In this document: positions 1-54,209 of the stretch, piece after piece
How positions within the stretch are numbered: the first letter of the stretch is position 1
Layout: the number at the start of each line of letters is the position of its first letter
NCBI GenBank assembly: GCA_902595115.1
Contig: CACJOS010000007.1
Coordinates: 1-54,209 of the forward strand
DNA: 54,209 nucleotides
Direction of reading: 5' to 3'
Origin: an uncultured Pelagibacteraceae bacterium
Lineage (GTDB): Bacteria; Pseudomonadota; Alphaproteobacteria; Pelagibacterales; Pelagibacteraceae
Position numbers and translations under genes: made by a program
The notes under the pieces: generated by a model
What the model was told of the DNA's origin: nothing
The model's database searches: none
The model's input: only the letters and a program-made list of their open reading frames with translations

Positions 1-1
1 A

Positions 2-301
2 GGCATTGGACATTATTTAACACTTGGTGCTATAATTTTTCTGATTGGGATTGTAGGTATTTTTCTTAACAGAAAAAATGTTATTGTGATTTTAATGAGT
101 ATTGAACTTATACTATTGGCAGTTAATATTAACTTGGTTTCATTTTCTATATATATGAATGATATTAGTGGTCAAATATTCACATTATTTATTCTTACAG
201 TTGCAGCAGCTGAGGCTGCAATTGGATTAGCAATTATAGTTGTATATTATAGAAACTCAGGAACTATTCGAGTAGAGGAAATAGAGAAACTGAAAGGCTA
301 A
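2..301 (+). CDS. nuoK: NADH-quinone oxidoreductase subunit K (5' partial)
   Basis: Membrane subunit of respiratory complex I, part of the proton-pumping arm. The reading frame is open from base 2, so the true start lies upstream of the window. The visible 99 residues cover most of a roughly 100-residue family member. They include the family block [20 protein letters not shown] and a second hydrophobic segment with the [10 protein letters not shown] motif that holds the conserved membrane glutamate. The stop is followed one base later by the nuoL start, as expected within a nuo operon. Identification is secure; only the N-terminus is missing. Confidence 0.96.
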
Positions 302-302
302 A

Positions 303-1367
303 ATGGAATATGCTATTTTATTTTTACCCTTAACAGCATCTATTATATCTGGATTTTTTAATAAAATTATTGGAGAAAAACTTTGTAATTATATTACATG
401 TCTTTTTACAACGTTAGGCGCAATTCTTTCGATAATCATATTTTATAATGTAATTTTTCATGGCTATGAAAATAATTTACTGATTGCAAAATGGATAAAC
501 TCAGGAAATTTAGATGTAAATTGGTCCATTAAAATAGACGCATTGTCATCAGTTATGTTAGTGGTTGTAAATTTGATATCATCTTTGGTTCATATTTATT
601 CCATAGGATATATGTCCCATGATCCCCATAAACCAAGATTTATGGCTTATCTATCATTATTTACATTTGCAATGTTAACATTAGTTACTTCTGATAATTT
701 CTTACAACTATTCTTTGGCTGGGAGGGTGTAGGCCTTTGTTCATATTTTTTAATTGGTTTTTGGTTTAAAAAAAATTCTGCAAATTCAGCAGCTATAAAG
801 GCTTTTTTAGTCAATAGAGTTGGTGATTTTGGCTTTGCTTTAGGAATATTTTTAATATTTTACCTATTTGGAACTGTAAATTACGATGAGGTTTTCCAAC
901 AGATTTATTTGTATAAAGATAATGAGTTAATTTTTTTAGGTTTAAATGTAAATAGTATAGATCTAGTTTGTATTTTACTTTTTATAGGTGCAATGGGTAA
1001 ATCTGCACAATTTTTTTTACATACTTGGCTTCCCGATGCAATGGAAGGTCCAACTCCAGTCTCTGCTTTAATTCATGCTGCTACTATGGTAACTGCTGGG
1101 GTTTTCTTGGTCGTAAGGTGTTCCCCGATATATGAATACTCTTCCTTGGCATTGTCATTAGTTACAATTATTGGCATGACAACAGCAATTTTTGCTGCAA
1201 GTGTGGCATTAGTTCAGGATGATATAAAAAAAATCATTGCATATTCAACATGCAGTCAGCTTGGTTATATGTTTTTCGCAGCAGGTGTAGGCGCTTACAA
1301 TGTTGCTATGTTTCATTTGTTTACTCATGCATTTTTTAAAGCTTTACTATTTTTAGGAGCAGGATCA
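303..1367 (+). CDS. nuoL: NADH-quinone oxidoreductase subunit L (3' truncated at a junction)
   Basis: Antiporter-like proton channel subunit of complex I. About 351-355 genuine residues are present against a usual length near 600-620. Family motifs include [16 protein letters not shown] and the block [20 protein letters not shown]. The protein is NuoL-like up to [13 protein letters not shown] near base 1367. There the frame runs into sequence that is antisense to etfA and stops at 1440-1442 after about 25 meaningless residues. The loss of the C-terminal half, including the lateral helix, would be expected to inactivate complex I, so a chimeric join is more likely than a real short gene. Confidence 0.93.
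1356..1367. other. 12-bp microhomology at a nuoL/etfA tail-to-tail junction
   Basis: The word GGAGCAGGATCA encodes Gly-Ala-Gly-Ser in the expected NuoL context (FLGAGS) on the plus strand. On the minus strand it is the end of the expected EtfA block TSFDPA. Left of it only nuoL makes sense; right of it only etfA makes sense. Two unrelated genes broken at one shared short word, in inverted orientation, is the signature of a chimeric join. This can arise in multiple-displacement amplification or assembly, and rarely from a microhomology-mediated rearrangement. The position within 1.4 kb of the window's end fits an artefact. Confidence 0.8.
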
Positions 1368-1822
1368 AATGAGGTAGGTCTAATAGTAACACATTTTTTT
1401 TTATCAGTGCTTTTAACTGTTGCAAAGGCATTACCTGCATAGATAGGTCTTAAAAAAGTATCTTCAGAAATTACTTTGATAATGTCACTTACTTGAGAAG
1501 TATCTAACAATGCAGCAATTCTAGGCATTAAATTTTTTCCAAATGTATTTGCTGAACAAACAATGTGCGAGTAATTTTCTGCGTGCTTGAGTATTGCTGG
1601 TGTATAATTTTCTGCGATATAATTTTCGTAAATATCATTATCTACATGTATTACTTTTTTAACATTAGGAACTTCTGATAATGATTTTGCAACTGGATCG
1701 GCATTTTTGCCTATTACCAATACGTGTAAATCATCGTTTATTTGAGATGCAGCAGTTATAGCATTAAGAGTAAATGGCTTTACTTCTTTATTGTTATGCT
1801 CTGCTATTAATAAAACTGACAT
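1356..1822 (-). CDS. etfA: Electron transfer flavoprotein alpha subunit (3' truncated)
   Basis: EtfA with EtfB carries electrons from flavin dehydrogenases to ETF-ubiquinone oxidoreductase. About 156 genuine residues remain of a usual 310-320. The N-terminal domain is clear, with the start [11 protein letters not shown], the block [16 protein letters not shown] and the end [11 protein letters not shown] followed by [10 protein letters not shown]. The FAD-binding C-terminal domain is missing because the sequence switches to antisense nuoL at 1356-1367; about ten junk residues follow before a stop at 1325-1327. The start overlaps the etfB stop by one base (TAATG), so the two are translationally coupled. 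Its partner dehydrogenase is the gene upstream in the same operon. Confidence 0.93.
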
Positions 1823-2571
1823 TATATTACTTTAGCCTCATTTTTTAATTTTTGAACCAACTCTTCAACACTAGAAACTTTAATTCCAGCTTTTCTTTTA
1901 GGTGGTTCTTCAACTTTAATTTGCTCGATTCTAGGTTTTATATCAATGCCTAATTCTGAAGCATCTATTTGCTCAAGTGGTTTCTTCTTTGCCTTCATTA
2001 TATTGGGTAAAGATGCGTATCTAGGCTCGTTTAGTCTTAAATCACATGTAACAATAGAAGGTATTTTAACTTCTATTGTCTCAAGACCTTCATCAACTTC
2101 TCTTGTTACCTCTAATACGTTTTCTTTTACATCGATTTTAGAAGCGAATGTTGCTTGAGGCCAATTTAAAATTGCAGCTAACATTTGACCTGTTTGATTA
2201 CAATCATCATCAATAGCCTGTTTGCCCATAAAAACTAAATCTGGTTTTTCTTTTTCAACAATTTTTTGTAAAATTTTTGCAACTGCTAATGGTTCAATAG
2301 TGCCAGACGCTTTTACTAATATTCCTCTATCGGCACCAACCGCCAATGCTTTCCTAACTGTCTCTTGGGCTTTTTCTTCTCCAACCGTTACTGCAACTAT
2401 TTCCTTCGCTTTACCAGACTCTTTTATTTTTACTGCCTCTTCAACAGCATTATCATCTGGTGGATTTGTTGACATTTTGACATTATCTGTAACAACGCCA
2501 GATCCATCTTCTTTAACTCTGATTTGAACGTTGTAATCAATAACTCTTTTAACTGCTACTAGTATTTTCAT
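1822..2571 (-). CDS. etfB: Electron transfer flavoprotein beta subunit
   Basis: AMP-binding beta subunit of ETF, 249 residues, the normal family length. Visible motifs are the start [14 protein letters not shown], the block VDGxEP-like segment [20 protein letters not shown] with [13 protein letters not shown] after it, and the signature region [13 protein letters not shown] near residues 38-50. It lies between the dimethylglycine-dehydrogenase-like gene and etfA, overlapping each by a single base (TAATG at both joints). This linkage implies the operon supplies a dedicated electron acceptor for the demethylating flavoprotein. Function is secure from family; the pairing is inference from the operon. 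Confidence 0.95.
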
Positions 2572-5003
2572 TAGGCTCTTAGTAATTTATTTTCTGAATC
2601 GTAGGGACTATCTTCTAAAATTGTTGCTTCATGCATTTTGCCGAGTATATCAATTTTAAGTTTTTGTCCAACATTTGCCAAATTAGGTTTTACCATACCA
2701 AGTGCAATTGATTTTCCTAATCTAAAACCATAATCTCCACCTGTGGCTCTTCCAACAACAGATCCGTTTTCATAAATCGGATTATTTCCTAATACATCGG
2801 CATCGGTGACGTTATGTACTTCCAAGGTTACCAACTTATTATTAAATCCTTTTTCTCTCCATTTATTCAGTGCATCTAATCCAATGAAGCTTCCTTTATT
2901 TGGATGAATGAATCTATCTAATCCACTTTCATACGGAGCATACTCAATTGACAATTCTGTACCTACAAGTTTGTAAGATTTTTCAACTCTTAAACTGTTC
3001 ATCGCTCTTATTCCAAAAGGTTTTAAACCTAAATCTTTTCCTGCCTCCATTAACTTGTCAAATATATGGTTTTGATATTCAATTGGGTGATGGAGTTCCC
3101 AGCCTAGCTCACCAACAAAATTTACTCTCATAGCATTTACAGGTGCATAACCAACATCTACATTTTTCGCACTCAACCACTTAAAATTCTCATTAGAAAA
3201 ATCATCTTTAGAAACTCTTTGCATTAGCTCTCTTGATTTTGGACCTGCAACTACTAACACTCCTGTATTATTAGTTAAATTTTCAAATATCACACTTCCA
3301 TCTTTAGGCATCCATTTATGGATCCAGTCATGATCAAGTCTTTGATAAGCCCCAGCAGAAACTAAATAGAAGCTATCTTCGGCTTCTCTTAAGATTGTAA
3401 ATTCTGAATGCACGCCGCCTTTTGTGTTTAAAGCATGACATAAATTTACTCTACCTACTTTTTTTGGAAGTTTATTTGCAACTAAATTATCTAAAAATTC
3501 TTCTGCTTTTGGACCTTTTATTCTACATTTTGCAAATGCTGTCATGTCTAAAAGTCCGACATTTTCTCTAACGTTCTTACATTCTTTTTCAACTGCTTTA
3601 AACCATTTTGATCTTCTAAAGGACCAGTCGTCTTTTTGTTCCATACCATCAGTTGCAAAAAAATTAGGTCTTTCCCACCCAAATTTTTGACCAAATACAG
3701 CTCCTAATTTTTTCATTCTGTCATAACACGGTGCTGTTCTTAATGGTCTTGCTGCTTCTCTTTCTTCATCAGGGTAATGAATTATGAATACATTTCTATA
3801 AGCTTCTTCATTCTTTTCTTTTAAATAGGACTTAGAGCAATAATCTCCATATCTTCTAGGTTCAACACCAAGCATATCAATTGTAGGTTCGCCATCTACA
3901 ATCCATTCTGCTAATTGCCAACCAGCTCCCCCAGCCGCAGTTATTCCAAAACTATGACCTTCGTTAATCCAAAAGTTTTTAAGTCCCCATGCAGGTCCAA
4001 CAATTGGATTCCCATCTGGAGTATAACAAATTGCTCCATTATAAACTTTCTTCACTCCTACCTCTCCAAAAGCAGGAACTCTATGAATTGCACCTTCAAT
4101 ATGTGGAGCTAATCTGTCTAAATCTTCTTGAAATAATTCGTATTCAGAATCTTTTGATGGTCCATCAACATAACAACATGGAGCACCATCTTCATAAGGT
4201 CCAAGTATAAGACCACCAGCTTCCTCCCTCATGTACCATCTGCTATCACTATCTCTTAATACTCCCATTTCAGGTAAACCTTCTTTTTTTCTTTTTTGAA
4301 TTTCAGGATGAGGCTCTGTAACAATATATTGATGTTCAACTGGTATGACTGGTATTTCTAATCCAACCATTTTTCCTGTTTGTCTTGCAAAATTTCCTGA
4401 GCATGACATAACATGTTCACATTCAATACTCCCTTTATCAGTTTCAACGACCCAGCCATTTTTTGTTTGTTTAATTCCAACTACGTTTGTATTTCTGTAA
4501 ATCTCTGCTCCTCTATTTCTTGCTCCAGTAGCTAAAGCTTGAGTAAGATCAGCAGGTTGAATGTATCCATCTTCTGGGTGTTGAATTGCTCCAACCAAAT
4601 CACTTGTATTACATAAAGGCCAAATTTCTTTTACTTGATCTGGTGTTAAAAATTTTACATCTACGCCTATTGTTTGTGCAACACCAGCATACTGATGGTA
4701 TTCATCCATTCTATCTTTTGTACTTGCAAGTCTAATATTTGAAACAACACTAAAGCCAACATTTTTACCTGTCTCTTCTTCAAGAGTTTTATAAAGATCA
4801 ACAGCGTATTTGTGTAATTGGCCAACCGAGTAACTCATATTAAAGAGTGGCAGTAAACCTGCGGCATGCCATGTTGAACCAGAGGTAAGCTCTTTTCTTT
4901 CAACTAATACAACGTCAGACCAGCCTTTTTTTGCCAAATGATATAAAGCACTTACACCAACTACTCCACCTCCGACAATAATTACTTTAGCTTTTGATTT
5001 CAT
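2571..5003 (-). CDS. Dimethylglycine/sarcosine dehydrogenase-like flavoprotein with GcvT domain
   Basis: An 810-residue enzyme expected to demethylate an N-methylated amino acid (dimethylglycine or sarcosine), passing electrons to ETF and the one-carbon unit to tetrahydrofolate. The N-terminal FAD site is [18 protein letters not shown] at residues 9-27. The [11 protein letters not shown] block follows, with His46 at the position that binds FAD covalently in the family. A central FAO_M-like region comes next. From about residue 480 there is a GcvT aminomethyltransferase domain ([48 protein letters not shown]). It heads the etfB-etfA operon. A 801-residue paralogue lies at 40815-43220. Dimethylglycine versus sarcosine cannot be settled from sequence alone. 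Confidence 0.85.
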
Positions 5004-5047
5004 AAAACCGATTACTACTAGATTTTTGGTTTGAACGAAACAAAATT

Positions 5048-5254
5048 TTAGTAGTCATCATCCTCATCTCTCCATCCTTTTATATACATCAAATATGCGG
5101 CCACAGTTACACTTATACATCCTACTATCATGCCTAAGTTGAGGCCAAATTGCTTACCAAAGAAATACCAACCAAGTTGAGTAGAACCTATTGTTGGCAC
5201 ACATAAAATTAACATTAAAATTGGAATTCTTTCATAAAAAGGTTTTTTCTTCAT
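5048..5254 (-). CDS. Small two-helix membrane protein, unknown function
   Basis: A 68-residue protein with a basic N-terminus (MKKKPF), two hydrophobic stretches at about residues 9-30 and 38-58, and an acidic tail (RDEDDDY). I do not recognise a family. Its start abuts the stop of the gene upstream on the same strand, and the flavoprotein gene follows 44 bases downstream. It could therefore be part of the etf operon. Tight packing and the coherent membrane-protein layout support it being real; the role is unknown. Confidence 0.7.
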   Translation of the reverse strand: MKKKPFYERIPILMLILCVPTIGSTQLGWYFFGKQFGLNLGMIVGCISVTVAAYLMYIKGWRDEDDDY

Positions 5255-5728
5255 TTAAATTGACGATCCTAGTGGCATTGGTTGTGAGACACCACTTGTT
5301 AACCAACAGTTTTTAAGTGGACCAGATTTATCATATTTTTTAACTACCCATTCAAATTGATAATATTTTTTCTTATCATCCAAAACTGTAACTCTATAGG
5401 TTGCGCTGTTTTCTGAAGCAGAGACAATATCTATTTTATTTTCGAGATGATTTATTAACATTTGATACATATCACTTTTTAGCATTGACTTAAATTTCTC
5501 AAGTGGACCTGTATATTTTTTATTATTTGGGTGTGCAAACTCCCATGTTTGCTCAATACCAAAATCTTCGTACGGCTCATTATTATTTTTTAACCCATTT
5601 AATTGTATCTCTACGACTTCTAACGGTTTAATTGAGTTTTTTGGTTTGATCAACTCAGCATTGCAAATAGACTGAAAACAAAAACTTAAAAAAATTAATA
5701 TTACAAGTTTATTTTTATATAAATACAT
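5255..5728 (-). CDS. Exported DUF4864-like protein
   Basis: A secreted or lipidless periplasmic protein of about 157 residues. The best start is the ATG at 5726-5728, giving a signal peptide (MYLYKNKLVILIFLSF, then a cleavage region ending near CNA). A longer frame reaches 5785, but it would begin exactly against the divergent gene's start and add a non-signal leader. The mature part has EVVEIQLNGLKNNN, TWEFAHPNNKKYTGPLEKF and CWLTSGVS, which resemble DUF4864 as I remember it. Function is unknown. It may be the first gene of the operon leading to etfA. Confidence 0.7.
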   Translation of the reverse strand: MYLYKNKLVILIFLSFCFQSICNAELIKPKNSIKPLEVVEIQLNGLKNNNEPYEDFGIEQTWEFAHPNNKKYTGPLEKFKSMLKSDMYQMLINHLENKIDIVSASENSATYRVTVLDDKKKYYQFEWVVKKYDKSGPLKNCWLTSGVSQPMPLGSSI

Positions 5729-5785
5729 TCTCACGTAAACAATATAACATGTGAAAAATAAATTAACTTTACAATAAGGACGCAA

Positions 5786-6727
5786 ATGAAAATTGGTTTT
5801 ATAGGCCTAGGAAACGTTGGTGGGAAACTTGCAGGCAGTCTACTGAGAAACAACTTCAAATTGACTGTTTATGATCTTGACCCAAAAACAATGGACAATT
5901 TAAGTTCAAAAGGAGCAAGTATTTCAAAAAATCCAAAAGAACTTACTCAAGACTCTGATCTAATTATTACATGCTTACCCTCGCCTAAAATATGTAGAGA
6001 AGTAATGGAGTCTAAAGACGGCGTAATTAATGGATTGTCAAAGAATAAGATATGGCTCGAAATGAGTACAACGGATGAAAACGAGGTAAAAAGAATTGGA
6101 AAGTTAGTTAAACAAAAAAAAGCATTTGCTCTTGATGGACCTGTAAGTGGTGGGTGCCATAGAGCTGATACAGGAAATATAGCAATATTCGTAGGCGGAG
6201 AAAGATCTGCATTTGAAAAAATTTTTTCTGCTCTTTCGGCGATGGGTGAAAAAATTCTTCATACTGGAGAATTGGGCTCTGCTTCTGTTTTGAAAGTTAT
6301 AACAAATTACTTAGCATCAGTTCATTTAGTTGCGTTAGGCGAAGCTTGGACTGTTGCAAAAAAATCTAATTTGGATTTAGAAAAAACTTTTAAGGGAATT
6401 GCTATTTCCTCTGGAAATTCATTTGTGCACGAAACAGAAAGCCAAGTAATATTAAATGGTTCTTATAATATAAATTTTACAATGGATTTAGTTTTAAAAG
6501 ATACTTCCTTATTTGATAATTTAGCAAAAAAACTTAATTCATCTTTAGAGCTATCACCAATGATTGTAAATATTTTTCAGGAAGGTTTGAAAAGCTATGG
6601 TCCTCGTGCCTGGTCTTCAATGATAGTTAAAAGAATGGAGGATAAAAATAAAATAGAATTTAGAGCAAAAGGTTTTCCAACTGAGATTATAGATAAAGAG
6701 CCTGAAAAGAAAGGTTATGAGATTTAA
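5786..6727 (+). CDS. NAD-dependent beta-hydroxyacid dehydrogenase (3-hydroxyisobutyrate/tartronate-semialdehyde reductase family)
   Basis: A 313-residue soluble oxidoreductase. The N-terminus has the dinucleotide-binding motif GFIGLGNVGGKLAGSLL. The substrate block DGPVSGGCHRADTGN is at about residues 114-128, and the catalytic lysine region follows with LKVITNYLASVHLVALGEA (family GxxxKxxNN; here TNYLA). The exact substrate is not decidable: 3-hydroxyisobutyrate, 2-hydroxy-3-oxopropionate and related acids are all possible. A ribosome site AAGGA sits before the ATG. The last 11 bases overlap the GDPD gene, so the two are probably coexpressed. Confidence 0.88.
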   Translation: MKIGFIGLGNVGGKLAGSLLRNNFKLTVYDLDPKTMDNLSSKGASISKNPKELTQDSDLIITCLPSPKICREVMESKDGVINGLSKNKIWLEMSTTDENEVKRIGKLVKQKKAFALDGPVSGGCHRADTGNIAIFVGGERSAFEKIFSALSAMGEKILHTGELGSASVLKVITNYLASVHLVALGEAWTVAKKSNLDLEKTFKGIAISSGNSFVHETESQVILNGSYNINFTMDLVLKDTSLFDNLAKKLNSSLELSPMIVNIFQEGLKSYGPRAWSSMIVKRMEDKNKIEFRAKGFPTEIIDKEPEKKGYEI

Positions 6728-7370
6728 CAGACAAGTTCATAATATTATTCATAGAGGGCTCGCAAATAAAACTTTCAAAGAAAATTCAATTAAAGCCTTC
6801 AAGTTTTGCTTTAAAAAAAATTATGGAATTGAAACTGATTTACATACAACTTTAGATAATAAAATTGTTTGTTATCATGATTTTAGCCTAAAACGATTTA
6901 AGAGTAAAAAGTTAATAAAAAATTTAAAATATAAAGACATAAATAAAATAGCATCAAAATATAAAATGCATATTCCAACTTTGAATGAGGTAATCAAAAT
7001 TTCGAAAAAAAATTACTTAATGCTAGAAATTAAATCAAAATTTACAAAAAAAAATTTTTTAAGTCTTATTCCCATTATAAAGAGATTAAAACATTATAGC
7101 ATAACTTCTTTTAATGAAAAAAATATTTCAAATTTAAATAAAATTAAAAAAAATTTAAATTTAGGGCTAGTTTTTTCTTCGACCACTTCAATAAAGTTAA
7201 TTTTACAAAAAAGTAAATTAAAGTACCTTAGATTATTAGTTTTAGAAAAAAAATTTCTTACAAATAAAAAACTTATAAAAATAAAAAAACCTATTTATTT
7301 TTACACACTAAAAGATAAAAAAGTTAGAACAAAATTTTTAGGAAAAAATCTTATTATTGAAAATTTATAA
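6717..7370 (+). CDS. Glycerophosphodiester phosphodiesterase
   Basis: A 217-residue GDPD-fold enzyme expected to split glycerophosphodiesters into glycerol-3-phosphate and an alcohol, such as choline or ethanolamine. The catalytic pattern is present: HRGLANKTFKENS near residue 12, then GIETDLHTT and CYHDFSLKRF. It is shorter and more lysine-rich than most homologues and has no signal peptide, so it is likely cytoplasmic. It overlaps the preceding dehydrogenase by 11 bases and ends one base before the convergent dioxygenase. A link to the window's betaine theme through choline release is possible but only inferred. Confidence 0.85.
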   Translation: MRFNRQVHNIIHRGLANKTFKENSIKAFKFCFKKNYGIETDLHTTLDNKIVCYHDFSLKRFKSKKLIKNLKYKDINKIASKYKMHIPTLNEVIKISKKNYLMLEIKSKFTKKNFLSLIPIIKRLKHYSITSFNEKNISNLNKIKKNLNLGLVFSSTTSIKLILQKSKLKYLRLLVLEKKFLTNKKLIKIKKPIYFYTLKDKKVRTKFLGKNLIIENL

Positions 7371-8495
7371 TTATTGTGAAAGATAGCTAAGTCTTCCTAT
7401 TATTTCATCACGATCCATATAGTAACCTTGTAGGTGTCTATGTCCTGAGTTAGGATCGAATGCTGTTCTGCCGTGCAAAACTCTTCTGTTATTGAAAGAG
7501 TATATATCACCTGGATTTAGTCTGAACTTAATAACAAATCTATCATCATGTAACAGATTACCAAATCTATGATGCGCGAAATAAACTTGGTCCATTACAT
7601 CTGGATGACAATCTAATGCATCCATGGTTGCAACACTAAATCTAATATCATTATAATCACCATCTTTAGTTAAACTTATTGCGGGTGCATAAAAACTTCT
7701 GTGAGCTTGCTGGGTATAATCTTTATCTCTAAATTTTAACGGTACATTTACCAAAGTATCAAAAATATCCTTTTCATTATTTTTTAAGTAATCTGCAACA
7801 GCAAAACCATCAACTGCTGAAGAATCTCCTCCATTAGCAGAATTTATAAGACAATGTAAAAACTGGTAGCCTGGTGGATTTTCAAACCAAGGTAAATCCA
7901 TATGATTTTTCAATGCGTGGGCTGTGTAAGCTGAGTTATTTGGTTTAGGTATATTTATAACTTCAAAAGGTGTTTTAAAAAAAGTTTCTCTTGTGTGACT
8001 AATTCTATTTAAAACTTCAAAAGCTGACTTTTCTTTTGTTGGTGCGTTATTTACTAAAGCTATTCCTTTATAGTGAAGTAGTTTTAACCACTTTATTAAA
8101 CCTTCCTCTGAAGACATGATTTCATCGCAATCAATACTTATAGACTTAATGTTTTTTTCAATCGATTTATCCCAAAGTTGGTATGGAGAAATGTATTTTT
8201 GTTTATTTTTGATTGTGTAACAGTTTTTTCTTAACCAATTAATATCGTAAAAACTTGTATGATTTCCCTCGCTCCAAACTATTTCTAGTTTACCCTCATC
8301 ATTTACTTTATATTCTGTTGGATTTAAATTTTTAGAAACGTTTAATATATCAAACATTCTATGCCTAGAATCTTTGTCGTGAGCCGTTGGACAATTATCT
8401 CTTAACCATAAATAATTAAATTTACTTTCTTCTCCATCGCTCCAAAGAATTCTTAGGTAAGTTCCATTTTTTTCAAGTTTTGAAATACTAAACAT
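7371..8495 (-). CDS. Gamma-butyrobetaine/trimethyllysine dioxygenase-like 2OG-Fe(II) enzyme
   Basis: A 374-residue enzyme of the BBOX/TMLH class. These hydroxylate gamma-butyrobetaine to carnitine (or trimethyllysine) using 2-oxoglutarate, O2 and Fe(II). The N-terminal accessory domain begins with WLRDNCPTAHD. The catalytic domain has His198 and Asp200 (KNHMDLPW), the family block PPGYQFLHCL, distal His341 (VLHGRTAFDP) and Arg353 (GHRHLQGYYMDRD). The N-terminal zinc cysteines of the classical enzyme are mostly lost; only one Cys remains in CPTAHDKD. It is divergent from an orphan betaine-type ABC ATPase, which fits a role on an imported quaternary amine. Confidence 0.8.
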   Translation of the reverse strand: MFSISKLEKNGTYLRILWSDGEESKFNYLWLRDNCPTAHDKDSRHRMFDILNVSKNLNPTEYKVNDEGKLEIVWSEGNHTSFYDINWLRKNCYTIKNKQKYISPYQLWDKSIEKNIKSISIDCDEIMSSEEGLIKWLKLLHYKGIALVNNAPTKEKSAFEVLNRISHTRETFFKTPFEVINIPKPNNSAYTAHALKNHMDLPWFENPPGYQFLHCLINSANGGDSSAVDGFAVADYLKNNEKDIFDTLVNVPLKFRDKDYTQQAHRSFYAPAISLTKDGDYNDIRFSVATMDALDCHPDVMDQVYFAHHRFGNLLHDDRFVIKFRLNPGDIYSFNNRRVLHGRTAFDPNSGHRHLQGYYMDRDEIIGRLSYLSQ

Positions 8496-8630
8496 GGGTA
8501 AAATTTATTATACTTATTTACATTTTCAATGCAATTTATAGTTGATAAATTATTGTTTTTTTTAATAATATCAAAAATAAAATTTGTTACTTTGCAACAA
8601 ACTTGGACAACTGTTAAAACTTTATAAAAA

Positions 8631-9683
8631 ATGAGTAAAATTGAAATTAATAACGTTTATAAAATATTTGGTCCCTCGCCAAAGAAGATTCTACCGATGG
8701 TGCAAGAAGGTGCTACTAAAGAAGAAGTTTTAGAAAAAACAGGACATACAGTAGGTTTAGATAATGTGTCACTTAAGATTGATGAAGGTGAAACATTTGT
8801 ATGTATGGGCTTATCTGGTTCAGGTAAATCTACTTTAATTAGACATATTAATCGTTTAATCGACCCAACATCAGGTGTGGTTTCTGTAGAAGGTACTGAT
8901 GTGATGAGTTTAGACAAAAATAAATTAATAGATTTTAGAAGACATAAAATGAGCATGGTTTTTCAAAGATTTGGGCTATTTCCACATAAAACTGTTTTAG
9001 AAAATGTGGGTTACGGACTTGAGGTTCAGGGTAAAAAACCTGAGGATAAAAATAAAGTTGCTATGGAAAAAATAGAAGCTGTTGGTTTAAGTGGCTTTGA
9101 AAATCAATACCCAAACCAACTATCTGGAGGTATGCAACAAAGAGTTGGTTTAGCAAGAGCGCTTGCTACTGACACTGACATATTATTAATGGATGAAGCT
9201 TTTTCAGCACTTGACCCTTTAATAAGAAGTGACATGCAAAAACAGTTGCTTGATTTACAAGGCGAATTAAAAAAAACGATAGTTTTTATTACACATGATT
9301 TAGATGAATCTTTAAAATTAGGTGATCATATTGGAATTTTAAATGGAGGAAGATTAGTTCAAGTCGGAACCCCAATAGAAATAATAATGAAACCTGCAGA
9401 TGATTATGTTTCAGCATTTGTTAAAGATGTAAATAGAGCAAAAGTTATAAAGGCCAAAATAATAATGAAATCAGTAAATGAGGTTGATAATATTGACAAA
9501 TCAAATCTTGTTAAAATAAATGAAGATCAATTTATAGAGGAATTCCTACCACAAGTGGTTTGTTCAAATGCAAATTGTGAGGTTGTAGATAAAAGTGGAA
9601 ATACCAAAGGTTATTTAACCCAAAAAGAGTTATCTAAAGCACTTGCCAAAGAGCATTTAAAAGAAGCAGTTAAAACTAATTAA
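8631..9683 (+). CDS. proV: ProV-type ATPase of a betaine/osmolyte ABC importer (orphan)
   Basis: A 350-residue ATP-binding subunit of the OpuA/ProU class. It opens with the family leader INNVYKIFG and then has Walker A GLSGSGKST, Q-loop MVFQRFGLFPH, signature LSGGMQQRVGLARAL and Walker B ILLMDEAFSALDP. A C-terminal CBS-like regulatory tail follows. No permease or binding protein lies beside it. The importer at 44536-46489 lacks an ATPase, so the two may work together. It starts 136 bases from the divergent dioxygenase gene and ends one base before the convergent pseudoazurin gene. Confidence 0.9.
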   Translation: MSKIEINNVYKIFGPSPKKILPMVQEGATKEEVLEKTGHTVGLDNVSLKIDEGETFVCMGLSGSGKSTLIRHINRLIDPTSGVVSVEGTDVMSLDKNKLIDFRRHKMSMVFQRFGLFPHKTVLENVGYGLEVQGKKPEDKNKVAMEKIEAVGLSGFENQYPNQLSGGMQQRVGLARALATDTDILLMDEAFSALDPLIRSDMQKQLLDLQGELKKTIVFITHDLDESLKLGDHIGILNGGRLVQVGTPIEIIMKPADDYVSAFVKDVNRAKVIKAKIIMKSVNEVDNIDKSNLVKINEDQFIEEFLPQVVCSNANCEVVDKSGNTKGYLTQKELSKALAKEHLKEAVKTN

Positions 9684-10127
9684 TTATAATTGATTTATTA
9701 AGTCTGGAGCGATTTTTTTTGATTTTCCGAAAAATTTAAGTGCTTTTATAGTTTCTAAATTCGATTTATCACCATCTACCACTACAAATCCAATCATTCC
9801 CATACTTTTATGAGGTGTGCACCAATAAGCATAAATACCTGGCACTGTAAATTTATACTCAGCATCTTTGTTCATTTTAGATTTGAATTTTTCTACACCA
9901 GCAGGAAACCCACCTTTTATAAATTCTACGTTATGACCTTTGGTTGTTGCTTTCCAAAAAACTGTATCACCTGAATTTACTTTTACAATTTTTTGTGAGT
10001 AAACCATACTCTCTTTTCCTAGTTTGTTAAGCATTTCAATTGTTACATCTGCTGCATTCAACAAAGTTGGTAATAAAGTAATTGATATGGTTACTAATGA
10101 TCTTTTGATTATAGATTTTAAATTCAT
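9684..10127 (-). CDS. Pseudoazurin-type periplasmic blue copper protein
   Basis: A 147-residue cupredoxin with a signal peptide (MNLKSIIKRSLVTISITLLP, cleavage near LNA-AD). The type I copper ligands are visible: His in KGHNVEF, then Cys, His and Met in YWCTPHKSMGM. The family role is small periplasmic electron carrier between the respiratory chain and a terminal acceptor. No obvious partner enzyme lies next to it; the neighbours are an ABC ATPase and the BKACE enzyme. The assignment to the pseudoazurin family is strong, the partner unknown. Confidence 0.9.
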   Translation of the reverse strand: MNLKSIIKRSLVTISITLLPTLLNAADVTIEMLNKLGKESMVYSQKIVKVNSGDTVFWKATTKGHNVEFIKGGFPAGVEKFKSKMNKDAEYKFTVPGIYAYWCTPHKSMGMIGFVVVDGDKSNLETIKALKFFGKSKKIAPDLINQL

Positions 10128-10207
10128 AGAGGTTATTTAATATTAAAAGTTATCTTATCAACTCTAATATTGGAGCAAGTTGCCACAGGATATAGTTTTA
10201 AAAGTTT

Positions 10208-11092
10208 TTATTTATGCTTTACTAGTTTTAACTTTTCTCTAGTTTCGGCAGGCGTCATTACTGAAGCTCCTAAGTCCTCAACAATTCTTCTTGCCTTTTC
10301 AACTAGTTGAGCATTTGTAGCTAGCTTTCCTTTTGAAATATATAAATTGTCCTCAAGCCCTACTCTTGGGTTTCCACCCATTACTACTGTTTGAGCAACA
10401 TAAGGCATTTCATTTTTAGAAATTGCAAAACCACTCCATACTGCCTCTTTCGGCATAATATCTTTCATTGCTTGCATTGCTAAAGGTGTAGCGGGTGCAC
10501 CCCAAGGAATACCCAAACACATTTGGAACATTGGGGGATCACTGAGTAATCCCTCTTGATATAACTGAGCTCCAAACCACATATTTCCTAAATCAAAAGC
10601 TTCTATCTCTGGTTTAACTTTTATTTCTTGAAGTCTTTTTGCTGCTTTTCTTAAATCTCTTGGGGTATTGATTGTAATAACAGATCCATCTCCAAAATTT
10701 AAAGTCCCACAATCAAGAGTACAAATCTCAGGTAAGAACTGTTCAGCATTTTCAATTCTTTCCATTACATTCGCCATATCAGTTAATGGACCAAATTGAA
10801 GTGGACTATTTTCTCCTATATCTAAATCACCACCCATTCCAGTCGTAAGATTTAGAACTACGTCTGTGTCTGATGATCTGATTCTATCGACAACTTCTTT
10901 GTATAACTCTAATCTCCTACTTGGTGTTCCATCTTCCTCTCTAACATGTATATGTGCAATCGCTGCGCCGGCTTTTGCTGCTTCGATTGCAGATTTTGCT
11001 ATTTGCTCTGGTGTTTTGGGTAAATCAGGATGTTTTTTAGCAGTATCACCAGATCCAGTAACTGCACACGATATAAATACTTTATTGTTCAT
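10208..11092 (-). CDS. BKACE-family 3-dehydrocarnitine cleavage enzyme
   Basis: A 294-residue beta-keto acid cleavage enzyme. This subgroup converts 3-dehydrocarnitine plus acetyl-CoA to betainyl-CoA plus acetoacetate. The zinc histidines are in HIHVREEDG (about residues 47-49). Family blocks TTGMGGDLDIGEN, EICTLDCGTLNFGDG, CLGIPWGAPATP and NPRVGLEDNLY match the dehydrocarnitine-type branch as I remember it, rather than the lysine-fermentation branch. L-carnitine dehydrogenase (30800-31738) and a betainyl-CoA-type thioesterase (25963-26433) elsewhere in the window supply the steps before and after. The start is 33 bases from a divergent operon. Confidence 0.82.
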   Translation of the reverse strand: MNNKVFISCAVTGSGDTAKKHPDLPKTPEQIAKSAIEAAKAGAAIAHIHVREEDGTPSRRLELYKEVVDRIRSSDTDVVLNLTTGMGGDLDIGENSPLQFGPLTDMANVMERIENAEQFLPEICTLDCGTLNFGDGSVITINTPRDLRKAAKRLQEIKVKPEIEAFDLGNMWFGAQLYQEGLLSDPPMFQMCLGIPWGAPATPLAMQAMKDIMPKEAVWSGFAISKNEMPYVAQTVVMGGNPRVGLEDNLYISKGKLATNAQLVEKARRIVEDLGASVMTPAETREKLKLVKHK

Positions 11093-11125
11093 AATTTATT
11101 AATGGTATAGTTTATTATAATTAAT

Positions 11126-11854
11126 ATGGAAATAACAGAATTAAAAAAAGATTTAGCAGCTACCTTTAGATGGACTGCTAGATTGAATATGAATGAGGGA
11201 GTTGCAAATCACTTTAGCGCATGTGTGCCTGGTTCAACTGATGAATTTTTAGTTAATAAATCAGGTGTTCATTTTAGCCAAATGAAAGTAAGCGATTTAA
11301 TTTTGGTTACCAAAGAAAATATCGAGGAATTAAAAAAAAAACCCGACCTTGTGGATGCTACTGCAATAAATATTCATGGGACAATTCACCAAAAAGTACC
11401 TCATGCAAAATGTATATTTCATGTTCATTCAAAATACGCGACAGCTCTTTCTGCTTTGAAAAACCCTACTCTTCCTCCAATAGATCAAAATACGATGAGG
11501 TTTTATAACCGAGTATCTATATATAATGAGTATGGTGGTATGGGTTTTGAGGAAGAGTCGCTAAAAATGGCTGCTGCATTGGGTAATAAACAAAATCTGT
11601 TAATGTCAAATCATGGAATTTTAACTACTGGTGAAACTGTTTCGGATGGATTTGATGCATTATATTACTTTGAAAAATCTGCAGAAACATATTTAACAGC
11701 TTTAGCAACTGGAAAAGAATTAAATGTAGCATCACACGAAGTGGCAGAAAAAACAGCACAAGAGTGGTCAAACTATCCTTCTGATATGGGTAGAGCACAT
11801 TTAGATCAAATCAGATTAATTTTAGATAAAGAAGAACCTGATTATCAAAATTAA
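11126..11854 (+). CDS. Class II aldolase/adducin-family protein
   Basis: A 242-residue protein of the L-fuculose-phosphate aldolase/adducin fold. The zinc-binding HVH appears in CIFHVHSKYATAL at about residue 110, with a further His in SNHGILTTG near residue 171. Members are aldolases or decarboxylases of hydroxy and keto acids; the substrate cannot be read here. It is the first gene of a six-gene plus-strand operon, 11 bases before an aldehyde dehydrogenase. The pair could therefore release and oxidise an aldehyde. The divergent BKACE gene starts only 33 bases away. Confidence 0.82.
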   Translation: MEITELKKDLAATFRWTARLNMNEGVANHFSACVPGSTDEFLVNKSGVHFSQMKVSDLILVTKENIEELKKKPDLVDATAINIHGTIHQKVPHAKCIFHVHSKYATALSALKNPTLPPIDQNTMRFYNRVSIYNEYGGMGFEEESLKMAAALGNKQNLLMSNHGILTTGETVSDGFDALYYFEKSAETYLTALATGKELNVASHEVAEKTAQEWSNYPSDMGRAHLDQIRLILDKEEPDYQN

Positions 11855-11865
11855 AAAAATAAATT

Positions 11866-13299
11866 ATGAAAGATAAAAAAAAATTTTATATAAATGGACA
11901 ATGGGTCAATCCAATTAAAGCAAAAGATTTTGATGTAATTAATCCCTCTACTGAAGAAGTTTGCGCAATAATTTCTCTAGGCAGCTCTGAAGATACTAAT
12001 CTTGCTGTAAAATCTGCAAAATCATCTTTTGAAACTTGGAAAGAAACTTCAAAGCAAGAAAGAATAAAACTTTTAGAAAAATTATTAGAAATCTATAAAT
12101 CTAGATGGGATGAAATGACTGATGCCATATCAACTGAGCTTGGTTGTCCAAAAGATTGGTGTTCAGCCAATCAAACTGCATCTGGTGCGGGTCATATTGA
12201 AGATTTTATAAAAAGATTAAAAGAATTTAATTTTGAACCTGGTTTTGACAAAGGATCTGTTAATCACATTGTATATGAACCAATTGGTGTATGTGGTTTA
12301 ATTACCCCTTGGAACTGGCCAATTAATCAAATAGCTCTTAAAGTTGTGCCAGCACTTGCAACTGGTTGTACAATGGTTTTGAAACCTTCAGAGATAGCTC
12401 CTTTATCAGCAATGCTTTTCGCAGAAATGATTCATGATGCAAAATTTCCTGCGGGTGTATTTAATTTAGTAAATGGAGATGGACCAGGCGTTGGTACAGA
12501 TTTGTCGGGACATCCTGATGTTGATATGGTTTCCTTTACTGGATCGACAAGAGCAGGAAAGTTAATCACAAAAAATGCAGCTGATACAATAAAAAGAGTT
12601 TGTTTAGAGCTTGGAGGTAAAGGTGGAAATATTGTATTTGCCGATGCTTATCCTGATGCGGTTAGAGACGGAATACGAAATGTCATGAGTAACTCTGGTC
12701 AATCATGTGATGCACCAACAAGAATGTTAGTAGAAAAATCAATATACAAACGAGCAGTAGAAGAAGCTGCAGATGAAGCTAATAAAATTAAAGTAGATCT
12801 TGCATCAAAAGCTGGCGAACATATAGGTCCGGTTATATCTAAAACGCAATACGATAAAATTCAAAGTTTAATCAAGAGTGGAATTGAAGAAGGAGCGACC
12901 TTAGTAGCTGGTGGACCTGAGAAACCTGAAGATTTCAAAAAAGGATATTTTATAAAGCCAACAGTGTTCACAGATGTAAATAATGATATGAGAATTGCTA
13001 AAGAGGAAATTTTTGGTCCAGTTTTATCTATAATTCCCTTTGAGAATGAAGAAGAGGCAATAAAAATTACAAATGACACTGAATATGGTCTTGGAAACTA
13101 TTTGCAAACTGAGGACAAAGAAAAGGCAAAAAGAGTTTCAAAAAAATTAAGATCTGGAATTGTGTACGTAAATCACAAACCTGCGGACTCTGGCACTCCA
13201 TTTGGTGGTTATAGACAGTCTGGAAACGGACGTGAAGGAGGTACCTGGGGTTTACATGAATATTTGGAAGTGAAAACTATCACTGAATGGAAAAATTAA
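11866..13299 (+). CDS. NAD(P)-dependent aldehyde dehydrogenase
   Basis: A 477-residue ALDH-superfamily enzyme of normal length. The NAD-site block TPWNWPINQIALKV, the glutamate motif LELGGKGG and the catalytic cysteine in NSGQSCDAPTR are intact, as are the late motifs KEEIFGPVLSI and PFGGYRQSG. The substrate is unknown. In this setting betaine aldehyde, trimethylaminobutyraldehyde or an aldolase product are candidates, and none can be preferred from sequence. It is translated from the class II aldolase operon and is followed one base later by a VOC gene. Confidence 0.92.
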   Translation: MKDKKKFYINGQWVNPIKAKDFDVINPSTEEVCAIISLGSSEDTNLAVKSAKSSFETWKETSKQERIKLLEKLLEIYKSRWDEMTDAISTELGCPKDWCSANQTASGAGHIEDFIKRLKEFNFEPGFDKGSVNHIVYEPIGVCGLITPWNWPINQIALKVVPALATGCTMVLKPSEIAPLSAMLFAEMIHDAKFPAGVFNLVNGDGPGVGTDLSGHPDVDMVSFTGSTRAGKLITKNAADTIKRVCLELGGKGGNIVFADAYPDAVRDGIRNVMSNSGQSCDAPTRMLVEKSIYKRAVEEAADEANKIKVDLASKAGEHIGPVISKTQYDKIQSLIKSGIEEGATLVAGGPEKPEDFKKGYFIKPTVFTDVNNDMRIAKEEIFGPVLSIIPFENEEEAIKITNDTEYGLGNYLQTEDKEKAKRVSKKLRSGIVYVNHKPADSGTPFGGYRQSGNGREGGTWGLHEYLEVKTITEWKN

Positions 13300-13300
13300 G

Positions 13301-13684
13301 ATGATTGGGTATGTAATGGTAGGTACAAATAATCTAGATAAAGCCATTAATTTTTATGATGAAGTTTTACAAATTATAAATTTAAAAAGAAAAGATACTG
13401 ATGAATTTTGTGCTGGATATACGCAAAAAGATGGCGATGGTGCTATAGAATTTTATGTCACAAAACCAGCAAATGGTAAAACTGCTACTTTCGGAAATGG
13501 AACACAAGTTTCTTTTATTGTTTCATCAAGAGAGATAGTTGATAAATTTCATGAGATCGGTTTAAAAGCAGGCGGTAGCAGCGAAGGAAGCGGCGGAGAA
13601 AGACCAGAAGGATCTGGTGTATATTATTCATATATTCGCGATTTAGATGGAAATAAAATCTGCGCTTTTACAAATAACAAATAA
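13301..13684 (+). CDS. Glyoxalase/VOC-superfamily protein
   Basis: A 127-residue single VOC unit. The start GYVMVGTNNLDKAINFYDEVL is typical of glyoxalase/bleomycin-resistance-like folds, and the end YYSYIRDLDGNKICAF contains the usual DPDGN-like turn with its metal-site neighbourhood. Function ranges from lyase to dioxygenase to binding protein; I cannot choose. It sits between the aldehyde dehydrogenase (1 base) and a homocysteine methyltransferase (5 bases) in one operon, so it probably acts on or protects an intermediate of that pathway. Confidence 0.82.
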   Translation: MIGYVMVGTNNLDKAINFYDEVLQIINLKRKDTDEFCAGYTQKDGDGAIEFYVTKPANGKTATFGNGTQVSFIVSSREIVDKFHEIGLKAGGSSEGSGGERPEGSGVYYSYIRDLDGNKICAFTNNK

Positions 13685-13689
13685 ATTAA

Positions 13690-14601
13690 ATGTCTTATTC
13701 ATCAATTGAAAAGCGATTAGCTGAAGGAAAAATAATAATTCTTGATGGGGGAATAGGAGGAGAATTGCAAAAAGTTGGTGCAAAAATGGATAAAGGACTG
13801 TGGTGTGGGAGATGTTCTTTAGATAGTCCAGATGAACTTTTAAAAGTGCACGAAAATTATATTAAAGCTGGTGCTGATGTAATAACCGCAAATACTTATG
13901 CTTCAACCCCTATATCAATGAAAAAATATGGTTATGAAGATCTGATTCAAGAATGCAATATTAAAAGTATCAAAATTGCAAAAGAGGCCGTGTCAGGTAA
14001 AAATGTTTTAGTTGCTGGATCTGTCTCCACTTACGGTTATTTTATTAAAGATGGTGTTGCTAAAATGAAACCAAGTTTTGATGAACACTTAAAAATTTTG
14101 TCAGATACAGGAGTAGATTTAATTATTCTTGAAGCTATGTCGTCACAAGCTGACATTGTTGAAACTTTAATTGAATGTTCAAGTAATTTAAAATTACCAA
14201 CTTGGTTATCAATATCTTGTGTATTTGATAAAAATAAAAATATTCATCTTGGATATGATGATGATGTTTCTCATAAAGATCCTCAAGTTTATGAGGAGCT
14301 TGAAGACTCATTACATAGATTTAAAAAATTCCATTCAGGACCAATACTTGTTGCACACTCAAACATGAGTGTAACTGAAGAAGCCGTCAGAATACTAAAA
14401 AATAATCATAATAATACAGTTGGCGCTTATCCAAACAGAGGACACTTTGTTAAACCAGAATGGAAGTTTACTGATGATATTAAGCCAAGTGATTATGTTA
14501 AAAGTGCAAAAAAATGGATTGATAGTGGGGCACAAATTATTGGTGGTTGTTGTGGTATTGGTGTTGAAGAGATAAAAGCAATTTCAATTCTAAAAAATTA
14601 A
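13690..14601 (+). CDS. Homocysteine S-methyltransferase-family enzyme
   Basis: A 303-residue zinc methyltransferase that should move a methyl group from an onium donor to homocysteine, making methionine. It starts with the family block ILDGGIGGELQKVGA, has GADVITANTYASTP near residues 60-73, a first zinc Cys in LSISCVF and the paired cysteines in IIGGCCGIGVEE. Known family donors include S-methylmethionine, betaine and related sulfonium compounds; this one is not identified. It is distinct from the BHMT-like gene at 43222-44262. The next gene is msrA, which also serves methionine economy. Confidence 0.87.
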   Translation: MSYSSIEKRLAEGKIIILDGGIGGELQKVGAKMDKGLWCGRCSLDSPDELLKVHENYIKAGADVITANTYASTPISMKKYGYEDLIQECNIKSIKIAKEAVSGKNVLVAGSVSTYGYFIKDGVAKMKPSFDEHLKILSDTGVDLIILEAMSSQADIVETLIECSSNLKLPTWLSISCVFDKNKNIHLGYDDDVSHKDPQVYEELEDSLHRFKKFHSGPILVAHSNMSVTEEAVRILKNNHNNTVGAYPNRGHFVKPEWKFTDDIKPSDYVKSAKKWIDSGAQIIGGCCGIGVEEIKAISILKN

Positions 14602-14615
14602 TATAAAATAAAAAT

Positions 14616-15071
14616 ATGAAGACATTTATTGGTGGTATTGGTTGCTTTTGGGATGAAACTAAGTACGAGGGTATCGAGGGAGTAATTTCTACTGAGTGCG
14701 GTTATTGCGGCGGAGACGAACCAAACGTCACTTATAAAGCAGTATGTGGTGGAGATACTGGTCATATTGAAGTTGTTAAAGTAGAGTATGATGAAAAAGT
14801 TAAATCATATGAAGATATGGTGAGACTTTTTTTTAAATTACACGACTCTACTCAAGTAAACCGTCAAGGTACGTATGTGGGAATTCAATATAGATCTGAA
14901 ATTTTTTATAATAATGATGAAGAAAAAAAAATTGCGGAAAAAGTTTTAGAGGAAATGAATAATAAACTTGGTGGTAAAGTTTCTACCAAAGTTTCAAAAG
15001 AGAAAAATTATTGTAAGGCTGAAGGTTATCATCAAAAATATGAACAAAAAAAATCTTTGAAATTTGATTAA
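14616..15071 (+). CDS. msrA: Peptide-methionine (S)-S-oxide reductase, cytoplasmic
   Basis: A 151-residue MsrA that reduces methionine S-sulfoxide. The catalytic block is IGCFWDETKYEG at about residues 8-19, followed by the family motifs GYCGGDEPNVTYKAV and GDTGHIEVVKVEYD, and YHQKYEQKK at the end. No signal peptide is present, in contrast to the exported MsrA at 28972-29544. It lies 14 bases after the homocysteine methyltransferase in the same operon. Confidence 0.93.
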   Translation: MKTFIGGIGCFWDETKYEGIEGVISTECGYCGGDEPNVTYKAVCGGDTGHIEVVKVEYDEKVKSYEDMVRLFFKLHDSTQVNRQGTYVGIQYRSEIFYNNDEEKKIAEKVLEEMNNKLGGKVSTKVSKEKNYCKAEGYHQKYEQKKSLKFD

Positions 15072-15082
15072 CTTTATTTAAT

Positions 15083-16240
15083 TTGACTAAAATAATATCA
15101 TATAAGAATCCTGAATTAGCAACGGTCAAAGATAATAAAGCTGTATGGAATCTCCCTAAAACTAGAAGACAAGGTTATAGAAATCTTCACAAAATAAATA
15201 GATATGGATTATTTTTAAGATCAGATTTGGTTTTAAAATTAAAAAAAAAATACAAAAATACAATCTATAAAAAACCACTGGTAAAAAAAATGACTAAACA
15301 AAAGTCTTTTTGCTCTTTAATAGTTGGAAATAAACAAAATATTTATTTTGAAAAATACGCCAAAGATTTTCCAAAAAATCAACCTCAAACGATAATGTCT
15401 ATAACAAAAATGTTTATTAATCTTTTCGTGGGAGAACTATTGAATAATAAGTCAATAAATCTTGATAAAAAAGTATCTTACTACCTTCCAAAAATTGGGA
15501 GTGGCTATGCCAATGCTAAAGTGCAAGACGTATTAAATATGAATGTGATAAATGCCTACACAGAAGATTACACTAAGGCATACTCTTCATCTTTTTTACA
15601 TGAGCCTGTTGGTGGATGGAGACTACCAAAAAGTGGTGATACGCATTTAAGTCAGGAAAGTTATTTAAATACTATCAAATCAAAAAAAAATAAAAATTTA
15701 GAAAACAAAAGTAATTTAGCTTTTTATAAATCTGCAAATACCGATGTTATAGGATTAATAGTTGAAAAGATCAGCGGTAAATCATTAAGACATTGGATGT
15801 TAAGAGCAGTTGAGGCAGCTGGGTTTGAAGATGGGCTTTATATTGCATCTGACAGATATGGTATGCCTTGGATGTCAGGGGGAGGATGTTTGATAACAAG
15901 AGATTTTTTAAGAATGGGTCTTTTATTTGCAAGAAAAGGTAAAGGGGTAGGAAATAGGAAGATTGGCTCAAGCTCTTTTTTAAACCGAACTTTAAAGAAT
16001 GTTGGTCCAAAATATATGAATTTATCAAATAATAAATATTTATATTATTCTAACTCTACTATGGTATCTGGAAATATGATCGGCCATTCAGGTTATGGTG
16101 GTCAATTTTTAGCTATAAATTTAAAAACTGGAAACGTTGCTGCATTTTTTTCTGTTTTAGAAACTAAATCTGCAACAAAAGAAAATTACAAAGTAGATAT
16201 GATTAATATGTTAATTGATTTAGTGGATACCAAATACTAA
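15083..16240 (+). CDS. Serine hydrolase of the beta-lactamase class C/esterase family
   Basis: A 385-residue penicillin-binding-protein-like hydrolase. The SxxK nucleophile motif is SITKMF near residue 111, a Tyr/Asn motif is in FYKSANTDVIGLIVEK, and a late HxG-type motif is in IGHSGYGGQFL. No signal peptide is evident, so a cytoplasmic esterase or amidase is likelier than a beta-lactamase. The start is a TTG at 15083: an in-frame stop at 15065-15067 leaves no upstream ATG, and the next ATG would remove a family-like N-terminal segment. It is the last gene of the aldolase operon and its end overlaps the convergent gene by four bases. Confidence 0.82.
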   Translation: MTKIISYKNPELATVKDNKAVWNLPKTRRQGYRNLHKINRYGLFLRSDLVLKLKKKYKNTIYKKPLVKKMTKQKSFCSLIVGNKQNIYFEKYAKDFPKNQPQTIMSITKMFINLFVGELLNNKSINLDKKVSYYLPKIGSGYANAKVQDVLNMNVINAYTEDYTKAYSSSFLHEPVGGWRLPKSGDTHLSQESYLNTIKSKKNKNLENKSNLAFYKSANTDVIGLIVEKISGKSLRHWMLRAVEAAGFEDGLYIASDRYGMPWMSGGGCLITRDFLRMGLLFARKGKGVGNRKIGSSSFLNRTLKNVGPKYMNLSNNKYLYYSNSTMVSGNMIGHSGYGGQFLAINLKTGNVAAFFSVLETKSATKENYKVDMINMLIDLVDTKY

Positions 16241-17142
16241 GCGGTAATTTTTTTATCCTCTTTAGGAGCAAGAACAACTGCTAAAATTCCACCTAAAATA
16301 ATCATTGAACTTCCAACTATTTCTCTCCATCCAAAAGGTTCATCGGTTAAAATACTGGAGCTTACAACTCCAACGACTATTTCTGTTAGAAAAAGAATTG
16401 AGCATAGTCCAGCACCTAGTTTGCTTGGTGCCCAAAGAATAACAATTCCTGTAGGAATGAAATAAAATAATGACAAAATAATTAAGAACATTGCCATTGG
16501 AATAAAAGACTCTATTGGCGGTGTTTCGCCCAAATAATCAACTAATAAAAAACCAGCCACAATATTAAATAATGTTCCATAGAAGAAAAATGAAAATATA
16601 ATTGGAAATACTCCATCAGTCTTTACAACCTCTAGTCTTATCATTCCTCCTGCAAAAATTGCTCCTCCAGCTAGAGCTATCCAATCCCCGGCATTTTGAG
16701 GTAAAGGTATAATTGCATCTTTACTAAAAACTATCCATAAGCCAGCTAGAGCTAGTGAAAGTGTAACGGCTCTTTGCCAACCAGGTCTTCTTTTTAAAAA
16801 TAAGATTTCAAAAATAGTAGTCCAAATAGGAGTCATGTAAAAAAGTATTAAAGCTCTTATTACATCTGTTAATAGAAAACTTAGTGCATAACAAATAAAA
16901 CCACCGCCAACCAATAATCCTGTTAATGGAAGCTCGAAGCCACTTCCTTTTTTTTTATAAACTCTCCAGAGAGCGATTGGTAACAGCAATAACACTCCAA
17001 TTACCATCTGGGCAATTGTACCCCATCCGCCAGTTAATCCTCCAGCTTCTAGTGTGCGTTGAGGTAGCCAATAAATTCCCCAAGCTCCAGCGGAAAATGC
17101 TAAAGCAAGTGCAATTTTAAAATGGTGAGGGTGTCTTTGCAT
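16237..17142 (-). CDS. EamA/DMT-family membrane transporter
   Basis: A 301-residue drug/metabolite transporter with about ten hydrophobic helices and the two-fold EamA layout (WGIYWLPQRTLEAGG near the start; AGLCSILFLTEIVVGV in the second half). Substrates of the family are metabolites, often exported; none can be named. Its composition differs from neighbours: richer in Gly, Ala, Trp and Arg and poorer in Lys and Asn. This hints at transfer or at strong conservation. It ends the operon that starts with the iron alcohol dehydrogenase at 19760. Confidence 0.9.
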   Translation of the reverse strand: MQRHPHHFKIALALAFSAGAWGIYWLPQRTLEAGGLTGGWGTIAQMVIGVLLLLPIALWRVYKKKGSGFELPLTGLLVGGGFICYALSFLLTDVIRALILFYMTPIWTTIFEILFLKRRPGWQRAVTLSLALAGLWIVFSKDAIIPLPQNAGDWIALAGGAIFAGGMIRLEVVKTDGVFPIIFSFFFYGTLFNIVAGFLLVDYLGETPPIESFIPMAMFLIILSLFYFIPTGIVILWAPSKLGAGLCSILFLTEIVVGVVSSSILTDEPFGWREIVGSSMIILGGILAVVLAPKEDKKITA

Positions 17143-17148
17143 TAATTA

Positions 17149-18561
17149 TTATATTTCCGGTTTTATTTTTGAATAATTGAACATCTGTTCGTATTTTCTT
17201 GCAAATGCAAGTACTTTTAAATCGTCGTTCTTTTTTCCTATTATTTGCATACCCATTGGTAGTTTATTTTTATTAAAACCAACTGGAACTGTTATAGTTG
17301 GTAATTCTAAAAGGCTTGATAATATAAAAACTTCAATCCATCGATGATAAGTATCTAAATTAAAATCATTTATTTTTTCTGGATAATTTAATTCTTTTTT
17401 AAACGGAAATACTTGTGCTGATGGCAAAGCTAAAAAATCATAATCTTTAAATATCTGATTTATATCATTTATAGACTTTTTTCTTTTTTCTAATGCAATA
17501 TCAATGTCATTATCTTTAATATCTTTTCCCCTATTGTACTCCCAAATTGCCTGAAAAGTCATTTCATTAATATCTTTAATACTCATACTTCCAATATCCA
17601 TAAATATACTTCTTGATCTGAATGTTAACCACGAGTTCCATAATTCATCAGTATTAATACCTGATTTCAAAAAATCTATTTTTATATTTTGCTTATTTAA
17701 CTCACTTAATTTTTTTTCGCAAATTTCTAATATTTCATTTTCAAATTTATAATTACCATTTATATCGGATAACCATCCTATTTTTATATTTTTAATTTCT
17801 GAATCTTTTATTTCAAAATTTTGAAAATTAGATTTTAATTCTAAAGAATATGGATCCAAATTATTTTTACCAGTTACGCTATCTAAAATAATTGTCATAT
17901 CGTCTGGTGTTCTAGATAAAAAACCAGGAGTAGTTAAAATAGGAATATTTTTTTGGTTGTCTGATCTAGCAGAAGCAATAACTCCTGGGGTTGGTCTAAA
18001 ACCGTATATATTAGAATATGCAGCGGGATTCCTACATGAACCCATTTGATCTGTACCATCAGCAAAGGGAACTAATTGAGCAGCAACAGCAGAACTTGCG
18101 CCTCCGCTTGAACCACCAGACGACTTACTTAAGTCATAAACATTTGAAGTTGGACCAAAAAGTCTATTAATTGTATGTCCTCCAACTCCGAGTTCAGCTG
18201 TATTAGTTTTTCCAATTATTATTGCGCCGTTTTCAATTAGTTTATCCACAAAAAAAGAATTTTTTTTTGGAAAATAATCTTTGTAACCTTTAAAACCGTA
18301 TGTTGTTTGAATTCCAACGACATCACTTAAATCTTTAACAGCTAACGGTAAACCAAACAAAGATTTATTTTTATTCTCTTGATTATCTTTTTTTTTAGCC
18401 TCTTCTAAAATTTTCTCAGTCTCTTTTAAAAGAATAATTGCATTTAATTTTGGATTATACTTTTCAATCCTTGCTAAATAGAATTCTACTACTTCTTTTA
18501 CTGATATCTGTTTTGTCTGAATTAATTTAATAATTTCAGATACTTTTTTGTTTTCTAGCAT
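17149..18561 (-). CDS. Amidase-signature enzyme
   Basis: A 470-residue amidase of the GatA/AtzE superfamily. The Ser-cisSer-Lys triad is recognisable: Lys in LAVKDLSDV, the glycine-serine stretch KSSGGSSGGASSAVAA, and the nucleophile serine in DQMGSCRNPA. The rest of the length fits a stand-alone amidase rather than GatA, and no gatB or gatC lies nearby. The substrate is unknown. It lies five bases after an iron alcohol dehydrogenase and six bases before a DMT transporter, suggesting an uptake-and-breakdown operon for an amide or amine. Confidence 0.9.
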   Translation of the reverse strand: MLENKKVSEIIKLIQTKQISVKEVVEFYLARIEKYNPKLNAIILLKETEKILEEAKKKDNQENKNKSLFGLPLAVKDLSDVVGIQTTYGFKGYKDYFPKKNSFFVDKLIENGAIIIGKTNTAELGVGGHTINRLFGPTSNVYDLSKSSGGSSGGASSAVAAQLVPFADGTDQMGSCRNPAAYSNIYGFRPTPGVIASARSDNQKNIPILTTPGFLSRTPDDMTIILDSVTGKNNLDPYSLELKSNFQNFEIKDSEIKNIKIGWLSDINGNYKFENEILEICEKKLSELNKQNIKIDFLKSGINTDELWNSWLTFRSRSIFMDIGSMSIKDINEMTFQAIWEYNRGKDIKDNDIDIALEKRKKSINDINQIFKDYDFLALPSAQVFPFKKELNYPEKINDFNLDTYHRWIEVFILSSLLELPTITVPVGFNKNKLPMGMQIIGKKNDDLKVLAFARKYEQMFNYSKIKPEI

Positions 18562-18566
18562 CTGCC

Positions 18567-19760
18567 CTAGCGAGCTTTTTTAATGCTTTTTAAAGTTAAT
18601 TGTTCAACCTCTTCTAAAGTTGCTTTTTTAGGATTTTGACCATAGGCCTGATCGAGCATAGATTTTTTTGCAATTCTTTTGGATGAATCCTCAGGTACAC
18701 CAATTTCATTTAATCCTCTTGGAATATTAAGTTCATCTAACATTTTATTTAAATTTTCTTGAAAACCTTTAACGGAATGGTCATCAAATTGCATTGCTTC
18801 TGACATTCGCTGAACTTTTTCCTCTAAACCAGGTAAATTATATTCCATTACTGTTGGAAGAATTATTGCATTTGTAAGTCCATGATGGGTATTATATTCT
18901 GCGCCAACCATATGAGAGATGGCATGTACTAAACCTAAGCCTTTTAAAAAAGCTACTCCTCCTAAATAAGACCCTACAATCATTCCTCCCCTTGCAACTA
19001 AATTATCTGGTTCATTTACTGCCAGTTTAAGGGACTTAGAAATTAAATTTAAACTTTCTAAAGCTGAACCATCACACAACGGATGAAACATAGGAACACT
19101 GTAACCCTCAATAGCATGTATCATTGCATCAATACCGGTCCAAGCTGTTAGGTTTGCTGGTAACTTTAAAGTTAATTCTGGATCGACTAATGCTAAGCAG
19201 GGTCTAGCTTCTGGATGCCATATACAAAATTTCATACCTTTTTTTGTGTCAGTAACCATTGCAGTTATTTCTGTCTCTGCACCTGTACCAGCAGTTGTTG
19301 GTATAGTTATGAGTTTTGGAAAAGGGTTTTTACCTTTTAGATCTCTTGGAACTTTATCTAAAAATTCAAAATCCCACAAAGGTATTCCGCTATTAACAGT
19401 TAAGCATATAGCTTTTCCTCCATCCATAGCGCTACCACCTCCTATTGCGATTATAGAATCATGATTACCGTCTTTGAATGCTTTACAGCCACCATCAATT
19501 TCATCATCTCTAGGGTTAGGAGATATATTAGAGTAAATATTTGATTTAATTTTTGTATCAGAAAGCAGATTTTGTAATTCACTTATAAAGGGTAGTTTAG
19601 TGCTTCCACTATCTATTACGATTAAAGGATTTTGAATATTGAAATCTTTGCAGAATTTTCCAATTTCTTTAAATCTTCCTGGTCCATAAGCTGTAAATGT
19701 TGGAAAGGTCCAATCTTGTTTGCCTAATAAATCATCTTTATTGAGTTTAAAATTTTGCAT
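18567..19760 (-). CDS. Iron-containing (group III) alcohol dehydrogenase
   Basis: A 397-residue enzyme of the iron-dependent alcohol dehydrogenase family. The NAD-binding block IAIGGGSAMDGGKA and the threonine-rich TIPTTAGTGAE are present. The metal ligands lie in the region HAIEGYSVP and the block LVHAISHMVGAEYNTHHGL. The substrate is unknown; homologues reduce or oxidise simple alcohols, hydroxyacids or phosphonoacetaldehyde-like compounds. It is the first gene of a three-gene minus-strand operon, divergent from a DMT transporter 36 bases away. Confidence 0.92.
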   Translation of the reverse strand: MQNFKLNKDDLLGKQDWTFPTFTAYGPGRFKEIGKFCKDFNIQNPLIVIDSGSTKLPFISELQNLLSDTKIKSNIYSNISPNPRDDEIDGGCKAFKDGNHDSIIAIGGGSAMDGGKAICLTVNSGIPLWDFEFLDKVPRDLKGKNPFPKLITIPTTAGTGAETEITAMVTDTKKGMKFCIWHPEARPCLALVDPELTLKLPANLTAWTGIDAMIHAIEGYSVPMFHPLCDGSALESLNLISKSLKLAVNEPDNLVARGGMIVGSYLGGVAFLKGLGLVHAISHMVGAEYNTHHGLTNAIILPTVMEYNLPGLEEKVQRMSEAMQFDDHSVKGFQENLNKMLDELNIPRGLNEIGVPEDSSKRIAKKSMLDQAYGQNPKKATLEEVEQLTLKSIKKAR

Positions 19761-19796
19761 ATTTATTTAAAAATTTATACTAACTTACAAAAATAA

Positions 19797-20729
19797 ATGA
19801 AAATCGCAAAAGAAAAAGTGGATCTTAGGAAAACTTTAATCGCAATACTTACAATGCTATTAGGTGTAGTTTGCGTAGATTTGTATTTAGTAGTAATTAG
19901 ATTTATAGGAAATGACTATTCAGTGTTTAAATTAGCTGTTTTTAGAAATTTTTTTGCCGTAATACCATTGCTTGTTCTGCTTTTCTTTTCAGGAGAATAC
20001 AACTCTCTTTTTAAGAATGTAAATAAGAAATTTTTATCTCTCTGTTGTTTTAGAGGATTAAGTTTTCTTGCAATGAATATATTTATTTTTATCTCGGTAA
20101 TTAATGTTGAGTTTGCAACAGCAATGACTTTAACTTTTTCATCTCCATTTTTTATAGTAATACTTTCGATTATATTTTTACAAGATAAAGTAGGTATATA
20201 TCGATGGTCTGCAATTATAATTGGATTTTTAGGTGTGGTATTAATTTTAAGGCCAACGAGCGATATATTTAATTATTATTCTATATATTCAATACTAACA
20301 GCATTCGCTTGGGGAGTAACGGTTATAATACTTAAGTTCATTCCTTCAAACTTCTCAACGTCCAAAATACAATTTTATACGTTGATGTTTAATGTGATAG
20401 GTGCATTTTTTTTATTTGTTATTTTATCAAACGATTTTACGGTTAATAATCTTAGAGATTTACTATTAATGGTTTTGACAGGAATACTTGGTGGGACAGC
20501 AGCAATATTATTTGTATACGCATATAGACTAATTTCATTAAGTAAGCTCGCCTCCTTTGAATATTTTGGTATCCCTTCCTCATTTTTATTAGGTTGGATT
20601 TTTTTTAATGAGGCTCCATGGCAACAATTATTTCCAGGTGTTTTATTAATAGTTTCTGCTGGTTTCATAATTATATGGAGAGATTCTCAAAAAATTAAAA
20701 CAGTTAAAGCTAATAAGAAATTTTATTAG
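19797..20729 (+). CDS. EamA/DMT-family membrane transporter
   Basis: A 310-residue inner-membrane transporter with about ten helices and the EamA repeat. Family features include the RNFFAVIPLL segment after helix 2, LTFSSPFFIVILSIIFLQDKVG at the end of the first half, and a second-half copy near YAYRLISLSKLASFEYFGIP. It is most similar in style to the third EamA at 26485-27432, sharing the pattern of a sharp D/E-K turn after helix 4. It is a single gene divergent from the alcohol dehydrogenase; the substrate is unknown. Confidence 0.9.
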   Translation: MKIAKEKVDLRKTLIAILTMLLGVVCVDLYLVVIRFIGNDYSVFKLAVFRNFFAVIPLLVLLFFSGEYNSLFKNVNKKFLSLCCFRGLSFLAMNIFIFISVINVEFATAMTLTFSSPFFIVILSIIFLQDKVGIYRWSAIIIGFLGVVLILRPTSDIFNYYSIYSILTAFAWGVTVIILKFIPSNFSTSKIQFYTLMFNVIGAFFLFVILSNDFTVNNLRDLLLMVLTGILGGTAAILFVYAYRLISLSKLASFEYFGIPSSFLLGWIFFNEAPWQQLFPGVLLIVSAGFIIIWRDSQKIKTVKANKKFY

Positions 20730-20730
20730 T

Positions 20731-21777
20731 TTATGTTTTTGATTTCATTGACCTCATTACTATAGAACGGTCTATCTCTCCTAGAAGTTCTCCAGTCTCT
20801 GAGCATATTACTGGGTAAATTTTATCTGACTCAACTAATTTATCAATTAAAGTCTCAATTTTTGAATTATCTAAAATGCAGTCCGACTTATTTTTAAATA
20901 ATTCTTTTGATTGATTACAACAATCTTTTCTCATTACTTTACCTGCACTTAAAACTTTATATTTTGGAACATCCTCGCAAAAGTCTTTGACATATTGATC
21001 TTTAGGATTAGCAACAATTTCTTCAGGTGTTCCGACCTGAGAAACTTCACCATCTTTCATAATTGCGATGTGATCTCCCATCTTAATAGCCTCTAAAAAA
21101 TCATGAGTAATAAAAACCATAGTTCGCTGGAGTTTTTCTTGAATTTTTAAAAGTTCGTCTTGCATCTCTCTTCTTATTAGTGGGTCTAAAGCTGAGAATG
21201 GTTCATCAAAAATTAAAATTTCAGGATCAACTGCAAGTGCTCTTGCTAATCCAACTCTTTGTTGCATACCTCCTGATAATTCTCTGGGATAGTTGTTTTG
21301 CCAGCCATCTAATCCAACCATTTTTAAAACTTCCATGGATTTTTCTAATCTTGTTTCTTTTTTTGTACCTCTAACTTCTAATCCGTATCCAATATTTTCT
21401 ACAACTGTTCTATGTGGAAAAAGTCCAAAATGCTGGAAGACCATGCTCATTTTATTTCTTCTTAATTCTAATAAATCTCTTGAACTCATTTTAGTCACAT
21501 CAACATCATCCATTTTTACGGTACCTGATGTGGGTTCAATTAATCTTGAAATGCATCTTACCAATGTTGATTTTCCACTACCGGAAAGACCCATCACCAC
21601 AAAAGTTTCTCCTTTTTGAATTGAAAAACTTACATCTTTTACAGCTACAACATGCCCTGTTTTTTCTTGTACTTCTTTAATAGAAAGACTTTTATCTAAA
21701 TTCTTTATAATTCTTTTTTCATCTGGTCCAAACAACTTCCAAATGTTTGAGCAGGTGATTTTTTGGTGTTTATTCAT
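20731..21777 (-). CDS. proV: ProV-type ATPase of a betaine/osmolyte ABC importer
   Basis: A 348-residue ATPase of the OpuA/ProU class, with Walker A GLSGSGKST, Q-loop MVFQHFGLFPH, signature LSGGMQQRVGLARAL, Walker B ILIFDEPFSALDP and a CBS-like C-terminal tail (VICSETGELLGEIDR). An odd cysteine pair (DCCNQ) lies in the linker before the tail. It is transcribed away from the tandem permease and binding protein that it presumably energises, from a 79-base shared promoter region. It is a paralogue of the orphan ATPase at 8631-9683, from which its walker B proline (DEPF versus DEAF) differs. Confidence 0.92.
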   Translation of the reverse strand: MNKHQKITCSNIWKLFGPDEKRIIKNLDKSLSIKEVQEKTGHVVAVKDVSFSIQKGETFVVMGLSGSGKSTLVRCISRLIEPTSGTVKMDDVDVTKMSSRDLLELRRNKMSMVFQHFGLFPHRTVVENIGYGLEVRGTKKETRLEKSMEVLKMVGLDGWQNNYPRELSGGMQQRVGLARALAVDPEILIFDEPFSALDPLIRREMQDELLKIQEKLQRTMVFITHDFLEAIKMGDHIAIMKDGEVSQVGTPEEIVANPKDQYVKDFCEDVPKYKVLSAGKVMRKDCCNQSKELFKNKSDCILDNSKIETLIDKLVESDKIYPVICSETGELLGEIDRSIVMRSMKSKT

Positions 21778-21799
21778 GCTTAAAATTATAATTTATAGT

Positions 21800-21818
21800 C
21801 AAAATAGACAATATTTTG
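21800..21818. promoter_or_regulatory. Inverted repeat in the divergent proV/proW promoter region
   Basis: CAAAAT and ATTTTG are separated by seven bases in the only 79-base gap between the divergent ATPase and permease genes. This is a possible operator for coordinated control of the importer. In an AT-rich region a 6+6 repeat can occur by chance, so confidence is low. Confidence 0.3.
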
Positions 21819-21855
21819 CTTTAAAAGTAAAATTAATTATTCTAATTTTATAAAT

Positions 21856-23970
21856 ATGTCTACCAGCACTGAAATTATAAAAAAATCAAGCCAATCAAAA
21901 AATATCATAACTTATTTAATAGTTGGCTTAGTATTTTTAGTTGCTTTATGGCTTTCTACTCAAAATGAAGGCCCATCAAAGTTTCCAAAGTATGTAACAG
22001 ATCAATTTACTTTTACTGCATGGGTAAATGAGGGAGAAGATTTTTTAAAAAAAAACTACAGATGGATGACCAAAATTGTAGCTGGATACATTAAGGCTTG
22101 TTATTATTTTGTTGAAGATTTTTTACTTGATTCTCCATGGTTATTAATCGCTGCTATAATATTTTTACCATGTTTGATTGCGGGTGGTTTAAGACTTGGT
22201 CTCTACTCATTGTTTGTAGTTTATTTTTGGGGTGCAACAGGTATGTGGGAACCTTCCCTTCAAACTGTTGCTTTAATGGGTTTATCAGTTTTACTTTGTG
22301 TATTTTTTGGATTTATTCTTGGAGTGTTATGTTCTCAAAGTGACCGGTTTGAAAATTTTATGAAACCAGTTTTAGATACCATGCAGGTGATGCCCGCTTT
22401 TGTATATTTATTTCCTGCTTTATTTTTTTTTGGTATCGGTGGTGCACCAGCAATTCTTGCAACTATGATTTATGGAATGCCTCCAATTATAAGATTAACA
22501 AATTCAGGTATACGACAAGTTCCTGCTCAAACTATAGAAAGTGCAACTGCATTCGGCTCAAATAAATTACAGCTTTTATTTAAAATTAAAATTCCTTTAT
22601 CATTGCCTAGTATCATGATGGGTATCAATCAGGTAATTATGATGGCTCTGGCCCTCGTTGTTCTTGCGTGTTTCATTGGAGCTGAAGGTATTGGTGGACA
22701 GGTTTGGCAGGCTATTAGAAGGCTCGATGTTGGATGGGCTATGGAAGGTGGGCTTTGTATTTTGTTTATGGCAATTATGTTTGATAGGTTCAGTATGTCG
22801 TTCAGCAAAACTGAAGAAAGAATTCCAGATGATGTGCAGAAATTTTATTTTTTACCACAAAGTTGGGCTAAATATTCTCTAGCAAGAATTATAGAGCAAC
22901 CTATAAAAATTTCTCACGATATAATTAAATATGTCTGTTTATTTGTTACTAGTTTAATCGCCTATTTTTTTCAGTTTTTAATTTCAATATTTAATAAAAG
23001 AACTGCAAATGATATTAAAGAATTTGTTAGTAAACGATATTATATAATACCGTCATTTATAGTTTTTTTTCTAATTAGTTTAATCGATACATATTTAATT
23101 AGCTTTGGTTCTTTTCCTGAAGAATGGAAACTATCTATAAGACAACCAATTACAAATGCTGTGGAAAGTTTAACTGTAAATCCAGGTTTTATTGCTTTTA
23201 CAAAAAGTTTGAGAGCTTTTGTTTATCTTAATTTATTGCGTCCTTTAGATGTTTTCTTAACTCATATACCTTGGTGGTACACTATGGCTGTGTTTGTTGC
23301 TTTGGGTTATATAACTGTTGGAGTAAGATTTGCAATCATTACTGCTATATTATTGCTTTTTATCGGTGCTTGTGGAATCTGGTCTCAATCAATGATTACT
23401 TTATCATCTGTTTTAGTGTCAGTTGCTTTATGTTTTGTAGTTGGAGTTCCTTTAGGAATAATAGCATCATATAGTGAAAGATTTAGGAATATACAAAACG
23501 TTGTACTAGATGCAATGCAAACTCTTCCTTATTTCTGTTATCTAATACCAGTTCTGATGTTTTTTGGTGGTGGAATTGTTTCTGCAGTTTTAGCTACGGT
23601 TATTTACTCGATACCACCTATAGTAAGATTAACTTGTTTGGGTTTAACACAAGTATCAGGAACTTATTCAGAAGTATCAAGATCGTTTGGTGGAACGTTA
23701 ATTCAAACTTTAAAGAAAATAAAGTTTCCTTTAGCGGTTCCAAGTTTAGTCATAGGTTTTAACCAAACAGTAATAATGGCCTTTGCAATGCAAATAGTTA
23801 CACCATTAATTGGTGGTAAGGGTCTTGGGTTAGAGGTATTTAATGGATTAGCCAGATCTGATACTGGCAGAGGTCTAGCAGCGGGAATCGGTATTGTTCT
23901 CCTAGCAATAATAATAGACAGAATTACTCTGGCTTGGACAAGAAAACAAAGAGAAGCATTGGGCCTTTAA
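21856..23970 (+). CDS. proW: Tandem-fused ProW permease of a betaine-type ABC importer
   Basis: A 704-residue inner-membrane protein holding two complete ProW-like permease domains. The first runs from about residue 115 to 325 (MQVMPAFVYLFPALFFFGIG, YGMPPIIRLTNSGIRQVP, SATAFGSNKLQ). The second runs from about 480 to 700 (MQTLPYFCYLIPVLMFFGGG, YSIPPIVRLTCLGLTQV, SRSFGGTLIQ). Ordinary ProW has one domain and works as a dimer; here the dimer may be built in one chain. An N-terminal single helix precedes the first domain. It is followed by its binding protein after 105 bases and is divergent from the ATPase. Confidence 0.93.
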   Translation: MSTSTEIIKKSSQSKNIITYLIVGLVFLVALWLSTQNEGPSKFPKYVTDQFTFTAWVNEGEDFLKKNYRWMTKIVAGYIKACYYFVEDFLLDSPWLLIAAIIFLPCLIAGGLRLGLYSLFVVYFWGATGMWEPSLQTVALMGLSVLLCVFFGFILGVLCSQSDRFENFMKPVLDTMQVMPAFVYLFPALFFFGIGGAPAILATMIYGMPPIIRLTNSGIRQVPAQTIESATAFGSNKLQLLFKIKIPLSLPSIMMGINQVIMMALALVVLACFIGAEGIGGQVWQAIRRLDVGWAMEGGLCILFMAIMFDRFSMSFSKTEERIPDDVQKFYFLPQSWAKYSLARIIEQPIKISHDIIKYVCLFVTSLIAYFFQFLISIFNKRTANDIKEFVSKRYYIIPSFIVFFLISLIDTYLISFGSFPEEWKLSIRQPITNAVESLTVNPGFIAFTKSLRAFVYLNLLRPLDVFLTHIPWWYTMAVFVALGYITVGVRFAIITAILLLFIGACGIWSQSMITLSSVLVSVALCFVVGVPLGIIASYSERFRNIQNVVLDAMQTLPYFCYLIPVLMFFGGGIVSAVLATVIYSIPPIVRLTCLGLTQVSGTYSEVSRSFGGTLIQTLKKIKFPLAVPSLVIGFNQTVIMAFAMQIVTPLIGGKGLGLEVFNGLARSDTGRGLAAGIGIVLLAIIIDRITLAWTRKQREALGL

Positions 23971-24013
23971 GTTCACTCTATATTGCAAGTAATTAGTGCG
24001 TTTTTTAGAGGGG

Positions 24014-24043
24014 TTTACATTTATGTAACTTTTGAACTAAAAT
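24014..24043 (+). promoter_or_regulatory. Probable promoter of the binding-protein gene with an overlapping palindrome
   Basis: TTTACA at 24014-24019 and TAAAAT at 24038-24043, with an 18-base spacer, form a plausible housekeeping promoter about 33 bases before the ATG. The palindrome TTACAT-TT-ATGTAA (24015-24028) overlaps the -35 element, which is where a repressor could act. A good ribosome site (GGAGGG) follows at 24064-24069. The separate promoter would allow the binding protein to be made in excess over the permease. Confidence 0.5.
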
Positions 24044-24075
24044 AAGCTTTTAATTAATTCATTGGAGGGAAAATA

Positions 24076-25083
24076 ATGAAATTATCAAAAACAATATCGG
24101 CACTATTTTTATCATTGGTGCTATTAGTGGGTAGTTTAGGGCAAGCTAATGCTAAAAGACTACACGCAGCTATTGCTGACTGGACTGGTGGTATTATCAC
24201 TTGCGAAGTTGCTGTAGCGATTCTTGAAAGAGAATATGGATATAAAATTAAGCAAACGGTATTTCCATCAGGAACTGGTTTATGGGAAGCAATTGCAGCA
24301 GGCGAACTTGATTTTGCTTGTGAAAGTTGGCCAAGTTATGCTGAAGCAGACTCTGTGATGTTAAATGAAGATCTAATTTACGAGGGTAAAGTCGTAGGAT
24401 CTTACAGCGGAGACGGAAGTGTAGATTTACTTGGAACAGCAGGAATAATTGGTATGTCAGACTACTGGATACCAAAATATGCAGCTGATGAACTAGGTAT
24501 TAAAACTTGGAAAGACCTAAATAAACACAAAGCAAAATTTGCAACTATTGAAACTGGAAGCAAAGGTAGACTTATTGGTTGTCCGGTAGCTGGTTGGAAT
24601 TGTCATGACCAAAAAAGACTTGATCTTTTAGGAATTGATTTCCAAGCTGATGAACTTGGTACAGAAGCAGCAGCTATTGCTGAAGCAAAAGCAGCTTATA
24701 TGAGAAAAGAACCTTTCTTATTATACCTATGGTCACCACATTGGTTTTTTGGTGAGTATGAGATGGTAGGAGTTCAACTTCCAGATCACAAAGTTTGCGA
24801 CCCAGATACGTTTACTGAAGCAAACAACTGGAAAGACTGTGGAACAAAAGGTTGGCCAGCAACTGGTTGGGCTAAGGATTATACAATGAATTATGGTAAT
24901 CCAGCTACTTTTGCAAAAGCTGAACATGCTGATGCTAAAAAATTCTTCGAAAACATGTCTTTACAAAATATTGATCAAGCTAAAATGTTAGTTGAAGTTG
25001 ATATTAAGAAAAGACCTGTAAAAGAAGTTGTTAAAGAGTGGTTAGACAACAATCCAGATAAATGGAAGCCTTGGCTAAAATAA
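24076..25083 (+). CDS. proX: Periplasmic binding protein of a betaine/osmolyte ABC importer (OpuAC/ProX type)
   Basis: A 335-residue exported binding protein with a clear signal peptide (MKLSKTISALFLSLVLLVGS, cleavage near ANA-KR). The mature protein has the OpuAC layout: ADWTGGIITCEVA near the start, FACESWPSYAEA, and LYLWSPHWFFGEYEM. Its Trp/Tyr-rich positions can form the aromatic cage that holds quaternary ammonium groups. Two Cys pairs (CPVAGWNC and the CDP..DCG region) may form disulfides. It is preceded by a strong ribosome site and followed by a strong terminator. The ligand may be glycine betaine, TMAO, choline or similar; I cannot choose. Confidence 0.92.
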   Translation: MKLSKTISALFLSLVLLVGSLGQANAKRLHAAIADWTGGIITCEVAVAILEREYGYKIKQTVFPSGTGLWEAIAAGELDFACESWPSYAEADSVMLNEDLIYEGKVVGSYSGDGSVDLLGTAGIIGMSDYWIPKYAADELGIKTWKDLNKHKAKFATIETGSKGRLIGCPVAGWNCHDQKRLDLLGIDFQADELGTEAAAIAEAKAAYMRKEPFLLYLWSPHWFFGEYEMVGVQLPDHKVCDPDTFTEANNWKDCGTKGWPATGWAKDYTMNYGNPATFAKAEHADAKKFFENMSLQNIDQAKMLVEVDIKKRPVKEVVKEWLDNNPDKWKPWLK

Positions 25084-25105
25084 TACTTTTTAAATAATTA
25101 AAATC

Positions 25106-25138
25106 AAAGGCCCTTTTTTACAAAAGGGCCTTTTTTTA
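25106..25138 (+). terminator. Rho-independent terminator after proX
   Basis: AAAGGCCCTTTT at 25106-25117 pairs with AAAAGGGCCTTT at 25122-25133 around a TTAC loop, and a run of T follows. It is the strongest terminator in the window. The T-run ends two bases before the ATG of the next gene, so it also controls entry into that gene. Confidence 0.93.
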
Positions 25139-25140
25139 TT

Positions 25141-25929
25141 ATGGCAAATCAAACTTTAAAAAATAAAAAAATCATAATATCAGCTGGAGCATCTGGAATT
25201 GGGTTAGCCACAGTTAAAGTTTGCTTAGATAGAGGTGCAACAGTATTTGTAAGTGATATAAATGAAAAATATATCAATAAATTAAAAAAAAATTCAAAAA
25301 TAAATAAAAAACTCTTTGTTTTTAATTGCGATGCTTCAGACGAGTACCAAGTAAATGAATTATTTGAAAAAATAAAGAAAAAGACATCCAAAATTGATTG
25401 CCTGATTAATAACGTTGGTATAGCAGGTCCAACTGCAACATTAGAAAATATATCAACAGACGATTGGGAAAATACAATGAGAGTAAATGTATTTAGTCAT
25501 TATTATTTCACTAGACTAGCAATACCAATGTTAAAAAAAAATAAGGGTGGATCAATTATAAATATTTCATCAGGCGCTGGAATAATGGGCTTCCCTTTAA
25601 GATCACCTTATGCTGCAAGTAAATGGGCAATTGTAGGAATGACAAAAACATTGTCAATGGAACTTGGTAAATTTAAAATACGTGTGAATGCGTTATGCCC
25701 AGGAACAATAAAAGGTGATAGAATGATTAGGGTTGCAAAAGATAAAGCAAAACTTTTAAAAATTTCAAAAAAATCTATTGAAAAAGAATTTATATCAATG
25801 GCATCCATGAATTGTTGGATTTATGAGAGTGATATTGGGAAAATGTGTGGCTTTTTGATTTCTGATGATGCAGCAAGAGTATCTGGACAAGTAATCGGTG
25901 TCGATGGAGATGCTATTAGATTACATTAG
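25141..25929 (+). CDS. Short-chain dehydrogenase/reductase
   Basis: A 262-residue classical SDR. The cofactor motif is SAGASGIGLA at residues 14-23, then NNVG near residue 90, a catalytic Ser in INISSGAG, and the Tyr-Lys pair in YAASKWAIVG. Family substrates are alcohols and ketones; the specific one is unknown. The ATG lies directly at the end of the proX terminator, so no room is left for a separate promoter or an ordinary leader. The only AGGG-like ribosome site is inside the terminator stem. It begins a four-gene group with a betainyl-CoA-type thioesterase, suggesting a role around carnitine or a related hydroxy compound. Confidence 0.9.
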   Translation: MANQTLKNKKIIISAGASGIGLATVKVCLDRGATVFVSDINEKYINKLKKNSKINKKLFVFNCDASDEYQVNELFEKIKKKTSKIDCLINNVGIAGPTATLENISTDDWENTMRVNVFSHYYFTRLAIPMLKKNKGGSIINISSGAGIMGFPLRSPYAASKWAIVGMTKTLSMELGKFKIRVNALCPGTIKGDRMIRVAKDKAKLLKISKKSIEKEFISMASMNCWIYESDIGKMCGFLISDDAARVSGQVIGVDGDAIRLH

Positions 25930-25962
25930 ATCTGTAATTAATTTTGAGGTAATAATTATTAA

Positions 25963-26433
25963 ATGGCAATAAAAATTTCGACAGCAAAAATTAAAAAAGA
26001 GTGGACTGACTATAATGGTCATATGAATGTGGCTTATTACATTTTAATTTTTGATCAAAATGCAGCAGAAACATTAATGACAAAGCTTGATATGGGTGAA
26101 AAATCTGCATTAGAAACTAATAAAAGTACAATGGTAGTTGAGTCACATATTACTTACAACCAAGAATTGATTGAAGGGGATGAAGTTGAATTAAACCTTA
26201 TACACTTTGACCACGATAAAAAAAGAATACAGTACAAGTTTGAAATGGTGCATAAAGAAAAAAAATATTTAGCATCAACAATTGAAGTTTTAGCCCTTTA
26301 TGTTGATTTAAAAGAGAGAAAAGTTGCTGAATTTGAAAAAGAAAAAGTAGACCTTATGGCAAAATTCATCAGTGAAAATAAACATTCCTTCAAAAGCGAA
26401 AATCTAATATTCTCAAATAAACTAAAAAAATAG
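25963..26433 (+). CDS. Hotdog-fold acyl-CoA thioesterase, probable betainyl-CoA thioesterase
   Basis: A 156-residue 4HBT-type hotdog protein. It starts with EWTDYNGHMNVAYYILIFDQ, where the family's catalytic Asp and the NGHMN block appear. ESHITYNQELIEGD and DHDKKRIQYKFEMVH follow. These features match the thioesterase that partners, or is fused to, L-carnitine dehydrogenase in other bacteria, which hydrolyses betainyl-CoA to glycine betaine. Here it is a separate gene 33 bases after an SDR, and about 5 kb from carnitine dehydrogenase on the other strand. The assignment is by resemblance from memory and by pathway fit. Confidence 0.75.
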   Translation: MAIKISTAKIKKEWTDYNGHMNVAYYILIFDQNAAETLMTKLDMGEKSALETNKSTMVVESHITYNQELIEGDEVELNLIHFDHDKKRIQYKFEMVHKEKKYLASTIEVLALYVDLKERKVAEFEKEKVDLMAKFISENKHSFKSENLIFSNKLKK

Positions 26434-26484
26434 TTTCATTCTTTTCAAATTAAAAAGATAAGTTTTTTGGTATAGGCACAGAAC

Positions 26485-27432
26485 ATGGAAGTAAATAATA
26501 ATACAAAAGGTATTTTTTTTATAATGACTGGCATGGCCTTTTTTTCCATTCAGGACTCACTTATTAAATTTATTTTCGAAGATATTGCGTTATTTGAATT
26601 ATACCTTGGTAGAACACTAATCCAAGCGACTATACTTTTGGCATTTGTAATAATAACAAAAAAACATATTACTTTAAAAACACACTACCCTTTTTTAACT
26701 CTTTTAAGAGTAATTTGTTTCTTTTTTGGATTTAGTTTTTTTTATATATCTTTAACTTTTATGACGCTTGCTATGACGAGCGCACTATTCTTCTCCTGTC
26801 CTTTTTTTATGTCAATGTTTGCTAAATTTTTTCTTAAAGAGCAAATTGGTATAAGAAGATGGTCTGCGATTGTAGTGGGATTTATTGGTGTAATAATAGT
26901 TTTAGACCCAAACTGGGAAGACTTTGATTATTTTAAGTTAGCACCAGTTGCTTGTGCTATTTGTTACTCATGTTCGATGACAATAACAAAATATACATCT
27001 GACAAAGACAGTATTTATACTCAGATGACTTGGCTTTATATTTTTGCAACCTTTGCAGGTTTGATGATATTTTTAATAACTGGGGATGGAAAATTTAATA
27101 CTTTTACAGATCCAACAATGCAATTTATTGTAAGAGAGTGGTTTACTAATCCTTCAGCTTCATGGCCATACGTTCTTGTTATGGGGATTGTTGCATCTAT
27201 ATCATTCTTTTGTGTTTTCTCAGCTTACAGTATTGCATCTCCATCAATTGTATCATTGTTTGAATACTCATATATTGTTTGGGCAATGTTAGCTGGTTAT
27301 ATTCTTTTCGAAACTATTCCAGTGCCTAGAACTTTTTTAGGTGCAGCAATCATTATTGCAGCTGGGTTATATATTTACTTTAGAGAAAAAGTAAGAGGTC
27401 AGATGATAGCAACAGATACACCAAACAGATAA
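26485..27432 (+). CDS. EamA/DMT-family membrane transporter
   Basis: A 315-residue transporter with about ten helices and the EamA two-fold repeat. Visible blocks are MTGMAFFSIQDSLIKFIF at the start, MTLAMTSALFFSCPFFMSMF, RRWSAIVVGFIGVIIVLDP, and SPSIVSLFEYSYIVWAMLAGY in the second half. The substrate is unknown. Its stop overlaps the ATG of the next 2OG oxygenase by one base (TAATG), so the two are coupled. The group SDR, thioesterase, transporter and oxygenase looks like one operon. Confidence 0.9.
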   Translation: MEVNNNTKGIFFIMTGMAFFSIQDSLIKFIFEDIALFELYLGRTLIQATILLAFVIITKKHITLKTHYPFLTLLRVICFFFGFSFFYISLTFMTLAMTSALFFSCPFFMSMFAKFFLKEQIGIRRWSAIVVGFIGVIIVLDPNWEDFDYFKLAPVACAICYSCSMTITKYTSDKDSIYTQMTWLYIFATFAGLMIFLITGDGKFNTFTDPTMQFIVREWFTNPSASWPYVLVMGIVASISFFCVFSAYSIASPSIVSLFEYSYIVWAMLAGYILFETIPVPRTFLGAAIIIAAGLYIYFREKVRGQMIATDTPNR

Positions 27433-28400
27433 TGAAACAAAACTATATACCAACTATAAATATTTCATCATTGGTTAACAAAGATCTGGGTTCCAAAGAA
27501 TCGCTGAAGATCATTAAAAAGATTGAGAAAGCTTGTGTTGAGGTAGGTTTTTTTCAAGTCATTGGTCACGGTATTGATCATAAAAAAATTAAAAAAATTG
27601 TAAAAATTGGAGAAAAATTTTTTAAACTTAACAAAAAAGAAAAAATTAAACTTTCTCCAAATAAATGGAATAAAAAAAATAAAAACTTTTATAGAGGCTA
27701 CTTTCCAAGTGACGTAAATGGGAAAGAAGGTTTGGACATTGGAGACTTAAGAGTATCAGAAAATTTTTCACAGAAAATTAAAAATCAATACATAGAATGT
27801 TTAGATTTAGAAAAATGTTTTCAAAAAAACTCAATAAGTCATTTATCTAGCTATTATGATGATATTTATTTATTAAGCGAACTACTTTTCAAAAGTATTA
27901 TCAAACTATACAAAAAAGATCCTTTGTTATCCGGTAAAGCTTTTTCAAGATTTAAAACACTGAGTACTTTGAGATTTAATTTTTACCCAATTCAAAGTAA
28001 ACCTGTGGAAATCTCTAAACAAGACGGTATTGCATTGGGTTGTGAAACACATGTGGACAGCGGGATATTTACAGTTTTATATCAAGATAAAGTAGGAGGA
28101 CTACAAGTTCAAAATAGAAAAAACAAGAAATGGTATAATGTGCCTTTTAATAAAAATGCTCTAGTTGTTAATACTGGAAGAGCATTAGAATATCTAAGTA
28201 AAGGAAAGTTTAAGGCTACAAATCATAGAGTTCTTTGGAACAAATCAGAAAGAATTTCAGTACCTTTCTTTTTTGAGCCCTCTTACGATTTTAAAATGTC
28301 TCAATCATTTTTAAATGGAATAAATTCAAGAAAACAATCTATTTCTTATGAAAGTTTTATAAATAAATCTCTTCGGAAATTTGTCGAGTACGCAAGATAG
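27432..28400 (+). CDS. 2OG-Fe(II) dioxygenase of the isopenicillin-N-synthase-like family
   Basis: A 322-residue oxygenase. The N-terminal domain has VEVGFFQVIGHGID near residues 37-50. The iron ligands are in GCETHVDSGIFTVLYQD (His and Asp near residues 209-211) and in KATNHRVLWN (His near residue 260), with the 2OG-binding Arg in ERISVPFFFEPS. Relatives oxidise small amines, peptides or hormones; no substrate can be assigned. It is the last gene of the SDR operon and ends five bases before the convergent carnitine operon. It is one of three different iron/2OG oxygenases in the window. Confidence 0.87.
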   Translation: MKQNYIPTINISSLVNKDLGSKESLKIIKKIEKACVEVGFFQVIGHGIDHKKIKKIVKIGEKFFKLNKKEKIKLSPNKWNKKNKNFYRGYFPSDVNGKEGLDIGDLRVSENFSQKIKNQYIECLDLEKCFQKNSISHLSSYYDDIYLLSELLFKSIIKLYKKDPLLSGKAFSRFKTLSTLRFNFYPIQSKPVEISKQDGIALGCETHVDSGIFTVLYQDKVGGLQVQNRKNKKWYNVPFNKNALVVNTGRALEYLSKGKFKATNHRVLWNKSERISVPFFFEPSYDFKMSQSFLNGINSRKQSISYESFINKSLRKFVEYAR

Positions 28401-28405
28401 AATAG

Positions 28406-28981
28406 TTATAAACTTCTTACAGTTTTTCTAACATCTTCTAAAAATTTTTTCCTCTTTTGATCAGAAACAAAAGGAACTGCAAAATACCTTTTATATATTA
28501 CATTAGTTATCCCACATATATTAAATACACCTCGTCTTAATCTTTTAGTTGGCATATTTAAAAAAAAAGTTCTAATTGCAAATTGAGGTGATCCATAAGT
28601 ACAAAATACTACAGCTCTTTTTCCTTTTAAATTTCCAACTGGATAACCATAATTACCAATAATTTTTTTAAATCTAAATGCCCAAGGCGGAGATAAAACT
28701 TTGTCTATCCACCCCTCAACAATTGCTGGCATTCTAAAATTCCAAATAGGTGCAATCAAAACAATTATATTTGATTTTTCAATTCGCTTTTGGTGATCTA
28801 GGACTGTTTCATCTGGTTTTTCACCTGCAAATACTGGGTCGAATTTTTCTTTATATAGATCTACACAATCTACAGAAAATCCTTTTTGTTTTGCTTCTTC
28901 TAAAAAAGTTTCTCTAATCGCAGCATTAAATGAATTATCATTATAATGTCCATATACTAAAAAAATATTTTTCATTGCCAA
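28406..28981 (-). CDS. NAD(P)H-quinone oxidoreductase-like flavodoxin-fold protein
   Basis: A 191-residue protein of the KefF/MdaB-like NAD(P)H dehydrogenase family. It has LVYGHYNDNSFNAAIRETF at the start, IVLIAPIWNFRMPAIVEGWIDKVLSPPWAFRF in the middle, split here by family blocks IWNFRMPAIVEGW and DKVLSPPWAF, and AVVFCTYGSP near residue 128. The expected role is two-electron reduction of quinones with FMN or FAD. It overlaps the upstream msrA by ten bases and is the final gene of the carnitine dehydrogenase operon. Confidence 0.85.
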   Translation of the reverse strand: MAMKNIFLVYGHYNDNSFNAAIRETFLEEAKQKGFSVDCVDLYKEKFDPVFAGEKPDETVLDHQKRIEKSNIIVLIAPIWNFRMPAIVEGWIDKVLSPPWAFRFKKIIGNYGYPVGNLKGKRAVVFCTYGSPQFAIRTFFLNMPTKRLRRGVFNICGITNVIYKRYFAVPFVSDQKRKKFLEDVRKTVRSL

Positions 28982-29544
28982 ATATTATCTAATTTCCTTT
29001 GTCTTCCACATCCCTCTTTATATAACAAATAATTTAAAAATTTCTCTTTATAATAATCTTGATGATGTTCCTCTGCTTTATAAAATATTTCAAATTTCCT
29101 AATATATGTAACTACTTTTTGATTAAATTTTTTCTCAATTTCTTGAATATCATCCTCTATAAGTTTTTTTTCGTCATTATTTGTATAGAACGCAACAGAC
29201 CTATAACTGTATCCTTTATCACAAAACTGACCTGCCTTATCGAAAGGATCGATATTTTTCCAAAAAATATTTGCTAGATTTTCAAAATTTATTTTTGATT
29301 TATTATAAACAACTTCAACAACCTCGAAATGTCCTGTGTCACCATATGTAACTTCTTTATAAGTAGGATTTTTTGAGATTCCACCTGAGTATCCTGATAC
29401 TACTTCAATCACACCTTCTGTCTTTTCAAAAACCTCTTCCATGCACCAAAAACATCCACCTGCAAAATAAGCTTTTGATATTTCAGATTTAACAACATTT
29501 GTTGCATAAAAAAAAATAAAACTTATCAATAAAAACTTTTTCAC
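28972..29544 (-). CDS. msrA: Exported peptide-methionine (S)-S-oxide reductase
   Basis: A 190-residue MsrA with a signal peptide (MKKFLLISFIFFYATNVVKS). The mature part has the full catalytic motif GGCFWCMEEVFEKTEGV, followed by SGYSGGISKNPTYKEV, GDTGHFEVVEVVYN and EEHHQDYYKEK. It should repair oxidised methionine in the periplasm. It begins on the last base of the CoA-binding gene's stop, and its end overlaps the quinone reductase gene. The second Cys in GCFWC differs from the cytoplasmic copy (GCFWD) at 14616-15071. Confidence 0.93.
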   Translation of the reverse strand: MKKFLLISFIFFYATNVVKSEISKAYFAGGCFWCMEEVFEKTEGVIEVVSGYSGGISKNPTYKEVTYGDTGHFEVVEVVYNKSKINFENLANIFWKNIDPFDKAGQFCDKGYSYRSVAFYTNNDEKKLIEDDIQEIEKKFNQKVVTYIRKFEIFYKAEEHHQDYYKEKFLNYLLYKEGCGRQRKLDNIWQ

Positions 29545-30011
29545 TAATTTTTCAGTGCTGGAAAAACAGGATTAGACTTTTGGAAAATCTTTTGATATTC
29601 CTGCTTAATACATCTATTAGATATAAATTCCATATTAGAACTTTCAGCAATTGCTTTTGCTTCGTCACTATGAATTCCATATTGCAACCATAAAACTTTT
29701 GATCCGATTTCTTTAGCTTGTTGTGCAATGCCTGGTGTTTCTTTTGAAGGTCTGAATACGTCAACAATATCAATTTTTTCTGGAACATTTTTTAAGTCAG
29801 CTAATACTTTTTCATTATTGACTATTTCACCTTCTGCAAAAGGATTGATTGGATACACTTTGTAACCAAAATCTTGCATATATTTCATCACTACATTTGC
29901 AGGTTTTCTTTTTAAATTTTTTGGATCTTCCCCTTTTTTTTCTGAACTAATACCTATCATTGCGATTGTTTTTGACTTTTCTAAAATATTTTTAATCTGA
30001 TCGTCGGTCAT
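29544..30011 (-). CDS. CoA-binding (YccU-like) protein
   Basis: A 155-residue Rossmann-fold protein of the CoA_binding-2 family. The nucleotide-site loop is AMIGISSEKKGEDPKNL near residues 18-32. Further blocks are NVVMKYMQDFGYKVYPINP and VDVFRPSKETPGIAQQA, and the end holds the conserved CIKQEYQK. The family binds CoA but has no well-defined reaction. It overlaps the enoyl-CoA hydratase gene by one base, and lies in the operon with carnitine dehydrogenase, so a CoA-ester role is plausible. Confidence 0.87.
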   Translation of the reverse strand: MTDDQIKNILEKSKTIAMIGISSEKKGEDPKNLKRKPANVVMKYMQDFGYKVYPINPFAEGEIVNNEKVLADLKNVPEKIDIVDVFRPSKETPGIAQQAKEIGSKVLWLQYGIHSDEAKAIAESSNMEFISNRCIKQEYQKIFQKSNPVFPALKN

Positions 30012-30799
30012 TATCTATTTTTCCATTTAGGTTTTCTTTTTTCTAAAAATGCCTGAATACCTTCTTTAGCATCAATTGACATCATATTAAGTGTCATCAT
30101 TTTTGCAGTGAAATCATAAGCTTTTTTTAATGGCATCTCTAACTGCTTATAGAAAGCTTGTTTTCCAATTTTAATTGTTAAATTTGATTTTGAAGAAATT
30201 GTTTTAGCAATTTTCATAACTTCTTTGTTTAAATTCTTTTTTGAAAAATGATCATTTATTAAACCAACTTCTTTAGCGTAGTTTGCTTTAATTGGTTCTC
30301 CAGTGAGAAGCATTTTCATCATCCTTTTTCTTGTAACTTTTCTACTTACTGCAACCATAGGTGTGCTACAAAACAATCCAATATTAACACCTGGCGTTGC
30401 AAATATTGCATCATTAGTACTATAAGCTAAGTCGCAACTTGCAACTAATTGACATCCAGCCGCATAAGCTGCACCATGAACCTTGGCAATTACAGGTTTA
30501 CGTCCTTCTACAATTTGGATCATGAGCTTTGAACAAAGATTAAATAACTTTAAATATTTTGATCTTTTTTTAAGTCCTCTTACTTCTTTAAGATTATGAC
30601 CTGCACTAAATCCTTTACCGGCTCCTTCTAAGATAATTACTCTTGTAGAATTATCTTTATCCATTTTCTGAAAGGTTTTTAAAAGTAGGTTTAGAGTTGC
30701 AAAAGTTAGTGAATTATATGACTTTGGATCATTAATTTTTATATTCTTAATTCCATTTCCTAAGTTTTTTACTAATACAGTCATGATATTTAAGTACAA
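30011..30799 (-). CDS. Enoyl-CoA hydratase/isomerase-family protein
   Basis: A 262-residue crotonase-fold protein. The CoA-site motif is GKGFSAGHNLKEV near residues 60-72 and the oxyanion block is HGAAYAAGCQLVASCDLAYS near 109-128, followed by ATPGVNIGLFCSTPM. The usual catalytic Glu pair is not obvious, so the reaction is uncertain. A TTG at 30797-30799 has the ribosome site AGGAA at a better distance than the ATG at 30782-30784, so the five-residue-longer form is preferred. It follows L-carnitine dehydrogenase without a gap, so a crotonobetainyl- or betainyl-CoA-type substrate is possible but not shown. Confidence 0.87.
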   Translation of the reverse strand: MYLNIMTVLVKNLGNGIKNIKINDPKSYNSLTFATLNLLLKTFQKMDKDNSTRVIILEGAGKGFSAGHNLKEVRGLKKRSKYLKLFNLCSKLMIQIVEGRKPVIAKVHGAAYAAGCQLVASCDLAYSTNDAIFATPGVNIGLFCSTPMVAVSRKVTRKRMMKMLLTGEPIKANYAKEVGLINDHFSKKNLNKEVMKIAKTISSKSNLTIKIGKQAFYKQLEMPLKKAYDFTAKMMTLNMMSIDAKEGIQAFLEKRKPKWKNR

Positions 30800-31738
30800 T
30801 CATTTCCTTAATTTGTCTTCATATTTCTTTCTAAGCTTTTGAAGATTAACTAGATATTCATCTCGGATGCTGGAGATCATTGCCACAGACTTACCTTTTG
30901 CTTGTAATTTTGTGCCACTAATAACTCTACTAGATAATTTTTTTGATAGTTTCGGAGCTTTTAATTTTGTCCATGGTAATTTTAATGCTGGTCCAAATTG
31001 TTCTAGCATATGTTTCATTCCGAGTTTACCACCTGCTAAGTGAAAAGTTAAAAATGTTCCCATCAAAGACCATCTAAGTCCTGGTCCGTCCTCTATAGCT
31101 CTATCTAAATCTTTTGTAGTTGCATAACCTTCATTAATAATATGCAAACCTTCTCTCCATAACGCTTCTTGTAATCTATCTGCTAAATATCCAGGTAATT
31201 CCTTTTTAACAATAATTGGATTCATAGAAATAGATTTATAAAATTTATTTGCTTTATTTAAAAATTTCGTTTTAGTTTTTTTACCAGCAACAACTTCAAC
31301 TCCAGGACATAAGTAAACTGGGTTAAATGGATGTCCGATCATGGTTCTTGCTGGATTTCTACATTTTGAATAAATTTTTGTAGGAAGTAGGCCAGAAGAA
31401 CTAGATGAAATAATTGCATTATTTTTTGCGTACTTTCCAATAAGATTCATTAATTTAGTTTTAATTTTGTAATTTTCTGTAGCATTTTCCTGAATAAAGT
31501 CTGCATCTTTAAGTGCTGCTTCTAAGGAAGTTACATATTGAAAATTTTTAAGATTAATTTTTTTTTTATTAAATAGTTTTTTAACAAATGGTGAGGCTCT
31601 TCTTATCTCTTCAATTATTTTTTTTTTTAATTTTGGATCCTTGTCATAGGCAATGACCTTAAAATTATGAGCCAAACATCTAATAATCCAACCAGTACCT
31701 ATAACTCCAGTACCTATTACGGCAATCTTTTTAATCAT
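30800..31738 (-). CDS. lcdH: L-carnitine 3-dehydrogenase
   Basis: A 312-residue member of the 3-hydroxyacyl-CoA dehydrogenase family that oxidises L-carnitine to 3-dehydrocarnitine with NAD+. The NAD site is VIGTGVIGTGWIIR at residues 7-20. The family blocks ISSSSSGLLPTKI, GHPFNPVYLCPGVEVV, and especially DGPGLRWSLMGTFLTFHLAG with QFGPALKLPWT are typical of carnitine dehydrogenases rather than of fatty-acid enzymes. The thioesterase domain fused to it in some bacteria is absent; a separate thioesterase lies at 25963-26433. It is the third gene of a seven-gene operon starting at 32961. Confidence 0.85.
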   Translation of the reverse strand: MIKKIAVIGTGVIGTGWIIRCLAHNFKVIAYDKDPKLKKKIIEEIRRASPFVKKLFNKKKINLKNFQYVTSLEAALKDADFIQENATENYKIKTKLMNLIGKYAKNNAIISSSSSGLLPTKIYSKCRNPARTMIGHPFNPVYLCPGVEVVAGKKTKTKFLNKANKFYKSISMNPIIVKKELPGYLADRLQEALWREGLHIINEGYATTKDLDRAIEDGPGLRWSLMGTFLTFHLAGGKLGMKHMLEQFGPALKLPWTKLKAPKLSKKLSSRVISGTKLQAKGKSVAMISSIRDEYLVNLQKLRKKYEDKLRK

Positions 31739-32590
31739 TTAATCTGTTAAACCATCTGATCGAGCAACATTTCTCTCTAAATGTATAGGTAGAACTTTTC
31801 CATAAATTGCTTTTGAGTGCTCTGGTGTATTTACTCTCCAAGGATCAAGAACATAAGCAGGAATACACATATATCTAGATTTGTTTCCTTCTACTTTAGT
31901 TACTCTATGTAATGTGAATCTTCCTTTGAATATTTGCAAATCTCCCGGCTCTAATTTTAATTGTCTAACTCTTGATCTGTCTCCGTTTAAAACTTTTTTT
32001 ACTTCATCAAAATTTTCATTACCAGGTTTTCTTATATTTGGGCAGTATTCAAATATTCCACCTTTCTCAGGTTTTTGGATCATTAAACTTAATGTAAATT
32101 CACAACTATCAAAATGCCAAGGCAAAATTCCTTCTGGCTCCATGACATTATAAGCATGACAAGCTAAAGGATCTGCCCATCTAAATATTGGTGAAACTCC
32201 TAAACATAATGAAACAAATTTTAAAAGTTCTTCAGTTTCGTACAAAAATTTCATTTCAGAACCTTTTAAAAAACAATCTGAATTCAAATATCCGTTAAAT
32301 CTTTTCATGAAGGTTCTTTTAGGATGATCTTTTGGTAACTCTGGATCATCTTTAGCGTATAAATAAGGATTAATTTTTTCTTTAGACATATAAACTTCAT
32401 CGAGTTGCTTTTCTAATTCTGTATTCATTATTGCTAGTGATTTTGGCAGGATAAAATTTGGAATTGTTGAACAACTATCTTCGTCTAATTCTTTTTTACA
32501 TTTTTCAACTAATTTTTTTATTATTGGTGAGTTTAAGTCGTGAATTGGATATTTTTCTAAATCTACAATTGATTTAAGTCTTTCGTTCAC
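31739..32590 (-). CDS. 2OG-Fe(II) oxygenase (HxD...H type), substrate unknown
   Basis: A 283-residue oxygenase. The iron ligands are His159 and Asp161 in LPWHFDSCEF and His228 in RFTLHRVTKV, with a likely 2OG-binding Arg239 (NKSRY). The block EKGGIFEYCPNIR follows the first ligands. It resembles the BesD/hydroxylase group that acts on free amino acids, but the Asp is present, so hydroxylation rather than halogenation is expected. It overlaps the nucleotidyltransferase gene upstream by four bases and abuts lcdH. It may therefore supply a hydroxylated substrate to the carnitine pathway; that is inference. Confidence 0.8.
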   Translation of the reverse strand: MNERLKSIVDLEKYPIHDLNSPIIKKLVEKCKKELDEDSCSTIPNFILPKSLAIMNTELEKQLDEVYMSKEKINPYLYAKDDPELPKDHPKRTFMKRFNGYLNSDCFLKGSEMKFLYETEELLKFVSLCLGVSPIFRWADPLACHAYNVMEPEGILPWHFDSCEFTLSLMIQKPEKGGIFEYCPNIRKPGNENFDEVKKVLNGDRSRVRQLKLEPGDLQIFKGRFTLHRVTKVEGNKSRYMCIPAYVLDPWRVNTPEHSKAIYGKVLPIHLERNVARSDGLTD

Positions 32591-32961
32591 TTTAAATCTC
32601 CATCTTCTCGCATTTTAGCTCTAATTTTTGTTGCTGATATCTTTTGAATTTCCTCAGGTAAAACCACTTCTTCTATTTTATACCCTACTCCTCTGCCGTA
32701 ACAAATATTAGTTATATTTGGCACTAATATTACTTTAAATCTTCCTTCAAATTCAGGATTTAATCTTTCCTCTATTTTTTTCTTTACTGTTTCAAAATCA
32801 AATGGGTTATCATCTACACCTTGCACATCTCTAATTTGAATACAAACTTGTCCTGTTTTTTTAATTATTTCTTTGAATAAAGCATAGTGGCCGTCGTGAA
32901 ATGGTTGCCACCTTCCCAGCATTTGCGCGGTTGGTTTTTTGTTATCCCACTTATAACTCAT
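32587..32961 (-). CDS. Small nucleotidyltransferase (cytidylyltransferase-like)
   Basis: A 124-residue nucleotidyltransferase of the HxGH superfamily. Motif GRWQPFHDGHYALFKEI near residues 17-33 carries the HDGH nucleotide site, and the end has the ISATKIRAKMR block equivalent to the ISSTxIR motif. The ribosome site GAGGAG precedes the ATG. Family members activate small phosphorylated or acidic molecules with CTP or ATP; the substrate is unknown. As first gene of the carnitine dehydrogenase operon it is unexpected, because carnitine catabolism needs no nucleotidyl transfer. Confidence 0.8.
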   Translation of the reverse strand: MSYKWDNKKPTAQMLGRWQPFHDGHYALFKEIIKKTGQVCIQIRDVQGVDDNPFDFETVKKKIEERLNPEFEGRFKVILVPNITNICYGRGVGYKIEEVVLPEEIQKISATKIRAKMREDGDLK

Positions 32962-33001
32962 CGGTACTCCTCAATGTTCAGTTTAATCTTAATTATTGAA
33001 A

Positions 33002-35161
33002 TTAAAAGACTTTATTTAGTTCAATATAAGCTTCTCTTGCATCGCCTATATTTGTTAAATCATCGTTCAAATTAAATATTAAATCAAATCCTTTTATATC
33101 TTTTTTAACCTCAAGTTTTGACATTAAATTTTCTGAACCATTTAATGTAAAAGCATATTCGGTGTCTTTACTTGGTAAATAACCCACTGCTATATATAGA
33201 TTGTCTGTATGTCCGTAATCAATTGCTTGGTCTCTTTCATATATTATAAAAATACTATAATTTTCAGGAAAAACGATATCTATGCCTAATTCACCGCTAA
33301 TGTTATGTAAAGCTCCCACGTGCAATGTATCTGAAAAAGTTTCTGATCCTCCTTTATATTTATATTTAAAATCAGATGATCGATCTATATCGGCCCGGTA
33401 TTCGATTTTTCCATGGCGTTTTATGGTATACTTATCATTTGATATATCTTCGACCGCTGCAAGAGAAGCCCTGAGATTTTTGGTTCTGACATGCTGTTTC
33501 TCAACACTAATTCCACCAACACCAACTTCTGTATAGTCATCAAGTAAAGTGTGACCGATATCAAGTCGTCCAGATGGGATTAATGTAAATTTATCTCCCT
33601 TTATTTCATCTTTAATTTTTATTGTTCCAAATATTTGGTCACCTCTTCGATTAGCAGTCAATGCATTACCATCTAATACCGTCAGTATATCGGAGTGAAA
33701 TCTGCCAACACCAATTATGGTATCAACAAATTTTTCATTATCCTTCATTGGAGATGTTCTATAATACGTAAGGTTATAACTATCAGCATCTACTTTGCTA
33801 CCCATATTGCCAACATCAACATTATTTCTTCCAACACTAAATGCTAAACCTCTTAAGGCTTTATTATCTATAAATCTATCAGCTCCAACTGTTATTCTGT
33901 TGGTGTTAATTTCTTTAGTGGAGGAAATACTAGTATCTCCTACCCGGCCAATAGCGATACTTCCCTCGCTCCAATAAAATATATCTCTATTCTTATCTTT
34001 ATCCTTTTTTTTCTTTTTTGCAGCAGAGGTTCGAGCAACCTCGGTTAAAGAAGCAAGTCTTTGATTGTTAAAATTAAAATCAATATTTAAATTAGTTAAA
34101 TTTTGTTTATCTTTATTTCTTCTAATCCACTTCAATCTATTTAAAGCGGTATCGGTTGATTGATCAATCGTTCTTTTTGCAATTTCTATTTGAGCCATTG
34201 CTATTCCTGTTCTGTCTTTATTTTCTGTTATCGGTGGACATTTGCCAGCAAAAAGATTGAACGGACAAGGCAAGTGATGCTCTTTCACCTGATCGTGATC
34301 TGTACCTACAATAAACATTTTTAACCCGGATGGACTAAAGGCTATACCGTTAGGGTTACTACTTCTATTCACACCACCATCAAAAGAAGCTGTCGAAATG
34401 TTAAAACCCTCAGATAAAGTATATTGATTAACATCATTACCTAGTGTTCCTATCAAAAACATCCTTGTACCATCCTGATTGAAAGCCATTCCATACGGTT
34501 CCTTCTCACCTGCACCTGTATCATTTAGAGCCTCCAAATCAGCAGATCTAATAAAATTAGCTCCACCCGAAAAATCAAAACTTATATTCAATGAATATTG
34601 ATGCACACTTTCACTTGAACCTCCTTTAGCTCTACCATCAGTAACATACATCATTGTTCCATCATTATTAAAAGCTAGACCAAATAAATTTTGAAGAATT
34701 TTCGCTGAAACATCAATAGAATTTCCAGTATGGGTTGCTGATGACACATCGAAATTTATAGAAAGCGAATATTCATATACTTTATCAGTTTGTCTTCCAC
34801 CAATAAACATTTTTGATCCATCATTGTTAAACTTAAGACTCATTGGATTTGTATCTTCGGTGGCGACTGAAAAGCTATCAATAAAAACAGCTGTCGATAC
34901 GTTAAATGCTGTTGATAGAGTATATTCATTTACATCTCGACCAGCTTCTCCGACAACAAACATTTTTTTTCCATCATTACTAAATGCAACATCTCTGGGA
35001 AGACCTTCTTCACTTGAAACATTAAATGTTCGTATTTCATAATTAGAAGTAGAGAGAGTGTCGCCGCTTGCTATAAAATTAGCATAAGCGTTTTGAACAA
35101 AAATATTAGATATTGGTAATAATATAAAAAATACAAATAGGATTTTTTTTATTAAAGACAT
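33002..35161 (-). CDS. Beta-propeller autotransporter-like surface protein
   Basis: A 719-residue exported protein. A signal peptide (MSLIKKILFVFFILLPISNI, cleavage near AYA) is followed by about five repeats of roughly 45-50 residues between residues 30 and 310. Each has a pattern like FSNDGKKMFVVG, then VNEYTLSTAFNVSTA, typical of a beta-propeller. A helical linker (LKWIRRNKDKQNLTNLNI) leads to a C-terminal barrel-like domain with FYWSEGSIAIGRVGDTS and a terminal Phe, as in outer-membrane proteins. It is a paralogue of the next gene upstream. The ligand or target is unknown. Confidence 0.82.
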   Translation of the reverse strand: MSLIKKILFVFFILLPISNIFVQNAYANFIASGDTLSTSNYEIRTFNVSSEEGLPRDVAFSNDGKKMFVVGEAGRDVNEYTLSTAFNVSTAVFIDSFSVATEDTNPMSLKFNNDGSKMFIGGRQTDKVYEYSLSINFDVSSATHTGNSIDVSAKILQNLFGLAFNNDGTMMYVTDGRAKGGSSESVHQYSLNISFDFSGGANFIRSADLEALNDTGAGEKEPYGMAFNQDGTRMFLIGTLGNDVNQYTLSEGFNISTASFDGGVNRSSNPNGIAFSPSGLKMFIVGTDHDQVKEHHLPCPFNLFAGKCPPITENKDRTGIAMAQIEIAKRTIDQSTDTALNRLKWIRRNKDKQNLTNLNIDFNFNNQRLASLTEVARTSAAKKKKKDKDKNRDIFYWSEGSIAIGRVGDTSISSTKEINTNRITVGADRFIDNKALRGLAFSVGRNNVDVGNMGSKVDADSYNLTYYRTSPMKDNEKFVDTIIGVGRFHSDILTVLDGNALTANRRGDQIFGTIKIKDEIKGDKFTLIPSGRLDIGHTLLDDYTEVGVGGISVEKQHVRTKNLRASLAAVEDISNDKYTIKRHGKIEYRADIDRSSDFKYKYKGGSETFSDTLHVGALHNISGELGIDIVFPENYSIFIIYERDQAIDYGHTDNLYIAVGYLPSKDTEYAFTLNGSENLMSKLEVKKDIKGFDLIFNLNDDLTNIGDAREAYIELNKVF

Positions 35162-35228
35162 CAGAGTTTTTTATATGAATTATAATTTAATGCATTATTT
35201 AATATACTCAAAAATGCTGAAATTTTAT

Positions 35229-37337
35229 TTAATTTACATTCGAAATTTTTAAATAAAGCCCATAATCTGGGTCGTCTTTTAAAAAATCATAATGACTATC
35301 CAGATTAATTTTGAAACCATTTAACTCTTTGTTATGTGAAAGTTTTGCTGATGTATCTTGAATGGACATGGCATAAGAAGACCTTTGAGAACCTCTGTAA
35401 TCTAAAGCAATATTAAAACTATCATTCTTACTATTTTTAGCCTGATCCCTAGTGTACTTAGTCATTAAAGTTAAACCAGTCTCCGACACAAAATCAAATC
35501 CAATACCACCTATAAAATTGTGAGTAGAGTTTTCTATACCTTTCAAAGTAAATTCCTCACCATTAGAAATGTAAGAAAATGTCTGTTTTGAAGCAGGACT
35601 CATATCGGCGTAATATTCAAAATCAAAATACGGAATAAATGATCCAACTTCAAAATCGTAAGTATTATCTAAACTTGTTCCTACAGAAGATGTAAAATTT
35701 CCAATATATTGATCTTCATATTCTAGATTTAATCCCTCAGATCCTGTTTCTTTATATGCACCTAAATGTGTTATTCCATAATTAATTTTTAATTTAGGAG
35801 TAAAATTTAATCGATTTTTTGAAAAAGTATCTCTCAAGCTAAAGGATCCATATAATTGTTCGCCGTATCTGTCACCATTTGTTGATTGAGATCCGCTGTT
35901 ATTTATTAAATTTGAATTTATAAAACTCATGCCTAATAAATGATCTGTAAATCTTTCTTCACCTTTTGGCTTTGTTTCATAAAAAGTTAAACTAAAAGAA
36001 TTCATATCTAAAGCACTTCCAAGGTCACCAACATCAACATCATCAGTACCAAATCTTAAAGCAATACCTCTCATAATATTATCCTGACCTTTTTTATCTG
36101 CTCCAAGAGTAATGGCGGAAGTGTTAATACTTTTTGATGAAGATTGACTAGTGTCACCCGTGCTTCCAATGCTGATAGTTCCTTCGCTCCAAAAAGACCA
36201 GCTTGAATTTTGATAATCCGACCCACTATTACCATCATTGGAAAAATAAATTGGAATTAAAGTATCTGTTAAGGAATTCAAAATTGCATTATTAAACTGA
36301 ATCTTAATGTTTTGATTAGTTAAATTAACTCTTCCGCTATTTCGTCTTAACCATTCCATACGGTTGATAACTGGGAATGTTGTGTGCTGTATAATTTTTT
36401 TTGTTGTCTCTGATTGTGTTTCAATAGAAGCTACATCATCTTTGTTTGCTGTTGGATCGATGCAACTGATGACACCAAAACCACAAGTTAAATCATATTC
36501 ATTAACATCTCTATTAGCAGCATTATTTTTGAAATCTAAAATAAATAATTTAAGACCATCAGCACTAAATGCAATTCCTGAAGGTTCTTCAATTTGGCCA
36601 GAGAGGTCGTAACCACTCGACTCAAGTGTTACATTAGATAAATCAAAAGGTGTGCTTAGTGTGAATTCTTTAATTTTTTGTGTGCCTGTTCCTGTAACGT
36701 ACATTTTAGTTCCATCAGAGCTAAATGCAAATCCTTGTGGAGTCCCATTTATTTGTCTTAAAGTTTTGCTGCTCGTTCCAGTATATTCTTTTTGAAGAAC
36801 TGCGTTTGAGAGATCAAAGGGACTACCCAATGAATATTGTTTAATAGAGTCATTACCTGTCGCATCATAAATAAAAAGTTTTGTTCCATTCGTATTAAAT
36901 GCGATAGCTACAAAATCCAAACCATCCCCATTAAAATATACATTCTGATGTGTACTGGTTGAAACATCATAGGCAGTTGATAAATTATACTCATTTATTT
37001 CTTGATCATCTGTTCCAGCAAGAAACAATTTTGTACCATCAGAATTAAATTTTATATCTTTTGCATCTATTTGTTCTGATACATGAAGATATTCATTAGA
37101 ATTTTTGGTAGCAGTTGAAATATCGAAAGCTGTAGATAAATCAAATTCGAAAATTTTATTTTGACTCATTCCAACAACAAACATTTTAGTTCCATCTGGT
37201 TTAAATGTTATTCCATGTGCGAGTTTTTGCGTAATACCTTTGCTGTCAACAAATCCACTTACAGCTGCAAAAGTAATTGAACTTTGCAAAATAAGAATAA
37301 CTAAAATAATTATTTTTAATTTGAAAATTTTATTCAT
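35229..37337 (-). CDS. Beta-propeller autotransporter-like surface protein, paralogue
   Basis: A 702-residue protein with the same layout as the gene at 33002-35161. A signal peptide (MNKIFKLKIIILVILILQSS, cleavage near TFA) is followed by propeller repeats (FKPDGTKMFVVGMSQNKIFEF and similar) and a linker (MEWLRRNSGRVNLTNQNI). The C-terminal barrel has WSFWSEGTISIGSTGDTS and ends in Asn rather than Phe. The two genes are 67 bases apart in the same direction, so a tandem duplication is likely. Their divergence in the propeller part suggests different ligands. Function unknown. Confidence 0.82.
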   Translation of the reverse strand: MNKIFKLKIIILVILILQSSITFAAVSGFVDSKGITQKLAHGITFKPDGTKMFVVGMSQNKIFEFDLSTAFDISTATKNSNEYLHVSEQIDAKDIKFNSDGTKLFLAGTDDQEINEYNLSTAYDVSTSTHQNVYFNGDGLDFVAIAFNTNGTKLFIYDATGNDSIKQYSLGSPFDLSNAVLQKEYTGTSSKTLRQINGTPQGFAFSSDGTKMYVTGTGTQKIKEFTLSTPFDLSNVTLESSGYDLSGQIEEPSGIAFSADGLKLFILDFKNNAANRDVNEYDLTCGFGVISCIDPTANKDDVASIETQSETTKKIIQHTTFPVINRMEWLRRNSGRVNLTNQNIKIQFNNAILNSLTDTLIPIYFSNDGNSGSDYQNSSWSFWSEGTISIGSTGDTSQSSSKSINTSAITLGADKKGQDNIMRGIALRFGTDDVDVGDLGSALDMNSFSLTFYETKPKGEERFTDHLLGMSFINSNLINNSGSQSTNGDRYGEQLYGSFSLRDTFSKNRLNFTPKLKINYGITHLGAYKETGSEGLNLEYEDQYIGNFTSSVGTSLDNTYDFEVGSFIPYFDFEYYADMSPASKQTFSYISNGEEFTLKGIENSTHNFIGGIGFDFVSETGLTLMTKYTRDQAKNSKNDSFNIALDYRGSQRSSYAMSIQDTSAKLSHNKELNGFKINLDSHYDFLKDDPDYGLYLKISNVN

Positions 37338-37359
37338 AAAAATTAGATATGTTTTTAAT

Positions 37360-37770
37360 CTATTTTTTTAAATCTTTACATATCTTAGGTGCCCAATTCT
37401 TGGCATCCTGAGAGGTTACATGGAAGTCAAATTTGTCAGGTTTTACAAACATTTTATTTGTATCATCGAATCTACCCTCTTTTATAGTATCCACCCAAAC
37501 AACATAATCAGCTGGAAATAAGCTTCTTGCTTCAGGCGTTGGGCAAATGAAATCAGCTACAACATAATTTCCTTCTGCTTTTAGTTTAATAGCAAGATCT
37601 GCCATTCTCTTTGCTTGTCTTGTTCTTCCCTCTTCAGAAAAATCCCAATCATTTGCAGCTTTTCTTACTTCATCCGCATTTAATCTTTTTGCATTTATCA
37701 TTGGTGCAAGTTCATTTGCTAAAGTTGTTTTACCTGCACCAGGCAATCCCATAACTAAAATAATTTTCAT
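37360..37770 (-). CDS. Small P-loop kinase, adenylylsulfate-kinase-like
   Basis: A 136-residue P-loop enzyme. Walker A is GLPGAGKTTLANELA near residues 7-21, and the blocks RLNADEVRKAANDWDFSEEGR and NYVVADFICPTPEARSLF are like APS kinase (CysC), including the region that binds the acceptor hydroxyl. It is shorter than typical CysC (about 200), so the acceptor may be another small molecule. The ATG overlaps the M24 stop by one base, making it the last gene of the bhmT operon. The role within that operon is unclear. Confidence 0.78.
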   Translation of the reverse strand: MKIILVMGLPGAGKTTLANELAPMINAKRLNADEVRKAANDWDFSEEGRTRQAKRMADLAIKLKAEGNYVVADFICPTPEARSLFPADYVVWVDTIKEGRFDDTNKMFVKPDKFDFHVTSQDAKNWAPKICKDLKK

Positions 37771-39005
37771 TAAATTTTTTCTAAAGGATGATAAGACATT
37801 AGCTCAAGTCCATTTTGTCCAACTAAGTATTGTTGTTCTAATTTAACTCCTTCTTTGCCACCTACTTTACCTATGTAGCTTTCAACAGTTAAAGTCATAT
37901 TTTGTTCAAAACTTCCACCTTGTTCTCCACCATCTGTTGGATATTTAATTTGTGGCCACTCATCACAAAGACCGATACCGTGAACCATACATGAGTAACG
38001 ATTACCATAATATTCCTCAGGTAATAACCATGACTTTTCAATAAATTCTTTAAAAGTCATTCCAGGTTTAATTAATCTTGCATTATGATCTATTTGTTCT
38101 ACTGCCATTGAATATAATTTTTTTTGTTCATCATTGAATTTATGTCCCACGACATAAGATCTTGAAATGTCTGCACAATATCCATATGGACCAACCATAT
38201 CGGTATCAAAAGCAACAATTTCTCCAGTTTGCATTACTTTGTTACTACTCTCTTGCATCCACGGATTTGTTCTTTCACCCGAGGATAATATTCTACACTC
38301 AATCCATTCACCTCCATGCTCGATATTTGTTTTGTGGAGAATAGACCAAAGTTCATCCTCAGTCATACCAGGTTTTAAATCATTTCGCATTTTTGCAACA
38401 CCAATCTCTGCAACTTCTATCGCGGCTTTCATGCATTTTAATTCCTCAGGAGATTTGATTACTCTTGCTTGCTCTAGTATTAATTTTGCATCAACAACTT
38501 CAATACCTTGTTTATTAAGTTCAGATACAGCTGGACCATTTAATACATCAATTGCAATTTTTTTAGTTTTAAAATATTTATTTGATAAGTCTTTAATTTC
38601 ATTAATCCATTTTTTGAGTTGAGCATTTGCTTGATCTCCATTACTAAAATAATCCCAGGTGATTGCTGGTCTAATTTCATCGATTAAATTTAAGTGCTTT
38701 GATAAAATTTCACAATTAAAGTACTCATATAAAATTGTTGGTCCATTAACAGGCACAAAACAATATCTTGTTAGATTGTGCATATTGTAAACACTCATAT
38801 TTACTGTGTCTAAGGCGTATCTAACATTGACTGGATCAAAGAGTATGCATGCCTCGAGATTATTTTTTTCTAATTCTTTTCTAACTCTATCAAGTCTATA
38901 TGATCTTAATTTTTCAAAATTTATCTCATCCTCTTTTAATCTTTTTTTTGTTAAAAATTTTGGTGATGTTTTAATTTCCGGTGCAATTTTTCTACTAAAT
39001 TTCAT
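37770..39005 (-). CDS. DddP-like M24 metallohydrolase/lyase
   Basis: A 411-residue pita-bread-fold protein of the creatinase/aminopeptidase P family. It resembles the DMSP lyase DddP as I remember it. Shared blocks are FDPVNVRYALDTVNM (residues 56-70), GGEWIECRILSSG (231-243), AFDTDMVGPYGYCADISRS and HGIGLCDEWP. Candidate metal ligands are Asp267, Asp269, Asp279, His342, Glu375 and Glu390. Asp348 matches the catalytic Asp of DddP. Ordinary peptidases of the family usually have a different block after HGxGL. It sits in an operon with BHMT and a Rieske oxygenase. If it is a lyase, DMSP would give acrylate and DMS; creatinase or Xaa-Pro hydrolysis are the alternatives. Confidence 0.68.
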   Translation of the reverse strand: MKFSRKIAPEIKTSPKFLTKKRLKEDEINFEKLRSYRLDRVRKELEKNNLEACILFDPVNVRYALDTVNMSVYNMHNLTRYCFVPVNGPTILYEYFNCEILSKHLNLIDEIRPAITWDYFSNGDQANAQLKKWINEIKDLSNKYFKTKKIAIDVLNGPAVSELNKQGIEVVDAKLILEQARVIKSPEELKCMKAAIEVAEIGVAKMRNDLKPGMTEDELWSILHKTNIEHGGEWIECRILSSGERTNPWMQESSNKVMQTGEIVAFDTDMVGPYGYCADISRSYVVGHKFNDEQKKLYSMAVEQIDHNARLIKPGMTFKEFIEKSWLLPEEYYGNRYSCMVHGIGLCDEWPQIKYPTDGGEQGGSFEQNMTLTVESYIGKVGGKEGVKLEQQYLVGQNGLELMSYHPLEKI

Positions 39006-39006
39006 T

Positions 39007-40182
39007 TTAAATTAAATTTTGTGCTACCCATTTATGAAAATGATGAGTTGGATTATCCATTACAGGTGAAAAGTTTCCTCCATTATATGATGGAGAGTTT
39101 CTGCCAGTTTGCATACCCTGTATTATATCAACATCTTCTTTTTGAATGTCTTCCCATTGTTTATGATTTTGTTTTCGTAATGATTTAAATTTATTAGCTT
39201 GAGCTGCTTGTTCACCAACATAATATAACTCCATATGTTCAAGAGTAAACTCATAACTAATTGGTTCAATCCAATAAGCATAGTAATGATCTTTATGAAT
39301 TCCAAGCATAACATTTGGAAACAATGCAACATACTCTGCGATATTTTCTTTATCCTTTGGCCAGTTTGGAAAACTTGGAAGTTTTTCTTTTCCTTTAAAT
39401 TGAGGATTATAAACAACCGTCCCTTGACCAGCAAAGCGATTAGGTAAACCTTGAATATGATAATGGTCCTCTATTTTTGAGTAGGAATTTAATCCTGGAT
39501 GCACCCATGGTAAATGATAACTTTCACAATAGTTTTCAATTGCAAATTTCCAATTGCATTTTGCATTTAATTTGAAATATCCAAAATCATTTGAATGATG
39601 AATTAATTCTCTGTCTTTTATTGACCAAAATTTTTCCCATCTATCGCTTAAGGGTTTTATATATTCTTCAAAAGACATTTCATTTTGATTAATGTTTATC
39701 ATTATTAAATCTAACCAAATATAAGATCTGATTTCTTTTAGATTACTTTTTGATTTATCAAAACCTTCTACAGAATGTTTATTCATACCACCAATGTGAG
39801 GTGTTGCTATTAGTTCTCCATCGAGACTATATGACCAAGAATGATATGGGCATCGAATAAGGCTATTAATTTTTCCACTTTTAGAAACCAGTTTCACTCC
39901 TCTATGACTACAAACATTGTGGAAAACTTTAACTTCATTCTGTTTATTTCTTAAAATTAAAATAGGCATTCCAAGAATATCTATTGGTTTTACATCTCCA
40001 ATTTCAGGTATGGAGCTTGCAACTCCTGCTACAATCCACTTATCTTCAAATAATTTTTTTCTCTCTATTAAAGTATAATCTTTGCTCGTGTAGCATTCGT
40101 TTGGTAATCCATGAGCTTTTTCAATAGAGTTATTTACAACATCTAGTTTTTTTTTGTCTATAATATTATAAATTTCAGACAT
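39007..40182 (-). CDS. Rieske non-heme iron oxygenase, onium-compound demethylase type
   Basis: A 391-residue oxygenase alpha subunit. The Rieske [2Fe-2S] ligands are Cys91, His93, Cys111 and His114 (CSHRG and CPYHSW). The catalytic iron site includes His223 and His228 in NYCESYHLPWVHP, with an acidic ligand likely in EDVDIIQGMQ. This subgroup includes glycine betaine, stachydrine and carnitine oxygenases that remove a methyl group or cleave the C-N bond. Its required reductase is not in the window. It lies one base after the methyltransferase gene group and before the DddP-like gene in the bhmT operon. Confidence 0.82.
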   Translation of the reverse strand: MSEIYNIIDKKKLDVVNNSIEKAHGLPNECYTSKDYTLIERKKLFEDKWIVAGVASSIPEIGDVKPIDILGMPILILRNKQNEVKVFHNVCSHRGVKLVSKSGKINSLIRCPYHSWSYSLDGELIATPHIGGMNKHSVEGFDKSKSNLKEIRSYIWLDLIMININQNEMSFEEYIKPLSDRWEKFWSIKDRELIHHSNDFGYFKLNAKCNWKFAIENYCESYHLPWVHPGLNSYSKIEDHYHIQGLPNRFAGQGTVVYNPQFKGKEKLPSFPNWPKDKENIAEYVALFPNVMLGIHKDHYYAYWIEPISYEFTLEHMELYYVGEQAAQANKFKSLRKQNHKQWEDIQKEDVDIIQGMQTGRNSPSYNGGNFSPVMDNPTHHFHKWVAQNLI

Positions 40183-40185
40183 AAC

Positions 40186-40815
40186 TTATTTTATCACTTC
40201 ATATAACCCAAGCCAAGCATTTACATCTTTGCTTGCAATATAGTCAGATTTAAAAAATTCGATTTCTTTCCATTTATTTTCATTGTTTAATTGTTCAATT
40301 TTTTTATCAAAGCCATACTCTTCGTGTATTCCTTCGTTTATTGTAAAACATATATGTCCTTTATTTTTAGTAATTCTTATAAATTCGTCTAAAGCAGGAG
40401 GTTTAACGTGTCCAAATGTAAAAGTCCCAACACACATCACAGCATCGAAGGAATCGTTTTCTTCTTCAATAGGTTTATTTAAATCTACTTGATCAAGTTT
40501 TTTGTAAAGTTGGTCAGGTACCAAATCTAAGAGTTTTTTTGAAAGATCTGCACCATAAAAATTATGATACCCAAATTTTTTTAATTCAACACCAACTAAT
40601 CCTGTGCCACATCCAGCATCATAAATTTTAGCATCCTTGTTTTTTTGATATTTAATAAATGTTTCAGTAGTTTCTTTTGGACCAGTATAGTTCCAATCAA
40701 GCATGTCTTTATCATATTTATTTTCTTGTCCCCAATCGTCATAATACTTCATTACCTCATCGGTTTTTTTTAATTTATAAATTGGTATTTTGTTTCCTAC
40801 GTCTTTTTGTGCCAT
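40186..40815 (-). CDS. Class I SAM-dependent methyltransferase
   Basis: A 209-residue methyltransferase. The SAM-binding motif I is KIYDAGCGTGLVGVELKKFG near residues 61-80, acidic post-I is GADLSKKLLDLV, and motif IV is SFDAVMCVGTFTFGHVKPPAL. The acceptor is not known. It overlaps the dimethylglycine dehydrogenase gene by one base, and the Rieske gene follows three bases later. In an operon of demethylases, a methyltransferase may act on a product such as a thiol or an amine, or may balance SAM made from BHMT-derived methionine. Confidence 0.86.
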   Translation of the reverse strand: MAQKDVGNKIPIYKLKKTDEVMKYYDDWGQENKYDKDMLDWNYTGPKETTETFIKYQKNKDAKIYDAGCGTGLVGVELKKFGYHNFYGADLSKKLLDLVPDQLYKKLDQVDLNKPIEEENDSFDAVMCVGTFTFGHVKPPALDEFIRITKNKGHICFTINEGIHEEYGFDKKIEQLNNENKWKEIEFFKSDYIASKDVNAWLGLYEVIK

Positions 40816-43220
40816 CAGCTTCTCATTTTTTGTCCTGTTGGATCATAAAGCGGTGATTTTATTACTGAAGAGTTAAACAAATCTCCATTTATTTCCACTT
40901 GAATTCCTTTTTCCGAATTTATTTCTCGGCTATCAAGATATGAAAACGCAACACTTTTATTTGTAAAATGTGCAAAACCTCCTGAAGTTACGTATCCAAT
41001 AGCTTTTCCATTTTTTAATACCGCTTCGTTATTTGTAACGTCAATATCATTTGTTTCTACAATTAATGGTGTAAGTTTATTTTTGCTTTCATCTTTTTTT
41101 GCAAAATTTTTTCCTACAAAATCTTTGTCCCAGTCAATGAATACATCCAATCCTGTCTCTTTTGCAGTAAAGTCTGGTCTATAATCAAGTGTCCAAGCAC
41201 CCCAATTTTTTTCAAGACGCATAGACATTAAAGCTCTTAAACCAAAGGGTTGAATATTAAATTCTTTACCAGCTTCCATTAATTCTTCGTACAATTTAAT
41301 TTGATAATGTGGCGCTGTATAAATTTCATATCCCAGCTCACCAGTAAAAGATAATCGATTTACAATTGCTGGTACTCCACCAACAAACATTTTCCTAGAG
41401 TCTCTAAATTTAAAATTTTTATTTGATACATCTTCTCTTACAATTTTTTGAAAAACCTCTCTGGATTTAGGTCCTGATATTGCTAAACCATGAAAATCAT
41501 CTGATCGATTTTTATAATTTACTTTAAATTTATTTAAATGACTTTCAAACCACCTTCTATGCATTTCTTGAGCTGCTCCAGATCCAAAAACCATAAATTT
41601 ATTTTCATCAATACATGACACGGTAAGGTCACCATAAAGTTTTCCTCTGTAAGTAAGCATTGGGGTAAGAGAAATTCTTCCTGGTTTAGGAATTTTACCA
41701 GCCATAATATAGTTTAAAAAATTTCTAGCATCAGGTCCTTCAAATTCGTGTTTTGAAAAATTTGCAAGTTCCATCACACCTACATTTTCTCTAACATTTA
41801 TAACTTCTTTTGATACGTAATTATGAGATCTTGATCTTTTTATAGTTGGCTCTTCAAAGGCATCTTCTTTATTTTTTGCAAACCATAAAACGCTCTCTAA
41901 ACCAAATCCATCACCCATAACTGCTCCTTGATTTACAAAACGATCGTATAATGCAGTTGTTTTTTGTTTTCTTCCCTTGGGTAAAGTTTCATTTGGAAAT
42001 GTCATTATAAATCGTCTTTCATAATTTTCTGATGATTTAATAGTTCCATACTGTGGAGTAGCATATTCACCAAACCTTGCTACATCCATTGCCCAAACAT
42101 CAATTGAAGGTTCCCCATCTATAATCCATTCAGCGATACATTTTCCAACACCGCCGCCCTGACAAAAACCAGCCATAACACCAACTGCAACCCAATAATT
42201 TTTCATACCAGGAACTGGACCAATAAGTGGACTGCCATCAGGACCGAAAGTAAAAGGTCCATTAACAATATTTTTTATTCCAGCTTTTTCTAATGCTGGC
42301 ATTCTTTCAAATCCTATTGCTAACCTGTCTTGAATATTATCTAGCTTTGGTTCTAACAATTCATGTCCAAAGTTCATTGGAGTTCCATTTATTTTCCATG
42401 GAGTTGACTTAGGCTCATAAGTGCCAAGCAACATTCCTTTAGCTTCCTGTCTAAAATAAATATTTCCTTCAAAGTCTGTACCAATTGGTAATCTTTGATC
42501 CCCCATCGCTTCAATTTCTGGAATACTTTCAGTTATTAAATAATGATGCTCCATTGGTTGAACTGGAAGATCTACTCCAGAAAGATTTCCTACTTCTCTA
42601 GCCCATAAACCGCCTGCATTTATAATTATTTCTGCATTAATATTTCCTTTATCAGTAAATACATCCCAAGATCCATCAGGTTTTTGTTTAGTATCTTTAA
42701 CAACTGTGTGAGTATAATATTTTCCACCATGAACCTTAGCAGCTTTTGCAAATGCATATGTCACTCCTGAAGGGTCAACTTCACCATCAATAGGATCCCA
42801 CAAAGCTAACAAATACCTTTTAGGATCAATTAAAGGATGTTTTTTCTTTACTTCATCAAGAGAAATAAATTCTTGGTCTAGACCCATATATCTTGCTTTT
42901 GATCTTTCCCTCTTTAAATATTCAGCCCAAACCTCATTAGATGCTAAATAAAAACCTCCACTTGGTTTAAAACCAACAGAATGACCAGACTCTTTTTCTA
43001 TCTCTTTGTAAAGACCAATTGTATAGGCCATCATTCTAGAAATATTTGGATCAGATGAAATTACGTGAACATTGCCAGCAGCATGCCAAGAAGAACCAGA
43101 AGTAAGTTCATTTCTCTCAAGTAAAATACAATCTTTTAAACCAAATTTAGATAAATGATAAAGAATTGAACAACCTACTACACCACCACCGATAATGACT
43201 ACTTTTGCATGATTTTCCAT
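40815..43220 (-). CDS. Dimethylglycine dehydrogenase-like flavoprotein with GcvT domain (second copy)
   Basis: An 801-residue demethylating flavoprotein. The FAD site is IGGGVVGCSILYHLSKFG at residues 10-27, with the covalent-FAD His46 in TSGSSWHAAGN. The FAO_M-like middle is followed by a GcvT domain from about residue 465 (NVRENVGVMELANFSKH, SGPKSREVF, GELGYEIYTA, FGLRALMSMRLEKNW). The immediate upstream gene is bhmT, whose product is dimethylglycine, so dimethylglycine is the most likely substrate. No ETF gene lies in this operon; ETF from 1356-2571 could serve both. The paralogue at 2571-5003 may then act on sarcosine. Confidence 0.87.
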   Translation of the reverse strand: MENHAKVVIIGGGVVGCSILYHLSKFGLKDCILLERNELTSGSSWHAAGNVHVISSDPNISRMMAYTIGLYKEIEKESGHSVGFKPSGGFYLASNEVWAEYLKRERSKARYMGLDQEFISLDEVKKKHPLIDPKRYLLALWDPIDGEVDPSGVTYAFAKAAKVHGGKYYTHTVVKDTKQKPDGSWDVFTDKGNINAEIIINAGGLWAREVGNLSGVDLPVQPMEHHYLITESIPEIEAMGDQRLPIGTDFEGNIYFRQEAKGMLLGTYEPKSTPWKINGTPMNFGHELLEPKLDNIQDRLAIGFERMPALEKAGIKNIVNGPFTFGPDGSPLIGPVPGMKNYWVAVGVMAGFCQGGGVGKCIAEWIIDGEPSIDVWAMDVARFGEYATPQYGTIKSSENYERRFIMTFPNETLPKGRKQKTTALYDRFVNQGAVMGDGFGLESVLWFAKNKEDAFEEPTIKRSRSHNYVSKEVINVRENVGVMELANFSKHEFEGPDARNFLNYIMAGKIPKPGRISLTPMLTYRGKLYGDLTVSCIDENKFMVFGSGAAQEMHRRWFESHLNKFKVNYKNRSDDFHGLAISGPKSREVFQKIVREDVSNKNFKFRDSRKMFVGGVPAIVNRLSFTGELGYEIYTAPHYQIKLYEELMEAGKEFNIQPFGLRALMSMRLEKNWGAWTLDYRPDFTAKETGLDVFIDWDKDFVGKNFAKKDESKNKLTPLIVETNDIDVTNNEAVLKNGKAIGYVTSGGFAHFTNKSVAFSYLDSREINSEKGIQVEINGDLFNSSVIKSPLYDPTGQKMRS

Positions 43221-43221
43221 T

Positions 43222-44262
43222 TTAATATTTTATTTCTTTGTTTACTTTCTTCAATGTCTTGTCTGTCCCATGGTGAAAATGCTTACTCATATCTGGCATA
43301 TACTTCATAGCAATCGGTTTTTTTCCAACTGCAACTGCCATCTCTCTAACATGATGAGCTTCTGCTCCACAACATATACCAATTAAATTAATTTTTTTCT
43401 CAAGGCATTCTTTGGCGAATTCTGCCATTTCAAATCTGTTACAAAATAAATTATCTAAAGCTACGGGAAACGCATTTCCTCCTGGGATACAATCACATCC
43501 GTGATCAGTTTGATTTAAAAATCCAGGCTCTTCCTCCGTTGTTCTATATGGAACAGGTAAACCTGCGACATGGCATGAAACTTTTTTTCTAACTTCTTTT
43601 AAAAGTTTCATTGTCATTTTAGGACCTCTATAACAATTTAAACCAACAACATCTGCACCAAGATCTTCTATTATTTTACACGCATCTTCAGCTGTGTAAC
43701 CGTCTCTTGTTAAATCTCCTCTAGGTATCGCATAATTAGCTACAGCTATTAAACCTTCATCCTTAATTGCTTTTAATGCTATCTTCATTTCATCTACCCA
43801 ATTGATTGTTTCCGCAACAATAAAATCAACACCTGCTTCTTTTGCCCAAAGCACTTGTTCCTCATACATCTTTTGACATTCTTTAAATGAGTTTTTATCC
43901 TTTGGATCAAAAATATTTGTATTTGCAACATCTCCACAAACCATCAAATCCAAATCTTTAAATTCATTTGCAGCATCTTTTGCGATTTTAAGTGCATTTT
44001 TTTGCATTTGTTCAAGCAGATGTTCTTTTCCAATAATTCTTAATTTTTCTCTATGTCCGTAATAAGTGAAAGCTTGAACAATATCAGAACCAGCTCTTAT
44101 AAATTCTCTGTGTAACTGACTCACTACATCAGGATGCTCTAGCACTACCTCAGGTACAAATGGGCCGGCAGATAAATATCCTCTTCTTTCCATTGCAAAT
44201 AAATACCCTTCTGCAAATATGACAGGACCTTCATCTAATCTTGATAATAAGTTTTTTTTCAT
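43222..44262 (-). CDS. bhmT: Betaine-homocysteine S-methyltransferase
   Basis: A 346-residue enzyme moving a methyl group from glycine betaine to homocysteine, making dimethylglycine and methionine. The homocysteine-site region GSDIVQAFTYYGHREKL is near residues 58-74, and a zinc Cys is in LNCYRGP. The paired zinc cysteines are in IGICCGAEAHHVREM. The strong ribosome site AGGAGG precedes the ATG. It is the first gene of a six-gene minus-strand operon followed by the dimethylglycine dehydrogenase after one base, which gives two consecutive steps of betaine demethylation. In SAR11, bhmT genes are known to be riboswitch-controlled; see the leader entry. Confidence 0.87.
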   Translation of the reverse strand: MKKNLLSRLDEGPVIFAEGYLFAMERRGYLSAGPFVPEVVLEHPDVVSQLHREFIRAGSDIVQAFTYYGHREKLRIIGKEHLLEQMQKNALKIAKDAANEFKDLDLMVCGDVANTNIFDPKDKNSFKECQKMYEEQVLWAKEAGVDFIVAETINWVDEMKIALKAIKDEGLIAVANYAIPRGDLTRDGYTAEDACKIIEDLGADVVGLNCYRGPKMTMKLLKEVRKKVSCHVAGLPVPYRTTEEEPGFLNQTDHGCDCIPGGNAFPVALDNLFCNRFEMAEFAKECLEKKINLIGICCGAEAHHVREMAVAVGKKPIAMKYMPDMSKHFHHGTDKTLKKVNKEIKY

Positions 44263-44535
44263 TTTCCTCCTTTAAAAGTTAATTTATTTTTAATTTGAGG
44301 AAGGTTTTTAATAACTGTCTCTTATAATTGATTGTTGAAAAACAGTTTTGCAATTAAAATTAAATTTAAAACCAAAAATATTTTTGTATGAGACAAATTT
44401 CATAATTTTAAAAATATCAAAATATAAAATCTAAGTAAAAGCAATTTTTAATTACAACTTATAGTTGTTACTGGTTTGCTTTTTTTCTTATATATGTTCT
44501 AATTACTTTTTAAATTTAAAAAACGGAGATAATAA
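44263..44535. promoter_or_regulatory. Divergent regulatory region between bhmT and the binding-protein gene
   Basis: This is the longest gap in the window, 273 bases and very AT-rich. On the plus side, a promoter is TTGTTA (44465-44470) and TTATAT (44488-44493) with 17 bases between. It is overlapped by the palindrome ACAACT-TAT-AGTTGT (44454-44468), a likely operator. On the minus side, a leader of up to about 250 bases precedes bhmT and contains a weak inverted repeat (AACTGT at 44313-44318 with ACAGTT at 44342-44347). SAM-V/SAM-II-class riboswitches precede bhmT in related bacteria, but I could not confirm a match here. No small gene is seen. Confidence 0.5.
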
Positions 44536-45546
44536 ATGAAAATAAAAAGAATAATTCTTTCTTTACTTGTTGCATTTGGCTTAACTTCTTTTAGTGGAAT
44601 AGCTAACGCTGCATGTGGAAAGATTTCTATTGCTAATATGAACTGGGCATCAGCTAATTTTATGGCTGAAGTTGATAAGGTTATATTAGAAGAAGGTTAT
44701 GGTTGTACTGTGGAACTAGTTCCAGGAGCAACTATGCCAACGTTTACATCGATGCAAGAAAAAGGTGAGCCAGATGTTGCTCCAGAGTTTTGGGCTAACG
44801 CTGCAATCATCGCTTTGAATAAAGCTGTTGATGAAGGTAAAATGCACTCACTTAACAAAGCGCCAATTACTGGTTTGGGTGAAGGTTGGTGGGTATTACC
44901 TCACACACTTAAAAAACATCCTGAGTTAACAACTGCTGAAGCTATTTTAAAAAGACCAGATCTTTTTCCACATCCAGAAGATCCATCAAAAGGTGGTTTC
45001 CATATTTGTCCTCCAGGCTGGAACTGTGAATTAAGTAACAGAAACCATTTTAGAGCTTGGGAAATGGAGAAAAAAGGTTGGAAGATAGTTGAAACTGGTT
45101 CAGCTGCAGGATTAGATGGTTCAATTGCTAAAGCTGCAGAAAGAGGAGAAAACTGGTTTGGTTATTATTGGTCACCAACAGCTATTATTGGTAAATATGA
45201 TATGAGAGCTGTGGATATGGGTGAATGGGGTGGTAAAGACAACTGGGATGGTTGTATTGTTTTACCAGAGCAAGAGTGTGCTAACCCTAAAAAAACTTCA
45301 TGGACAAAATCTGAAGTTTACACAATCGTAACTGATAATTTCAAAAAAACAGCTGGAAACGCTGGTATGGAATACTTTAAAAAAAGAACGTATCCAGGCC
45401 CAGTTATGAACGGTATGTTAGTTTGGATGGGTGAAAACCAAGCAGAAGGTGCTGATGCTGCAATTGAATTCCTAAAAACACAAGAGAGTGTTTGGACCAA
45501 GTGGGTTTCAAGCGGTGCTGCGAAAAAAATCAAAAAGGCACTTTAA
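44536..45546 (+). CDS. Periplasmic binding protein of a quaternary-onium ABC importer (OpuAC/ProX type)
   Basis: A 336-residue exported protein with signal peptide MKIKRIILSLLVAFGLTSFS, cleavage near ANA-AC. The mature part shows the OpuAC pattern: ANMNWASANFMAEV, APEFWANAAI, GLGEGWWVLP and GYYWSPTAIIGKYDM, with Trp residues that could build an aromatic cage. Cysteine pairs (CPPGWNC and CIVLPEQEC) may form disulfides. It is divergent from the bhmT operon and followed by a permease. An ATPase is missing from the operon. The ligand may be an onium compound demethylated by the downstream DmdA-like protein. Confidence 0.9.
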   Translation: MKIKRIILSLLVAFGLTSFSGIANAACGKISIANMNWASANFMAEVDKVILEEGYGCTVELVPGATMPTFTSMQEKGEPDVAPEFWANAAIIALNKAVDEGKMHSLNKAPITGLGEGWWVLPHTLKKHPELTTAEAILKRPDLFPHPEDPSKGGFHICPPGWNCELSNRNHFRAWEMEKKGWKIVETGSAAGLDGSIAKAAERGENWFGYYWSPTAIIGKYDMRAVDMGEWGGKDNWDGCIVLPEQECANPKKTSWTKSEVYTIVTDNFKKTAGNAGMEYFKKRTYPGPVMNGMLVWMGENQAEGADAAIEFLKTQESVWTKWVSSGAAKKIKKAL

Positions 45547-45562
45547 TTAATAGTTAAAATTA

Positions 45563-45592
45563 TCTGAACCCGTTATAATTAACGGGTTCAGA
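45563..45592 (+). other. Perfect 13-bp hairpin between binding-protein and permease genes
   Basis: TCTGAACCCGTTA (45563-45575) pairs with TAACGGGTTCAGA (45580-45592) around TAAT. No U-run follows on the plus strand, so it is not a classical terminator. Such hairpins at a binding-protein 3' end often stabilise the upstream message, giving more binding protein than permease. It lies 16 bases after the stop and 12 before the next ATG. Confidence 0.75.
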
Positions 45593-45604
45593 AATAAAAA
45601 AATT

Positions 45605-46489
45605 ATGGATTTCTTAAATAAAATTCCTGAAATGGACAGAGATGCTTTAAGAGAGTTAAAGAAGGGAATTGATTTAAGTTTTAAAGAATTTTCAAGAGAG
45701 TATGGTGACTCTATAGAGGGTTTTTTTGATCCTCTTTTACATTTTTTAATATGGTTAGAAAAACTATTAGTAAGTAGTCCATGGCCGTTAGTAATTGGTG
45801 TTTTTGGATTATTGGCATGGATAGGATCAAGAAGTATCAAATTAGTTATTGGAACAATGATTTGTTTTCTGATCATTGGATACTTTGGAATGTGGAAAAA
45901 TTGTATGGCTACAGTTGCTATAATTTCTGTTTCAACATTAGTATGTATAGTTGTAGGTATTCCAATAGGTATTTTGATGTCAAAATCTAACAGGGCAGAA
46001 AAAGCAATTTTACCAATTTTAGACATGATGCAAACAATTCCAAGCTTTGTTTATTTAATTCCTATTATAATGTTATTGGGAATTGGAAAAGTTCCTGGAT
46101 TATTAGCGGTTTGCATATATGCGCTTCCTCCAATAGTAAGGCTTACTAATTTGGGAATTCGAGAGGTCGACAAGGAGACTCTGGAGGCAAGTGAGGCCTT
46201 TGGCGCTACCCCGTTCCAAAAATTGAAATCAGTACAAATTCCGTTATCACTTCCCACGATATTTGCTGGAATAAATCAAACTATAATGATGGCTTTAGCG
46301 ATGGTCGTTATAGCTTCGATGATAGGTGTTAAAGGGCTAGGAATTCCAATTCTTCAATCAATTTCTAATCAATATTTAGCCCTTGGAATGATGAATGGAC
46401 TTGCAATTGTGGCCTTGGCCATAATTTTTGATAGAGTTACCCAGCAGTACGGTCAGAGGATCCAAAAGCATAGAGGTCAAAAAAAGTAA
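45605..46489 (+). CDS. ProW-type permease of a betaine-type ABC importer
   Basis: A 294-residue inner-membrane permease with one ProW domain. The transmembrane blocks LVSSPWPLVIGVFGLLAWIG and MMQTIPSFVYLIPIIMLLGI precede the EAA-like loop with YALPPIVRLTNLGIREVD and SEAFGATPFQKLKSVQIPLS, where the ATPase docks. It is the usual single-domain size, unlike the tandem-fused permease at 21856-23970. No ATPase gene follows; the orphan ATPase at 8631-9683 or that at 20731-21777 must be shared. Confidence 0.92.
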   Translation: MDFLNKIPEMDRDALRELKKGIDLSFKEFSREYGDSIEGFFDPLLHFLIWLEKLLVSSPWPLVIGVFGLLAWIGSRSIKLVIGTMICFLIIGYFGMWKNCMATVAIISVSTLVCIVVGIPIGILMSKSNRAEKAILPILDMMQTIPSFVYLIPIIMLLGIGKVPGLLAVCIYALPPIVRLTNLGIREVDKETLEASEAFGATPFQKLKSVQIPLSLPTIFAGINQTIMMALAMVVIASMIGVKGLGIPILQSISNQYLALGMMNGLAIVALAIIFDRVTQQYGQRIQKHRGQKK

Positions 46490-46552
46490 CCTGTTTCAAT
46501 TTGATCTCAAATTTTTATAGACAGTTTTTTCAAAATAAATAAATATCTTCCA

Positions 46553-47281
46553 ATGAACTTTTCTTTAGAAATTGGACCAAAAACAGACCTTTCCACTCTT
46601 CCTACCCTTAAGGATGTTTATATCACAATGCTTCCAGGAGGTGATTATAAAGAGACTGCGGAACAAGCTGTTAAATTAGTTCAAAATGGTTTTAATCCAA
46701 TTCCACATTTCCCGGCACGATCTATTGAAAGCGAAACACAACTAAAAGATTATATTTCTATATGTAAAGACGGGGGTGTGAAACAAGCTCTTATTATTGG
46801 AGGAAGTAGAGAACCAGTTGGTAAGTTCGATAGCTCAATACAACTTTTGGAGACAGGTTATTTTGAACAAATGAAGATAGGAATTGCTGGACATCCAGAG
46901 GGGAGTCCTGATATATCGGATTCTAAATTGGAAAAAGCAATGGAAGATAAAAAGCCTTACGCTGATTATATAGTCACACAATGGTTACTAGATCCTCAGC
47001 CTATAATTGACTTTATATCCAAGCAATCAGTACCAGTTCATGTTGGAATTACTGGGCCACTTAAAATCACTAGCCTTATTAAATTTGCTAATATTGTAGG
47101 TGCAAAAAATTCCATTAACTTTCTAAAATCTAATTTTAGTAAGGCATTAGATTTGATGAAACCTAAAGACCCTAATGAATTAATTGGGAAATTAAAAATG
47201 CATACCGATTTTTTTCACATTTATACATTCGGCGGCTTGAAGGAAACTAACAAGTGGTTGAAGGAGAATGAATATGTCTAA
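46553..47281 (+). CDS. Methylenetetrahydrofolate-reductase-family protein
   Basis: A 242-residue flavin TIM-barrel of the MTHFR family, shorter than MetF (about 290). Family signatures are PIPHFPARSIESETQL, QALIIGGSREPVG, GIAGHPEGSPDI, the ADYIVTQWLLDP region, and VHVGITGPLKITSLIKFA. The expected reaction interconverts 5-methyl- and 5,10-methylene-tetrahydrofolate. Its stop overlaps the DmdA-like gene by 14 bases. This suggests it processes the methyl-folate made there, in the oxidative direction, to feed one-carbon metabolism. The truncation relative to MetF could reflect a specialised partner or cofactor. Confidence 0.82.
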   Translation: MNFSLEIGPKTDLSTLPTLKDVYITMLPGGDYKETAEQAVKLVQNGFNPIPHFPARSIESETQLKDYISICKDGGVKQALIIGGSREPVGKFDSSIQLLETGYFEQMKIGIAGHPEGSPDISDSKLEKAMEDKKPYADYIVTQWLLDPQPIIDFISKQSVPVHVGITGPLKITSLIKFANIVGAKNSINFLKSNFSKALDLMKPKDPNELIGKLKMHTDFFHIYTFGGLKETNKWLKENEYV

Positions 47282-48629
47282 AGAGTTTGATTATTCAAAA
47301 ATGAAACATGCAACGTCTGTGAACCAATCAGACAGACACGTACCTTATAATTTAAGACAAAGTGGACCAACAAAAGTTGAATTGTTAATTTCGACAAGGG
47401 TAAGAAAATCACCTTATTGGCATTTATCAATGAGAGCAGGATGTTGGAGGGCAACTGTATACAATCGTATTTACCATCCAAGAGGTTATGTAAAAGGTAA
47501 AAATGGTGCGATGGTTGAATATAAATCAATTAAAAATGATGTAACAATGTGGAATGTTGCAGTTGAAAGACAAATTAGAGTTAAAGGCAGGGATGCTGAA
47601 AAATTTGTTAATTATGTAATTACTAGAGATGCAACAAAAATATCACCGATGAGAGCAAGATACGTAATTCTTTGTAACTATAAAGGTGGTGTCTTAAATG
47701 ATCCAATATTATTAAGAGTAGCTAAAGACGAGTTTTGGTTTAGCTTGTCAGACAGTGATATCGGTCTTTACTTGCAAGGTGTAAATGCAAATAAAAAATT
47801 TAAATGTGAAATTGATGAAATCGATGCGTGTCCTGTACAAATACAAGGTCCTAAATCTAAAGCATTAATGAAAGATTTAATTGGCAGACAAGTTGATTTA
47901 GATAATATGCCCTACTATGGCTTAGCAAAAGCTAAAGTTGGTGGAAGAGATTGTGTTATTTCACAATCTGGTTTTTCAGGTGAAGCTGGATATGAAATTT
48001 ATTTAAAGAATGCTACAAAATATGCAGATGATATGTGGAATGCAGTTTTAAAAGCAGGAAAAAAACATAAATTAAGAGTTATTGCTCCTGCTCACCACAG
48101 AAGAATTCAGGCTGGAATTTTATCTTGGGGTCAAGACTTAGATCACGAACACAATCCGTTTCAATGCAATCTTGGTTACCAAGTATCATTGTCAGGAAAA
48201 GGTGAATGGAAGAAAAAAGCCAATTATGTTGGTAAGGCTGCTTTAGAAAAAATGAAGAAGCAATTAAATGCTGGTAAAAAACCTTATAAACTCCAATTAG
48301 TTGGAATGGAATTAGGTGGAAAACCAATTACAGAATACGCTCCTGATTTCTGGTTAATTTCTAAACCAAGTGGAGGGAAACCTGTAGGATTTATTACTTC
48401 GCCTTGGTATCACCCAGAAAAAGGAATGAATATCGCAATGGGATATGTCCCTTACGATGGTACGAAAAACCCAAATGGTTTTCCAAAAGGAAAAGTTGGA
48501 ACTAAGTACAAAGTTCATTTACCAAGAAAATATTCTACAAAGCCTGGTAAACCAGTTGATGCTGTAGTTGTAGATATACCATTTACTGAATCATACTACG
48601 CAAATACTAGAGAAGTAGTTAAAGGTTAA
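47268..48629 (+). CDS. DmdA-like GcvT-family tetrahydrofolate-dependent demethylase
   Basis: A 453-residue GcvT-fold protein. It shares with DMSP demethylase DmdA, as I remember that sequence, the blocks MWNVAVERQIRVKGRDA (about residues 92-108), LNDPILLRVAKDEFWFSLSD, IQGPKSKALM, SQSGFSGEAGYEIYLKN and ILSWGQDLDHEHNPFQCN. It is longer than DmdA (about 370), with an extra N-terminal segment of some 70 residues and an expanded C-terminal end. The expected reaction moves a methyl group from an onium donor to tetrahydrofolate. The donor need not be DMSP. An ATG at 47274 is an alternative start. Confidence 0.78.
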   Translation: MNMSKEFDYSKMKHATSVNQSDRHVPYNLRQSGPTKVELLISTRVRKSPYWHLSMRAGCWRATVYNRIYHPRGYVKGKNGAMVEYKSIKNDVTMWNVAVERQIRVKGRDAEKFVNYVITRDATKISPMRARYVILCNYKGGVLNDPILLRVAKDEFWFSLSDSDIGLYLQGVNANKKFKCEIDEIDACPVQIQGPKSKALMKDLIGRQVDLDNMPYYGLAKAKVGGRDCVISQSGFSGEAGYEIYLKNATKYADDMWNAVLKAGKKHKLRVIAPAHHRRIQAGILSWGQDLDHEHNPFQCNLGYQVSLSGKGEWKKKANYVGKAALEKMKKQLNAGKKPYKLQLVGMELGGKPITEYAPDFWLISKPSGGKPVGFITSPWYHPEKGMNIAMGYVPYDGTKNPNGFPKGKVGTKYKVHLPRKYSTKPGKPVDAVVVDIPFTESYYANTREVVKG

Positions 48630-48639
48630 TTCAATATTC

Positions 48640-48663
48640 GAGGAGCGAAGTAATTCGCTCCTC
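48640..48663 (+). terminator. Hairpin after the DmdA-like gene, probable terminator
   Basis: GAGGAGCGAA (48640-48649) pairs with TTCGCTCCTC (48654-48663) around GTAA. Only a short T-stretch follows (ATTTAAG), so termination may be partial. It marks the end of the importer, MTHFR and demethylase operon. The next ATG is nine bases further on. Confidence 0.65.
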
Positions 48664-48672
48664 ATTTAAGTT

Positions 48673-49218
48673 ATGTTTGCTGTATTTTTAGATATTGTTT
48701 TTAAATCACTGAGGTTAGATAGATCTCTTTATTCAGATAATAAATATTTTGGAGAGGCTGCTATATACTTTGCTGGCCTGATAATGATTTTAGAAGGCGT
48801 TGCTGGAGCAATTGCTGCAAATAGTATTATTAAAACATCGATAGGACTTTCGGGACTAACTGCTATTTTAACATGGTTTATTTGGTCTATATTAATTTTT
48901 GTAATTGGAGTTAAGCTATTTCCAGACAAAAATAGTAAAATACCATTTAAAAAAGTTCTTATTGGTGTTGGTTATGCCCATGCACCTGGATTAATTAGGT
49001 TTTTTGCAGTCACACCAGATTTAGTTCTACCTGTAATATTTTTAACTCAATTTTGGATTTTTGCGTCTCTTATAATATCAACCAAACATGTTTTGGGACT
49101 TAAGTCTAACTTTAAATCTTTTGGTATAATTTTTTTAGCTTTCTTATTAATTGCATTTTTATCGATATCATTTGTGATTAGTAGAATGAATGCATTGCCA
49201 ATAAGTACAATTAGCTAA
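48673..49218 (+). CDS. Yip1-family membrane protein
   Basis: A 181-residue protein with about five hydrophobic segments and the Yip1-like block LIGVGYAHAPGLIRFFAV near residues 96-113. The family occurs widely in alphaproteobacteria, without a defined function. It begins just after the hairpin that ends the demethylase operon. Its last bases overlap the end of a convergent small gene by four bases. No distinct ribosome site is seen, so its start is less certain. Confidence 0.8.
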   Translation: MFAVFLDIVFKSLRLDRSLYSDNKYFGEAAIYFAGLIMILEGVAGAIAANSIIKTSIGLSGLTAILTWFIWSILIFVIGVKLFPDKNSKIPFKKVLIGVGYAHAPGLIRFFAVTPDLVLPVIFLTQFWIFASLIISTKHVLGLKSNFKSFGIIFLAFLLIAFLSISFVISRMNALPISTIS

Positions 49219-49370
49219 ACTGGAAATACTGTTTTTGAAACCCTGCAAGACTGGCAAATTTTAAAGCCGGATAAAATTAAATTTTCTGTCACACTTTCAT
49301 CTTTTTTCCCACATTCTTCACATTTATTATCAATTTCTTTGAAGTTTAATTTTTTCTCTTCTTTAGTCAT
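49215..49370 (-). CDS. Small double-CxxC zinc-ribbon protein
   Basis: A 51-residue protein that begins MTKEEKKLNFKEID and has CEEC at residues 17-20 and CQSC at residues 39-42, the arrangement of a zinc ribbon or rubredoxin-like knuckle. The ATG overlaps the end of the DUF3726-like gene out of frame, and the stop overlaps the end of the convergent Yip1-like gene. This tight fit and the four cysteines make it credible despite its size. It is the last gene of an operon that starts with an M19 dipeptidase. Function unknown. Confidence 0.78.
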   Translation of the reverse strand: MTKEEKKLNFKEIDNKCEECGKKDESVTENLILSGFKICQSCRVSKTVFPV

Positions 49371-49971
49371 TATCTGTAAGTCCTGCTCCAGCAGCTGAAT
49401 TTTTCAATTGTTCTGTCTCCTCTACAAAAGTTCCTTCTGATAATTTATAAAGTTCTTGCCATTCATTTTCTTCAAATGTGTTTTTATTCTCTATAAATTT
49501 TATTTTAATTTTTTTTGCAGCATCGATAATATTACCACTCAAATAATTAGAATAAATAGATTGGTTAAAATTTAATAAAAATTCTTTTTCATCAATATTT
49601 AAAAAAATACGTTTACCAATAATCTCAGTTGACCTACTGACAAATGGTAAAAATAATAAAGGGAATGCCATATTTTCAAAATTTATCTCATTCATCTTCT
49701 CTAAATTTATTACCTGATCTAAAAAATTTGTACCTGATATAATTGGGCAATAAGCAATATTAGAAGTATTTATTTTAGATATTAAACTAATTTTTTGAAA
49801 CTGTTTTTGATTATAAATTTTAAAATATGAATTTAAATTTTTCAAACCTGCTAATCCAAACATTTCCAGTAATCGTATATTTTTTCCTAATTCTTCTGCA
49901 ATACCCCATTCAAATCCAATGCTTTTTGAAGCTCTTTTGACAGTGGTGTCTATTTCACTAAAGCTTTTCAT
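49363..49971 (-). CDS. DUF3726-like protein, unknown function
   Basis: A 202-residue protein. The N-terminal SEIDTTVKRASKSIGFEWGIAEELGKN and the C-terminal GAGLTDND resemble the DUF3726 family as I remember it. No transmembrane segment or signal peptide is visible. It is one base downstream-overlapped with the 553-residue unknown, and followed by the small zinc ribbon. Conserved co-occurrence of these genes would suggest one complex or pathway; I cannot say which. Confidence 0.72.
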   Translation of the reverse strand: MKSFSEIDTTVKRASKSIGFEWGIAEELGKNIRLLEMFGLAGLKNLNSYFKIYNQKQFQKISLISKINTSNIAYCPIISGTNFLDQVINLEKMNEINFENMAFPLLFLPFVSRSTEIIGKRIFLNIDEKEFLLNFNQSIYSNYLSGNIIDAAKKIKIKFIENKNTFEENEWQELYKLSEGTFVEETEQLKNSAAGAGLTDND

Positions 49972-51632
49972 TAATTTATTGAATTATAAACCCAATGGTC
50001 ATCTGATGTTGTGAGCTCAGTTGGCAATGGAGCTCCTTGAAACATGCAGATCCTTAACCATTTATCTGAACGAGGATCAAATTTTACCGCACCAAAAAAA
50101 GAAAGCTTCAATCTTAGCATGTCGATTGGCATTAATTTTGAACCTATTGTATTGTCTTGAATTTCAGCATATGGAAATTTTTCTGTTATAAATGCTCTTC
50201 TTACGACATGTCTAAGGTCGTTATTATTCATTAAGAAAGTCCCTATTTTTAAACTATTTTTTTCATTTGAAATTCTTTCATACAATTTACAAATATCTCT
50301 TGCTATTGCTAATGGTTGCTCTAGATCCGAACCTTCATCTTGAAATCTGTTGGCCAGCCTAGGTTCTTCCTTGTTTTTTGATATAAACCAAAAATTTTGA
50401 TTATTTTCTTTTTTTTTAAAATCTATTTTAAGAATATCTGAGTATTTTAATTCTAAAACTTTTCTTAAATCTAAAATTGTTTTGTCTATTGGTATTGTAA
50501 AGAATTTCTCTTCATCGGCGCTCATAGTTCTTATTAGTGGATTTGTAATTTTTTCATATGGCTCCATCATCACTGAAACCATAAATTCTAAACATTCTTC
50601 TCCTAGATTATTTTTTGCCCAAATATACAAATCGTTATAAGAAAATTCTTTTTCGAAATCAAATTTTGTTAAAAAATATTGTAACAATAAATCTAAATCT
50701 TTCTTTAAATTATTGATTTTTAATAGTTGGAATTCACTTTCGGTAGTCCAATTATCAATATTTTTTTTAGAATTTTGCAGGCAACTAATTATTAGATCAA
50801 CATCTTTTTTTTTTACCTCTTTTATTTCTCTAATTTGTTTTAATGCAGTTTCTCTTGCCATTATCCAATTATTTAGTAGCAAAGGATGATTTACAATAAA
50901 TGGAGCCATCCCTAGACCAGTAGAGTTACCTATTCCTAGATTTCTGGAGATATTTGGATCTAATGTGACTGCTTTTTTGGGATTTTTACTCTTTGCAATG
51001 TGGTTAACTTGATCAAAAGTAAATTGTCTTACAAGATATACCAACATCATTTCTAATCTAAATGGACCATATATTTCTTCTCTATTTTTAATTCTAAATC
51101 TATCGGCCAGCCCAAATTTTCCTGAGCCGTAGACAGCTGTGGTTCTATAAAGGTACCCAACTTTTGCTAATTTATCCTTATCTGGTTGTTTTCCTTTTGA
51201 GAGACACTCAACGACATAATCAAAAATTCTCACTGATTTGTTTGCACGAGATAATGCAAGTTCTTTAAATGACATTCTACCAACTTCTTGTTTTGGAACA
51301 TTTTGTTTTAATCTTTCGATATCTTGTCTTGTTGGAACGCCATCAAATAGTGTAAAAGCTGCATCCCATTTTGTAGCAATCACTCTATCTGATCTTTCTT
51401 GGTCGCTTATTTTATTAGCAAAACAAATCAAAGAATAAATTCTATTTTTTTTTTTAAAAGAATAAATAACAACTCCAAAACCATTCTCGTCCAAATCTAA
51501 TAGATCTCTTTTGTATTCCCAATTTTTAAATTCCTGTAAGAAGGATCTCAAAAAAGAAAGTTTCGATTGATGAAAAGATCCAAGTCTTGATAATTTCATT
51601 ACTTCTTTTGGATCTCTTAATTGTATTTCCAT
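49971..51632 (-). CDS. Conserved protein of unknown function
   Basis: A 553-residue soluble protein without signal peptide or membrane segment. I do not recognise the family with confidence. Distinct blocks are YLYRTTAVYGSGKFGLADR near residues 165-183, RLEMMLVYLVRQFTFDQVN, NIGNSTGLGMAPF-type segment at about 240-255 and RRAFITEKFPYAEIQDN. The central glycine-rich motif suggests a ligand-binding enzyme. It overlaps the M19 dipeptidase gene and the DUF3726-like gene by one base each, so the three are translated together. Confidence 0.85.
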   Translation of the reverse strand: MEIQLRDPKEVMKLSRLGSFHQSKLSFLRSFLQEFKNWEYKRDLLDLDENGFGVVIYSFKKKNRIYSLICFANKISDQERSDRVIATKWDAAFTLFDGVPTRQDIERLKQNVPKQEVGRMSFKELALSRANKSVRIFDYVVECLSKGKQPDKDKLAKVGYLYRTTAVYGSGKFGLADRFRIKNREEIYGPFRLEMMLVYLVRQFTFDQVNHIAKSKNPKKAVTLDPNISRNLGIGNSTGLGMAPFIVNHPLLLNNWIMARETALKQIREIKEVKKKDVDLIISCLQNSKKNIDNWTTESEFQLLKINNLKKDLDLLLQYFLTKFDFEKEFSYNDLYIWAKNNLGEECLEFMVSVMMEPYEKITNPLIRTMSADEEKFFTIPIDKTILDLRKVLELKYSDILKIDFKKKENNQNFWFISKNKEEPRLANRFQDEGSDLEQPLAIARDICKLYERISNEKNSLKIGTFLMNNNDLRHVVRRAFITEKFPYAEIQDNTIGSKLMPIDMLRLKLSFFGAVKFDPRSDKWLRICMFQGAPLPTELTTSDDHWVYNSIN

Positions 51633-52600
51633 TAATTTATCCCTTTATAAAAATTAAACCAATTATTACCCAAAATTTTATTTGCTTCTTCGTCACTAAA
51701 ACCAATTTTTTTAAGACCAGTTTCTAAATTTTTAAAACCTCGTGCATCCTCAAACCAATTTGGTTGTTTGGGAAAGCCTGGTTTTGATTTGCTTCCTTCA
51801 CCAAAGTTTTTTTGTTTTGCCCATGTTCCATTTCTCATCCACTCTACAACAGTATCTGGCTGGAACAGGCATAGATCAGAACCTATTCCAACGTTGTTTA
51901 TACCCATTATTTCTACAGTTTGAGCTGTCATTTCACAAAAACTATCTAATGTGCAATTAGTACCATTTTTCAAATGGTGCGGATATAATGATAATCCTAA
52001 CATCCCTTTGCTGTCAGCAAGAGTTTTTAATAGATCTTTAGATTTATTTCTTTTTGCACTGTGCCAAAAACTAGGATTCGCATGAGTGATAGCTATTGGC
52101 TTTTCACTTATATCTATTGCGTCAAAAGTACTTTTTTCTGCTGAATGTGACATGTCAACTACTACACCAATCTTGTTCATTTCTTTTATTGCTTCTCGTC
52201 CAAAATTAGTGACACCACTATCATTTTTTTCATAACATCCAGTAGCAAGGAGAGATTGGTTGTTGTATGTTAATTGCATAAATCTACATCCATGTTCATG
52301 AACTTTACCTATTAAACCGATATCATCCTCAATAGGAGAGCAATTTTGAAAACCAAAAAAAATTGCTGTTTTTTTATCTTTTTTAGCTTTCTCAATATCA
52401 CTAAAATTTCTACCAAGAAAAATTAAATCAGAATTGTTTTTAAAATGATCATCCCATTCTTTTAATCGTTCAAGAAATTCGTCATAATCTTCATGGTAAA
52501 CAACTGTGACATGTACAGCATCCAAGCCAGCTTGTCGGTTTATTTCAAATACTTCTCTAGACCACTTGCAATATTGAAGATTATCAATTCTGTAATTCAT
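51632..52600 (-). CDS. Membrane-dipeptidase (M19) family zinc hydrolase
   Basis: A 322-residue peptidase M19 protein. The true start is the ATG at 52598-52600 (MNYRIDNLQYCKW); a longer frame to 52708 only adds a hydrophobic run that overlaps purE. Zinc-site regions are VDMSHSAEKSTFDAI, ITHANPSFWH and NVGIGSDLCLF. An M19 gene of this sort also lies in the betaine-dimethylglycine cluster of Pseudomonas aeruginosa, as I recall. It begins an operon of two unknowns and a zinc ribbon and is divergent from purE. The substrate (a dipeptide or an N-substituted amino acid) is unknown. Confidence 0.87.
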   Translation of the reverse strand: MNYRIDNLQYCKWSREVFEINRQAGLDAVHVTVVYHEDYDEFLERLKEWDDHFKNNSDLIFLGRNFSDIEKAKKDKKTAIFFGFQNCSPIEDDIGLIGKVHEHGCRFMQLTYNNQSLLATGCYEKNDSGVTNFGREAIKEMNKIGVVVDMSHSAEKSTFDAIDISEKPIAITHANPSFWHSAKRNKSKDLLKTLADSKGMLGLSLYPHHLKNGTNCTLDSFCEMTAQTVEIMGINNVGIGSDLCLFQPDTVVEWMRNGTWAKQKNFGEGSKSKPGFPKQPNWFEDARGFKNLETGLKKIGFSDEEANKILGNNWFNFYKGIN

Positions 52601-52647
52601 ATAATAAATATATATTAGTGTTAGGTTTTTTGATATTAAATATATAA

Positions 52648-53139
52648 ATGCAGAACAAAAAAAGTCACAAAGTAGCAATAGTAATGGGTAGTCAATCGGA
52701 TTACTCAACTATGAAATACACAGTTAAAGTGCTCAAGATACTCAAAATAAAATATGAAACTAAAATTGTATCAGCTCACAGAACTCCAAATAGAATGTAC
52801 GACTTTGCAAAAAAAGCTGAAAAAAATAATATTTCTGTAATTATTGCAGGGGCTGGCGGCTCTGCACACCTTCCTGGAATGATAGCTGCTTTAACAAGAA
52901 TACCTGTAATAGGAGTTCCAATAGAAAGTAAAAAATTAAAAGGATTGGACAGTCTTCTTTCAATAGCTCAAATGCCAAAGGGAATACCAGTTGGAACAGT
53001 TGCTATCGGTGTTGATGGGGCGATAAATGCTGCTTTACTAACTGCATCTATATTGTCAGTTAGCGATATAAAAATAAGAAATAATCTTGAAAATTGGCGT
53101 AGTAAACAAACTAGATCTGTGAAAAAAATACCACGTTAA
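52648..53139 (+). CDS. purE: N5-carboxyaminoimidazole ribonucleotide mutase
   Basis: A 163-residue PurE of class I, which moves the carboxyl group of N5-CAIR to C4 in purine synthesis. The family blocks are [12 protein letters not shown] near residues 12-23, [30 protein letters not shown] and the [18 protein letters not shown] region. It is followed directly by purK (stop and start are adjacent at 53139/53140), the normal purEK arrangement. It is divergent from the M19 gene with about 47 bases between starts. Confidence 0.96.
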
Positions 53140-54188
53140 ATGAGTAAGATAAATCTTGGAATTTTAGGTGGTGGTCAATTAGGAAGTATGCTTGCAACAG
53201 CAGCAAAGAAATTAAATGTACAAACTACCATTTATTGTGACGATGAAAATGCCCCCGCACAAAAATTTGCTGATAATTTTATACTGGGTGATTATAGTGA
53301 TGAAAAGAAAATTTCAGAGTTTATTAATAAAGTAAGTATTGTAACATATGAATTTGAAAATATTCCCTTTAATACACTTGATTTTATTAATAGACATAAA
53401 CAAGTTTTACCAAAACCAAATATAAATCAGGTTATCCAAAATAGATTTTCTGAAAAAAATTTTATAAATTACTTAGGTATTAAAACAACTGACTATGTAA
53501 TCATAAAAAACTTAAAAGATTTAAATAATAATTTAAAACTTTTACCTGGTATTTTGAAAACCACTACTCTTGGTTATGACGGCAAAGGACAAATTAGGCT
53601 AAATAATAAAAATGAGATAGATCAACACAAAATAGATTTTAACAATCAGTATATTTTAGAAAAAATTATAAATCTAAAGAAAGAAATTTCAGTAATTATT
53701 ACGAGATTTAAAAATCAAACCTATGAGATATATGAACCAATAGAAAATATACATAAAGATCAGATACTTAAATTTTCAGAAATACCAGCAAAAATAAGTA
53801 GTAATATTTTAAATTTATCAACCGAATGGGCAAAAAAAATTTCGGAAGAATTAGACTATGTAGGTACTTTATGTGTAGAGTATTTTATTGACGAAAACGA
53901 CAATCTTTACGTAAATGAAATCGCACCCAGGGTACATAACTCTGGTCACTTAACAATAAATTCCCATAATGTAAGTCAATTTGAAAATCACATAAGAGCA
54001 GTCTGTGCCTTAGATAAATTGGAAACAAAAAAGATTTATAATGCAAAAATGATAAACTTAATTGGTGAAGATATTACTGAGTATCGAAACAAAAAAGTTA
54101 AAGAAAATGAATTTTTTTTTGATTACCAAAAAAAGAGATAAAACCAAAAAGAAAAATGGGTCATTTCACCACGATTATTAAAATTTAA
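53140..54188 (+). CDS. purK: N5-carboxyaminoimidazole ribonucleotide synthase (probable frameshift near 3' end)
   Basis: An ATP-grasp enzyme making N5-CAIR. LGILGGGQLGSMLATAAKKL opens the protein; TTLGYDGKGQ, VEYFIDENDNLYVNEIAPR and HNSGHLTIN are the ATP-grasp and family motifs. The frame ends at 54139-54141 after 333 residues, without the usual C-terminal KMGH block. Adding one A to the seven-A run at 54128-54134 opens the next frame to 54188, restoring QKKEIKPKRKMGHFT and a natural stop. I annotate the extended gene and treat the early stop as a homopolymer error or a very recent mutation. Confidence 0.88.
54128..54134 (+). other. Homopolymer site of the likely purK frameshift
   Basis: A run of seven A where eight would keep the PurK frame. 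The conserved end KMGHFTT lies in the +1 frame directly after it. Such runs are common in this genome and are typical places for sequencing error or slippage. Confidence 0.7.
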
Positions 54189-54190
54189 TA

Positions 54191-54209
54191 ATGAAAAAAT
54201 TTATAATTT
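54191..54209 (+). CDS. Start of an unknown gene, cut by the window end
   Basis: ATG at 54191-54193 opens MKKFII, three bases after the restored purK stop. The basic and hydrophobic start looks like a signal peptide or membrane anchor. Only six codons are visible, so nothing further can be said. Confidence 0.4.

Follow-up and report, generated by a model that had tools for sequence, protein, structure and literature searches.

The last two genes of a four-gene run in an uncultured Pelagibacteraceae bacterium probably encode a system that demethylates glycine betaine on folate and is free of corrinoids. The analysed stretch, called the window here, comprises 54,209 nt of contig CACJOS010000007.1 (GCA_902595115.1), and all coordinates refer to it. 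Judged from sequence and gene context, the GcvT/DmdA-superfamily protein at 47268-48629 (+, 453 aa) is likely to be a THF-dependent glycine betaine demethylase, with the short MTHFR-like protein at 46553-47281 (+, 242 aa) running as a methyl-THF oxidase. In the scheme that we infer, for substrate, product and reductase direction alike, the 47268 protein would convert glycine betaine and THF to dimethylglycine and 5-methyl-THF. As in the action of DmdA on DMSP, this transfer would be redox-neutral. Oxidation of 5-methyl-THF to 5,10-methylene-THF by the 46553 protein would then feed the THF-linked route that leads to formate and CO2. Dimethylglycine would pass through sarcosine to glycine by means of FAD oxidoreductase-GcvT enzymes encoded in the window.

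A sequence-only reading of this DNA had proposed that THF-dependent demethylation is paired with an MTHFR relative dedicated to it, and the gene context and the family both back this prediction. A wider proposal is more tentative, with the balance slightly against it: that the family offers, beside GbcAB, BHMT, and MtgBCD, a fourth route for taking the first methyl group off betaine, one that needs neither B12 nor homocysteine, that it is common to Bacteria and Archaea, and that in SAR11 it carries the betaine catabolic flux instead of BHMT.

Gene organization of the window

All four open reading frames were found on the plus strand, as the sequence-only reading had claimed. An OpuAC-type substrate-binding protein (44536-45546, +, 336 aa; OpuAC 163 bits, cut-off 21.2) is followed by an OpuA/ProW-type ABC permease (45605-46489, +, 294 aa; BPD_transp_1 91.3, cut-off 26.4), both facultative neighbours of the pair, and then by the MTHFR-like gene (PF02219 21.4, below the cut-off of 24) and the demethylase gene (GCV_T 139.4, cut-off 25.6). 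The intergenic gaps measure 58 and 63 bases, and the 14-base overlap of the last two genes was reproduced. Because an AAGGAG stretch lies 7 bases ahead of the second ATG of the demethylase gene, at 47274 (MSKEF..., 451 aa), this may be the true start. As called, the orthologs overlap the MTHFR gene by 8 bases at loci L031 and L033 and by 14 at L035 and L036. An Rfam scan of the window gave no match above threshold, and no riboswitch was found near its genes.

The divergent neighbour at 43222-44262 (-) is a BHMT relative, the best solved relatives being BHMTs (1lt7, 158.9 bits). Next to it, at 40815-43220 (-), lies an FAD oxidoreductase-GcvT fusion of the dimethylglycine/sarcosine dehydrogenase type, with DAO, FAO_M, GCV_T, and GCV_T_C domains. 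A second fusion of this type, assigned by Pfam, is encoded at 2571-5003 (-) and accompanied by an ETF gene (1822-2571). Relatives of this second fusion, 57-80% identical, adjoin demethylase orthologs at loci L110 and L119-L123.

Conservation of the enzyme pair and the importer

The conserved unit is the last two genes only. The MTHFR-like and GcvT-like genes are adjacent in all 22 related neighbourhoods with a visible upstream side (L048, where the contig ends, was excluded from this count), and a search of 41 genomes, including that of the window, found the demethylase family in 35. The importer precedes the pair in 4/14 genomes of the same genus and in 0/8 genomes of another family. A single operon agrees with the gene layout in the window, but its importer half is not conserved with its enzyme half, and the idea that the importer belongs invariably to the demethylation system is unsupported.

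Judging by its sequence relatives, the importer next door probably carries onium compounds. The permease scores 269.8 bits with the ProW model, under the cut-off of 439. The binding protein, with 7yle as best solved relative (E 1.6e-61), shares seven of the eight pocket residues described for RnDmpX (A153 is Asn) and is possibly an aromatic-box onium binder for DMSP or betaine. Among the matches listed, no ProV-like ABC ATPase adjoins the binding protein and permease; the window encodes ProV-like ATPases over cut-off at other places, 20731-21777 (-) and 8631-9683 (+).

This apparently DMSP-type pocket speaks against betaine. Together with a superfamily that spans S-, N-, and O-demethylases, it would suit a THF-dependent demethylase of another onium compound or of several, such as other betaines or sulfonium compounds, with glycine betaine at most one of them. 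We consider this unlikely, since the importer does not accompany the pair consistently, which also rules it out as proof of substrate, and since SHMT, serine ammonia-lyase, GbdR, and DMGDH/sarcosine oxidase genes near the orthologs indicate a glycine skeleton. Gene context makes glycine betaine the most likely substrate.

A clade outside DmdA

By sequence comparison, the 47268 protein is a member of the GcvT superfamily in a clade separate from DmdA. The 41 family rows of the tree form a clade of their own (99/94; 40 of them 100/100), which is separate from the group of 14 DmdA and DmdA-like paralog rows (100/94). The tree, which the earlier reading had named as a check, does not place the 453-residue protein inside any characterised family. 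As no substrate is known for the nearest paralogs, the superfamily is no direct guide to specificity. Among the matches listed, the family was found in five bacterial phyla and in haloarchaea.

The DMSP demethylase model gives 231.6 bits for the 47268 protein, under the curated NCBIfam cut-off of 410, and 534.1 bits for the genome's own DmdA. The latter has 369 residues, 84 fewer than the window protein, in line with the excess of about 80 noted before. The DMSP-binding Trp of DmdA (W171 in PMC7487153 and W197 on 3tfh, the two numberings being matched through the spacing to Glu and Tyr) is replaced by Phe in 44/45 family members including the window protein, the exception being L125; the folate-site Glu and Tyr are retained in the window protein (YEIY motif). 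With a DmdA in the genome, a family outside DmdA, and the DMSP Trp missing, DMSP was rejected as donor, and the earlier suggestion of another donor gains support as a prediction. TMAO was also set aside, since the genome encodes a TMAO demethylase (1101.1 bits, just above the cut-off of 1100). Homarine, an early idea, was dropped; no paper on a homarine gene system was among the matches listed.

The AlphaFold model of the 47268 protein (pLDDT 74.8) best matches DmdA 3tfh (Z 36.3, rmsd 2.8 over 362 residues), followed by Z values of 34.3 for the T-protein 1wos and 21.8 for LigM. The protein scores under the curated GcvT cut-offs (152.8, 132.8, and 119.5 bits vs 300, 235.85, and 459) and under those for LigM and DesA (28.7 and 42 bits vs 580 and 800).

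The MTHFR-like partner

At 242 aa, vs 296 aa for E. coli MetF, the partner is shorter by about the 50 residues first estimated. Its best solved relative is 7xg9 (E 6.2e-33), which we take to be MetF of Sphingobium SYK-6, a LigM organism. The LigM/DesA O-demethylases of Sphingobium SYK-6 work with a MetF that oxidises methyl-THF. This kinship and a similar length would fit an aromatic O-demethylase of the LigM/DesA kind, a reading that is hardly credible given the LigM and DesA scores far under their cut-offs and a predicted fold much closer to DmdA than to LigM.

The partner keeps E28 and Q183 (E. coli MetF numbering), and D120 is Ser. Loss of this Asp was not relied on as a sign of reverse running, as two aligned orthologs from the other family keep it. 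The PF02219 gathering score (24 bits) is passed by the partner orthologs in genomes G247, G025, and G026. Among six genomes of the same genus, a PF02219 search matched the partner gene alone in four and nothing in two (G004 and G012). In these two the partner itself was missed, so a further divergent MTHFR could go unseen. A B12-binding domain match was absent in five of the six; the window's genome has two such matches, one over cut-off. SAR11 is reported to lack MetE, MetH, and MtgBCDE; for MetH this absence rests on print and is backed in part by the B12-binding search. With these enzymes reported absent and no second MTHFR matched, 5-methyl-THF would have no known methionine outlet in SAR11. 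The pattern of the partner gene suggests the oxidative direction, from 5-methyl-THF to 5,10-methylene-THF.

Gene neighbourhoods of orthologs

Loci of the family carry genes for dimethylglycine/sarcosine oxidases, MTHFR, formate-THF ligase, serine ammonia-lyase, and the betaine regulator GbdR. Outside the window's order, 9/16 loci of the alphaproteobacterial class have a dimethylglycine/sarcosine dehydrogenase or sarcosine oxidase alpha gene within ~10 kb, vs 0/15 DmdA-like paralog loci, one of them only 3.3 kb long, and 0/5 DmdA loci, all from the window's genus (Fisher p 1.2e-4, kinship not corrected). These 20 control loci have no MTHFR either.

A genome scan, a non-random sample in which the best 80 of 594 confirmed relatives were kept, gave a similar picture. 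In 79 of these 80 named loci, an oxidase gene is present in 50, MTHFR in 38, and either in 55. Locus L160 was left out of the ortholog set by a motif filter, though it has a DMGDH-like neighbour, and the demethylase frame of L116 was uncalled in one neighbourhood pass and called in another. When the named loci of these best 80 of 594 were merged at 90% identity, an oxidase or MTHFR gene was found in 25/33 clusters; among those flanked by at least 5 kb each way, 19/23 have one within 5 kb. In 7/16 alphaproteobacterial loci and 8/33 merged clusters no expected neighbour was seen, in some because the contig ends.

The Marinobacter locus L138 contains, in order, the demethylase, MTHFR, a formate-THF ligase relative, GbdR (506.6, cut-off 480), L-serine ammonia-lyase (689.2, cut-off 345.1), and a DMGDH-like gene, a set of genes that would lead from betaine to glycine, serine, and pyruvate. 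Haloarchaeal plasmids gave 16 matches. Of seven loci examined, six have MTHFR, five an FAD-dependent oxidoreductase (the two in L128 are DAO-GCV_T fusions), five a 'threonine ammonia-lyase', three SHMT, and three a BCCT transporter; L134 has none of these.

Such neighbours could also be expected of an auxiliary T-protein that passes one-carbon units from dimethylglycine/sarcosine oxidation to THF, giving 5,10-methylene-THF. The adjoining DMGDH, SARDH, and sarcosine oxidase genes and the predicted T-protein fold fit this role. We give it a small chance only: the two window oxidases and two haloarchaeal ones examined have their own GCV_T domain, the nearest structure to the model is DmdA, and within the window's order the protein is constantly partnered by an MTHFR, which is needed for methyl-THF and not for methylene-THF.

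Sun et al. 2011 (PMC3160333) speculated that SAR11_1265 removes the second DMSP methyl group, from methylmercaptopropionate, and its DmdA relatedness and similar metagenome abundance were in keeping with this. For the window protein this role is very improbable. The five DmdA loci examined share none of the family's neighbours, haloarchaeal orthologs lie in betaine-type clusters, and a later SAR11 paper routes methylmercaptopropionate via DmdB and DmdC.

Co-occurrence with known betaine demethylases

Returning to glycine betaine, the DMGDH/SARDH marker FAO_M is present in 19/19 genomes with an ortholog of at least 51% identity, vs 120/366 others (385 sampled). Eight of 26 carriers have neither BHMT nor MtgB. 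MtgB (PF06253) occurs in only three of the 26, one a fragment, BHMT at an identity of at least 43% is unmatched in nine, and GbcA over cut-off is found in none; G201 gave no match to any of the three. Rieske enzymes scoring under the GbcA cut-off are present in 23/26 carriers (635.6 in G341, near the cut-off of 670) and could demethylate betaine. Mutual exclusion of BHMT and the pair was ruled out, as 17/26 carriers have both. Because BHMT is present in 8/10 SAR11-like carriers tested, the demethylase step may be redundant there.

First-methyl removal in SAR11 is ascribed in published text to BHMT, and is described there as not experimentally validated in SAR11. The need of homocysteine for methylation would limit the rate of BHMT. 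SAR11 is also reported to oxidise labelled betaine methyl groups. This does not decide how the first step is made and was dropped as evidence for it: with BHMT, too, two of the three methyl groups would be oxidised afterwards.

Significance

Glycine betaine is described as a ubiquitous marine osmolyte and SAR11 as the most abundant ocean heterotrophs, and betaine use by haloarchaea was only thought possible in 2011. If the proposed function is true, a SAR11 enzyme whose substrate has been given as unknown since 2011 would gain one, and the first step of betaine use in haloarchaea would be supplied. As the related genes suggest, a B12-free route may be common to many bacteria and salt-loving archaea. 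Should SAR11 betaine flux indeed run via the pair, the proposal of BHMT alone needs revision.

Comparison with known systems

The LigM/DesA enzymes with MetF are likewise GcvT-type demethylases with an MTHFR oxidising methyl-THF, the window partner being nearest 7xg9. They differ in their O-methyl aromatic donors, and the window demethylase is only distantly related to them (28.7-42 bits). DmdA (3tfh) shares with the 47268 protein the fold, the folate-site Glu/Tyr motif, and an assumed redox-neutral methyl transfer to THF, whereas clade, length, the Trp-to-Phe exchange, and the model score set the two apart. The DmpXWV DMSP importer (PMC10030565) resembles the window importer in its binding pocket; the latter has no adjoining ATPase gene and is not tied to the enzyme pair.

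An adjacency that looks the same had been noted before. In Sun et al. 2011 (PMC3160333), SAR11_1265, an aminomethyltransferase of unknown substrate, adjoins metF SAR11_1264. The two are probably the orthologous pair, likened by description: adjacency, DmdA relationship, and inferred lineage are the same, whereas Sun et al. guessed the second DMSP methyl. The earlier suggestion of an undescribed system thus holds only in part; new here are the proposed glycine betaine role, the clade outside DmdA, its bacterial and haloarchaeal spread, and the betaine-type gene context. Among the open-access matches listed, no paper named a THF-dependent glycine betaine demethylase, which may be in print elsewhere.

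Two of the known systems compared act on betaine itself. BHMT, as at 43222-44262, also converts betaine to dimethylglycine; it belongs to a different protein family and its methyl group goes to homocysteine, so its flux is tied to methionine. Ruegeria pomeroyi lacking mtgC is reported to be unable to use betaine for growth even when given methionine. In this bacterium MtgBCD with MetF2 (PMC12478193) likewise moves the betaine methyl group to THF and then uses a dedicated MetF paralog, but is corrinoid-dependent and made up of several proteins.

Conservation of the pair and of its neighbours

All four plus-strand genes claimed by the sequence-only reading were recovered by ORF calling at exactly the given positions. 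They encode, in order, an OpuAC-type binding protein (44536-45546), a ProW-type permease (45605-46489), a short MTHFR-like protein (46553-47281; the partner) and a GcvT/DmdA-superfamily protein of 453 residues (47268-48629; a predicted demethylase, called the demethylase below). Judging from the sequence, translation of the demethylase may begin at 47274 in place of 47268, which would reduce the overlap with the MTHFR gene to 8 bases; as called, the overlap in orthologous loci is 8 bases in L031 and L033 and 14 in L035 and L036. The sequence-only reading had joined an importer to a folate-dependent demethylase with a dedicated reductase. The latter two are retained here, and the importer is no longer a fixed part. 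In neighbourhoods from two families of the window's order, every demethylase gene whose upstream side is visible (22/22) is immediately preceded by the MTHFR-like gene. Binding protein and permease precede the pair in 4/14 same-genus genomes (G000, which is the window's own, G004, G020 and G022) and in 0/8 of the other family, which makes the importer a variable companion of the pair.

The demethylase was found at 76% identity or more in 35 of 41 genomes, the window's own counted in and some copies being partial, at contig ends; the remaining six (55-92% complete) gave weaker matches only. Copies from the other family are 76-84% identical, but their MTHFR partner just 52-55%. A 181-aa protein (48673-49218) has no Pfam match, and its relatives lie 3' of the pair wherever that side can be seen within the genus, but not in the other family. 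The window's Rieske oxygenase (39007-40182) scores 128 bits on the GbcA model (cut-off 670). Relatives 58-61% identical to it divergently adjoin the pair at seven loci (L031, L034, L035, L036, L049, L126 and L127), which have no importer at that place.

The binding protein has a DMSP-like pocket (7/8 residues), so oniums other than glycine betaine are possible as donors for the demethylase. A second onium importer (20731-25083) consists of a ProV-like ATPase (20731-21777, minus strand), a permease of 704 aa that contains two BPD stretches (21856-23970, plus strand) and an OpuAC binding protein nearest to 4xz6 (24076-25083, plus strand). Three further genes (7371-11092) may belong to carnitine/butyrobetaine metabolism. 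They encode a TauD-family dioxygenase whose N-terminus resembles gamma-butyrobetaine hydroxylase (7371-8495), a ProV-like ATPase that stands as an orphan (8631-9683), and an enzyme of the BKACE family (10208-11092). At 33002-37337, two autotransporter-domain proteins of 719 and 702 aa are encoded in tandem; they have weak SMP-30/lactonase matches and relatives of varying length.

A family distinct from DmdA

A tree of GcvT/DmdA families, suggested by the sequence-only reading as a check, places the demethylase family in its own clade outside DmdA. In this 63-row tree, the clade holds 40 rows (100/100), or 41 with a 51%-identical outlier (99/94), and the neighbouring clade of 14 rows (100/94) contains DmdA and DmdA-like paralogs; the tree program warned of long branches and uncertain placement for the fusion-protein and P408 rows. 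The demethylase reaches 231.6 bits on the DMSP-demethylase model, under the cut-off of 410, and stays far under the cut-offs of the LigM, DesA and GcvT models. PMC7487153 describes one Trp of DmdA as key for DMSP. At this position Phe occurs in 44/45 demethylase-family rows and Trp in all three DmdA rows. The AlphaFold model (pLDDT 74.8, residues 1-44 poor) is best matched by DmdA 3tfh (Z 36.3, rmsd 2.8 over 362 residues), followed by T-proteins (Z 34.3) and dimethylglycine dehydrogenase (Z 33.9).

The window's genome also carries its own DmdA (534.1 vs 410) and a TMAO demethylase (1101.1 vs 1100). Together with its small size and AT-rich composition, these two genes suggest a SAR11 genome. 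A second DmdA-type paralog in this genome (L215, G000:C5, 934-2136, minus strand, 401 aa) scores 519.5 against 410 but carries a Tyr where DmdA has the DMSP Trp, and it may not act on DMSP. A DmdA-like clade (L218 1114-2250, L223 660-1796, L228 4676-5860 and others) scores 386-394 bits against 410 and keeps the Trp. An M24-type protein in the window (37770-39005) is DddP-like, with 351.5 bits on the model of this DMSP lyase (cut-off 600).

Distribution and gene neighbourhoods

A tblastn scan of plasmids (E 1e-80) hit 16 records. All of them are haloarchaeal, with 48.5-54.1% identity and 90-100% query coverage. In named genome contigs at least 594 relatives were confirmed; the best 80 of the 594, which were kept, belong to Gammaproteobacteria, Alphaproteobacteria, Actinomycetota, Gemmatimonadota, Acidobacteriota and Nitrospinota. 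Among 385 sampled alphaproteobacterial genomes, 19 carry the demethylase at 51% identity or more. The dimethylglycine/sarcosine dehydrogenase (DMGDH/SARDH) marker FAO_M occurs in 19/19 of these carriers vs 120/366 other genomes. Two genomes of the same family and another genus (G138 and G415) gave no match to demethylase, partner or FAO_M, and carry canonical MetF instead (294.5 and 297.7 bits).

Outside the window's order, a DMGDH/SARDH or sarcosine oxidase alpha gene lies within ~10 kb at 9/16 alphaproteobacterial loci, and an MTHFR gene at 4/16. The same search found neither at 15 DmdA-like paralog loci and 5 DmdA loci, all five from the window's genus and some control loci being short (L233, 3.3 kb); the oxidase difference (9/16 vs 0/20) gives a Fisher p of 1.2e-4 with kinship ignored. 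Across 79 named loci from the best 80 of 594, an oxidase is present in 50, MTHFR in 38 and either in 55. After merging at 90% identity, 25/33 have one or the other, and 19/23 loci with 5 kb on both sides have such a gene within 5 kb; of 276 unlabelled neighbour genes, a minority was identified. The seven haloarchaeal stretches examined contain MTHFR (6/7), one or two 'FAD-dependent oxidoreductase' genes (5/7), annotated threonine ammonia-lyase (5/7), SHMT (3/7) and a BCCT transporter (3/7). Both such oxidoreductases of L128 are DAO-GCV_T fusions, and L134 has none of the five gene types.

The Marinobacter locus L138 is ordered demethylase, MTHFR, formate-THF ligase relative, GbdR (506.6 vs 480), L-serine ammonia-lyase (689.2 vs 345.1) and DMGDH-like gene; the L158 homolog of the ligase relative scores 855.3 vs 652. 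By tblastn, 18 of 104 loci have GbdR-like genes and 26 formate-THF ligase-like genes. The neighbour genes spell out a path from betaine through dimethylglycine, sarcosine, glycine and serine to pyruvate, and the demethylase is the natural candidate for its betaine to dimethylglycine step. Gene adjacency is a sign of shared pathway, not of substrate. Glycine betaine is newly proposed here as the donor, and we consider it the probable one.

Known betaine routes and the predicted fate of 5-methyl-THF

Genes of the known routes from betaine were sought in 26 carrier genomes. MtgB (PF06253) is present in three, one copy being a fragment; BHMT-like genes at 43% identity or more are missing from nine; and GbcA exceeds its cut-off (670) in none, with weaker Rieske matches in 23 (best in G341, at 635.6 near the cut-off). 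Eight carriers have neither MtgB nor BHMT (G247, G337, G201, G160, G115, G326, G298 and G056). At 93-100% completeness these genomes could still lack a contig; G201 has no match to MtgB, BHMT or GbcA.

The demethylase would make 5-methyl-THF, which would require an outlet. SAR11 is reported to be without MetE, MetH and MtgBCDE. A B12-binding match is absent from 5/6 same-genus genomes, and the window's genome gives two, of which one exceeds the cut-off. A PF02219 search of these six genomes found the partner gene alone in four and no match in two, with no second MTHFR seen; the partner itself went unmatched in G004 and G012, and a further divergent MTHFR could likewise escape, although canonical MetF scores ~300 bits on PF02219. 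Of the E. coli MetF residues, the partner retains Glu28 and Gln183 in the alignment. On the plain reading of the data, it would oxidise 5-methyl-THF. SAR11 cultures oxidise methyl groups of betaine, according to Sun et al. 2011 (PMC3160333). This fits but is no proof of the first step, because two of the three methyls would be oxidised after BHMT too.

Comparison with described systems

The pair had been called undescribed, a claim that does not stand. Sun et al. 2011 (PMC3160333) list SAR11_1265 as a probable aminomethyltransferase of unknown substrate, encoded beside metF (SAR11_1264) and close in relationship to DmdA, and speculate that it takes off the second DMSP methyl group. By this published description, SAR11_1265 and SAR11_1264 are probably orthologs of the window pair. 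A later SAR11 proteome paper gives transcripts of both genes at 0.10-0.20 of control, apparently in stationary-phase columns. Among the matches listed from open-access literature other than preprints, none names a THF-dependent glycine betaine demethylase. The role proposed for MetF2 of Ruegeria (PMC12478193) matches the one proposed here for the partner.
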